A stretch of 34,342 nt of DNA from Planctomycetota bacterium (lineage in GTDB: Bacteria; Planctomycetota; Phycisphaerae; Sedimentisphaerales; Anaerobacaceae), in NCBI GenBank assembly GCA_012719085.1, contig JAAYBA010000021.1, positions 1 to 34,342 of the forward strand, in the 5' to 3' direction. Below the pieces are notes generated by a model. That model ran no database searches. It had not been told where the DNA came from and saw only the letters and a list, made by a program, of their open reading frames with translations. The translations under genes and the position numbers were made by a program. Positions 1-34,342 of this stretch are shown here, one piece after another; within the stretch, counting starts at the first letter, position 1; each line of letters starts with the position of its first letter.

Positions 1-3
1 AAG

Positions 4-78
4 GGTGAAAGACGGGATTCGAACCCGCGACCCCCAGAACCACAATCTGGTGCTCTAACCAGCTGAGCTACTCTCACC
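4..78 (-). tRNA. tRNA-His (GTG anticodon)
   Basis: On the minus strand the sequence folds as a cloverleaf. The acceptor arms GTGAGAG (71-77) and CTTTCAC (5-11) pair with one G-T. The anticodon arm is CCAGA-TTGTGGT-TCTGG with anticodon GTG, and the T arm is GCGGG-TTCGAAT-CCCGT with one G-T pair. An extra G precedes the acceptor stem and faces C at the discriminator position, the G-1:C73 identity pair that is specific to tRNA-His. CCA is not encoded; the DNA continues CTT. Transcription probably starts at the strong promoter at 119-146. Confidence 0.95.
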
Positions 79-80
79 AC

Positions 81-117
81 AAAAACAAGGTGCGCCGAGG
101 AATCCCGACGCACCTTG
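81..117 (-). terminator. Rho-independent terminator of ppdK
   Basis: A perfect 9-bp stem (86-94 with 109-117; CAAGGTGCG on the minus strand) has a 14-nt loop and is followed on the minus strand by five T residues (85-81). It lies 37 bp past the ppdK stop codon and ends two bases before the tRNA-His gene. The -10 box of the tRNA promoter abuts the hairpin on its upstream side. Confidence 0.85.
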
Positions 118-118
118 C

Positions 119-146
119 ATTGTACCGCCGAGACGGTGTCTGTCAA
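119..146 (-). promoter_or_regulatory. sigma70-like promoter for tRNA-His
   Basis: A minus-strand TTGACA (141-146) is followed after 16 bp by TACAAT (119-124): 6/6 and 5/6 matches to the -35 and -10 consensus. It lies just after the ppdK stop codon (154-156). The predicted start, near 112, falls inside the upstream arm of the ppdK terminator hairpin, so a tRNA transcript would lack part of that stem. Confidence 0.7.
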
Positions 147-153
147 TACCGTC

Positions 154-2865
154 TTACTTGTTTCTGACCGCTGCCTGGGCCGCCGCGAGCCGGGCGATCG
201 GCACGCGGAACGGTGAGCAGGACACGTAGTTCATGCCCACCCGGTGGCAGAAGTCGATGCTGCTGGGCTCGCCGCCGTGCTCGCCGCAGATCCCGACTTT
301 CAGGTTCTTGCGGGTCTTGCGGCCGAGCTTGGTGCCCATCTCGACGAGTTTGCCGACGCCCGTCTGATCCAGCTTCTGGAACGGATCATCGCTATAGATA
401 CCCTTGCGGACGTACTCGCCGAGGAACTTACCGGCATCGTCGCGGGAGAAGCCCATCGTCATCTGCGTCAGGTCGTTGGTCCCGAAGCTGAAGAACTGGG
501 CCTCCGTGGCGATGTCGTCAGCCGTCAGGGCGGCCCGCGGCACCTCGATCATCGTGCCGACCATGTAGGGGATCTTCGCCTTGCGCTCTTTGAAGACCGC
601 GTTGATTTCATCGACGATATCGTCCTTGACGATCTTCAGCTCGGCTACGGTGCCGACCAGCGGGATCATGATCTCGGGCAACACCTTCTTGCCCTTCTTT
701 TTCACGTTCAGAGCCGCCTCGATGATGGCGCGGCCCTGCATCCGGGCGATCGCCGGGTAGGTGATCGACAGACGGCAGCCACGATGGCCCAGCATCGGGT
801 TGAACTCGTGCAACGAAGAGACCTTCTCCTGCACCACCTTTGGCTTGACGCCCAGCCGACGGGCCATCTCGGCCTGGCTGGCGGCGTCCTGCGGCAGGAA
901 CTCGTGCAGCGGCGGGTCCAGCAAGCGAACCGTCACGGGCAACCCCGCCATCGCGGTGAAGATGCCCTCGAAATCGCCCCGTTGCAGTGGAAGCAGCGCC
1001 TTCAGAGCGCCTTCGAACTGCTTCTTGGCGACGCCGTACTCTTTGTCCATCGCCTTCTTGGCCTTGTCGTTCTCCGCCGTCTCGACAGCCCGCAGATACG
1101 CCGCGTAATCGTCGGCAGCCAGGATCATCTGCCGCACCGGCCAGATGCGATCGCCCTCGAAGAACATGTGCTCGGTTCGCGTCAGGCCGATGCCCTCGGC
1201 GCCGAAATCGCGGGCCCGCCGGGCGTCAGCCGGCGTGTCGGCGTTGGTGCGGATGCCCAGGGTGCGAATCTGATCGCACATCTTCATGAACTTGCCGAAA
1301 TCGCCGCTGAGCGAGGCCGACACCGTTGCCAACTGGCCGCTCATGACCTCGCCCTTGGAGCCGTCGAGGCTGATCCAGTCGCCTTCTTTCAGGGTGACCC
1401 TTCCGACGCTCAGTTTCCTGGCGGTGTAATCGATGTTCAGGTTGCTGACGCCGGCGACACAGCATTTGCCCATTCCGCGCGCCACCACGGCTGCGTGGCT
1501 GGTCATACCGCCGAACGCGGTCAGGATGCCCTGAGCCGCATCCATGCCGCCGATGTCTTCCGGACTGGTTTCCTTCCGGACCAGAATGACCTTCTTGCCC
1601 TTGTCGCGCCACTGTTCGGCCACCTCGGCAGTGAAGACGATCTGGCCGACCGCCGCACCGGGCGATGCCGGCAGACCCTTCGCAATGACATCCCGCTTGG
1701 CCTTCGGATCGAATTGCGGGTGCAGCAACTGATCCAGTTGATCGGGCGTGACGCGCGTCACGGCGTCCTTCTTGGGGATCAGCCGCTCGTTGACCATATC
1801 CACGGCGATCTTCACGGCTGCCGGCGCCGTGCGCTTGCCGGTACGCGTCTGAAGGATATAGAGCTTCTTTTCCTGGATGGTAAACTCCATGTCCTGCATG
1901 TCTTTGTAGTGCTTCTCCAGACGCGTCATCAGCCGGGTCAGATCGGTATATGCCTTCGGCATGACCTTGCTGAGCTTGGTCAGTTCGATGGGTGTACGGA
2001 TGCCGGCCACCACGTCCTCGCCCTGGGCGTTCATGAGGAACTCGCCGTAGAATTCCTTCTGGCCCGTGCTGGGATTGCGAGTGAAGCAAACGCCCGTGCC
2101 GCAGTCGTCGCCCATGTTGCCGAAGACCATCGCCTGGACGTTGACCGCGGTGCCCAGCAGCCCGGTGATGTTGTTCAACTCACGATAGCGGACGGCGCGA
2201 GCGCCGTTCCACGAACCGAACACGGCGTTGATCGCGTGGGTCAACTGGACCTTCCCGTCCTGCGGAAACATCTCGCCGACGTGTTGCTTGTAGACCTTCT
2301 TGTATTCCTCGACGACGCCGTGCAGTTGCTCGGCGTTCAGGTCGCTGTCCACTTTCACGCCGGCCTTCTTCTTGGCCGCATGAATCTTCTCTTCGAAGTA
2401 ATCATGGTGGCAGCCGATCACCACGTCGCCGAACATGTCAATGAACCGACGATAGATGTCGTAGGCGAAACGGGCGTTGCCGGTCTTCCTGATAATGCCT
2501 TCCACGACCTCGTCGTTCAGACCGAGGTTCAGGACCGTATCCATCATGCCGGGCATCGAGGAGGCCGCACCGCTTCGAACGCTGACCAGCAGCGGACGCT
2601 CCGGGTCGCCCAAACGCATCCCCATCGCCCTCTCGAGCTTGGCCAGGTTCGCCGCAACTTCCTCGGCCAACCCCTTCGGCCACTTGCCACTGGACTTGTA
2701 GTATTCTCCGCACACCTTCGTGGCGATCGTGAAACCCGGAGGCACAGGCACGCCCAGGTTGGTCATTTCGGCGAGATTGGCGCCTTTGCCCCCCAAGAGT
2801 TCTTTCATCTTGGCATTGCCTTCAGCCTTTCCGTTGCCGAAGAAATACACCCGTTTTTCTGCCAT
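154..2865 (-). CDS. ppdK: Pyruvate, phosphate dikinase
   Basis: PPDK interconverts pyruvate, ATP and phosphate with PEP, AMP and PPi in the cytoplasm, working in glycolysis or gluconeogenesis. The 903-residue product has the family layout. The N-terminal nucleotide-binding part starts near GGKGANLAEM (26-35). The central phospho-histidine domain has GGMTSHAAVVARGMGK with catalytic His457. The C-terminal PEP/pyruvate barrel has EVPRAA, FGTNDLTQ and the catalytic Cys860 in GICGEHGGEPS. The open frame extends further upstream, but the ATG at 2865 is chosen because AAGGAG stands 9 nt before it and family similarity begins with MAEKRVYFFG. The 82 upstream codons look unrelated to any PPDK and lie across the likely promoter. 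The gene seems monocistronic, with its own promoter (2987-3015) and terminator (81-117). Confidence 0.97.
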   Translation of the reverse strand: MAEKRVYFFGNGKAEGNAKMKELLGGKGANLAEMTNLGVPVPPGFTIATKVCGEYYKSSGKWPKGLAEEVAANLAKLERAMGMRLGDPERPLLVSVRSGAASSMPGMMDTVLNLGLNDEVVEGIIRKTGNARFAYDIYRRFIDMFGDVVIGCHHDYFEEKIHAAKKKAGVKVDSDLNAEQLHGVVEEYKKVYKQHVGEMFPQDGKVQLTHAINAVFGSWNGARAVRYRELNNITGLLGTAVNVQAMVFGNMGDDCGTGVCFTRNPSTGQKEFYGEFLMNAQGEDVVAGIRTPIELTKLSKVMPKAYTDLTRLMTRLEKHYKDMQDMEFTIQEKKLYILQTRTGKRTAPAAVKIAVDMVNERLIPKKDAVTRVTPDQLDQLLHPQFDPKAKRDVIAKGLPASPGAAVGQIVFTAEVAEQWRDKGKKVILVRKETSPEDIGGMDAAQGILTAFGGMTSHAAVVARGMGKCCVAGVSNLNIDYTARKLSVGRVTLKEGDWISLDGSKGEVMSGQLATVSASLSGDFGKFMKMCDQIRTLGIRTNADTPADARRARDFGAEGIGLTRTEHMFFEGDRIWPVRQMILAADDYAAYLRAVETAENDKAKKAMDKEYGVAKKQFEGALKALLPLQRGDFEGIFTAMAGLPVTVRLLDPPLHEFLPQDAASQAEMARRLGVKPKVVQEKVSSLHEFNPMLGHRGCRLSITYPAIARMQGRAIIEAALNVKKKGKKVLPEIMIPLVGTVAELKIVKDDIVDEINAVFKERKAKIPYMVGTMIEVPRAALTADDIATEAQFFSFGTNDLTQMTMGFSRDDAGKFLGEYVRKGIYSDDPFQKLDQTGVGKLVEMGTKLGRKTRKNLKVGICGEHGGEPSSIDFCHRVGMNYVSCSPFRVPIARLAAAQAAVRNK

Positions 2866-2986
2866 GCTTGCTTTCTCCTTCTTGCTCGTGTTGTCTGTTC
2901 GAGAGCACTTTCGTTTCCGGATTGGCTCCGCCGATTTCCCCCTTGCTGCGGCACATCGTCTTCTGCCGTGCAGACAAAGGCCCGTC

Positions 2987-3015
2987 AATCTATCGCACCC
3001 CGCCGATGTTGTCAA
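2987..3015 (-). promoter_or_regulatory. sigma70-like promoter for ppdK
   Basis: TTGACA (3010-3015, minus strand) and TAGATT (2987-2992) are separated by 17 bp, matching consensus at 6/6 and 4/6. The inferred 5' UTR is about 115 nt to the ATG at 2865. The 300-bp gap between tatC and ppdK shows no other clear element. Confidence 0.55.
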
Positions 3016-3165
3016 CGAGGAAAAGTGGATTTTTGCCTTCGGCTTCTTCCGTGTCGCACGGCGACGGCAGGGGTTCGGTTCCGGCCGTTGCGTCAGGTCC
3101 ATCCGCTGCATGTGGATGAGAGGGCCCCAGAATCCAGGAATGGCACACGCCTTGGAGGGGGGAAA

Positions 3166-4164
3166 TCATGCCGTATCTTGCGTGTCGTGGCTCTTGTTCT
3201 CGGCCTTCTTGAGCGACATGTGCGCCAGCAGCATTCCCAATTCATAGAGGGCGTACAAGGGCACGGCCAGCGTGATCTGCGAAATCACGTCCGGCGGCGT
3301 AACGACCGCGGAGATAACGACCGTGCCAAGGACGACGTACTTGCGGACGCTGCGGAGCGTCTCCAGCGGCACCAGACCCGTCCGCACAAGAATGAAGATC
3401 GCGATCGGCGTCTGGAAGGCCAGCCCGAATACCAGCATGAGCACCGTCACAAAGGAGATGTACTTCTCCAGGGTCCAGTTGGCCGCCACCCCGACGATAT
3501 CGCCGAACACCAGGAAGAACTTCAGCGATAGCGGCGCAACAATGAACAGGAAGAATAGTGCCCCGGCAATGAAGAGGCCCGCGGAGAACGGGACCGCCTG
3601 ACGCACGTAACGCTGTTCGTGCTCGTAGAGTCCGGCGGCGACGAACATCCAGAGTTGGTAGAACACCCACGGGCAGGTCAGGATCAGGCCGGAGATCAGA
3701 GCGATCTTCATGTATGCCGTAAAGGCCTCCGGGATGCCCAGCACCTTCAGACGCGCATCGCGTGGGAGGTCTTTGTCCCCGGCGCCGCCGTACATCTGCT
3801 CCGTCCAGGTCTGGACGGCGTTGACCGAAACCTCCCGGATGAACCGGACGCGGTCCGGATCGATCGCCGGTGCGTTCGGGTCCGTCGCCAGGCGTTCCGT
3901 CAGGTCCGTGAAGAACACGTTGAGAAAGGCGAGGGTTTCCGATTGCACGCGCGGCAGTTCCGTCTTTTCGATCCGCTCACGCATCGCAATCTTGTAAGGT
4001 TTCTCGATGAACCGCAGAACGAAGGTGCCGAAGATCAGGGCCACGATGGAACCGACCGCCAGCCCCAGGATCGCCAGGATCAGTCGCGCGCGCAGCTCTT
4101 CGAGATGATCGCCTAAACTCATCGTGCAGCTTAGGGGATCCTGCTTCTTCATGGTATCGCCCAT
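3166..4164 (-). CDS. tatC: Sec-independent protein translocase subunit TatC, with long first periplasmic loop
   Basis: TatC is the polytopic inner-membrane receptor that binds twin-arginine signal peptides. The N-terminus has the family pattern SLGDHLEELRARL followed by the first membrane helix (about residues 28-50). Later helices include SGLILTCPWVFYQLWMFV, then the conserved YEHEQRY loop. At 332 residues it is about 80 longer than the common ~250. The extra length sits between helix 1 and helix 2 (about residues 60-135), in the first periplasmic loop, and is hydrophilic and charged. tatA is 38 bp upstream on the same strand. Two twin-arginine proteins are encoded in this window (sulfatase at 9270-10739 and enolase-family protein at 12913-14244), plausible clients. 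No strong ribosome binding site marks the start; Met5 is an alternative. Confidence 0.95.
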   Translation of the reverse strand: MGDTMKKQDPLSCTMSLGDHLEELRARLILAILGLAVGSIVALIFGTFVLRFIEKPYKIAMRERIEKTELPRVQSETLAFLNVFFTDLTERLATDPNAPAIDPDRVRFIREVSVNAVQTWTEQMYGGAGDKDLPRDARLKVLGIPEAFTAYMKIALISGLILTCPWVFYQLWMFVAAGLYEHEQRYVRQAVPFSAGLFIAGALFFLFIVAPLSLKFFLVFGDIVGVAANWTLEKYISFVTVLMLVFGLAFQTPIAIFILVRTGLVPLETLRSVRKYVVLGTVVISAVVTPPDVISQITLAVPLYALYELGMLLAHMSLKKAENKSHDTQDTA

Positions 4165-4202
4165 CTCGGTCGACAGCGGAGGGGTTCCCCGTCCGAAGGG
4201 GG

Positions 4203-4472
4203 TCAGCTTTTCAGATCGGGGTCGTCAATGCCCGAAGCGTCTTTCGCGTCCTTCACGACGTCGTCTTTGACCTTGCGGACGTCGTCGACCAGTTCATCGG
4301 AGGACTCCTTCGCTTCGTTGATCCCCTTCTTGAATTCGGTGAGGCTCTTGCCGACACTGCGGGCGATCTCTGGCAGGCGTCTGCCGAAGATCAGAAGTGC
4401 AACGATGAGAATGACCAGCCACTCCCAGTGGCCGGGCATCCACGCCAGGACATGCTGCGTCGAATCGATCAT
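4203..4472 (-). CDS. tatA: Twin-arginine translocase subunit TatA/TatB
   Basis: This is a small pore-forming subunit of the Tat pathway. One membrane helix (about residues 17-33, [19 protein letters not shown]) is followed by the hinge [13 protein letters not shown], an amphipathic helix with FKKG, and a charged lysine/aspartate-rich tail. The FG and FKKG pattern is closer to TatA than to TatB. The start at 4472 is preferred over the ATG two codons upstream, because AGGAG directly abuts that first ATG, while it sits 6 nt from the second. The product is then 89 residues. It forms a two-gene unit with tatC, upstream by 38 bp. No separate tatB is seen. Confidence 0.93.
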
Positions 4473-4926
4473 GGTCATCTCCTAAGTGCCTTGCTGCGTG
4501 CTCCCGTGCAAAATGGGGCATAGCATCCTGATGTCAACTCCTGGTAATTTTTGCCCTCCGCAGCATTCGGTACTTCGCGTACCTAGGGGAGGCGACAGCG
4601 CCATGGTGTTACTGTACCGGCATGCCAAGACCGCGTCAACGGAAATATACGCCGGCTTGCGACACGGGTTCTGGTTGCCGCATTGCGTTCAAACGGCAGT
4701 ATACCTTTCCGCGAGGATGTCCGAGTCTGCCGCCAGCCATATCGGACCTGCCGGTGGGTGCGGTCTATGCCGCGCCATGTCGCCTGTGTGTAGCCTAAGA
4801 ACTGCCGTAAGATGCTATATAACAATCCTTTATGTGCATATTGGTGATTTTCTTCTTGCCATGGAGCATCCGTTTCGGCTATAATACAAACGTCGAAGTT
4901 GATGGAAACTTGGGGGGCAGAAACGA
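4473..4926. other. Intergenic region with no supported gene
   Basis: About 450 bp lie between tatA and the putative small ORF. Open frames on both strands here (4486-4884 plus, 4583-4825 minus) give arginine- or cysteine-rich products without recognisable domains. A minus-strand TTGACA at 4532-4537, about 60 bp before tatA, could be its -35 box, but the -10 at 16 bp spacing (CATTTT, 4510-4515) is poor. The stretch 4811-4860 is markedly AT-rich and precedes the plus-strand promoter at 4856-4885. Confidence 0.5.
4856..4885 (+). promoter_or_regulatory. sigma70-like promoter pointing toward a small ORF and antisense to folP
   Basis: TTGCCA (4856-4861) and a perfect TATAAT (4880-4885) are separated by 18 bp. 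It lies downstream of an AT-rich stretch. Transcription would begin near 4892 and run through the 32-codon ORF into the 3' end of folP in the antisense direction. Confidence 0.5.
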
Positions 4927-5025
4927 ATGATGAACAGCTTCTATTACGAAACTTGGCTGCCGTTTGTCATCAGCAAGAGACGCATCCTCGTTCTGGCCAT
5001 TGCCAGCTATCTTGCTCTGTGCTGA
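4927..5025 (+). CDS. Putative 32-residue hydrophobic microprotein
   Basis: This is not a recognised family. The ORF starts with two ATG codons (4927 and 4930), preceded by a G-run (4912-4917) about 9 nt upstream that could serve as a ribosome binding site, and it follows a promoter with a perfect TATAAT. The product begins MMNSFYYETWLPF and ends with a hydrophobic helix after two arginines (RRILVLAIASYLALC, then TGA). It could be a single-span membrane peptide, the remnant of a truncated lipoprotein or membrane gene (the end resembles a lipobox that stops at the Cys), or chance. A 15-bp near-perfect palindrome (5059-5073) follows, directly beside the folP stop codon. Confidence 0.3.
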   Translation: MMNSFYYETWLPFVISKRRILVLAIASYLALC

Positions 5026-5073
5026 ACCCGCATCTTCCCGCTGGCCGATGCGCCGGACGTCGCCATTGGCGAC

Positions 5074-5925
5074 TCAGCATTTCTGAACCGCTCGGACAAC
5101 CCTGAGCACATCCTGCATTGCCGCAACATCGTGGACCCGCACGACAGAGACCCCCGCCAGCGCACACATCGCCACCGTTGCCGCCGTGCCGAAGACGCGA
5201 TCAGCCGGGTCGGCACGACCGGTGATCGTCCCAATAAACCGCTTGCGGCTTGTGCCAACCAGTGCCCGGTAGTTCGTCGAGGCAAATTGCTCTAAATGCT
5301 TTAATAAAAGGAGATTATGTTCGAATGTCTTGCCGAACCCGATCCCTGGATCGATCCAGATTCGCTCGCTGGGGATGCCGAATGATTCAGCTCGTCTGGC
5401 CCGCGCCAGAAGGAAGTGCAGGACCTGTCCAACCACATCGTCATACGTCGGGTCGGTCTGCATCGTCGCGGGCGTTCCCTGCATGTGCATCAGAACGACC
5501 GGAACCTGTGCTGTAGCTGCCAATTCCGCCATCCCGTCATCCACCAGGGCCGTGATATCGTTGAGAATCGAGGCGCCTGCGTCCAGGGCTGCCCGCGCCA
5601 CCTCGACATGGCAGGTGTCGATGCTGATCGGAACATCGATCTGATCTGTCAACCCCTCGATCACCGGCACCACGCGACGGATTTGCTCCCCCGCCGGGAT
5701 GACAGCGGCACCGGGCCGGGTGGACTCGCCGCCGATGTCAATGATAGCCGCTCCTTGTGAGGCCATCTCTAAGCCGTGTGCAACGGCCTGGCTGACGTCG
5801 AGGAATTGGCCCCCGTCGCTGAAGGAGTCGGGCGTGACGTTCAGGACGCCCATGACCAGGCAGCCCGCCGAGAAGTCCAGACGGCCGCTGGGCCACTGGA
5901 GTACGTCGTCAGACGTCGTCTTCAC
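5074..5925 (-). CDS. folP: Dihydropteroate synthase
   Basis: DHPS condenses 6-hydroxymethyl-dihydropterin pyrophosphate with p-aminobenzoate to make dihydropteroate in folate synthesis. At 283 residues it has normal length. Family motifs run in order: MGVLNVTPDSFSDGG near residues 25-39, DIGGESTRPGA, the SIDTCH strand, LMHMQGTP, DPGIGFGKT and the C-terminal GTSRKRFIG. The start overlaps the 3' end of pdxB by 17 bp, so it is translated from the amrS-pdxB-folP message. No folK, folB or folE is nearby. A putative plus-strand transcript from 4856-4885 would cover its 3' end. Confidence 0.96.
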   Translation of the reverse strand: MKTTSDDVLQWPSGRLDFSAGCLVMGVLNVTPDSFSDGGQFLDVSQAVAHGLEMASQGAAIIDIGGESTRPGAAVIPAGEQIRRVVPVIEGLTDQIDVPISIDTCHVEVARAALDAGASILNDITALVDDGMAELAATAQVPVVLMHMQGTPATMQTDPTYDDVVGQVLHFLLARARRAESFGIPSERIWIDPGIGFGKTFEHNLLLLKHLEQFASTNYRALVGTSRKRFIGTITGRADPADRVFGTAATVAMCALAGVSVVRVHDVAAMQDVLRVVRAVQKC

Positions 5926-7078
5926 GCCGCCGTCCTTTCACCTTGAAACCGATTCCCAGAAGCTTGCGCACCAGGGCCCCTCCCGGCTCAGGCACGACGA
6001 CGGTCGTGTTGTGGAACTCCCGTCGCACCGGGTAGCCCTTTCGCAGGGCATCGAAGAACTGCCCCCTCGCCTCGGACGGCTCGCCGGCGATCCGCCTCAG
6101 GTCCCGGTCGTCCCGGACGATGGGGTAGACCTTCTCCACGGCCGATGCGATGGCCTCCTGCTCGTCGCCCACGTCATCGGGCAACTCGATCGTCGCCACG
6201 TCGGGAGCGGGCAGGAAATCGCCCACGTCGAACTTCGCCGGCAGGCCGAAGTGCTCGCAAAGGGCCTGGTAGATCATAATCAGGCCGGCGATCTTGCCGT
6301 CCAGCGAGTAGCCGGCGATGTGCGGCGAGCCCAGATCGACCGCATCAAGCAGGTCCGCGTCGATGTTCGGCTCGTTCTCCCAGACATCCAGAGCCACGGC
6401 CTTCAGTCGCCTGGCCGCGATGGCAGCCTTGAGGGCCTGCGAATCCACGACGGCGCCGCGCGAGGCGTTCACGAAGACCGCCCCCTGCTTGAGCGACGAG
6501 AAGAACCGCTCGTCCGCCAGATGATGGGTCTTGTCAGTCCCCTCCCGCGTCAGCGGCGTGTGCATCGTGATGAGGTCGCAGTCGAACACCGCCTCGATGG
6601 GCACGTATTTCGGGTCGCCCGTCCGCCGCTGGAGCGGCGGATCGTTACGTCGCACGTGCATCCCCAGCGCCTCGCACCTGGCCGCGACGCGCCCGCCGAC
6701 GTTGCCGACCCCCACCACGCCGATGGACCGGCCGTCGAGGCGGATGCCGTGCCGTCGGCCGATCTCCAGCAACGCCGCGATCACGTACTCGGCCGCCGAA
6801 GTGGCGTTGGAGCCGGGCGCCGAGGCGAAGCCGATGTGCCGCGCGTCAAGGTAGTCGAGATCGACGTGGTCGAAGCCGATCGTGGCGGTCGCAACGAACT
6901 TCACTGCGCTGCCCGACAGGAGACGCTCGTCGACGCGGGTGATGCTCCGCACAAGCAGCGCATCGGCGTCCGCGACCGCCTCCGGCGTCATCTCGCGCCC
7001 GCCCATGACCTCCACATCACCGACGGACGAAAAGCACTCGCGAACAAAAGGAATGTTCCCATCTGCGACAATCTTCAT
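5909..7078 (-). CDS. pdxB: 4-phosphoerythronate dehydrogenase
   Basis: PdxB oxidises 4-phospho-D-erythronate in the DXP-independent-start branch of pyridoxal phosphate synthesis. It belongs to the D-2-hydroxyacid dehydrogenase family. The N-terminus MKIVADGNIPFVRE, the ATIGFDHVD segment and PGSNATSAAEYV match PdxB rather than general SerA-type enzymes. The NAD-binding Rossmann motif is GVVGVGNVGGRVA, followed by VNASRGAVVD and the catalytic-acid region near SPHIAGYS. A C-terminal dimerisation extension of about 90 residues fits the usual ~380 length; the product is 389. It starts 6 bp after the amrS stop and overlaps folP by 17 bp, indicating a three-gene transcript. Confidence 0.92.
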   Translation of the reverse strand: MKIVADGNIPFVRECFSSVGDVEVMGGREMTPEAVADADALLVRSITRVDERLLSGSAVKFVATATIGFDHVDLDYLDARHIGFASAPGSNATSAAEYVIAALLEIGRRHGIRLDGRSIGVVGVGNVGGRVAARCEALGMHVRRNDPPLQRRTGDPKYVPIEAVFDCDLITMHTPLTREGTDKTHHLADERFFSSLKQGAVFVNASRGAVVDSQALKAAIAARRLKAVALDVWENEPNIDADLLDAVDLGSPHIAGYSLDGKIAGLIMIYQALCEHFGLPAKFDVGDFLPAPDVATIELPDDVGDEQEAIASAVEKVYPIVRDDRDLRRIAGEPSEARGQFFDALRKGYPVRREFHNTTVVVPEPGGALVRKLLGIGFKVKGRRREDDV

Positions 7079-7084
7079 AGGACC

Positions 7085-8119
7085 TCAAAGCTCGAAACCT
7101 GCAATCTCCGTGCCACACTGCGGGCACCTGGAGTCCTGAATCTCATTGGCGACGATGCGAAAGCCGACACGTTCGATCAGCATGCGTCCGCATCCGGGGC
7201 AGAACGTGCTCTCCGAGCGGGCGCCGGGCACGTTGCCCAGATAGACGTAGCGCAGCCCCGCCTCCCTGCCGATCCGTTCGGCCCGTTGAAGGCTCTCCAT
7301 CGGCGTCGGCTGCCCGTCGGCATACCGGTACTGGGGCTGGAACCGGCTGATGTGCCAGGGAACGTCCGGGCCGGCCTGCCGGACGAGGAAATCGGCAAGC
7401 TGCTTCAGCTCGTCCTCCGAGTCGTTCTCGCCTGGGACCAGCAGCGTCGTGACCTCGATCCAGATATCGGTCTGCCGGGCGATGGTCGCGATCGTATCCA
7501 GCACCGGCTGCAATCGGGCCTTGCACAGCCGCCGGTAGTAATCATCGGTGAATGCCTTGAGATCGACGTTGATCCCATCGAGCCAATCGGTTGCAAAATC
7601 GATGGCCTCGCGCGTCATGTACCCGTTGCTGACGAAGACGTTCACCATGCCCTTTTCCTTCGCCAGCCGGCCACAGTCGGCGCACAGTTCCATGAACACG
7701 GTCGGCTCGGTATAGGTGTAAGCAATGCTGCGGCAATCGCTGCGGAGGGCCGCCGTCACGATCTGCTCGGGCTTCACCGCCTGCCCGTCGATCTGCCCGC
7801 CGTCGACCGCCACCTGACTGATCTGCCAGTTCTGGCAGAACTCGCAGCGGAAGTTGCACCCCATCGTAGCAACCGAGAAACTCCGCGTGCCCGGCTGGAA
7901 ATGGAACAGCGGCTTCTTCTCGATGGGGTCCGGATTGGCGGCGCAGACCTTGTCGTAATTGAGCGAGTACAGGGTGCCGCCCACGTTCTGCCGCACGCAG
8001 CAATGCCCCAGCTTGCCGTCGTCGATTCGGCAGCGAAAGCCGCACAGCGTGCAGCGGACCCGCTTGCCCTCCGCAGGCTCCCACAGAACTGCCTCCTTGA
8101 GTTTGCCTTCGTTTGCCAT
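7085..8119 (-). CDS. amrS: AmmeMemoRadiSam-type radical SAM enzyme
   Basis: This is a radical S-adenosylmethionine protein of the AmmeMemoRadiSam family; the biochemical role of that family is not settled. The N-terminal domain has a cysteine cluster (C23-x2-C26-x3-C30, C40-C41), then GTLYSLNYDKV and DPIEKKPLFHF, which are typical of the family. The 4Fe-4S motif follows (CNFRCEFC; C88, C92, C95). The C-terminus ends in a zinc-ribbon-like pair CPGC and CPQC. The frame is open upstream through a TTG at 8197, but the ATG at 8119 is preferred because family similarity starts at KLKEAVLW; there is no clear ribosome binding site. The product is 345 residues. No AMMECR1 or Memo partner is in the window. 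It begins the run leading to pdxB and folP. Confidence 0.92.
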   Translation of the reverse strand: MANEGKLKEAVLWEPAEGKRVRCTLCGFRCRIDDGKLGHCCVRQNVGGTLYSLNYDKVCAANPDPIEKKPLFHFQPGTRSFSVATMGCNFRCEFCQNWQISQVAVDGGQIDGQAVKPEQIVTAALRSDCRSIAYTYTEPTVFMELCADCGRLAKEKGMVNVFVSNGYMTREAIDFATDWLDGINVDLKAFTDDYYRRLCKARLQPVLDTIATIARQTDIWIEVTTLLVPGENDSEDELKQLADFLVRQAGPDVPWHISRFQPQYRYADGQPTPMESLQRAERIGREAGLRYVYLGNVPGARSESTFCPGCGRMLIERVGFRIVANEIQDSRCPQCGTEIAGFEL

Positions 8120-8142
8120 CGCCGAATCCGGAGAAATTGCGT

Positions 8143-8170
8143 TTGCCGCCAGCCGAGCCACTATATAAAA
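8143..8170 (+). promoter_or_regulatory. Possible promoter for the SIS-domain gene
   Basis: TTGCCG (8143-8148) and TATAAA (8165-8170) are separated by 16 bp in the 151-bp gap between the divergent amrS and SIS genes. Transcription would begin about 95 bp before the ATG at 8271. The -35 is a 4/6 match, so support is modest. Confidence 0.35.
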
Positions 8171-8270
8171 TGCCACGGCTGAAATCAACGGCTGCAAAAC
8201 CGCATGGGCCCAAGCCCATCCTGCGGACTACGAACCAGGCAATTAAGGACCGAAGCAGCAAGGAGCACAA

Positions 8271-9206
8271 ATGACCGACTTCAACCTGAATTCTCTGATC
8301 GATCTCGATGTGTGCGTACTCAATGCGCTGGATCTCTTCGCCGACCCCAAGACGGTGTTCCCCCGTCCGAACCTGGCCCGGTTCAAGCGGCCCCTGGTCG
8401 TCGGCAGCGGCAACGCCATCGCGACCGGCAAGATCATCTTCGACGACAAGGACGCCGTGCTGGCCGACGAGGGCACGTTCCAGAACAAGCTGGACGCCGT
8501 CGGCGACATCGACGGCGTGGCCCTGTTCTCCGCCTCCGGCGGCAAGCACGCCCCGATCATCGCAGAAGCGGTCAAGCCCAAGGGCCTGCCCGTCGTGCTG
8601 TTCACGTCCAATCCGTCCAGCATGGCCAACGACTACGTCGATGAGGCCTACGTGTTTCCCAGCCTGCCGGAGCCGTACACCTACAACACCTCCACGTACA
8701 TGGGCATGATGATGGCGAGCCTCGTGGACGATCCGAAGGCCGAAGCCGCAAAGATTCGCGCGTACATCAAGGACGTCATCGACCCGACGCTCGCCGCCTA
8801 CGACAAGAAACCCGGCGGCTTCGAGGCGTATTACCTGCTCGTGCCCGAGCAGTTCGAGCTGATCCGAATCATGTTCGCCACGAAGTTCGTCGAGCTGTTC
8901 GGCCGGCGCGTGGCCCGCGACGTGTTCACCTGGGAGCAGTCCAAGCACGCCACCACCGTGGTCGACGCCCCCAGCGAGCTGTTCATCGCCTTCGGCCGCG
9001 AGAACGATTCGTTCGGCACGGACCGCCTGAACATCCCGCTTCCGGACGATTGCAGCTATCCGGCGATCATGGCGATCGGCTACTACGTGATCGGCAAGAT
9101 CCAGGCCCAGAAGCCCGCCTGGTTCAAGCAGGGTGTCGGGCCGTTCGTCGAGCGGGCCTCCAAGCTCTTCGGCCAGACGATCAAGCCTCTCGTCGAATTC
9201 AAGTAG
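8271..9206 (+). CDS. SIS-domain protein, possible sugar-phosphate isomerase
   Basis: SIS domains bind phosphosugars in isomerases and regulators. Here the first domain shows GSGNAIATGKIIF (about residues 46-58) and a glycine/serine turn LFSASGGKHAPIIAEAV (about 84-100), then LPVVLFTSNPSSMA, a standard SIS alternation of strand, turn and helix. The second half (FTWEQSKHATTVV, ENDSFGTDRL) resembles the second SIS domain of glucosamine or glucose-6-phosphate isomerases, but I cannot name the substrate. AAGGAG lies 5 nt before the ATG. It is divergent from amrS and convergent with the sulfatase gene. It could be a distant phosphoglucose/phosphomannose isomerase homologue or a cytoplasmic sugar-phosphate-binding protein. 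Confidence 0.7.
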   Translation: MTDFNLNSLIDLDVCVLNALDLFADPKTVFPRPNLARFKRPLVVGSGNAIATGKIIFDDKDAVLADEGTFQNKLDAVGDIDGVALFSASGGKHAPIIAEAVKPKGLPVVLFTSNPSSMANDYVDEAYVFPSLPEPYTYNTSTYMGMMMASLVDDPKAEAAKIRAYIKDVIDPTLAAYDKKPGGFEAYYLLVPEQFELIRIMFATKFVELFGRRVARDVFTWEQSKHATTVVDAPSELFIAFGRENDSFGTDRLNIPLPDDCSYPAIMAIGYYVIGKIQAQKPAWFKQGVGPFVERASKLFGQTIKPLVEFK

Positions 9207-9269
9207 TCGGGAAGCCGCTCTCTCCCTCGGTCGGACCATGCCGCCGTCTGCGGTATCGGTACGCACAGG

Positions 9270-10739
9270 CTAAATCGTGCGCATGGGGTCCATCTGCTTG
9301 AGAAGGGTCTCGTCGGGACCGCCGCCGAACTGCCGCCAGTAGTGTTCTTTGAACGGATTGACCGTCGGGCCGACGGCGTCCTCGTTGACCATACAGGGCA
9401 GGACCTTGTCCCACCATCGGTCGTAAGCGGCTCGCATCTTCGCGACGACCTCGGGGTGCTGGTCGATGACGTTTTTCGTCTCGCCCGGATCGTCGGCGAT
9501 GTCGTAGAGTTCGGTGTTGTTGACCAGCCGAAATCGGGTGTTTCGCACGGCGCAGTCGGCGTACTTGCTCTCGGCGGCCTTGCCGCGGGCCCAGCGGCCC
9601 TTGTGAACGAAGAGACAGCGGTCGGGCCAATCCGCTTTCGCGTCCAGCAGCAGCGGAACGAGGCTGCGCCCGTCCAGTTCCACAGACCCCGGGATCTTGG
9701 CGCCGGCGATCTCGGCCAGCGTGGGAAACAGATCGATATGCGCCGCCAGGGCGTTCACATCGACTCCCCTACCGAGCGTGCCAGGCCAGCGGAAAAACGC
9801 CGGGACCCGCGTGCCGCCCTGGTAGGGGCTGCCCTTCGCGGACCGCATGCCCGCGTTGTACAGATTGCCGCGAGAGTGGCCGTTGTCGGTCATGAAGATC
9901 AGCAGTGTCCCCTCGCTGAGCTTCCACTCGTCGAGCCTGGCCAGCAGACGGCCGACGTTGTCGTCGATATTGGCGATCATCCCGTAATACGCCGCATCGG
10001 CCGTCGCCATGCCCGCGTCCAGATAGGGTCTCTGGTAGGCCTCCGGGCCGACGTAGGGACTGTGCGGGGCGTTCGTCGAGATATAGGCGAAGAATGGCCC
10101 GCCCTTCCGCGATTCGGCGCCGATCCAATCGAGCGCCCGATCAAAGAAGACATCGGTACAGAAACCAGTGGTCTTCACAAACGTCCCGTTGTGCAGAATG
10201 GCGGGGTCGAAGTAGCTGTTGCCCGGCGCGTCGCCGCAACTGCCCGGATAGGTCTGCCCGATCCCGCCGCCGCCGTGGATAAAGACCTCGTCGAAGCCGC
10301 GCTTCTCGGGCTGATAGGGCTCTTCATCGCCAAGGTGCCATTTGCCGAATATCCCGGTGGCATAGCCGGCGTCCTTGAGCACCTGGGCGATCGTGGTCGC
10401 ACCGAGACTGAGCCGTTCGCGTTCGTAGATCGTGTGCGTAACACCCGAGCGGAACTCGTGCCGGCCGGTCATCAGCGCCGCCCGCGTCGGCGCGCACGTC
10501 GGACTCACGTGGAAATCGGTGAACCGAACGCTCTGCGCGTGCAGCCGGTCCAGATGGGGCGTCTTGAGGATCGGGTTGCCGTGACAGGACAGTTCGCCAT
10601 ACCCCTGGTCGTCGGTGATGACCAGAACGATATTGGGCCTGCCTGCGGCCGTCCGGGCGCGAGCACATCGGGGCATCAGGGCCGCCACGCCCGCCAGAGC
10701 AGCGGCGTTGACAAAATCACGACGGGTCATCATCTCCAT
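9270..10739 (-). CDS. Tat-exported Cys-type sulfatase (arylsulfatase A family)
   Basis: Sulfatases of this family hydrolyse sulfate esters with a formylglycine made from a cysteine. The motif CAPTR at residues 82-86, followed by AALMTGRH, gives Cys82 as the modified residue. Metal ligands are visible in ITDDQGYG (Asp43, Asp44) and FMTDNGH, with GKWHLG in between. The leader TRRDFVNAAALAGVAALM is a twin-arginine signal with a short hydrophobic core, implying folded export by the TatAC encoded at 3166-4472. At 489 residues it has family-typical length and no extra domain. The substrate is probably a sulfated polysaccharide, inferred from its neighbours (GH43/117-like protein, mannonate-dehydratase-like protein). 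No formylglycine-generating enzyme is in the window. Confidence 0.95.
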   Translation of the reverse strand: MEMMTRRDFVNAAALAGVAALMPRCARARTAAGRPNIVLVITDDQGYGELSCHGNPILKTPHLDRLHAQSVRFTDFHVSPTCAPTRAALMTGRHEFRSGVTHTIYERERLSLGATTIAQVLKDAGYATGIFGKWHLGDEEPYQPEKRGFDEVFIHGGGGIGQTYPGSCGDAPGNSYFDPAILHNGTFVKTTGFCTDVFFDRALDWIGAESRKGGPFFAYISTNAPHSPYVGPEAYQRPYLDAGMATADAAYYGMIANIDDNVGRLLARLDEWKLSEGTLLIFMTDNGHSRGNLYNAGMRSAKGSPYQGGTRVPAFFRWPGTLGRGVDVNALAAHIDLFPTLAEIAGAKIPGSVELDGRSLVPLLLDAKADWPDRCLFVHKGRWARGKAAESKYADCAVRNTRFRLVNNTELYDIADDPGETKNVIDQHPEVVAKMRAAYDRWWDKVLPCMVNEDAVGPTVNPFKEHYWRQFGGGPDETLLKQMDPMRTI

Positions 10740-10980
10740 GGATCCTGCCTTGCCGTTTTTGGGTTATGCGACCATCCACACCTTATCCGATTCCACCGAT
10801 TCGGTCCATGAGTACGTGAATCGAACAATATGAAGGAGCACCTGTCTGCTTCGATTTGGCTCGCATTGCAGGACACAAGGCAGTACCATCGCTCCAGCGG
10901 CTGATAGACGTTGGCCCGCGCGGCGGTTTCGAATGACTCACACATCCGATTTTGTAGACTACTGAGCTCAGGGGCATTGA

Positions 10981-11895
10981 ATGCGACAGATCGGCCGATT
11001 GGATGATGAAGCCCAGGCAAGACGGTTCGGAGACTTCCTCTACGGTCGCCGGATCGAAAACCAGGTAGACCCGGCCTCCAACGGCGGATGGGACCTCTGG
11101 GTCCTCGACGAATCGCAACTCGAAGAGGCCGCGTCGCTGTTCGAGCGGTTCGCTGCGCGGCCCGACGATCCAACGTTTGCCGGGGGGGCCGAGAAGGGCG
11201 CCCGGCAGCGACAGCGCGACGTGCAGGCGAGCGTTCCCAAGCGGGCCCGCATCGTGGACGGCCGCACCGCGTTCTACAGGCCCCTGATCGGCTACGGCGT
11301 TTTGACGATGGCGCTGCTGGCGATCAGCGTGCTTGTGACGCTCGCCACCGGCCTGGGCGAGAACGACCGCATCATCGCCTATCTGTCGGTCACGCACTAC
11401 TCCTTCGACGGACAGTACGTCGAATGGGACTCGGGCCTGCCCGAAATCCGCCGGGGCCAGTTTTGGCGGCTCTTCACGCCCATGTTCGTGCACTTCGGCC
11501 TGCTGCATATCTTCTTCAACATGATGTGGCTGAGGGACCTGGGCAGCATGATCGAGACCCGCAAAGGGATGTGGCACTTGCTGATGCTGGTGCTGGTGAT
11601 TTCGGCCGTCTCCAATCTCGGCCAGTATGTCATGAGCGGGCCGACGTTCGGCGGCATGTCGGGCGTGGTCTTCGGGCTGCTCGGCTATATCTGGATGCAG
11701 GGCAAATTCGACCCCGCCTCCGGCCTGGAGCTGCACCCGCAGACCGTCATGCTCATGATCGGATGGTTCTTTCTGGGCCTGTCGGGCCTGGTCGGCAACA
11801 TTGCCAACACCGCCCACGGCGTCGGCGCCGTCGTCGGGATCGCATGGGGCTTCCTCGCGGCCCAATGGACCGTCCGTCAGCGCCATGTTCGATGA
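10981..11895 (+). CDS. glpG: GlpG-like rhomboid intramembrane serine protease
   Basis: Rhomboids cleave transmembrane substrates within the bilayer. The soluble N-terminal region (about 1-90) resembles the GlpG cytoplasmic domain, including WDLWVLDESQLEEA. The membrane core starts near residue 100. Helix 2 carries HFGLLHIFFN (H171, H176, N180), and the catalytic dyad is Ser227 in GGMSG and His279 in NTAHG. Helix-dimer glycines and the FWRLFTPMFVH amphipathic loop are present. The 304-residue length is slightly more than the ~276 of E. coli GlpG. The start at 10981 has AGGGG about 7 nt upstream. The gene is divergent from the sulfatase and is followed after 12 bp by the secreted propeller protein, so the two are probably co-transcribed. 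Confidence 0.93.
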   Translation: MRQIGRLDDEAQARRFGDFLYGRRIENQVDPASNGGWDLWVLDESQLEEAASLFERFAARPDDPTFAGGAEKGARQRQRDVQASVPKRARIVDGRTAFYRPLIGYGVLTMALLAISVLVTLATGLGENDRIIAYLSVTHYSFDGQYVEWDSGLPEIRRGQFWRLFTPMFVHFGLLHIFFNMMWLRDLGSMIETRKGMWHLLMLVLVISAVSNLGQYVMSGPTFGGMSGVVFGLLGYIWMQGKFDPASGLELHPQTVMLMIGWFFLGLSGLVGNIANTAHGVGAVVGIAWGFLAAQWTVRQRHVR

Positions 11896-11907
11896 AAGGA
11901 CAATCGC

Positions 11908-12906
11908 ATGAAGAGCAGAATCATCGTGTGTCTGTGTCTCGTGGCTCCCGTGTGCGGCCTGTGCCATGCCGCTGACGAGCGAACGTTCGACCTGGCCAAT
12001 GCCCCGGCCCCGCTGTTCCGCGACCCGCCCTGGGACGGGGCCGCCGACCCGGCGCCCGTATGGAACGACCAGGCGAACGAATGGTGGGTCTACTACACCC
12101 AGAGGCGGGCGACCCTCCAGCCCAACAAGGGCGTCGAGTTCTGCCACGGCTCAGCCATCGGCATCGCCGCCTCGAAGGATGGACGGCAGTGGCGCTACCT
12201 CGGCGTTTGCCAGGGCGACCAAGGACTCGGCCAGCCCATCGCGAGCAACTGTAGCTGGTGGGCGCCGGGCGTCCTGTACCACGAGGGCCTCTATCACATG
12301 TACGTCTCGTGGGTGGACGGCATCTACACCGAGTGGATTGGCAAGCGGTTCATCAAGCACTTCACCAGCGCCGACGGAAAGACCTGGACCTACCAATCCG
12401 CGCTCGATCTGTCCTCGGACCGGTGCATCGATGCCGGTATCTATCGCGCGGGCGGCAAGTGGTGCATGCTCTATAAAGACGAGGTCCACGGGTCGCGCTC
12501 CTATCTGGCGCAGAGCGACGACCTCTATCGTTGGAAGGTGGTCGGGCCGGCCATCACCGACGTCAGCCACGAGGCGCCGTTCGTCTGGCAGTGGCACGGT
12601 GCCTACTGGCTCGTGGTGGACTCCTGGAAGCGCGGGATACGGGTGTATCGGTCGCAGGACGGCCTGACTGACTGGCAGTACACCGGCAGCCTGCTCCGCG
12701 AGCCGGGCAAACGCGACAAGGACGACGCCCAGGGAGGCCATCCCGGCATCATCCTGCTCGGAGATCGGGCCATCATCCTCTATCACGTGCACTACCCGCC
12801 GGCGCACCCGCTCCACGGCACCAACCGCACCGTCTTGCAGGCGGCCGAACTCGAATACCACGACGGCACGATCACCTGCGACCGCGACAAGTACGCCGAC
12901 CGATGA
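11908..12906 (+). CDS. Secreted GH43/GH117-like five-bladed beta-propeller protein
   Basis: The product has a Sec signal peptide (about residues 1-21, ending GLCHA). The rest looks like a five-bladed propeller of the GH43/GH117 type: repeated short blades with aspartates at strand starts, including DPAPVWNDQANEWWVYY, GIAASKDGRQWRYLG, GKTWTY, SYLAQSDDLYRWK and VYRSQDGLTDWQY. The early DPAPVWND carries an Asp where these families keep their base, but I cannot assign all catalytic residues, so hydrolase activity is an inference. AAAGGA lies 7 nt before the ATG. It sits 12 bp after the rhomboid gene and is tail-to-tail with the enolase-family gene, 6 bp away. A role in breaking a marine-type polysaccharide would fit the nearby sulfatase. 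Confidence 0.7.
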   Translation: MKSRIIVCLCLVAPVCGLCHAADERTFDLANAPAPLFRDPPWDGAADPAPVWNDQANEWWVYYTQRRATLQPNKGVEFCHGSAIGIAASKDGRQWRYLGVCQGDQGLGQPIASNCSWWAPGVLYHEGLYHMYVSWVDGIYTEWIGKRFIKHFTSADGKTWTYQSALDLSSDRCIDAGIYRAGGKWCMLYKDEVHGSRSYLAQSDDLYRWKVVGPAITDVSHEAPFVWQWHGAYWLVVDSWKRGIRVYRSQDGLTDWQYTGSLLREPGKRDKDDAQGGHPGIILLGDRAIILYHVHYPPAHPLHGTNRTVLQAAELEYHDGTITCDRDKYADR

Positions 12907-12912
12907 CGCCGA

Positions 12913-14244
12913 TTACGGCCGGACCGCAGTGCCGTCGGGCCGGCGGACCGGGTTCCAGTACCCCGGATGCTCCGGCAGCGGAAACTTGGCCGCCAGGGTC
13001 TCGTCGATATCCACGCCCCAACCCGGCGCCTCATTGACGTGCATATAGCCATTTTCAACCGTCGGCGCACCAGGGAAGACCTCGCGCGTCCGCTCGTTGA
13101 AGTGCACCGCCTCCTGGATGCCGAAGTTCCAGATCGCCAGGTCGAGGTGCGCGTTGGCGGCGTGCCCGACCGGCGAGACGTCGCCCGGTCCGTGCCAGGC
13201 GCTGCGGACGTTGAACCATTCGCCCAGCGCCGCGATCTTGCGCGCGACGCTGAGCCCGCCGATCTGCGAGATGTGCACGCGGATGAAGTCGATCAGCCGC
13301 TCGCTCATCAGGCCGACCCATTCGTGCGGGCTGTTGTACAACTCGCCCATCGCGATCGGCACGCAGGTCTGCTGGCGAAGCAGTTTGAAATAGCCAATGT
13401 CCTCAGGCGAGAAAGGATCCTCGATAAAGTACGGCCGGTATTCTTCCAGCCGCTTGACCAGGTTGATCGCCTCGATCGGGGGGATGCGCTCGTGGATGTC
13501 GTGCAGCAGCTCGACGTCGTCGCCACAGGTGCTGCGGATGTGCTCGAACATCTCGATCGTGCCCCTGACATACGGCCGGATCGCCATGTTCGAATCGACC
13601 GACGCCCCGAAACCGGCTTCCTTGAAATCGGCCTGTTTCGACAGGTGCGGCGAGCCATAGCCGCCCCGCTGGATGCGGATGTGCCGGAACCCGCGATCCA
13701 TCGCCTGCCGAACGCTCTGCTCGATCTGCGCCAGCGTCCCGCCGCCGCAGTGCGTATAGCAATCGATCGCGAATCGGCACTTGCCGCCGAGCAACTGGTA
13801 GACAGGCATGTTCGCCCGCTTGCCCTTGATGTCCCACAGGGCCTGATCGAGCCCGCATAGAGAGTTGTTGAGCACCGGACCGTTTCGCCAGTAGGAACTC
13901 GTGTAGGCGTTCTGCCACATGTCCTCGATGTTGTCGGCGTCGCGGCCTTGGGCGAACGGCTTGAGATAGTCGTTGACGGCCGAGACCACGGGCAACGGCC
14001 TCTGATTGAACGTTGCGCAGCCGAGCCCGTATAGACCGGGCTCGCTCGTATCGACCTTCACCACGCATAAACGGATGCCCTGCGGGGCAGTGACGATCGC
14101 TTTGACATCGGTGATCTTCAGAGCAGGCAGCCCCTTCGTAGCCTGGGCGTACTGGGCCGCCGAGGCATCCTCCTGCCGGCCCGCCCATCCGAGCAGCCCT
14201 GCCGCCCCCAGTCCGATGGCCCCCAGCATCTCACGTCGATCCAT
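12913..14244 (-). CDS. Enolase-superfamily mannonate dehydratase-like protein with Tat-type leader
   Basis: The closest family I recognise is D-mannonate dehydratase/RspA of the enolase superfamily, which dehydrates mannonate or gluconate in hexuronate catabolism. Numbering from the start at 14244, the Mg ligands are Asp249 (LLHDIHER), Glu275 (FIEDP) and Glu301 (AMGELYNS). The acid/base candidates are His251 and His351 (AWHGPGDVSPVG), and the family tail IWNFGIQEAVHF is present. The start is set by AAGGAGG 5 nt before this ATG; the frame is open 14 codons further. The leader DRREMLGAIGLGAAGLLG is a twin-arginine signal, unexpected for an enzyme normally in the cytoplasm. The FHA gene is 35 bp upstream and probably co-transcribed. 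Confidence 0.88.
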   Translation of the reverse strand: MDRREMLGAIGLGAAGLLGWAGRQEDASAAQYAQATKGLPALKITDVKAIVTAPQGIRLCVVKVDTSEPGLYGLGCATFNQRPLPVVSAVNDYLKPFAQGRDADNIEDMWQNAYTSSYWRNGPVLNNSLCGLDQALWDIKGKRANMPVYQLLGGKCRFAIDCYTHCGGGTLAQIEQSVRQAMDRGFRHIRIQRGGYGSPHLSKQADFKEAGFGASVDSNMAIRPYVRGTIEMFEHIRSTCGDDVELLHDIHERIPPIEAINLVKRLEEYRPYFIEDPFSPEDIGYFKLLRQQTCVPIAMGELYNSPHEWVGLMSERLIDFIRVHISQIGGLSVARKIAALGEWFNVRSAWHGPGDVSPVGHAANAHLDLAIWNFGIQEAVHFNERTREVFPGAPTVENGYMHVNEAPGWGVDIDETLAAKFPLPEHPGYWNPVRRPDGTAVRP

Positions 14245-14279
14245 GCATACCTCCTTGTCCCGATTCGCCCGTTCAGTCA

Positions 14280-14711
14280 TCACCACTTGATCGGGTGCCC
14301 GGTCTCCCCCTGGCCCCGATCAACCTCGTCGATCTCCTGCGGCCCATAGACCGTGACACGCATCCGCTCGCCCACCTTCCTATAGTGCAGCAGCGCGCTG
14401 TCTTTGTCTTTGAAGTCCCTGTCCACGAACAGCAGCGTCGTCAGGCCGACCAGGATCACGTCTCCGTCGGCCAGAGGCGTCTCGCCGGAGATCCGCTGGT
14501 TGTTGACATAGACCCCGTTACGGCTCTTCATGTCGTAGGCATAGTACTTGCCGATCCTCTCGTCGTACCGGATTTGCAGGTGCTTGCGGGAGACCATGTT
14601 GTCCAGGACCTGAATCAGCAGCGCCTCGTCCCGCCCGATCACGTTGGTTCGCCGCCCGAGTGGATAGTAATCCCCTTCCTGTTTGCCCGATGTGATAATC
14701 AGTGATGCCAT
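14280..14711 (-). CDS. FHA-domain protein
   Basis: FHA domains bind phosphothreonine peptides. This 143-residue protein is almost only that domain. It begins MASLIITSGKQEGDYYPLG and shows the conserved GR turn (VIGRD), the SRKH motif, the NGVYVN segment (SRNGVYVNNQRI) and the DGDVILVG strand. About 45 residues follow the domain, ending without a known motif. The frame is open for 74 codons upstream, but the ATG at 14711 has GGGAG 8 nt before it, and similarity starts there. A good promoter lies at 14764-14792. It precedes the mannonate-dehydratase-like gene by 35 bp. No Ser/Thr kinase is in the window, so its partner is unknown. Confidence 0.9.
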   Translation of the reverse strand: MASLIITSGKQEGDYYPLGRRTNVIGRDEALLIQVLDNMVSRKHLQIRYDERIGKYYAYDMKSRNGVYVNNQRISGETPLADGDVILVGLTTLLFVDRDFKDKDSALLHYRKVGERMRVTVYGPQEIDEVDRGQGETGHPIKW

Positions 14712-14763
14712 GGTTGCGACTCCCGGTCTTCCGTGGATCAAACCGATCTGCATCAGTGCGATA

Positions 14764-14792
14764 ATCGTACGAGTCCGATGTAGCCCTGTCAA
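14764..14792 (-). promoter_or_regulatory. sigma70-like promoter for the FHA gene
   Basis: TTGACA (14787-14792, minus strand) and TACGAT (14764-14769) are spaced 17 bp apart. The predicted 5' UTR is about 45 nt. It would drive the FHA gene and the enolase-family gene behind it. Confidence 0.55.
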
Positions 14793-14813
14793 CCCTGAAG
14801 CCGCAACTCCGGA

Positions 14814-14842
14814 TTGACGCTGCCATGAACATCCGATAGCCT
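14814..14842 (+). promoter_or_regulatory. Possible promoter for the HAD gene
   Basis: TTGACG (14814-14819) and TAGCCT (14837-14842) have 17-bp spacing, matching 5/6 and 3/6. The site is back-to-back with the FHA promoter and about 50 bp before the chosen ATG at 14893. The -10 box is weak. Confidence 0.35.
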
Positions 14843-14892
14843 TGGGGACAGATATGTCGGCTGGGCGACTTCTTATGACCGATGGAGAATCG

Positions 14893-15666
14893 ATGGGAGA
14901 ATTGAGAAACAAACGTGGGTTTATCTGCGACATGGACGGGGTGATCTACCACGGCTCACGCCTGCTGGAGGGCTCGAAGGCGTTCGTCGATTGGCTCCAG
15001 AGCGAGGGCAAGCGGTTCCTGTTCCTCACCAACAGCTCCGCTCGTTCGCCGCGTGAACTGCATCAGAAACTGCGGCACATGGGCATCGAAGTCGGCGAGG
15101 AGCATTTCATCACCTCCGGCATGGCCACCGCCCATTTCATCGCCTCGCAATGTCCCGGCGGACGGGTCTTCGCCATCGGCGATTCGGGGCTCTATCAGGC
15201 CCTGTACGAAGCGGGACTTTCCGTTGATGAGAGCCACCCTGACTACGTGATCGTCGGCGAGACGCGAAGCTACAGCTACGAGAAGATCGAGACGGCCATC
15301 CAGCTTGTGCTGGGCGGGGCCAGGCTGGTGGGGACCAACCCCGACCTGACGGGTCCGACGGAGAAAGGGATCGCTCCGGCGTGCCGGGCCTTGGCGGCGC
15401 CGATCGAACTGGCCACCGGACGGCAGGCCTATTTCGTCGGCAAACCCAACCCGCTCATCATGCGTCACGCCCTGACGCTGCTGAGCTGCCAGCGCGAAGA
15501 GACCGTGATCATCGGCGACCGGATGGACACCGACGTCGTCGCGGGCATCGAAGCGGGCATCGACACCGTCCTGGTCCTCAGCGGTATCACGAGAGAATCC
15601 GATCTGGACGCCTACGCCTATCGCCCGCACCATATCCTCAAGGATGTCAGCGAGATCCCATCGTAA
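14893..15666 (+). CDS. HAD-IIA family phosphatase, NagD-like
   Basis: NagD-type HAD hydrolases remove phosphate from sugar phosphates or nucleotides. The nucleophile motif is CDMDGVIYHG (Asp13, Asp15), motif II is FLTNSS, the cap carries VGETRSYSY and GTNPDLTGPTEKG, and motifs III/IV are VGKPNP and IIGDRMDTDV. The 258-residue length suits the family. The ATG at 14893 is preferred over the upstream in-frame ATG codons because GGAG is 5 nt away and the conserved core begins soon after. Glycolate- or 4-nitrophenylphosphate-type activities are alternatives; the substrate cannot be set from sequence. It heads a plus-strand run of transporter and accessory genes. Confidence 0.9.
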   Translation: MGELRNKRGFICDMDGVIYHGSRLLEGSKAFVDWLQSEGKRFLFLTNSSARSPRELHQKLRHMGIEVGEEHFITSGMATAHFIASQCPGGRVFAIGDSGLYQALYEAGLSVDESHPDYVIVGETRSYSYEKIETAIQLVLGGARLVGTNPDLTGPTEKGIAPACRALAAPIELATGRQAYFVGKPNPLIMRHALTLLSCQREETVIIGDRMDTDVVAGIEAGIDTVLVLSGITRESDLDAYAYRPHHILKDVSEIPS

Positions 15667-15690
15667 TTGTCCTGTCTGCTCGGTCCGGCA

Positions 15691-15719
15691 TTTCCACATC
15701 GGCCCGACCCTTGTACAAT
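15691..15719 (+). promoter_or_regulatory. Promoter placed for a leaderless CNT transcript
   Basis: TTTCCA (15691-15696) and TACAAT (15714-15719) have 17-bp spacing. The -10 box ends only 8 bp before the ATG at 15728, so RNA would start at or just before the start codon. No ribosome binding site is visible upstream of that ATG. Confidence 0.45.
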
Positions 15720-15727
15720 CCGACGTC

Positions 15728-17041
15728 ATGGATATCTATAACCTCGTCAGCTTCGCGGGCATCTTTGTCCTGATCGGCGTCGCGTGGGTCCTCTCGGCCG
15801 AGCGGCGAAACATGAACTTCCGGCTGATCGCCTGGGGCGTGGCGCTGCAACTGGCCGTCGCCTCGTTCATCTTCATGGTGCCGGCCGGGGCCAGAGTGTT
15901 TCTGGTCGTCAACGACGTCGTCGTCCGCGTGATCGACTCGGCCGGCGCCGGCGCACGGTTCGTCTTCGGACGCCTGGCCCTGGGACCGGGCCAGACCGCC
16001 GACGATGGAGCCGAATCGCTCGGTTTCATCCTGGCGTTCCAGGGCTTTCCAACGATCATCTTCTTCTCGGCCCTGATCGCCATCCTGTACTACCTGCGGG
16101 TGATGCCCCTGCTGATCAAGGCGTTCGCCCGCATCTTCACCCGTCTGATGCGAATCTCCGGCGCCGAGTCGCTGGTCGCGGCCAGCAACATCTTCGTAGG
16201 CGTCGAATCCATGCTGACCGTCAAGCCCCACCTGCCTCGCATGACGCGGTCGGAGACGTGCACCGTCCTGACGGCGGGCATGGCCACGGTCGCATCGAAC
16301 GTGCTGGCGCTGTACGTCTTCAGCCTGCGCGAACAATTCCCGATGATCGCCGGGCATCTGGTCTCGGCGTCGCTGCTGTCGGCGCCGGCGGCTTTGCTCA
16401 TGTCGAAGATCCTGCTGCCGGAGAGCGAACAGCCCGAGACGCTGGGCGTACGCGTCGAGCCGTACTATGAGCGGGACAGCAATCTGTTCGAGGCAATCAT
16501 CAACGGTGCCAACGCCGGCGTGCGAATGATCGTCGGGATCGCCGCGCTGCTGATCGCGGTCCTCGGCCTCGTGGCCCTGGTCGATCTGGTCCTCGGCGGC
16601 CTCGGCGACTGGATCAATCCGCTCTTCGGCTGGGAAGGACAGTGGTCGCTCAAGGCCCTGTTCGGCATCCTGTTCTACCCCGTGACACTGGTCCTGGGCG
16701 TGCCGATCGCCGACGCAGGTGAGATCGCGCGGATCGTCGGAGAACGGCTGATCGTCACCGAAGTGGCCGCCTACAACGACCTGGCGACCGCGATGAAAGA
16801 GGGCCTCTTGCAGCACCCGCGCTCGGCGGTCATCGCGACGTACGCCCTGTGCGGGTTCACCCACATCGCGTCAATGGCCATCTTCGTCGGCAGCTTCTGC
16901 GCTCTGGCGCCGCAGCGGTCCAAGGACATCGGGCCGATTGCGGTGCGGGCCCTGACCGCCGCGACGTTGGCCTGCCTGATGACCGGGTGCGTTGCGGGGA
17001 CGTTCTTCACTGAAGGATCGATTCTATTGGGAGGATCGTAA
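15728..17041 (+). CDS. nupC: Concentrative nucleoside transporter (CNT/NupC family)
   Basis: CNT transporters import nucleosides with protons or sodium. The 437-residue protein has the family order: N-terminal helices (IYNLVSFAGIFVLIGVAWVL), a gate domain, the NIFVGVESMLTVKPHL signature near residues 155-170, LTAGMATVASNVLALYV, and a second core with YPVTLVLGVPIADAGEIA and YALCGFTHIASMAIFVG. The frame is open upstream into the HAD gene, but the ATG at 15728 fits homologues, which begin right before the first helix. It lies 61 bp past the HAD gene. The cupin gene starts at its stop codon (TAATG overlap), so the two are translationally coupled. Confidence 0.93.
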   Translation: MDIYNLVSFAGIFVLIGVAWVLSAERRNMNFRLIAWGVALQLAVASFIFMVPAGARVFLVVNDVVVRVIDSAGAGARFVFGRLALGPGQTADDGAESLGFILAFQGFPTIIFFSALIAILYYLRVMPLLIKAFARIFTRLMRISGAESLVAASNIFVGVESMLTVKPHLPRMTRSETCTVLTAGMATVASNVLALYVFSLREQFPMIAGHLVSASLLSAPAALLMSKILLPESEQPETLGVRVEPYYERDSNLFEAIINGANAGVRMIVGIAALLIAVLGLVALVDLVLGGLGDWINPLFGWEGQWSLKALFGILFYPVTLVLGVPIADAGEIARIVGERLIVTEVAAYNDLATAMKEGLLQHPRSAVIATYALCGFTHIASMAIFVGSFCALAPQRSKDIGPIAVRALTAATLACLMTGCVAGTFFTEGSILLGGS

Positions 17042-17406
17042 TGCTCATCACGTTGGTGGATGATTGCAGGGAATTCACCGCGGGTGATGGCTCGCTCCTG
17101 CGCGAGCTGTTGCACCCGGACAAGGCGGACGTGCAGATTCGCTACAGCCTGGCCCACGCCACCGTGCCCTTCGGCCAGGCAACCAAGCCGCACCGGCTGA
17201 CCACGGCCGAGGTTTACTACGTCATCGAAGGGTTCGGCACGATGTGTATCGACGACGAACACGAGCCCGTCGAGCCCGGCAGCACCGTCTACATCCCCCC
17301 CGGCGCGGTGCAGTCCATCGAGAACACCGGCGACCACGAACTCGTCTTCCTCTGCATCGTCGACCCCGCTTGGCGAGCCCAGGACGAAGAGGTCATTGAG
17401 GATTGA
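17041..17406 (+). CDS. Small cupin-domain protein
   Basis: This is a single-domain beta-barrel of 121 residues. Cupin motif 1 is seen as KPHRLTTAEVYYVIEGFG, with His and Glu in ligand positions. Motif 2 is PGSTVYIPPGAVQSIENTG, where the usual His after PxG is replaced by Gln, so a full three-His metal site is doubtful. GGGAGG lies 6 nt before the ATG, and the start overlaps the transporter stop by one base. A role as a sugar- or nucleoside-related isomerase, dioxygenase or ligand sensor cannot be chosen from sequence. Its coupling with the CNT transporter suggests that the two act on related compounds. Confidence 0.85.
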   Translation: MLITLVDDCREFTAGDGSLLRELLHPDKADVQIRYSLAHATVPFGQATKPHRLTTAEVYYVIEGFGTMCIDDEHEPVEPGSTVYIPPGAVQSIENTGDHELVFLCIVDPAWRAQDEEVIED

Positions 17407-17431
17407 CCATTGCCATAAGAACCGATACGAC
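17403..17431 (+). promoter_or_regulatory. Possible promoter for the putP-like gene
   Basis: TTGACC (17403-17408) and TACGAC (17426-17431) have 17-bp spacing, overlapping the cupin stop codon. The REP-like element lies between this site and the start at 17598, in the leader. Confidence 0.3.
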
Positions 17432-17466
17432 AGATGAGAGCATTACAGTTCGACTTACCTGCCTTT

Positions 17467-17565
17467 TGTCACCCCGAGCTTGTCGAGGGGGCTGGCCGCG
17501 AATCAGATACACTGCCAGTCTATGGCCAGTTGCTTCGACAGCGCTACGCTTCGCTCAGCATGACA
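17467..17565. repeat. REP-like imperfect palindromic intergenic element
   Basis: The ends are TGTCACCCCGAGC (17467-17479) and GCTCAGCATGACA (17553-17565), inverted repeats that match at 10 of 13 positions. Inside are the arm continuations CTTGTCGAGGGG and, on the right, TGCTTCGACAGCGCTACGCT. These short words (TGTCA..C.GAGC, CTTCGA) are typical of dispersed palindromic repeats found between genes in many bacteria. Only one copy is seen in this window, and no transposase is linked to it. Confidence 0.6.
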
Positions 17566-17597
17566 TGAAAGAGGCAGCACCATTCCTGGGTTGACCG

Positions 17598-19070
17598 ATG
17601 ACGACGGCGACGGTGGTTACGTTTGTTGTGTATTTCGTCCTGTTGCTGGGGATCGGGTTCTATTTCTATCGGCGCAACGAGAGCATCGAGGAATACCTGC
17701 TGGGCGGGCGTGGGATGGGCGCGTGGGTCACAGCCCTGTCGGCTCAGGCCAGCGACATGAGCGGCTGGCTGCTGATGGGCCTGCCCGGGGCGATCTACCT
17801 CGGCGGCCTGGTCAACGCCTGGATCGCGGTCGGGCTGTTCGTTGGCACGGTGCTGAACTGGCTGCTCGTCTCACGACGGCTTCGCGTCTATACGGAGAAG
17901 ACCGGCTCGATCACGTTGCCCTGCTTCTTCGAGGCGCGCTTCGGCGACCCGACCGGCCTGCTGCGGATCGTTTCGGCCATCGTCATTCTGATCTTCTTCA
18001 CGATCTACGCCTCCAGCGGCCTGGTCGCGGCGGGTAAGCTCTTTGAGTCCACCTTTGGCGTCTCCTACCAAGCGGCCGTCGTCCTTGGCGGCGCGATCAT
18101 CATCGTCTACACGTTCCTGGGAGGCTTTCTGGCGGTCTGCTGGACGGACCTGTTCCAGGGCGCGCTGATGGTCGCGGCGCTGGTGCTCGTCCCGCTGCTG
18201 GCCTACGGTCGAGCCGGAGGCGCCGCTGGAATCGAGGAGGGCATGACGCTCCGAGACATCGCCCAGAACCTGCGTCCGGCCGGCGGAGCGACGGCCCTGC
18301 TCGCTGTCGTTTCGGCGACGGCCTGGGGGCTCGGGTATTTCGGCCAGCCCCATATCCTCGTGCGTTTCATGAGCGCCGGATCGCTCGCCAAGCTCTCGCG
18401 GTCGATGGGAATCGCCATCGTCTGGGTGTTTCTGTCGCTGGCCGGGGCGGTCGCCATCGGCCTGATCGGTATCGGACTGTTCCGGACCGTGCCCGGCGGC
18501 GACCCGGAGAAGGTCTTCATCTATATGATCGCCGAAGTCACCCATCCATGGCTGGGCGGCGTCATGATGGCGGCGATCCTCTCGGCGATCATGTCCACCA
18601 TCGACTCACAACTGCTCGTCTCGTCGTCGGCGCTGACACAGGACTTCTATCAGAGAACGATTCAGCGAGCTGCCGGGCAACGCGAGGTGGTCCTCGTCGG
18701 GCGGATTTGTGTCATCGTGATTTCACTGGTCGCTCTGCTGCTGGCCTTGCGTCCCAGCGAGACCATTCTCGACATTGTTGCGTATGCCTGGGGCGGTTTT
18801 GGGGCCGCCTTCGGGCCATTGGTGTTGTTCGCTCTGTTCTCGAAGCAGACGGGCTGGCAGGCGGCGCTGGCGGGCATGGTCATAGGGACCGTCGTACTGG
18901 TCGTTTGGAAGCAGATGGGCCTCGGCGTTCATCTCTATGAGATCGTTCCCGGGTTCGTTGCCAACGGCCTGACCATCGTCTTGGTGAACCGGTTCAGCCC
19001 GCAGAGGGCTGAGACTGTCCTGCGACAATTCGATGAGGTTGTTGCCCAGGTGCGTGGGAGAAAGCCATGA
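17598..19070 (+). CDS. putP: Sodium:solute symporter of the PutP type
   Basis: SSS-family transporters couple solute uptake to sodium; this one is closest to the sodium/proline symporter. The 490-residue product has about 13 hydrophobic helices. Signature segments include YLLGGRGMGAWVTALSAQAS, MSGWLLMGLPGAIYLGG, CFFEARFGD, TFLGGFLAVCWTDLFQG, GYFGQPHILVRFMSA and ILSAIMSTIDSQLLVSSSA, all typical of PutP. A proline substrate is likely but not proven by sequence. The ATG at 17598 lacks a clear ribosome binding site. The gene is 191 bp beyond the cupin gene, with a REP-like element in between, and its stop overlaps the start of the 2H phosphoesterase gene by 4 bp. Confidence 0.92.
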   Translation: MTTATVVTFVVYFVLLLGIGFYFYRRNESIEEYLLGGRGMGAWVTALSAQASDMSGWLLMGLPGAIYLGGLVNAWIAVGLFVGTVLNWLLVSRRLRVYTEKTGSITLPCFFEARFGDPTGLLRIVSAIVILIFFTIYASSGLVAAGKLFESTFGVSYQAAVVLGGAIIIVYTFLGGFLAVCWTDLFQGALMVAALVLVPLLAYGRAGGAAGIEEGMTLRDIAQNLRPAGGATALLAVVSATAWGLGYFGQPHILVRFMSAGSLAKLSRSMGIAIVWVFLSLAGAVAIGLIGIGLFRTVPGGDPEKVFIYMIAEVTHPWLGGVMMAAILSAIMSTIDSQLLVSSSALTQDFYQRTIQRAAGQREVVLVGRICVIVISLVALLLALRPSETILDIVAYAWGGFGAAFGPLVLFALFSKQTGWQAALAGMVIGTVVLVVWKQMGLGVHLYEIVPGFVANGLTIVLVNRFSPQRAETVLRQFDEVVAQVRGRKP

Positions 19071-19681
19071 CTCAAATCGCGATCGATGTCGCCCTGCTGC
19101 CGGAAGCGAGGATTGCCCGCCTTGCCATTGAGGTGAACCGAAAGTTGGTAGGCGGCGGCAAGGGGATCGTGCTGGATGAGAGCGCGTGTCTGCCACACAT
19201 CTCACTGGCAATGGGTTGCATGGAACGCTGCCAAACCGATTCCATCGGCAAGACGCTGACCGCGGTCGCAAGGGACTGTGTTCTCGATGAACTGACGATC
19301 ACGGGGATCGTCACCGTATTGAACGCGGCAGGTGAGCCGAATTCGCTCTTCGCTGTGGCGAAGACCAGGGCCCTTCAGACGTTGCACGAGCGGATCATGA
19401 TGGCGATGGAGCCCTATATGAGCCGAGAGGTCACCGCAGATATGATCTGGGGGGATGATGAGCCTGCGCCGAGCACGCCGGCCTGGGTTCGCGACTATCG
19501 CGAGAAGGCTGCATTTGCCGCGTTCTTTCCCCACATCACGATTGGATACGGAACGGTGGCTGAGCCGATGACGTTCCCGATCCGATTTGTCGCGCGGCAA
19601 ATAGCCCTTTGTCATCTGGGCAATCACTGCACGTGTCGCGAAGTGCTCGCCTCAGCGGCGATGCCTTTCAGTGGGCGATGA
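19067..19681 (+). CDS. 2H phosphoesterase superfamily protein (2'-5' RNA ligase-like)
   Basis: The 2H superfamily hydrolyses or ligates 2'-5' linked or cyclic phosphate RNA and nucleotides, using two H-x-[ST] motifs. Both are present: His44 in LPHISLAMG and His156 in FPHITIGYG, about 110 residues apart, with the expected small-residue strand context. The 204-residue length fits. Subfamily and substrate are unknown. The start codon overlaps the putP stop (ATGA), so translation is coupled to the symporter. The 3' end overlaps the 3' end of the convergent gspF-like gene by 14 bp, leaving no room for a separate terminator. Confidence 0.85.
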   Translation: MTQIAIDVALLPEARIARLAIEVNRKLVGGGKGIVLDESACLPHISLAMGCMERCQTDSIGKTLTAVARDCVLDELTITGIVTVLNAAGEPNSLFAVAKTRALQTLHERIMMAMEPYMSREVTADMIWGDDEPAPSTPAWVRDYREKAAFAAFFPHITIGYGTVAEPMTFPIRFVARQIALCHLGNHCTCREVLASAAMPFSGR

Positions 19682-20855
19682 CGCTGGAGACCCTGAAGAC
19701 GGGCAGCAGAAGTGCGATGGCGATCGTCCCGATCACGATGCCGAGAATGGTGATCATCAGCGGCTCGATCACGGTCATAACGCTCTGGATCGACGCCGCG
19801 AGCTTCTTCTCGTAGAAGACCGACACCTTGTCGCAGACGGCGCCGAGTTGCCCGGCCTTCTCGCCGGCCCGGAGCATCTGGATGATGCTCGGTGAGATCA
19901 GCTTCGCCCGCTCCGAGATGAGGATGGCTTCGGAGAGCTGGTAGCCGTCCTGGATCCTGCCGTCCACCTCCGCCCAGAGTTGCTCGAAGTCGTAATTGTC
20001 CACACAGCCCTGAATCACGTGGATGGCATCGAGCAGGCGAACACCGGTGTTGACCATCGTCGCCATGATGCGCATGCTCCGCGTCACGACCATGTCCACA
20101 AACATCGTGCCAATCACCGGAGTGCGGATCTTCACCCCATCGAGGATGCGCCGCCCGGAGATCGTATGAGACCACAGGTATAGGCCGAATCCAAGCAGAA
20201 TCACGGTCGTCACGAGCATCGCCATGATCTCTACGTTGCCCAGGATGCGGCTGAAGTGCACGAGGACCTGGGTCAGTTTCGGCAGAGCCGCCCCGCGTGT
20301 CTCATAAATACGCATGAAACGAGGCAGGACGAAGAACATCAGTGTTCCGGTGGCGGCAATGGCCATCAGGACCATGATCAAAGGATAGGTCAGGGCTCCC
20401 AAGACACGCTTGCGTGTATCGGCCTCGAAGGTGAGATACCCGGTCAAGACGGTGAGCATCTCGACCATCTTTCCGGAGGCTTCGGAGGCCTTCACCATAC
20501 TGATGAACATCCTGTTGAAGATGCCGGGATAGAACGCCAGGGCCTTCGAGAACATCTCCCCGCTCTTGACCCGTTCAGACAGATCGAGGATGACCGCTTT
20601 GAAGCGGGGATCTGCCGCCTGTTCGCCAATGGCATCGAGCGCATCGCTGAGGATGACGCCGCTGTCCAGCATGACCGCCAACTGGGTGGTGAACAAAATC
20701 AGATCGGTGCTCTTGACCCGGACCCGTTCCATCGCCCTTATATCCGGCGCATGGCGAACGATCTCGCCAGGCTCCGGCTTGCCGCCCCCGGTCGCATCCG
20801 ACACTGCAGCGGCATTCGAGCCGGCCTGTCGCATCTCTGCTGTCACTGTTGCCAT
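19668..20855 (-). CDS. gspF: Type II secretion / type IV pilus inner-membrane platform protein (GspF/PilC)
   Basis: GspF/PilC is the polytopic platform that couples the assembly ATPase to the growing pilus. The 395-residue product has two T2SSF repeats, each with a cytoplasmic helical bundle and a membrane segment. Repeat one begins LILFTTQLAVMLDSGVILSD (about 52-71) and contains FYPGIFNRMFISMVKASEAS; repeat two begins MVVTRSMRIMATMVNTGVRL and ends in the hydrophobic C-terminus. The first ~45 residues are a Gly/Pro-rich lead without known domain. It is 26 bp after the gspE gene and is the last gene of the minus-strand pilus run. The start has only a weak ribosome binding site. Confidence 0.95.
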   Translation of the reverse strand: MATVTAEMRQAGSNAAAVSDATGGGKPEPGEIVRHAPDIRAMERVRVKSTDLILFTTQLAVMLDSGVILSDALDAIGEQAADPRFKAVILDLSERVKSGEMFSKALAFYPGIFNRMFISMVKASEASGKMVEMLTVLTGYLTFEADTRKRVLGALTYPLIMVLMAIAATGTLMFFVLPRFMRIYETRGAALPKLTQVLVHFSRILGNVEIMAMLVTTVILLGFGLYLWSHTISGRRILDGVKIRTPVIGTMFVDMVVTRSMRIMATMVNTGVRLLDAIHVIQGCVDNYDFEQLWAEVDGRIQDGYQLSEAILISERAKLISPSIIQMLRAGEKAGQLGAVCDKVSVFYEKKLAASIQSVMTVIEPLMITILGIVIGTIAIALLLPVFRVSSVIAH

Positions 20856-20881
20856 CGGTCTGCTTCGCTACAACATACGCC

Positions 20882-22618
20882 TCAGGATTCGACCGTCGTT
20901 GGTGCATCCAACGCGGCAATTCGCAACACCTCTTCGATCGATACGATCCCCGCCTTGACCTTCTCGATACCATCGAAATGCAGCGGACTCATCCCCTTGG
21001 CCAGGGCGACCGCACGCAGTTTCTTGGCGCTGATCCGCTCGTTGATCATCTCCATGATCTCATCGTCTGGGACGAGCAGCTCATGAATGGCGATTCGTCC
21101 GGCGTACCCGGTGTTGCGACATTTCTTGCACCCGAGACCTCGATAGAACTTGCATGTTTGCCCTCCCTGAGCCTGGACGGCCTTCTTCAGACTGGCCGGT
21201 GGATCGTATTCGGTTTTACAGTTCGGGCAGATCTTGCGGACCAGACGCTGGGCCAGCACCCCCTTAAGCGAAGCGCTGACCAAGTACGGGGCCACGCCCA
21301 GATCGAGCAGCCGCGTCACCGCGCCCGGCGCATCATTGGTGTGCAAAGTTGAGAGCACCAGGTGCCCGGTCAGGGCGGCCTGGACGGCGATGTTGGCTGT
21401 AGCCTGATCGCGGATCTCGCCGACCATGATGATATCGGGGTCCTGTCTTAACAGGCTCCTTAGAGCGGTCGAGAACTCGAACCCGACTCCGGTATTGACC
21501 TGGAACTGGTTGATGCCCGAGATGTTGCATTCGACCGGGTCTTCCACGGTGCAGATGTTCACCTCTTCGTTGTTGAGCTCCGACAACGCCGCATAGAGCG
21601 TGGTGTTCTTGCCCGACCCCGTCGGACCCGTGACAAGAACGATGCCGTTGGGCACCTGAATGACTTCGCGAAAACGCTGGAGATTGTCGTAGGTGAAACC
21701 GAGCGACTCGAGGTTGTACAGGATCTTCTGCGGGTCGATGACGCGAATGACGACCTTTTCGCCGAAGTTGCCCGGCATTACCGAGACGCGCAGGTCGATG
21801 GGTCGGCCCTCAACGAGGACGTGAATGCCGCCGTCCTGCGGCAGACGACGCTGGGCGATGTCCAACTCGGCCATGATCTTGATGCGCGAGACCACCGCCG
21901 CGTGCATCTGGTGCGGCGGACGCATCTTCTCGTACAGCTTGCCATCGACGCGGTAGCGGACGCGCAGCCGCTTCTCATCGCACTCGATGTGGATGTCGCT
22001 GGCGTTCTCCCGGACCGCGTTGTACAGCAGATAGTTGACCAGCTTGACCACCGGCGACTGGCCGGCCACCTCTTCGAGATTGCTGATGTCCTGCGTGATG
22101 CTCTCGATCAGCGTGAACTCTTCGAGACCCTCGTCGTCAATGATGTCGTCGATCACGAAGACGTTGGCCGCCGGCAGATAGGACTGGAGCGTGGCTCTGA
22201 TGTCCTTGGTGGTCGAGCAGACGACGCGGACCCGGCACCCGCTGATCCGCGCGATCTCGTCGAGCAGAAAGACATTCGTCGGCTCGTTGACCGCCACGGT
22301 CAGGACGTCGTGCACCTTGAACAGGGGCAGGACGATGTGGGCTTCCAGGAACTCGCGCGGCAGTAGTTCCACCGCCTTGGGATCACACAACTTTGGACTT
22401 ACCTGCGCGTACGGAACGCCGTAGGCTTCGGCCAGAGCCGCCGCGATCTGGTTCTCTGTGCAGTAGCCCATCTCGACAAACAACTCGCCGAGCAGCTTGC
22501 GATGGCCCTTGTCCTGTTGCTCGGCGAGCGCATGGTCGATCTGCTCCTGAGTGACCACACCCCGCGCCAGCAGAAGCTGGCCGAGCTGCATCTTATTCTC
22601 AAGCAGAATCTGGCTCAT
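20882..22618 (-). CDS. gspE: Type II secretion / pilus assembly ATPase GspE/PilB, with MshEN-type N-terminus
   Basis: This hexameric ATPase powers pilus or pseudopilus assembly at the inner membrane. Residues 10-70 form a MshEN-type region with two short repeats (LGQLLLARGVVTQEQIDHAL from 12; LLGELFVEMGYCTENQIAAA from 42), the fold that binds c-di-GMP in MshE. The ATPase core has SDIHIE (208-213), Walker A GPTGSGKNTTLY (331-342), the Asp box EDP (359-361), Walker B DIIMVGEIRD (395-404) and the His box STLHTND (423-429). A tetracysteine zinc site is at C464, C467, C497 and C500. The residue after the Walker lysine is Asn338, where Ser or Thr is normal. The 578-residue length is normal. The STAS gene lies 33 bp upstream. 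Confidence 0.96.
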   Translation of the reverse strand: MSQILLENKMQLGQLLLARGVVTQEQIDHALAEQQDKGHRKLLGELFVEMGYCTENQIAAALAEAYGVPYAQVSPKLCDPKAVELLPREFLEAHIVLPLFKVHDVLTVAVNEPTNVFLLDEIARISGCRVRVVCSTTKDIRATLQSYLPAANVFVIDDIIDDEGLEEFTLIESITQDISNLEEVAGQSPVVKLVNYLLYNAVRENASDIHIECDEKRLRVRYRVDGKLYEKMRPPHQMHAAVVSRIKIMAELDIAQRRLPQDGGIHVLVEGRPIDLRVSVMPGNFGEKVVIRVIDPQKILYNLESLGFTYDNLQRFREVIQVPNGIVLVTGPTGSGKNTTLYAALSELNNEEVNICTVEDPVECNISGINQFQVNTGVGFEFSTALRSLLRQDPDIIMVGEIRDQATANIAVQAALTGHLVLSTLHTNDAPGAVTRLLDLGVAPYLVSASLKGVLAQRLVRKICPNCKTEYDPPASLKKAVQAQGGQTCKFYRGLGCKKCRNTGYAGRIAIHELLVPDDEIMEMINERISAKKLRAVALAKGMSPLHFDGIEKVKAGIVSIEEVLRIAALDAPTTVES

Positions 22619-22651
22619 ACCGTGTCCCTGTTCACATCCCTTCCGGCGCCC

Positions 22652-22987
22652 TTAGGCGAAGCTCCGGACGGCTTCGGCAAGTTCCGTATGACAGTCGAAT
22701 TCCGTTTGCAGGCCCGTGATCTCGAGGATCTTATCGAGAGTCTCATCAAGACCCGCCAGTTTGAGCTGTGTGCGGCTGCGGCGGCAGTATTCCCGCGCCC
22801 ACAGCAACAGTTCCAGTCCCTGGCCGTCGATGGTGCTGACGTTGCTCATATCGATGACCACTCGCTTGCGACCGGTGGTGATGGTCTCCACGACAGTGTC
22901 TTTCAGGGTGTCTGCAATGTCCCCGTCGATCTCACCCTGGAGTTCAATCACCGTGACGTCGTTGTAATTCTGGCTGTTGATCTTCAT
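22652..22987 (-). CDS. STAS-domain protein (anti-anti-sigma factor fold)
   Basis: STAS proteins act as phosphorylation-controlled partner switches. The 111-residue product covers just one domain, with the strand VTVIELQGEIDG and the segment VVIDMSNVSTIDGQGLELLL. In classical anti-anti-sigma factors the turn after ID reads SSG, with Ser as the phosphorylated residue. Here it is Gly55-Gln56-Gly57, so the usual phosphosite is absent. Thr52 or Ser51 nearby could serve instead, or regulation may not use phosphorylation. The start overlaps the HD-GYP stop by 4 bp (ATGA). No sigma factor or anti-sigma kinase lies alongside. Its place before gspE suggests a link to pilus motor control. Confidence 0.9.
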   Translation of the reverse strand: MKINSQNYNDVTVIELQGEIDGDIADTLKDTVVETITTGRKRVVIDMSNVSTIDGQGLELLLWAREYCRRSRTQLKLAGLDETLDKILEITGLQTEFDCHTELAEAVRSFA

Positions 22988-24660
22988 CGCAGCAAGGTCC
23001 CCACGGCGGTGGTTCCATAATCGGCGAAGTGGGCGCCGCCATACACGGACGGATTGTTCCCCTGGATCAGATCCCAGAGGTGGTAGATGTCGCTTTCGAG
23101 AAAGACCGTCCCGACCTTCACGTCGAACTGTGTCCCCAGTCCTTTTCGGATCTCATCCAGCGCCTGGTCCACCGTCATGGCATCGCGGTAGACCCGTTTC
23201 GAGGTCATCGCGTCGAAACTGTCGGACAACCCGACGATCTTCGCGGTTAGTGAGATCTCGTCACCGATCAGACCTTCCGGATAGCCCTTGCCGTCCACGC
23301 GTTCGTGATGGTGCAACACGCCGGGAACGATGTCGCGCATTTGCTTGATGCCGCGCAGAATCCCCGCTCCGATCGATGGATGACGCTGGATGCGCTCTCG
23401 CTCTTCCTCGGTGAGCCGGCCATTCTTGCGCAGAACGCTTTCATCCACACCGATCTTGCCGATGTCATGCAAGAGCCCGGCCAGATAGATCCGATGGATC
23501 TGTTCATGATTCAGCGATTCACGTTCCGCCACACGTTCGGCGAGCCATTGCGAGATGATCGCCACCCTCTCAGAATGCCCTCGGGTATACTGGTCCTTGG
23601 CATCGATGCTGTTGGTCAGAGCGCGCAGCGATCCAACAAAGAGTTCCTTGAGATCGTTGAAGAGGCGCCCGTTTTCGATGAACACCGCACAGCCGCTGGC
23701 AACGGAGGCGAAGAGCTTCATATCCGTGCTGTCGAAATCGGGCTTGTCAATCCGATTGACCGCGACCATATAGCCCATGATCGCCACTGTATTCTGGACG
23801 CGGCCGGCGACGTGCGAACTCTGCGCGCCCTTCGTACACAGGGGTACCGCAATGATGTTCCGGACGCTCGCAGGCCAGTCGTAACGGAATGGTGAATCCA
23901 CCTCGCTGTCCAGCAAGGCTTCCTGAGCGCGATGGAGTTCTTCCGTCAGGCGACTGTGTAACAGGGCCGTCATGTGAGGTGGCAGGTCGATGAGCCCAGA
24001 GCCGGCCGCCACCATGAACCGCTTCTCGCCCTCAAGCGTTCGTTCCAGAACGATGGCAATTCCTTCTACCGGGACGATATCGGTAAGGCTGTCGCAGGCC
24101 AGTTGCAGGAACGTGCCATCCGATTCCGTGACCTTCATATTCGTGTTGATCTTGTGCAGAAGGACGAGTTCCTCGTACACCTGGGCCAGCTCCATGCCCA
24201 TCTTCTCCATCTGCTCGTCACTGCGCGTGGCGTCCTGAAATTTCTGCACAGCCAGTTGAATCAACTCGCTGATATAGGCCGAATCCGGGGCTTGTCCGTC
24301 GGCCCACGACGCGTTTTCGCCCAGATCGACAACCATGACACCCGCAAGACGGACACAACCAGGGCTGTTGCACGGAAGACACAAGGCAGTGGCCAGCAGC
24401 ACATGACCGTCGCAGAACTGCCACACGCGACCTTCGCCGCTTCCCTCGGTACGCTCGCGGACGGCCTGGCACACGGCATGTCCCACATCGACGACGGCCT
24501 GCGCATCGCTGGCGAACCGTCCGGCATCATGGCGGAGCACAATCTGGCCGTCTGCGTCCAAAACAGCCAGGTTGACGCCAAATCCTCCGATGCGCGCGGC
24601 GAATCGCTCGAGATCGCGTCGTTGCAGGCACGTCAGTCCTTGTGTCGTGGTATTCGGCAT
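22984..24660 (-). CDS. GAF/HD-GYP protein, probable c-di-GMP phosphodiesterase
   Basis: HD-GYP enzymes degrade c-di-GMP. Numbering from 24660, the HD motif is LLHDIGKIG (His398, Asp399) and the GYP motif is HHERVDGKGYPEG (about 451-463). Residues about 175-335 form a GAF-like sensor with a dimer helix, MELAQVYEELVLLHKINTN, before it. The first ~140 residues form an extra domain with a cysteine group (C83, C94-x2-C97-x4-C102; CLPCNSPGC) whose fold I cannot name; it may sense redox state or a metal. The frame is open 27 codons upstream, but AGGAGG lies 3 nt before this ATG. The product is 558 residues. It follows the receiver gene and is coupled to the STAS gene. Confidence 0.92.
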   Translation of the reverse strand: MPNTTTQGLTCLQRRDLERFAARIGGFGVNLAVLDADGQIVLRHDAGRFASDAQAVVDVGHAVCQAVRERTEGSGEGRVWQFCDGHVLLATALCLPCNSPGCVRLAGVMVVDLGENASWADGQAPDSAYISELIQLAVQKFQDATRSDEQMEKMGMELAQVYEELVLLHKINTNMKVTESDGTFLQLACDSLTDIVPVEGIAIVLERTLEGEKRFMVAAGSGLIDLPPHMTALLHSRLTEELHRAQEALLDSEVDSPFRYDWPASVRNIIAVPLCTKGAQSSHVAGRVQNTVAIMGYMVAVNRIDKPDFDSTDMKLFASVASGCAVFIENGRLFNDLKELFVGSLRALTNSIDAKDQYTRGHSERVAIISQWLAERVAERESLNHEQIHRIYLAGLLHDIGKIGVDESVLRKNGRLTEEERERIQRHPSIGAGILRGIKQMRDIVPGVLHHHERVDGKGYPEGLIGDEISLTAKIVGLSDSFDAMTSKRVYRDAMTVDQALDEIRKGLGTQFDVKVGTVFLESDIYHLWDLIQGNNPSVYGGAHFADYGTTAVGTLLR

Positions 24661-24718
24661 GGCCCTCCTCACGGTCAGCAGGTTCCAGGGGATTCGGCGT
24701 TCATCGCCGTCGGCACGT

Positions 24719-25111
24719 TCAACCCCGAACGGCCACAGCACGCTGATACAGGATGTCCTGGATCGTCTTGAGCAGTTCCTTGGGACTGAAAGGTTTGCTC
24801 AGGCACTCTTCGATCCCAAGCGATTCCTGCATTTCCTGCGTGATGGCGAAACTGCGCGCCGTCAGCAGAACCGCGGGGATGTGCTTCGTCTCCTCGTTCC
24901 TTCGCAGCTTTTCGATCAGCTCGATCCCGGTGACGAATGGCATCTGATAGTCCGTCACGATGATGTCGGGCTTCTCGCTGCACGCGAGTTCATAGGCCTC
25001 CGCTCCATTGTTGGCCGCAACGACGTCATATCCATTGTTCCGCAGTTTGATGGCGACAACGTGAATGATGTGAATTTCATCATCCGCAACCAGCACCTTT
25101 TTGCCTGTCAT
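24719..25111 (-). CDS. Receiver-only response regulator (CheY-like)
   Basis: The 130-residue protein is a single receiver domain. Acidic residues are at Asp10 and Asp11 (VLVADDE), the phospho-acceptor is Asp54 (VTDYQMP), the switch Thr84 is in LLTA and Lys106 is in SKPF. The frame is open well upstream, into the histidine kinase gene, but the ATG at 25111 has GGAG 9 nt before it and the fold starts right after. There is no output domain, so it must act by binding a protein. The kinase gene ends 64 bp upstream and the HD-GYP gene starts 58 bp downstream; both are the natural upstream and downstream partners. Confidence 0.92.
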   Translation of the reverse strand: MTGKKVLVADDEIHIIHVVAIKLRNNGYDVVAANNGAEAYELACSEKPDIIVTDYQMPFVTGIELIEKLRRNEETKHIPAVLLTARSFAITQEMQESLGIEECLSKPFSPKELLKTIQDILYQRAVAVRG

Positions 25112-25175
25112 TCTGATCCACTCCAATACGAGATTATGGGAAGGCTCTCTCCGGAAAGAGGCACAAGACCGTCGG

Positions 25176-26624
25176 TCACCGGGTCGCGCCGGCCAGTTCC
25201 GCGGCGGCCAGAGGCAGTTCGAATCCAAACGTGCTTCCGACTCCGACCTGACTTGCCACAAAGACCCGGCCATTGTGCACTTTCTCAACGATTTGACGGA
25301 CCAGGTTCAACCCCAGACCGGTCCCTTTGGCTTGTTTATTGTTGGCGCCTACACGATAGAACTTGTCGAATACATGGTTGATCTCATCGGCCGGGATTCC
25401 TACCCCGGTATCGGTGACTGTCACGCGCGCCATCGCATCGACTTCGTTCACGTCTGTCTCGATCCGAACGCTTCCTCCGGCCGGCGTGTACTTGACGGCG
25501 TTGCTCAGCAGGTTCACGATGACCTGGCTGATCATGTCCTTGTCCGCCATGACCTGATCGTATACGATGGGGTTGCATCCGGTGACCGTGATGCCCTTGT
25601 CCTCGGCGAACCCCTTGATCATCTGCATTTGCTGTTCGATCAGAATCGTCAGGCTGACCGGCTCTTTCTGGACCTTGATCAACCCCGATTCGATTCGTGA
25701 GACATTGAGAATGTCCTCAATCAGACGATTGAGCCGCTGTGCCTGACTCTGAATGACCTGGTAGAACTCCTTGCGCGTCTGTTCGTCGTCCGCCTCGCCA
25801 TCGACGAGCATCTCGGAATACGCCGTGATCGAGGCCAATGGCGTCTTCAATTCGTGCGAGACGTGGCTGACGAAGTCGTTCTTCATCTGCGCCACCTCCT
25901 TCTCTCGCGTGATGTCGTGCAGCACAGCGACCACGCCGGAGACCGTGTCCTGTTCCTGCACGCACGAGACAATCGTATCGAACGTGCGGGGACCGTCGGG
26001 TCCGGCGAACGCCATCTCCCGTCGCGTGGCCTCGGTGGCGCTCTGCCGGCTGCGTTGGATCAACTCGACAAAGTCCTCGTACTGCGCATCGAGGTTGCGG
26101 CCCAGCGGCTGGTAACGGGCCTGTTCCGGATCGAACGCAAACAGGTGAGCGGCTGCCGTGTTGGCCATCAGGAGGCGGTCCGATTCATCCACGACCACCA
26201 CCGCGTCGCGGAGACTGTAGATGATTGCCTCGGTGTGCTGCTTCTGCCGATCGGAAAGCCGCGACCGAAGACGAAGATCCTTCAGTTCGGTTTCCAGCTC
26301 GGCGATGGTCTTCTGTCCATCCTGTAGACGCGTCTGAACGGTCTCTGCTGCTCGCTCGATCGTCTGCAAGTCGGTCGCAGCGGCCGAATCCCATGTGAGC
26401 TGCCGAGCTATGGACGCAACCGTCCGGGCCAGCCGATGATAGGCCAGACCGAGGACGATCACGCCCACAGCCCCAAGGCAGCATGCGGCAAGACGCCACG
26501 CAGCGAATCCGCTGCGCCACCCTTCTCCGATGCCAGAATCGTACGGCCCGGTCAGGGCCGCGAGGCACAGCGAGGCCATCACCGTACCAACCGCGGCCCA
26601 AACCAAGCGTCTTTGACGTCTCAC
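25176..26624 (-). CDS. Membrane sensor histidine kinase with PAS domain
   Basis: The 482-residue kinase has two membrane helices (about 8-25 and 45-62) with only ~20 residues outside, so it probably does not have a classical periplasmic sensor domain. A coiled-coil region (about 85-125) leads to a PAS domain (about 130-240, with VVVVDESDRLLMANTAA and VVAVLHDITREKE). The HisKA motif is VSHELKTPL with His257, followed by the N box NLLSNAVKYTP, G1 DTGVGIP, F box FDKFYR and G2 GTGLGL. The start is a GTG with GGAGGAG 5 nt before it. It follows the secretin by 57 bp and precedes the receiver gene, with which it likely forms a phosphorelay. Confidence 0.93.
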   Translation of the reverse strand: MRRQRRLVWAAVGTVMASLCLAALTGPYDSGIGEGWRSGFAAWRLAACCLGAVGVIVLGLAYHRLARTVASIARQLTWDSAAATDLQTIERAAETVQTRLQDGQKTIAELETELKDLRLRSRLSDRQKQHTEAIIYSLRDAVVVVDESDRLLMANTAAAHLFAFDPEQARYQPLGRNLDAQYEDFVELIQRSRQSATEATRREMAFAGPDGPRTFDTIVSCVQEQDTVSGVVAVLHDITREKEVAQMKNDFVSHVSHELKTPLASITAYSEMLVDGEADDEQTRKEFYQVIQSQAQRLNRLIEDILNVSRIESGLIKVQKEPVSLTILIEQQMQMIKGFAEDKGITVTGCNPIVYDQVMADKDMISQVIVNLLSNAVKYTPAGGSVRIETDVNEVDAMARVTVTDTGVGIPADEINHVFDKFYRVGANNKQAKGTGLGLNLVRQIVEKVHNGRVFVASQVGVGSTFGFELPLAAAELAGATR

Positions 26625-26681
26625 AGCAACTCCTCCGAACCCGTTGACTTCGGGTCTTGCATTCGGTCATGGAAGCACGCG

Positions 26682-28412
26682 TCAGCGTCTCTTCCAGTTC
26701 TTGGCCTCTTGCTGGTCGATCGCCTGCTGGACGATGCTGTCGATCCGCTCGAGTTCGGCCGGATCGGTTTCGACGACGATCCGCTCGCGAAGCCGTAGAG
26801 CTTCGAGATAAGTCGGGCGCATCATCAGCGAGACCTTCACGTTGTACATAGCGCTATCGACATCGCCTTCGAGATAGTACTTGGCGGCCCGGGCATAGGC
26901 GTCTTCGGCCAATCGGGCGCGATCGATCGCCTGCATACTTTGCTTGGCGCCGTCCATCTTCAGGCGAATGTCATCCGCCCGGTCGGCCCCGCCCGTCTGC
27001 GACGGCTCATGGATGATGTGCGGCGTCAGCATGATGATCACCTCTTCCCGCTGCGCCGTATCTTTGGTGCCTCGGAACGCCGCCCCCACTAAAGGCAGAT
27101 TTCCAAGAAGCGGCACCTGCGACCGCACCGTGGTCACCCCGTCCCGGAACAGACCGCCGATAACGACTGTCTCCTTGTCCTTGACGATTACGTTCGTACG
27201 TAATTCCGTGGTCGTTTCATCCGGAATGTTGTTCTGCTTCAATGTGCCGTCACTGTCCTTCGGATAGATGTCCATCCGGATGTATCCATCGTTGCCGATG
27301 TACGGACGGAAGACCAGCCGGGTACCGGTTTCCAGAAAGTCCACCGATTCGGTGGTCGAGGTCTGGGTCTGCGTGCTCTGGTTGACGTAGCCGATCTTTT
27401 TACCGATCAGCACCGAGCCCTCCTGCTTGTTGACAGCCAGGATCTTCGGATTGGCCAGCAGCGTCGTGTCCGTTACATCCTCCAGAGCAGTGATGATCGC
27501 CTGGACGTTGTCGGACGAGAAGCCGACCGTCATTCCCTTGGTTCCGGGTGTGTTGGCGAAGCCAAACGTCTCCCACGGTGTCCCTTGCCCACCGACGAGG
27601 TTGGCGGGGAAATCGCTGATCGCCACACCGCTGAGCAGGTTCCAATCGACGCCGAACTGCATCGTCTCTGTGAGGCGCACCGCCAGAATGGTCGCCTCGA
27701 CCAGCACCTGCTTCGGGCGGACGTCGACCTGGGCAATGACCTTCTCGGCCCTCTCGATGTTCTCGGGATAGTCGAAGATCACGATCATGTCATTCAACGC
27801 CATCTTGTCGCCGCCCCCGCCACCGGAGAGCGAACCGCCGCCACCGGAGCCACCCGCCGAGGAAATACTGCTCTCAGCGGCAGTGGTCGTGGTGATTTGC
27901 GCCGCGGCGCTGAGCACCGGTCGGATCAGCTTCTCGGCCTCCTGCGCCGTCGTGTAATACAGCGTGATGACCTTGAAGACCATCCGGTCCGGGTCCTGGC
28001 GGATCTTCTTGTCCTCGTCCTTGGTCCGAATGTGAATCAGATTCCCTTCCGGCACGGCGACGAACTTGTCGCCCAGCATGGCGGCCAGCGCCTGCTCGAA
28101 GGTCACATCCCGCAGTTCCGGGCAATTCAGCGGCCCGGTCACGCCGGGCGAAGGAACGATGTTCTTTTCGCACCGCTTGGCGAGCAGCCGCAGTCCGTCA
28201 CGGACATCGCTGTCCTTCCGGAAGGCGATGAACTTGATCAGATCGCCTTCCACCCAGGCCTGATCCGGTTCCATGGCAATGGTGTCTGTGGCGCTGTCCG
28301 CTGACACCGTATCGCTTTCGGCGCCGGTGGCAGTGGCACACCAGGTCAGCAGGGCCACGGCGAGAAGCCAGCGACCCCAACGAAGTCTCGTGAATGTCTT
28401 GTCATTATGCAT
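26682..28412 (-). CDS. pilQ: Outer-membrane secretin (PilQ/GspD family)
   Basis: Secretins form the outer-membrane gate for pili or secreted proteins. Numbering from 28412, there is a signal peptide (about 10-31, RWLLAVALLTWCATATGA), an STN/N0-like domain (about 69-112), an N-domain interrupted by a Gly/Ser-rich insert (about 187-202), and the secretin core (about 240-468), ending VPLLGNLPLVGAAFRGT and EVIIMLTPHII. A 100-residue tail after the core contains a TPR-like helical pair (DAYARAAKYYLEGDVDSAM). The ATG at 28412 is chosen for AGGAG 7 nt upstream; the frame is open further. The length is 576 residues. It sits after pilMNO and the PilP-like gene, the usual order. Confidence 0.94.
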   Translation of the reverse strand: MHNDKTFTRLRWGRWLLAVALLTWCATATGAESDTVSADSATDTIAMEPDQAWVEGDLIKFIAFRKDSDVRDGLRLLAKRCEKNIVPSPGVTGPLNCPELRDVTFEQALAAMLGDKFVAVPEGNLIHIRTKDEDKKIRQDPDRMVFKVITLYYTTAQEAEKLIRPVLSAAAQITTTTAAESSISSAGGSGGGGSLSGGGGGDKMALNDMIVIFDYPENIERAEKVIAQVDVRPKQVLVEATILAVRLTETMQFGVDWNLLSGVAISDFPANLVGGQGTPWETFGFANTPGTKGMTVGFSSDNVQAIITALEDVTDTTLLANPKILAVNKQEGSVLIGKKIGYVNQSTQTQTSTTESVDFLETGTRLVFRPYIGNDGYIRMDIYPKDSDGTLKQNNIPDETTTELRTNVIVKDKETVVIGGLFRDGVTTVRSQVPLLGNLPLVGAAFRGTKDTAQREEVIIMLTPHIIHEPSQTGGADRADDIRLKMDGAKQSMQAIDRARLAEDAYARAAKYYLEGDVDSAMYNVKVSLMMRPTYLEALRLRERIVVETDPAELERIDSIVQQAIDQQEAKNWKRR

Positions 28413-28481
28413 AGCGTTACTCCTGTTCTTCCACATCCTGCTTGATCCTACTGATTTCATTATCGTTCTAAAGCACATCGG

Positions 28482-29090
28482 TTACTTGCTTACGTCGGTT
28501 GGCGGCGATAGCTTCAGCGTGTACTGTCTATCTCCGCATGTCATCATCACAGCGTCTTTCTGAATCTGTACTACTTCGAATGGGTAGAAGTCCGTACCAT
28601 CCTGAAGTGCGAGCGTGTCCCCGACGCGAATCAGTCGATCGTTGACAAATGCCTGCGGGTGCTCGCTCCACAGTACGGCCTCCAGCTCGAGTGTCTTGGC
28701 CAATCTGGTGATCACTTCTTCTGTTCGACGGGTTTGTTCAGTCTTCACATTTGCTTGCTGTATTGTGCCTTGCGATCGGGAGCCACTTTCGAACCGGCTC
28801 CAGTCGTTCGCAGTAAAGAAGTCGCGATGAATACGGTCGTTCCGCCCCGGCTCGACCGGTAGGTCGACGAACCGTATCGACGGTCTTTCGTCAACCACCT
28901 CGGCGGTCTTCTGCGGAGAGGCCGGCCTGGCGTCGGCCGCATCGGGTTTCTGCCCGGCCAGGACCCGCAGCCACATCACCGCCATAATGGCTACGAGGGC
29001 AACGGCCACGCCCGTCTTTCGGCCGTCTCGGACCAGATAACCTGCCAACCGGCCGGCCGAGCCAAGCATATGTGTCGCATTACGCGTCAT
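28482..29090 (-). CDS. PilP/GspC-like inner-membrane protein
   Basis: The protein has one N-terminal membrane span (about 26-45, KTGVAVALVAIMAVMWLRVL), a disordered and charged middle part, and a C-terminal beta-rich stretch (about 133-195: LEAVLWSEHPQAFVNDRLIRV, then DFYPFEVVQIQ). That end resembles the HR domain of GspC or the globular part of PilP, which link the inner-membrane complex to the secretin. Position between pilO and the secretin gene supports the PilP role. Its start overlaps the pilO stop by 11 bp. It lacks a lipobox, unlike many PilP proteins, which makes it closer to GspC in topology. The length is 202 residues. Confidence 0.7.
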   Translation of the reverse strand: MTRNATHMLGSAGRLAGYLVRDGRKTGVAVALVAIMAVMWLRVLAGQKPDAADARPASPQKTAEVVDERPSIRFVDLPVEPGRNDRIHRDFFTANDWSRFESGSRSQGTIQQANVKTEQTRRTEEVITRLAKTLELEAVLWSEHPQAFVNDRLIRVGDTLALQDGTDFYPFEVVQIQKDAVMMTCGDRQYTLKLSPPTDVSK

Positions 29091-29694
29091 CGTTCACGAC
29101 ACCCCGCAACTTGGCGCTCGTCGACTTACCGGCCTCCTGCGTCTTCTGTGCGCGATAGAAGATGACGGCGTCCGCTTCCATCACCACGACGCCGCTGAAT
29201 TCTCGATCGTTGGCCAGCGTGGTCCTTTCGACCCGCACAAGCCGGTCAAGCTTCTGAAGATCGGTGAAGAAGCCGAAGATACCGGCCAGGTTCCCCGAAC
29301 ATTTCATGTGCACCGGGATGCAGACCAGATCGTTCGACGCGTCTTCCTTACCGAAGACAACGTCCTGATCCGACAGACCGTGTTCGGTCATGATGTGCGC
29401 GATCTGTCCCAGAAACAGCCCCAGCGCACTCTCATCCGGAATCCGATCCCGGGTGTTTCCAACGCGGTGATCGATCTCCTCCAGGCGCGCCCTGAGGGCG
29501 CCGAGCACTTCGCTCTGCGATTCGGCTGTACGGATCATCTGCATCTGCTGGCTCTTTGCATCGGTCACGGACTGGAGTCGCTCGCGCGACGGCAGATACC
29601 CATACAATACGAAATCGGCGAGGAAGAGCCCACCGACGGCGAAGACCCATAACTGCTGTCTTCGCAGCAACGATCTGGATCGACTCTCGCTCAT
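29080..29694 (-). CDS. pilO: Pilus assembly protein PilO-like
   Basis: PilO is a bitopic inner-membrane protein that dimerises with PilN. This 204-residue protein has one membrane helix (about 14-34, LWVFAVGGLFLADFVLYGYL), a coiled-coil segment (about 40-80, rich in Gln, Arg and Glu) and a C-terminal ferredoxin-like core, with LGLFLGQIAHIMTEHGLSD and CIPVHMKCSGNLAGIFGFF. Start and stop overlap neighbours: ATGA with pilN upstream, and 11 bp with the PilP-like gene downstream. The family is weakly conserved, so the call rests on size, topology and order as much as on sequence. Confidence 0.85.
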   Translation of the reverse strand: MSESRSRSLLRRQQLWVFAVGGLFLADFVLYGYLPSRERLQSVTDAKSQQMQMIRTAESQSEVLGALRARLEEIDHRVGNTRDRIPDESALGLFLGQIAHIMTEHGLSDQDVVFGKEDASNDLVCIPVHMKCSGNLAGIFGFFTDLQKLDRLVRVERTTLANDREFSGVVVMEADAVIFYRAQKTQEAGKSTSAKLRGVVNDDA

Positions 29695-30395
29695 CGCTTG
29701 TCTCGCTCCTCATAGTTGGCCAGATAGCAGACGATTTCGAACTCAGTAACCCCAATCGTCTGTGTCTCCTTGCGTCGGCTATCTTCTTCGGACGCCGCAG
29801 CGAACTCAATCGTCTTCTCGCGATACAGCGGATGAACCTGCTGGAAATAGGGCGAGTCGCCCAGGCGACAGACGAGGGCTCCGACCTCAGCCGAGTTGGC
29901 GGCAATCCCCATCAATGCCACGCGGAATCGGACGTTTCCGAGGGAAACCGCCTTCGTCGAAGTACGCGAGGCTCCGGCGATTCGTACTGCCGAGCCGCTG
30001 CGATCCGCGTCCTTGCGAGCCGTCGAGAACGGTTCGGAGAGGAACTCCACACGGCCCAGGACCACACGTTCGCCGATCACGTGGCTGATCTCCGCCAGCA
30101 CGGCCGCCATATCGATTCGCGCATCGACCCGCTGAAGAGCGGCCACCTCGGCTTGTTGCGTGCCAAGCTGCTTGCTCACAGCATCATATTCGCGCATGAT
30201 ACCTTCGGCCCAATATCGTCGGTCTTCCAGCCGAGCCAGTTCGGCGTTTACACGCGCGACCCGGTGCGACGCAACCGTGTTGTAGGTCACCATCGCAAGG
30301 AAGAAGGCGATCAGCACGGCGTATTGCCGTCTCATGTGAAGGCGGCGACGTCGACCTTCCTTGTGCCATTCCGGAAGAAAGTCGATCTCTTTCAT
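29691..30395 (-). CDS. pilN: Pilus assembly protein PilN-like
   Basis: PilN binds PilM through a short N-terminal cytoplasmic tail and pairs with PilO. The tail here is EIDFLPEWHKEGRRRR, close to the classical INLLPWR-type PilM-binding motif in position and character. A membrane span follows (about 22-40, YAVLIAFFLAMVTYNTV), then a coiled coil (about 45-95) and a C-terminal domain. The 234-residue length is somewhat more than the usual ~190; part of the excess is a Ser/Thr/Lys-rich loop near residues 125-150. It overlaps pilM and pilO by 4 bp each, so it is tightly coupled to both. Confidence 0.85.
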   Translation of the reverse strand: MKEIDFLPEWHKEGRRRRLHMRRQYAVLIAFFLAMVTYNTVASHRVARVNAELARLEDRRYWAEGIMREYDAVSKQLGTQQAEVAALQRVDARIDMAAVLAEISHVIGERVVLGRVEFLSEPFSTARKDADRSGSAVRIAGASRTSTKAVSLGNVRFRVALMGIAANSAEVGALVCRLGDSPYFQQVHPLYREKTIEFAAASEEDSRRKETQTIGVTEFEIVCYLANYEERDKR

Positions 30396-31543
30396 GAGGG
30401 CGCCCCTTCCAGGATCGATTCAAGCCCGAGATCGGATTTCACCAGTTCGGCCGTCGAAGTGCCCCATCCCTTGAGGGTGAGCCCCACGGCCAGAGCGAAA
30501 TCTGCCGTCGAACCGAAGTCTTCGATTCGAGTGCCGATCTGCCCCAGGTCGAAGCCGCGAAATGGCTCCGCCACGTCCGCTTCGATCGCCAGGTGATGTC
30601 TCATCACATCGAGGAAGGCCTGCTCCGCGACACCGCCGCCGGAGACAATGGCCCGTTCAACCCGTTTGCCACGGAACGTCACGGTGTAGTATCGCAGACA
30701 CAGCGCGATTTCGGCGGCCAACTGCTCGGCCGTCGCGTGCAGCGTGTCGCGGACAAGCCGACGCGTCGTCGGATCGCCCGTATCGGACGACAGCATCGCG
30801 CGGCGCAGCGCCTGCACATCCGCCAGAGGGATCGACAGCTTCGCCGCCACATCTTCGGCAAAGCGTGCCGCGCCGAAGGCCATCTGCTTGACGAAGCAGA
30901 TCTCGCCCGTGCGTCCGAGCACGACTGTGGTGTAGCGATGGCCCAGGTCGAGGAACATGATGGTTCGTTCCCTGTCCTCCTGACGTCGCATCACCCGCTC
31001 GAAGTTGCGAAACAGCGCGCACGGCCCCGCATCGACGCCTACCGGCCGCAGGCCGAGATCTTCCAGCCGTCCTACGTGGGTCCGGATCGTCTCGTCGTCG
31101 CTGGCGAACAGGATGTACTCATTCTTGACCTCGTCGCCCTGCCTAACACTGCCGGCCGATACGTAATGAATGGTATCGGCCCGGGGATCCAGAGCGAACC
31201 GGTGGGCCGCCTCCCTGCGCAGCGTCTTCTCAACGTCATCCATCTCCGTCTCTGCCAGACGCAGCGACGTGATCCGCAGCCCGCTTGCCGGCAGGGCCGA
31301 GACCACATCGCGTCCTTTGAATGCACCGGCCGTCATCAGACGCCGGATGGCCGGCGCCACCTGCTGCCGCCAGGAGTTCTCATCGCGTGCATCGCTCAGG
31401 TCAACAGCGGCTCTCTCGGCCGCGAGCAGCCGCACTCCGTCGTCACAGACGGCCAGTTGGACCATCTTGATCGCACGGTGTCCGATGTCCAGCCCGATGG
31501 GCAGAACCTTCTGTCGTCTTGTCATCCAATGGCCGATCTGCAT
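30392..31543 (-). CDS. pilM: Pilus assembly actin-like ATPase PilM
   Basis: PilM is a cytoplasmic FtsA-like protein that binds ATP and the PilN tail. The three actin-like motifs are visible: phosphate-1 GLDIGHRAIKMVQL near the N-terminus, phosphate-2 MFLDLGHRYTTVVL in the middle and the adenosine motif IVSGGGVAEQAFL toward the end. The 383-residue length is typical (about 350). The start is uncertain: the ATG at 31543 and the one at 31525 both lack a clear ribosome binding site. The gene begins 10 bp after the pseudopilin stop and overlaps pilN by 4 bp. Confidence 0.92.
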   Translation of the reverse strand: MQIGHWMTRRQKVLPIGLDIGHRAIKMVQLAVCDDGVRLLAAERAAVDLSDARDENSWRQQVAPAIRRLMTAGAFKGRDVVSALPASGLRITSLRLAETEMDDVEKTLRREAAHRFALDPRADTIHYVSAGSVRQGDEVKNEYILFASDDETIRTHVGRLEDLGLRPVGVDAGPCALFRNFERVMRRQEDRERTIMFLDLGHRYTTVVLGRTGEICFVKQMAFGAARFAEDVAAKLSIPLADVQALRRAMLSSDTGDPTTRRLVRDTLHATAEQLAAEIALCLRYYTVTFRGKRVERAIVSGGGVAEQAFLDVMRHHLAIEADVAEPFRGFDLGQIGTRIEDFGSTADFALAVGLTLKGWGTSTAELVKSDLGLESILEGAPS

Positions 31544-31553
31544 GTCACATCAC

Positions 31554-32072
31554 TCAATCCGAGACGGAGATGAATCCCGTCACCGCCTCGACTGTTACTG
31601 TCCGGCTGATGTCCCCGGCCTGCAAAACCACGTTGCCGCCGTTATCCGGGCTGCCGAGCGAGTTGAACGTCACGGTATTGTCGGTGAAACTTGTGTTGAG
31701 AAGATCCACGCGATCCAGTCTCCCGTCGGCGGCGAAATCGACGATATACCCGTTCTCCTTCTGGGTGATCGGGTGTTTGATCACCGTGCCGGTCGTCAGG
31801 TTCTTGATCGAATAACGTTCGTTCCCCGGCTCAAATACGACTGAGTGCGGCTGGCCCGTCGTAATGGCCATACTCTTGGCGTATTCGAGGTCGGCCGCCA
31901 CGATCCCCCCCGCCGCGCGAATCTGCATGCTCGCCGCCGAGGAGATCAAGGGCACCGCAATCGCCGCCGTGATCCCGATGATCACGATTACGATCAACAA
32001 CTCGATTAGTGTGAATCCGCCGTCGAATTGCGTCGCCCGTCCAACAGATTGTGTCTTCATATTCCTATTCAT
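31554..32072 (-). CDS. GspH-like type II secretion / type IV pseudopilin
   Basis: The 172-residue protein has a short leader ending in Gly19 and the class III cleavage motif GG/FTLIELL, with Glu24 at mature position +5. A hydrophobic helix follows (about 20-45), then a small GspH-type beta domain (about 50-170) containing AADLEYAKSMAITTGQPHSV. Such minor pseudopilins prime and tip the filament. The ATG at 32072 is about 11 nt after GGAGG, rather far; Met5 is an alternative. It precedes pilM by 10 bp. Confidence 0.9.
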   Translation of the reverse strand: MNRNMKTQSVGRATQFDGGFTLIELLIVIVIIGITAAIAVPLISSAASMQIRAAGGIVAADLEYAKSMAITTGQPHSVVFEPGNERYSIKNLTTGTVIKHPITQKENGYIVDFAADGRLDRVDLLNTSFTDNTVTFNSLGSPDNGGNVVLQAGDISRTVTVEAVTGFISVSD

Positions 32073-32432
32073 CTTTCACCCTACCTCCGTTGTCTCTTCG
32101 GTCGGTCAGGGACTCGGCTTAACTTCCGGTCCCGGCCGAAATGCGACAATCGGTTACGTCGGCACAAACAAGCGGCATCACACAGACCCCGTCGGCTTCG
32201 CCTGCGACGCCATAGGACGCACGACCGTCACACCCGTCACACCCCACGCCCAACGTCCCGAAAAACACACTGGCAGCGACCGCTTGCGACCGCGACGCGG
32301 CGCCGTCCGCAGACCGATCCTCGAAAGACCACCCCATTCCACAGGCCCGTGCACGATTCGTTTTTTTCGTGCGGGGGGCTCGGGGACCGATAACCAGTCG
32401 GGCACTTCGGGACGAACTCATCAGATTTCCTC
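32073..32432. other. Intergenic region before the GspH-like gene, with stem-loop and 9-bp tandem repeat
   Basis: No supported gene lies here. A stem-loop at 32345-32379 pairs GCACGA (32351-32356) with TCGTGC (32367-32372), and GCCC with GGGC outside, around a loop that contains seven T on the plus strand (A on the minus strand). It lies 54 bp after the pilX-like stop and lacks a U-tract, so it is not a standard terminator. A 9-bp tandem repeat (CCGTCACAC twice) is at 32225-32242. A minus-strand frame (32119-32421) has a plausible ribosome binding site but shows no domain and no raised third-position GC. Confidence 0.5.
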
Positions 32433-34217
32433 TCATGGTTGCGGACGACGAACGCTGCGAAAGAACGCCCCCGCCGCCGGACTCCAATGCTGCGCCCCCG
32501 CTCCATCGCCAATCACAATCGCCGCTCGAAGCGGATCGGCCTCAATCGTCATATCAGGATGGTCGTCACCGGTCTCATCGAATCGCCAATGACCGAGCAG
32601 ACCAGCGGGATTCGTCCCCTGCCCGGCTGCCAGCGACGCAACCTCTGCCTCGCTGATGGCGCGACTGTAGATTCGGATATCGTCGAGCAGCCCTGTGTAT
32701 CGATACTCCGTGGTCCGATTTGCTCCAATGTTCAGATGACTCAGTCCCCACCCCGGAAACCACGAGACCGAACTCTCGGTCTTGTGCAGAACTCCGTCGA
32801 GATAGGACTTCATGGTAGATCCTTCGCGGACCACAGCGACGTGATGCCATCCACCGGTAACATCGGCCACCTGGATGCCGGTCGCCCAGGGCGAGCTCCA
32901 CCACCATCCGTCTGCAGGTCGGGCGACAATCTCTCTCGGGGAGCCGTTGTTGAACTGCAGTCCCCAGTGATACATGGATCCATTGGGATTGCATTTCGAG
33001 AGAATACCAGCCCAGGTTACCTGGCTTCCACCGGCGTTCATCCACACAGCCAACGTGCAATCGCCGGACAACTGGAGCGCTGTGACGCTCCTGGACGTTT
33101 GCACGTAGTCATCGGTGCCGTCGAACTGCAGCGCCCCGCCGATCTGCCCGCCGGAGGGCTGCCAGGCGGCGTTGCCATGAACGGAACCATAGTTCCCGTT
33201 GCCCGACACGTCGGCAGAAGTGATCTCAGCGATGTCCCCCTTCACGAACAAGCCGCCGCGGACGTTGGCGTCAGTGACGCCGGCGCCGAGAAGGACCCGG
33301 CCGTCGACCACAGCCAGACCCTCGATCTGCACGGTGGCGAGGTCTCCCACGATCAGATCGCCCGTGACGTAGAGGGCCGGCAGATTGTCCGGCGCCGCGA
33401 GCGTCACGTTGTCTCCGAGAATCCGCAGATTGCCCTGGACGATCAACATGTTGTGGATGGTGACATGATCGCCGAGAATCAGATCGCCGCTACAGTAGAG
33501 CACATGCGGCGGGTCATAAGGGCCGTAGGTCTGGCCCGACAGAAGGCCGGCCGGCACGGTGTTCGTCGTATAGCAGGACGTGAACGCTTCCACGGTGACG
33601 GCAGGCCAGTTCAGGGAGAGCGCTTGTGTGTCGAGCCGGCCGGTTTTGCTGCCGGTCCCGCCCAGAGCGGCGGCGAACACGTCGCCGTGTATCATGCCGT
33701 GATTGGTCAGAGTGCCGTTGCAGTAGACATCACCATAGACGGTCAAGTCGGGGGTGAGTGTCGTGGCTTGCCCGGTCCAGAGGACGACGGCCGGGTCGAG
33801 GCGAAGCGTGGCTTCGAGGCGGCTCTCGCCCGTCCGCCGGCCGTTCCGCTCACGATAGGCCGTGCTGCTGATTTCATACGTGCAGAAATCGCTCGGATCG
33901 GAGTCGTCGCGAACGATTGCGACATCGTAGAAATCGGTGCTGTCGGCGTCGAGTTGCTGACGCACTTCGCCCGTCCAGTAGACCGAAGGGACCTCCTGGG
34001 GATTCAGAAGCAGACCACGGGCGTGCTCCAGACCGGAGGTCGCCAACTGGTCCATCTGCATGCGAACCGCCATGTTTTGGCCCGCCGCCAGTTCCGTATC
34101 GCAGCGTGCGATGAAGCCCAGCGCCAGGATCGTGATCGCCATGATCATGCCCAACACCAGCAGCAGGGCCACGCCCCGGGGAGAAGACCGCATTGTCTGC
34201 GTTCGCTTACACATCAT
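32433..34217 (-). CDS. PilX/GspK-like pilin with beta-helix and inserted LamG domain
   Basis: The 594-residue protein begins like PilX/GspK minor pilins. A short leader ends in RG (14-15), followed by the hydrophobic VALLLVLGMIMAITILALGF, with no Glu at +5. Residues about 155-330 form repeated short strands (DLTVYGDVYCNG, LIVQGNLRILGDN, LYVTGDLIVGD) like polymer-forming/bactofilin-type beta-helices. A LamG (concanavalin-like) domain spans about 335-532, including GALQFDGTDDYV, WHHVAVVREG, SYLDGVLH and GLLDDIRIYSRAIS. The usual first strand of LamG (HWRFDE) instead follows the domain at 543-548. The end (WSPAAGAFFRS) looks like a PilX tail. It starts 11 bp inside the upstream partial gene. Confidence 0.85.
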   Translation of the reverse strand: MMCKRTQTMRSSPRGVALLLVLGMIMAITILALGFIARCDTELAAGQNMAVRMQMDQLATSGLEHARGLLLNPQEVPSVYWTGEVRQQLDADSTDFYDVAIVRDDSDPSDFCTYEISSTAYRERNGRRTGESRLEATLRLDPAVVLWTGQATTLTPDLTVYGDVYCNGTLTNHGMIHGDVFAAALGGTGSKTGRLDTQALSLNWPAVTVEAFTSCYTTNTVPAGLLSGQTYGPYDPPHVLYCSGDLILGDHVTIHNMLIVQGNLRILGDNVTLAAPDNLPALYVTGDLIVGDLATVQIEGLAVVDGRVLLGAGVTDANVRGGLFVKGDIAEITSADVSGNGNYGSVHGNAAWQPSGGQIGGALQFDGTDDYVQTSRSVTALQLSGDCTLAVWMNAGGSQVTWAGILSKCNPNGSMYHWGLQFNNGSPREIVARPADGWWWSSPWATGIQVADVTGGWHHVAVVREGSTMKSYLDGVLHKTESSVSWFPGWGLSHLNIGANRTTEYRYTGLLDDIRIYSRAISEAEVASLAAGQGTNPAGLLGHWRFDETGDDHPDMTIEADPLRAAIVIGDGAGAQHWSPAAGAFFRSVRRPQP

Positions 34218-34342
34218 CGTCCTCGCTCACGAGGCCGTCGCCGGCGTCGTTGACCAGGTGCTGGGCCGAGGCCAGCAGCTTCGTGCCGATCTGATAGCGG
34301 CTGGTGGCGCCGTTCTCAATCTGTTCGAACGCGATCGCCAGC
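34207..34342 (-). CDS. 3' end of an unidentified pilus-locus gene (partial)
   Basis: The frame enters from beyond the window edge and ends with TAA at 34207-34209. The visible 44 residues are hydrophilic and helix-prone (TSRYQIGTKLLASAQHLV) and end in an acidic tail (SEDDDV). No motif is visible. It overlaps the start of the PilX-like gene by 11 bp, so it belongs to the same transcript, and is perhaps another minor pilin or an assembly factor. Confidence 0.6.
   Translation of the reverse strand, partial: LAIAFEQIENGATSRYQIGTKLLASAQHLVNDAGDGLVSEDDDV

Follow-up and report, generated by a model that had tools for sequence, protein, structure and literature searches.

The window, by which we mean the whole stretch of 34,342 nucleotides of planctomycetotal DNA that was analysed, encodes a set of type II secretion (T2S)- or type IV pilus-like components, all of the features described here lying on the minus strand. 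In the order of transcription, a GspD/PilQ-like secretin gene (positions 26682 to 28478; Secretin, 132.7 bits) is followed by genes for a PAS histidine kinase (25176 to 26624; PAS, 40.5 bits; HisKA, 72.5 bits; HATPase_c, 101.8 bits), in which two N-terminal transmembrane stretches were recognized by eye, a stand-alone REC response regulator (24719 to 25111; Response_reg, 81.6 bits), a predicted HD-GYP phosphodiesterase with an N-terminal sensor and a GAF-like region (22984 to 24741; HD_5, 134.4 bits), a STAS-domain protein of 111 amino acids (22652 to 22987; Pfam STAS, 66.9 bits; TIGR00377, 70.1 bits with a cutoff of 53.45), a GspE/PilB-type assembly ATPase of 578 amino acids (20882 to 22618; Pfam T2SSE, 450.7 bits), and a GspF/PilC platform protein (19668 to 20855; T2SSF, 153.4 bits). 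Positions 28482 to 31543 encode a GspC-like protein, which was assigned by position only and has no Pfam match, PilO (45.7 bits), a PilN-like protein (PilN, 18.8 bits, under the cutoff of 22.8), and PilM (PilM_2, 78.8 bits), while a GspH-type pseudopilin (GspH, 31.1 bits; N_methyl, 29.2 bits) and a Laminin_G_3 protein (80.6 bits) are encoded between positions 31554 and 34217. The HD-GYP gene is listed with a GTG start codon, with an ATG at position 24660 appearing the likelier one; its GAF-like region scores below the cutoff (14.4 versus 28.6 bits) and was called from an alignment to the gammaproteobacterial enzyme described below. The location of this gene two genes upstream of the ATPase gene, as given in a first-pass annotation of the same DNA, is confirmed, the STAS gene between them having gone unmentioned. 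The histidine kinase/REC pair and the altered Walker A motif of the ATPase are also absent from that annotation.

The arrangement upstream of the ATPase gene was assessed across 52 orthologous loci of the class Phycisphaerae (L031 to L082), counting for each gene those loci with enough upstream DNA. A STAS gene was present in 51/51 loci, HD-GYP in 49/49, REC in 44/45, the histidine kinase in 42/43, and the secretin in 32/36; no REC, histidine kinase, or secretin match was obtained at L079, and no secretin match was obtained at L034, L060, or L082. An identical gene order was apparent in three class relatives from other families (58 to 63% identity), the nearest relatives of the window being at most 97% identical. 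A close ATPase is not universal in the phylum, as 9 of the 294 genomes of a phylum-wide sample, in which four candidates per genome were scored, returned a match at E 1e-220, all of them from the same class. The HD and HHE..DG.GYP motifs are present in the HD-GYP protein and are kept across a 52-row alignment, from which phosphodiesterase activity is predicted, and the Asp and Lys residues of REC are conserved in the orthologues. Of 51 orthologues, 44 have the STAS serine and 7 have Gly instead, the window itself carrying Gly55. This phosphorylatable serine, which follows a conserved Asp, is presumably the site known from SpoIIAA.

The ATPase falls just short of the cutoffs of both the GspE equivalog TIGR02533 (612.7 versus 630.25) and the PilB equivalog TIGR02538 (607.5 versus 675.65), and "GspE" is, therefore, used as a working name. 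Its N-terminal region is matched by NCBIfam NF053729 ("cyclic di-GMP-binding domain-containing protein, MshE-related"; cutoff, 38 bits) over residues 11 to 64 (56.8 bits, E 1.4e-15) and by Pfam MshEN (PF05157; cutoff, 23.1 bits) over residues 66 to 149 (64 bits, E 1.2e-17), E values which rule out that the repeats arose by chance. Motif I of MshEN_N (QLG...Q; residues 11 to 34, positions 22517 to 22588), reading QLGQLLLARGVVTQEQIDHALAEQ, lies inside the NF053729 match and is separated by a spacer of seven residues (residues 35 to 41, positions 22496 to 22516) from motif II (LLG...A; residues 42 to 65, positions 22424 to 22495), which reads LLGELFVEMGYCTENQIAAALAEA and was delimited from the sequence and from orthologue counts. 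The MshEN_C subdomain (PF05157; residues 66 to 149, positions 22172 to 22423) follows and is also evident in an AlphaFold2 model. MshEN-like repeats had been claimed for residues 10 to 66 in the first-pass annotation, and both the NF053729 match and the predicted fold bear them out; the coordinates then given, 22419 to 22591, were correct to two bases (22421 to 22591). That motif I lacks its leading Arg and is kept through to the final Gln agrees with the presence of Gln11 and Gln34, and the absence of the final Gln of motif II agrees with Ala65, the replacement of the first Arg of motif II by Leu42 having escaped remark.

The window's ATPase and MshE of Vibrio cholerae (5HTL) are alike in their fold and in having tandem repeats of 24 residues, and they share the LG pairs, the first Gln, and most of the hydrophobic triads, as well as the placement of MshEN N-terminal to a T2SSE ATPase. 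They differ at three of the four Arg/Gln positions which define the MshE motif, since Arg9, Gln32, Arg38, and Gln61 correspond to Gln11, Gln34, Leu42, and Ala65, respectively, and in the spacer, which comprises seven residues in the window and five in MshE according to the accessible text of the 2016 MshEN paper (PMC5013675). Judged by its sequence, the stretch from residue 11 to 65 is a tandem MshEN_N unit in which the presumed ligand site is incomplete.

The AlphaFold2 model of residues 1 to 154, built from 32 aligned sequences, has a mean pLDDT of 88.1, with helix 1 beginning at residue 12 and with low confidence for residues 1 to 9. A structural comparison with MshE had been put forward in the first-pass annotation, and the best VIA-align match to the model is indeed c-di-GMP-bound MshE (5HTL; Z 17.6, 140 aligned residues, rmsd 2.7), ahead of the c-di-GMP-bound GSPII-B domain of PilF (Z of approximately 16), Xanthomonas PilB-PilZ (Z 15.1), XpsE (Z 14.8), and PilF GSPII-A (Z 12.2). 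The matches are, therefore, not confined to non-binding GspE N1 domains, the outcome which that annotation had named as counting against it, as XpsE and PilF GSPII-A rank below the ligand-bound forms. An XpsE-type non-binding N1 domain was also considered as the nearest relative and was set aside on scores which are suggestive (2D28, Z 14.8 versus 17.6 and approximately 16 for the ligand-bound forms). The model supports an MshEN fold, bearing in mind that a shared fold is no proof of ligand binding.

Conservation of the putative c-di-GMP site was examined in the same 52 loci, of which 51 are informative at the motifs (L074, which lacks the N-terminus, was dropped); this set shares genomes with a further set, L001 to L030. 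Position 11 is Gln in 47 orthologues, Pro in 3, and Arg in 1, whereas Gln at position 34 and Leu at position 42 are found in all 51; position 65 is Ala in 28, Gly in 10, Ser in 8, Thr in 3, and Val in 2, and is Gln in none. The class-level relatives of the ATPase, inspected by eye, also lack the last Gln, and one of them, L150, has Arg at the first position. Across 42 non-redundant orthologues, the 14 presumed ligand-contact positions display a mean entropy of 0.23 bit versus 0.66 bit elsewhere in residues 11 to 66 (Mann-Whitney p 0.0025), and 10 of the 14 do not vary at all. Gln34, the two LG pairs, and all but one of the six hydrophobic-triad positions are among these 10. Nine non-contact positions, for example, Cys53, Asn56, Gln57, and Tyr66, are also invariant in these orthologues, and the conservation of the contact positions may reflect a retained pocket but also a retained fold.

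Published binding data allow the substitutions to be placed in context. Single changes of Arg9, Asp12, or Gln32 in MshE are reported to shift affinity by at most fivefold (accessible text of PMC5013675), and the R9A variant is reported to have lost 83% of binding and to have failed in vivo (PMC4624772). The GSPII-B domain of Thermus thermophilus PilF, whose predicted proximity in fold is noted above, carries Lys and Leu at the two Arg positions and binds c-di-GMP with a KD of 6 nM (PMC11731258), which breaks the rule that loss of both Arg residues abolishes binding; because this domain opens motif II with Leu, as does the window's ATPase, Leu42 is no obstacle to binding. Unlike the window's ATPase, GSPII-B opens motif I with Lys and retains both Gln residues. 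Its authors widened the consensus to (R/K/L)LG...Q (PMC11731258). By this rule, motif I of the window's ATPase fails at its start (Gln11) and fits at its end (Gln34), and motif II fits at its start (Leu42) and fails at its end (Ala65), Gln11 and Ala65 falling outside the original and the extended consensus alike; the relaxed pattern that the MshEN authors employed is not matched at the opening residue of either motif, nor, within motif II, at Cys53 or the final residue. Among the reported GSPII-B variants, Q218E (motif II Gln to Glu) and Q190E bind at 460 and 950 nM, respectively, and no binding is left when the two changes are combined, while GSPII-A is a non-binder whose truncated constructs bind measurably only with one Arg and both Gln residues restored (PMC12002112). 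No characterised precedent for Gln11 together with Ala65 was found in the accessible portions of the literature examined, and c-di-GMP binding by the window's ATPase is probably weakened and not of MshE grade.

The Walker A motif of the ATPase, GPTGSGKN (residues 331 to 338, positions 21605 to 21628), departs from GxxxxGK[ST] in that Asn338 (positions 21605 to 21607) replaces Ser/Thr, a position which we take to resemble that of Ras S17N; Walker B, the Asp box, the His box, and the cysteine motif are all retained. Asn occupies this position in 51/51 informative loci of the L031 to L082 set (one being masked). Of the 41 whole-genome orthologues (L001 to L030, L141 to L144, and L160 to L166, a count which includes the window), 40 also have Asn, with Ser at L164 as the exception; these orthologues share genomes with the L031 to L082 set. 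Ser is present in the class-level relatives L145 to L147 and in ten remoter ATPases (L167 to L176). The C6-type paralogue, named after contig C6, likewise has Ser in 8/8 sampled genomes which also carry the orthologue, and in the copy of the window's own genome.

A counterpart of the operon was identified in Gammaproteobacteria, where five distant loci (L083 to L087, L084 being from the Olavius algarvensis Gamma 3 endosymbiont) encode a STAS-like domain fused ahead of MshEN. Pfam STAS is above its cutoff of 22.6 in three of the five, L085 (20.4) and L086 (16.8) being below it, and a model of the STAS plus MshEN fusion (mean pLDDT, 79.8) matches SpoIIAA-type STAS structures. When 369 genomes were sampled from the proteobacterial class to which one of these loci belongs, the STAS::MshEN::ATPase architecture was matched in 15, counting the centre genome, and the order histidine kinase-REC-GGDEF/EAL-STAS::ATPase was observed in 13 of 15 fetched loci, which come from 14 genomes; L132 gave no histidine kinase, REC, or phosphodiesterase matches, and L135 gave no phosphodiesterase match. 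A GspF gene follows in 12 of these 13 complete sets, the sequence of the other, L133, ending inside the ATPase gene. Of the 17 GGDEF-EAL proteins encoded by the 13 complete sets and by L083, L084, L085, and L087, 15 retain all of the EAL signatures examined, whereas L138 and L140 have each lost one residue, the second Glu of AExVE. The GGDEF motif is intact in just 4, a count at odds with these proteins being mainly cyclases. Since EAL is kept and GGDEF is mostly degenerate, it appears to be the phosphodiesterase function that has been conserved as the output. The 20 STAS-fused ATPases all retain both Gln residues. At position 9, 19 of them have Arg or Lys, the remaining one, L138, being gapped at motif I; at position 38, 18 have Arg, with Lys and Gln found once each.

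Whether the two operons are related or merely look alike was addressed through their individual components. The L083 kinase retrieved the window's kinase at the top of 14 reported matches in the window's genome (145.6 versus 120.8 bits), and the window's kinase retrieved the operon kinase, identified by position, first in 5/5 genomes tried; as each finds the other first, the L083 and window kinases are reciprocal best hits, the reciprocity covering this pair and the other four genomes having been searched with the window's kinase as the query. Similarly, the L083 REC retrieved the window's REC first (63.8 versus 48.5 bits). An alignment of the N-terminal half of the HD-GYP proteins to that of the GGDEF-EAL proteins spans 268 columns (probability, 97.6; E 2.6e-12), and the part preceding GAF, taken by itself, is matched at E 1.6e-6 (probability, 90), compared to E 0.056 or worse for four unrelated sets. 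These similarities suggest, as the simplest reading, one ancestral scaffold that has undergone an exchange of its catalytic domain. A tree of the ATPases, which was built from the C-terminal 510 residues of 48 selected sequences, including 6 of the 52 loci in L031 to L082 and 16 of the 20 STAS-fused proteins, places the window clade and the STAS-fused clade each on one side of a fully supported branch without joining them to each other. It does not resolve their relation, and the idea that sister ATPase clades prove the operon to be shared was accordingly rejected. Closest to the window clade in this tree is the contig C6 paralogue (100/99), which carries a long-branch flag and around which 7.5 kb yielded no histidine kinase, REC, STAS, or HD-GYP matches.

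On these grounds, we regard it as an even call that the T2S/type IV pilus-like motor, whose ATPase carries the divergent MshEN domain, is where a conserved control operon exerts its output. In the proposed sequence of events, the membrane histidine kinase would hand phosphate to the stand-alone REC, and REC-phosphate, directly or via the STAS protein, would tune the sensor-GAF phosphodiesterase. The STAS protein is presumed to dock at the ATPase N-terminus and to keep the relay at the motor, so that c-di-GMP would be cleared locally, and MshEN would read this local c-di-GMP and set motor activity; ligand binding and the direction of control are inferred here. The local loop advanced in the first-pass annotation, in which HD-GYP lowers the c-di-GMP sensed by the ATPase, remains plausible and gains comparative support from a related operon in another phylum, in which an MshEN ATPase with Arg/Lys and both Gln residues is encoded beside another likely phosphodiesterase, while the loop itself would still be a proposal.

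A possible, if somewhat unlikely, alternative is that the MshEN_N bundle has lost c-di-GMP binding and now serves as a protein-docking site, most likely for STAS, in the manner of Xanthomonas PilB-PilZ. Such a change of function would account for the motif II Gln missing in 51/51 orthologues and for Gln opening motif I in 47/51, with the non-contact Cys53, Asn56, Gln57, and Tyr66 likewise invariant and with STAS fused straight before MshEN in other genomes; a precedent exists in X. citri PilB, whose N-terminal domain binds PilZ and has an ND0 part without the binding motifs (PMC8389850). It is less easily reconciled with the 10 of 14 presumed contacts that are invariant, with a fold nearest to ligand-bound forms, and with a phosphodiesterase gene nearby in 49/49 loci. 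The opposite extreme, an ordinary MshE-type receptor which binds c-di-GMP at sub-micromolar levels and for which HD-GYP simply lowers the ligand, is unlikely in our estimation: the 7-residue spacer, the MshE R9A data (PMC4624772), the last Gln missing by eye in class-level relatives too, and the lack of a Gln11 plus Ala65 precedent in the accessible literature examined all argue against it, even though NF053729 is matched over its cutoff, Leu is favourable in PilF GSPII-B, Q218E of that domain (Glu rather than Ala) still binds at 460 nM, and L150 has the first-position Arg.

A further reading concerns the catalytic rather than the sensory part of the protein, namely, that Asn338 impairs Mg-ATP use and that the ATPase is a regulatory subunit or pseudo-motor working with the canonical C6 paralogue. 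The near-invariance of the Walker A Asn (51/51 informative loci and 40/41 whole-genome orthologues) speaks for such a protein, as does the Ser of the C6-type paralogue (8/8 genomes and the copy in the window's own genome, the latter also being the nearest tree row); nevertheless, Walker B, the Asp box, the His box, and the cysteine motif are intact, and a GspF gene of its own continues to lie directly behind the ATPase gene, which leaves this reading doubtful. Finally, STAS and the histidine kinase/REC pair may be unrelated passengers of the operon, with the phosphodiesterase acting globally. STAS proteins often switch partners with sigma-factor regulators, and sharing an operon does not alone establish interaction, but the near-fixed order across the class, together with the fusion of STAS to the ATPase in a related set from another phylum, makes the passenger reading improbable.

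Known systems offer partial parallels to the proposed control of the motor through a conserved operon. The Xanthomonas PdeK-PdeR/FimX-PilZ-PilB pathway is similar in that a two-component system steers a c-di-GMP phosphodiesterase which acts on partners of the pilus ATPase (PMC11656802), but its EAL domain resides inside the response regulator and its adaptors are FimX and PilZ, whereas the window encodes a lone REC, a separate phosphodiesterase, and STAS as a candidate adaptor; the accessible text of this review mentions neither "STAS" nor "HD-GYP." In Pseudomonas aeruginosa HsbA-HsbD, an anti-anti-sigma factor contacts a c-di-GMP enzyme which affects type IV pili, but that enzyme is a cyclase, the setting is HptB/flagellar, and the genes apparently do not adjoin a pilus ATPase gene (accessible text of PMC5085249). 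STAS is not mentioned in the text of the MshEN paper, and a search of the open-access literature, which counts as weak evidence, returned nothing linking a STAS domain with PilB and the pilus, or with c-di-GMP and a secretion ATPase; one retrieved paper names a STAS domain, but GspE is absent from it.

We tentatively put forward, at somewhat less than even confidence, that the operons represent a motor control unit, undescribed as far as we found, which is homologous in Planctomycetota and Pseudomonadota and consists of a histidine kinase, a stand-alone REC, a sensor-GAF scaffold with an exchangeable phosphodiesterase domain of the HD-GYP or EAL type, and STAS bound or fused to an MshEN ATPase. 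In the window's taxonomic order, the motor would additionally have a fixed Asn in Walker A and a ligand site that is half eroded, and the subunit gated by c-di-GMP and STAS would be a modified one which may be non-hydrolysing. Arguments for local c-di-GMP signalling are usually made for individual species, and here an apparent evolutionary swap experiment is available, in which the kinase, receiver, sensor scaffold, STAS, and motor stay together and the catalytic domain of the phosphodiesterase changes family. If this is true, c-di-GMP hydrolysis at the motor would be the conserved purpose, assembly ATPases would have a candidate adaptor in STAS, and the MshEN sites, from complete to eroded, would form a natural series for testing what a receptor needs; the fixed Walker A Asn would provide a test case for regulatory versus motor-subunit assembly ATPases.

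The window's own genome (94.85% complete) encodes nine MshEN, three GGDEF, two HD-GYP, and three PilZ domains and no EAL domain. Both HD-GYP genes lie at most two genes from an MshEN ATPase gene, the second encoding a GGDEF-HD-GYP fusion that is separated from another MshEN ATPase by one open frame. A paralogue on contig C499 has complete motifs by eye and would, therefore, be the better receptor in the same genome.

The Walker A motif of the window's GspE/PilB-type assembly ATPase reads GPTGSGKN, in which Asn338 (codon at 21605-21607, minus strand) replaces the Ser or Thr of the canonical GK[ST]. This Asn was present in all 51 informative loci of the orthologue comparison and in 40 of the 41 whole-genome orthologues, two sets which share genomes, and Ser or Thr was retained at this position in class-level relatives and in those paralogues which were inspected. 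The STAS protein of the same operon (22652-22987, minus strand) harbors Gly55 where SpoIIAA-type STAS proteins are expected to possess Ser after Asp; among its orthologues, Ser occupies position 55 in 44 of 51 and Gly in the remaining 7.

Among the ATPase copies of the window's own genome, the paralogue on contig C499 (locus L102, 1696-3429) is, based on its sequence, the likeliest candidate c-di-GMP receptor, and inspection by eye identified a textbook MshEN motif pair (RLG...Q, twice). Besides the HD-GYP protein of the window, this genome yielded only one more, a GGDEF-HD-GYP fusion on contig C4 (locus L104, 980-3229), whose N terminus appears CBS-like by eye and which is separated by one open frame from another MshEN-type ATPase (4273-6009), the first subdomain of which appears degenerate.

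In a record titled Actinomycetota (locus L096, 199-4492), an MshEN ATPase is immediately preceded by a histidine kinase and a REC protein, with neither a STAS protein nor a phosphodiesterase encoded between these and the ATPase; a short distance upstream of the kinase, the contig breaks off.

Within the window, the Laminin_G_3 protein encoded adjacent to the pseudopilin (32433-34217, minus strand), which contains a lectin-like domain, is possibly a filament-tip adhesin.

Follow-up and report, generated by a model that had tools for sequence, protein, structure and literature searches.

How a lectin-type domain comes to sit inside a minor pilin with its strands seemingly out of order is the question raised by one gene of the window, i.e., the whole stretch of 34,342 nucleotides from a Planctomycetota bacterium of the class Phycisphaerae that was analysed here. 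The first-pass annotation had proposed that a LamG domain interrupts a PilX-like minor pilin and is circularly permuted, with the motifs SGNGNYG and FDGTDDYV in the lead and the strand that normally opens the domain, HWRFDE, at the rear. The gene and its parts are arranged as follows:

32433..34217, minus strand: P0001, K-position minor pilin of 594 aa with LamG insert (open reading frame; GspK-like N-terminus, E 6.4e-5)
34005..34181, minus strand: prepilin signal and long N-terminal helix, residues 13-71 (AF2 helix; sequence)
33243..33746, minus strand: pilin head, solenoid-like with many short strands, residues ~158-325, up to RGGLFVKGDI (AF2 secondary structure and the equivalent segment in insert-less homologues)
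32613..33224, minus strand: LamG from just past strand A to the last helix, residues 332-535, the first part of the permuted domain (HMM, Pfam)
32667..33125, minus strand: lectin core from FDG to DDIRIYS, residues 365-517, the counterpart of the stretch swapped among homologues (L196/L197 mosaic; core trees)
32574..32600, minus strand: displaced LamG strand A, LLGHWRFDE, residues 540-548, at the C-terminal end of the insert (HMM, AF2)
32436..32552, minus strand: pilin C-terminal tail, residues 556-594 (colinear with insert-less homologues)

The motifs lie in the proposed order within this single 594-residue open reading frame: SGNGNYG (residues 338-344, window 33186-33206, minus strand) precedes HWRFDE (543-548, 32574-32591, minus strand), which is C-terminal to the rest of the LamG domain, and FDGTDDYV is early as claimed but ends one residue beyond the 371 first given (365-372, 33102-33125, minus strand). 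The span 32433-33220 assigned to the insertion does hold it, but the insert proper covers residues ~332-555 and the span extends beyond it over the C-terminal tail that belongs to the pilin. An antisense open reading frame at 32439-34253 found no support as a gene and was dropped. Pfam Laminin_G_3 (PF13385) matches residues 366-527 with E 1.7e-22 (80.6 bits vs a cut-off of 27.6), yet the domain lacks the canonical strand order of that family with strand A first, and is a permuted relative rather than a canonical member.

Strand order was assessed with an HMM built from 55 native-order LamGs of the same genome and of other organisms' loci, with strand A included (consensus GLVGYWKLDE). In its native order, the window's insert matches this model only from position 32 on, past strand A, and its C-terminal end gives a second, weak match to positions 16-29, i.e., strand A. 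Doubling the insert produced a single contiguous match (15-226) across the junction, and doubling 11 canonical control LamGs brought no gain. The inserts of homologous pilins behave alike: in 25/25, the match to the unrearranged sequence begins only after strand A, at model position 26-33; a weak separate strand-A match lies at the C-terminal end in 20 of these 25; and in doubled form the best match continues from strand A over the junction in 23 of them. Moving the C-terminal segment to the front raised the score of the window protein by 12.1 bits, which none of 200 shuffles equalled, and those of all 24 homologues by 5.3-18.4 bits, exceeding all 200 segment shuffles in 23 and 197 of 200 in the remaining one, L021. 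Strand A leads in each of the 70 canonical LamGs collected across these genomes, and within this sample only the pilin shows the permuted order. Together with the predicted fold (see below), the HMM, doubling, and shuffle tests bear out the circular permutation.

Nor is the permutation confined to the window gene; it is an old feature common to a pilin family. Homologues were found in 93 of the 161 genomes of the order, and among 59 distinct ones examined the insert is present in 34 and absent from 25. All 34 inserts share one slot, one breakpoint, and one strand order, with a pattern that reads roughly GLFVxxxIxE-[LamG]-L[IV]GHWxLDExGSxxxITAAPxKTAIxxW...AAGAFFRSIxR. Homologues that lack the insert are continuous across the slot (GLFVGSGIAYSGGSMTITAVPSKTA; L035, for example, reads GLFVGSGIAYSGGSMTITAVPSKTAITTWPSPGNPERWSPVAGAFFKSIDR), and because they run through uninterrupted, this comparison, which the first-pass annotation had suggested, reveals a clean insertion into continuous pilin sequence. 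One of the 34, L032 (G030:C306), has a frame change within its LamG core that splits the pilin, reflecting either an assembly error or a broken gene. In genomes of family f7, matches are confined to the N-terminal ~140 residues of open reading frames of 150-220 aa, apparently pilins without the solenoid-like head.

The host protein itself has the prepilin signal and long helix (residues 13-71) of a type IV pilin-like protein, with a mature N-terminus of RG/VALLL and no Glu at mature position 5. It matches the GspK model at residues 14-81 only, with 22.6 bits vs a cut-off of 130 (E 6.4e-5), and because this score is far under the cut-off we name it for its K position rather than as GspK. That position follows from an operon order of G-like, G-like, I-like, J-like, this gene, H-like, PilM, PilN, PilO, possible PilP, and secretin, as compiled from the window and the flanks of L040 and L041, with the I-like and J-like pilins called by weak matches and order. 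Its place among G, I, J, and H pilins and its missing Glu5 are those of the K-type (GspK/PilX) class. The C-terminal tail, in turn, is not specifically PilX-like as had been thought: the 594-aa protein gave no match to the PilX family in a Pfam search at E up to 1 (which divergent members could escape), the operon position and the weak match point to K, and PilX membership was dropped. The neighboring components are:

31554..32072, minus strand: GspH-like minor pilin (PF12019, E 3.5e-7)
30392..31543, minus strand: PilM (PF11104, E 4.6e-22)
29691..30395, minus strand: PilN-like protein (PF05137, E 0.0017, under the cut-off, plus position)
29080..29694, minus strand: PilO (PF04350, E 9e-12)
28482..29090, minus strand: possible PilP (position only; no Pfam or NCBIfam match)
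26682..28478, minus strand: secretin of PilQ/GspD type (PF00263, E 1.3e-38)
20882..22618, minus strand: PilB/GspE assembly ATPase with MshEN (c-di-GMP type) domain
19668..20855, minus strand: PilC/GspF platform protein (PF00482, E 3.7e-45)

We read this system as a type 4 filament with the window gene as its K-position pilin. It might instead be a type 2 secretion pseudopilus in which the lectin serves to display or choose exoproteins active on polysaccharides and not to attach the cell, as the K-type pilin, the GspG/H-like names, and the many LamG proteins encoded by the genome would allow; yet PilM, PilN, and PilO each have a gene of their own, which is the arrangement of type 4 pili, the assembly ATPase scores alike as PilB and GspE, and the genome carries a PilT-family retraction ATPase at another site (TIGR01420, 458 bits), so that we regard a secretion role as unlikely though deserving some weight. 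Between the secretin and the MshEN-type ATPase, the window (20882-26624) also encodes a PAS histidine kinase and an HD-domain protein, a neighborhood that suggests control of the filament by c-di-GMP. The 4.5-Mb genome as a whole (G000) has 40 LamG matches and 19 matches to T2SSE-type ATPases.

Within this pilin, host and lectin core have followed different histories. A host tree of 58 rows, restricted to pilin columns, requires 4 changes of insert state and rejects a single clade of insert-bearing pilins (p-AU 0.001). In a core tree of 34 permuted and 55 canonical LamGs (about 195 columns, with L030 as a long branch), the permuted cores occupy at least six places among canonical LamGs, with nine permuted/canonical changes of which six are forced by well-supported branches; a single clade of permuted cores occurred in no bootstrap tree and was rejected (p-AU 3.7e-5). 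L016 and L029, for instance, are sisters as hosts (100/99) with cores in two separate clades, and the core of L041 is sister to the canonical LamG L137 (100/100), but L194 and L195, which share a clade with L041 in the host tree, have a different core type. The L026 core is 53-56% identical to canonical domains from other genomes and 35% identical to the window core. The edges of the insert track the host rather than the core, with partial r values, from Mantel tests on short segments and related rows, of 0.49 with host (p 0.001) vs 0.19 with core for strand A, 0.56 vs 0.19 for linker-plus-tail, and 0.36 vs 0.05 for the N-edge.

The sister pilins L196 and L197 display this discordance along a single gene. 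Their nucleotide identity is mostly 70-89% along the pilin, continuing into the N-edge, drops to 27-52% for most of the core past FDG, begins to rise at GLIDDxRIYN, and is 86-88% in the tail; their protein identity is 28% in the core and 83% in the tail, with about 80% for flanks and tail. Judged by this identity profile, the pair is a recombination mosaic, and because both breakpoints lie within LamG the permuted frame would have been kept. It is improbable, in our estimate, that permuted LamGs were each inserted ready-made and repeatedly into one slot without any exchange of cores in a standing frame: the polyphyly of the cores and the 4 changes of insert state would fit such a history, but breakpoint and slot are identical every time, strand A and linker follow the host more than the core, and L196 and L197 have strand A and tail in common (67-83% identity) despite unrelated cores. 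For outlying groups, independent insertions of ready-permuted domains could nonetheless apply. On the whole, the slot looks like a cassette in which the lectin core is swapped by recombination inside a fixed permuted frame. A stricter version, in which the frame (edges and strand A) would be permanent in the pilin and cores would be acquired by homologous recombination from canonical LamG genes, of which the same genomes carry dozens, is tentative and falls a little short of even odds; if it were true, the permutation would provide a docking frame through which adhesins at the pilus tip diversify. One canonical LamG in a long open reading frame, L083 (G068:C210:7539-8117), has a core that falls within the largest permuted clade (39% identity to the window core), so that transfer possibly ran in both directions, with L083 a possible case of transfer out of the pilin. 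At the level of sequence, insertion, permutation, conservation, and core/host discordance are established.

The fold was predicted with AF2 from alignments composed of the window protein, L040, L041, and LamG fragments from related loci. The full-length model (30 sequences, pLDDT 75.3) has helix 13-71, many short strands until about residue 331, the LamG domain, and then a strand at 540-544. The model of the insert (residues 320-568, 39 sequences, pLDDT 80.6, pTM 0.82) places its strand 221-229, i.e., residues 540-548, at a pLDDT of about 81, with the ten N-terminal host residues unpacked (pLDDT 35) and the host ends below 40. Taking strand pairing from DSSP and the aligned ranges, the HWRFDE strand (540-548) is predicted as part of the LamG sandwich, as the first-pass annotation had anticipated, and the prediction thus supports strand A completing the jelly roll. 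The insert alignment includes nine sequences with a C-terminal strand A, which possibly aids that strand, and the full-length run without these nine still contains strand 540-544, with its structural alignment reaching 548. In VIA-align, the full-length model superimposes 355..548 on PAPP-A and 353..548 on PTX3 (Z 18-19), and 333..532 on AbnA (Z about 20); the insert model superimposes 355..559 on PAPP-A 13..216, the whole PAPP-A LamG (189 residues, 2.8 A, Z 18.8), and 332..532 on AbnA domain 4 (Z about 18), and it also aligns with pentraxins, whose chain ends in a strand at the 540-548 site. Because a sequential aligner takes strand A only against strand-last proteins (PAPP-A, pentraxins) and DxSGNG only against DxSGNG-first ones (AbnA), this pair of alignments is the pattern that a permuted domain between two topologies should give.

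These alignments bear on whether the insert is a rearranged LamG at all or a domain of pentraxin/PAPP-A type with a natively C-terminal strand. The model fits best or equally best on PAPP-A, dimethylformamidase, and pentraxins with the C-terminal strand included, and these proteins share with the insert, as do LamGs that begin at FDG, a GLVAYWxFxE-type strand after the last helix. Their break, however, falls after DxSGNG...W and that of the pilin insert before it; hence, the insert has a similar end but, in place of an FDG start, begins about 30 residues earlier at DxSGNG. We consider native pentraxin descent highly improbable, because the insert retains the DxSGNG...W segment that canonical LamGs have before FDG and because its cores nest among the canonical LamGs of the same genomes (as for L026 and L041 above), which together set its breakpoint apart from the pentraxin one. 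The insert works like the pentraxin topology but is of other descent. LamGs that start at the FDG strand and have strand A plus DxSGNG after the last helix (L050, L051, L053, L066, L067, L070, and L071) represent another natural permutation, one that is broken at a different point and that in this sample comes mainly from Bacteroidota and relatives. Although proteins with LamGs in tandem are frequent in these genomes and the insert is indeed directly preceded by a host strand, a complete LamG with that host strand (GGLFVKGDIAE) as strand A and HWRFDE as remnant of a second LamG is scarcely credible, since GGLFVxxGI is pilin sequence also present in insert-less homologues, matches strand A in no homologue and stays unpacked in the insert model, while HWRFDE is kept across many genera, unlike a remnant, and more of a second LamG, or a complete LamG with a second partial copy, was found in 0/34 insert-bearing homologues. 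A truncated second LamG and a vestigial strand (retained in 34/34) were dropped as candidates; the permutation is real and conserved.

We put a probability of roughly 0.78 on the following explanation as a whole, which combines the K-position pilin, a permuted insert derived from an array, core swaps, and a lectin at the tip. One repeat length of an ancestral LamG array would have been cut out at the loop that connects strand A with DxSGNG and inserted into a loop between two strands of the pilin head, a single step that would leave a LamG with strand A at its C-terminal end, given that one repeat length cut after strand A is exactly the permuted unit. The two edges of the new domain are chain neighbors in the parent LamG and therefore adjacent, which suits a loop. 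Tandem LamGs with short linkers exist (L048, L055, L063, and L068), and L099 from a related genome has two LamG units 210 residues, i.e., one repeat, apart; a regular-expression search for tandem LamG junctions found none, the pattern being too strict. Later, recombination in conserved LamG motifs would on several occasions have traded the core (FDG...DDxRIYN) for that of a canonical LamG or of another permuted pilin, leaving strand A and pilin in place. An exchangeable lectin at the filament tip would determine which polysaccharide or surface the cell grips, and core exchange probably alters what the pilus adheres to; we infer a lectin-bearing pilin of Phycisphaerae acting as a pilus-tip adhesin, with a sugar-binding-type domain and putative binding. 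This would give pilus tips a route to change their binding by swapping a lectin core in a fixed frame without rebuilding the pilin. With possible donors, acceptors, and empty sites at hand, the origin and consequences of a natural circular permutation become directly testable.

Modular lectin pilins were already known, and we found no prior description of a permuted insertion in a K-type pilin, its conservation, or core exchange. Literature searches combining circular permutation with either LamG or pentraxin plus laminin G returned nothing relevant (an absence that is no proof of novelty), and none was found on TafC as a fimbrial protein. The TafC family profile NF052521 matches the LamG core with its positions 187-360 (E 2.8e-11, 43 bits vs a cut-off of 410), covering that core alone and leaving the pilin part without a match. 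In the accessible part of an InterPro survey of modular pilins (PMC8179133), PF13385 is among the frequent modules, so that pilin plus Laminin_G_3 is a common architecture there as well, but an N-terminal motif (IPR012902) is required and the domains are portrayed as joined through a short linker; that part mentions neither permutation nor a constant insertion site nor the swapping of cores. The window protein likewise joins a pilin to a domain not specific to pilus biology, yet its module is internal, and the pilin tail resumes afterwards instead of the module following C-terminally via a short linker. Surveys that seek domains appended after the canonical N-terminal motif would miss such cases. 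The tip pseudopilin of type 2 secretion, GspK, also has an extra domain inserted in its pilin module according to the accessible part of the same source (PMC8179133) and shares the K position and the absence of Glu5, but its insert is alpha-helical where that of the window pilin is a LamG, and the match to the GspK model is limited to the N-terminal 80 residues, with a score far under its cut-off. A further parallel is the modular minor pilin PilC of Streptococcus sanguinis. It bears a C-terminal concanavalin A-like lectin and binds glycans, and adhesion at the tip via glycans has been proposed for it (PMC9934059). In PilC, a pilin with Glu5, the lectin is C-terminal after an Ig-like module (PMC9934059), whereas in the window's K-type pilin without Glu5 it is permuted and lies within the head, and the pilin's own tail follows.
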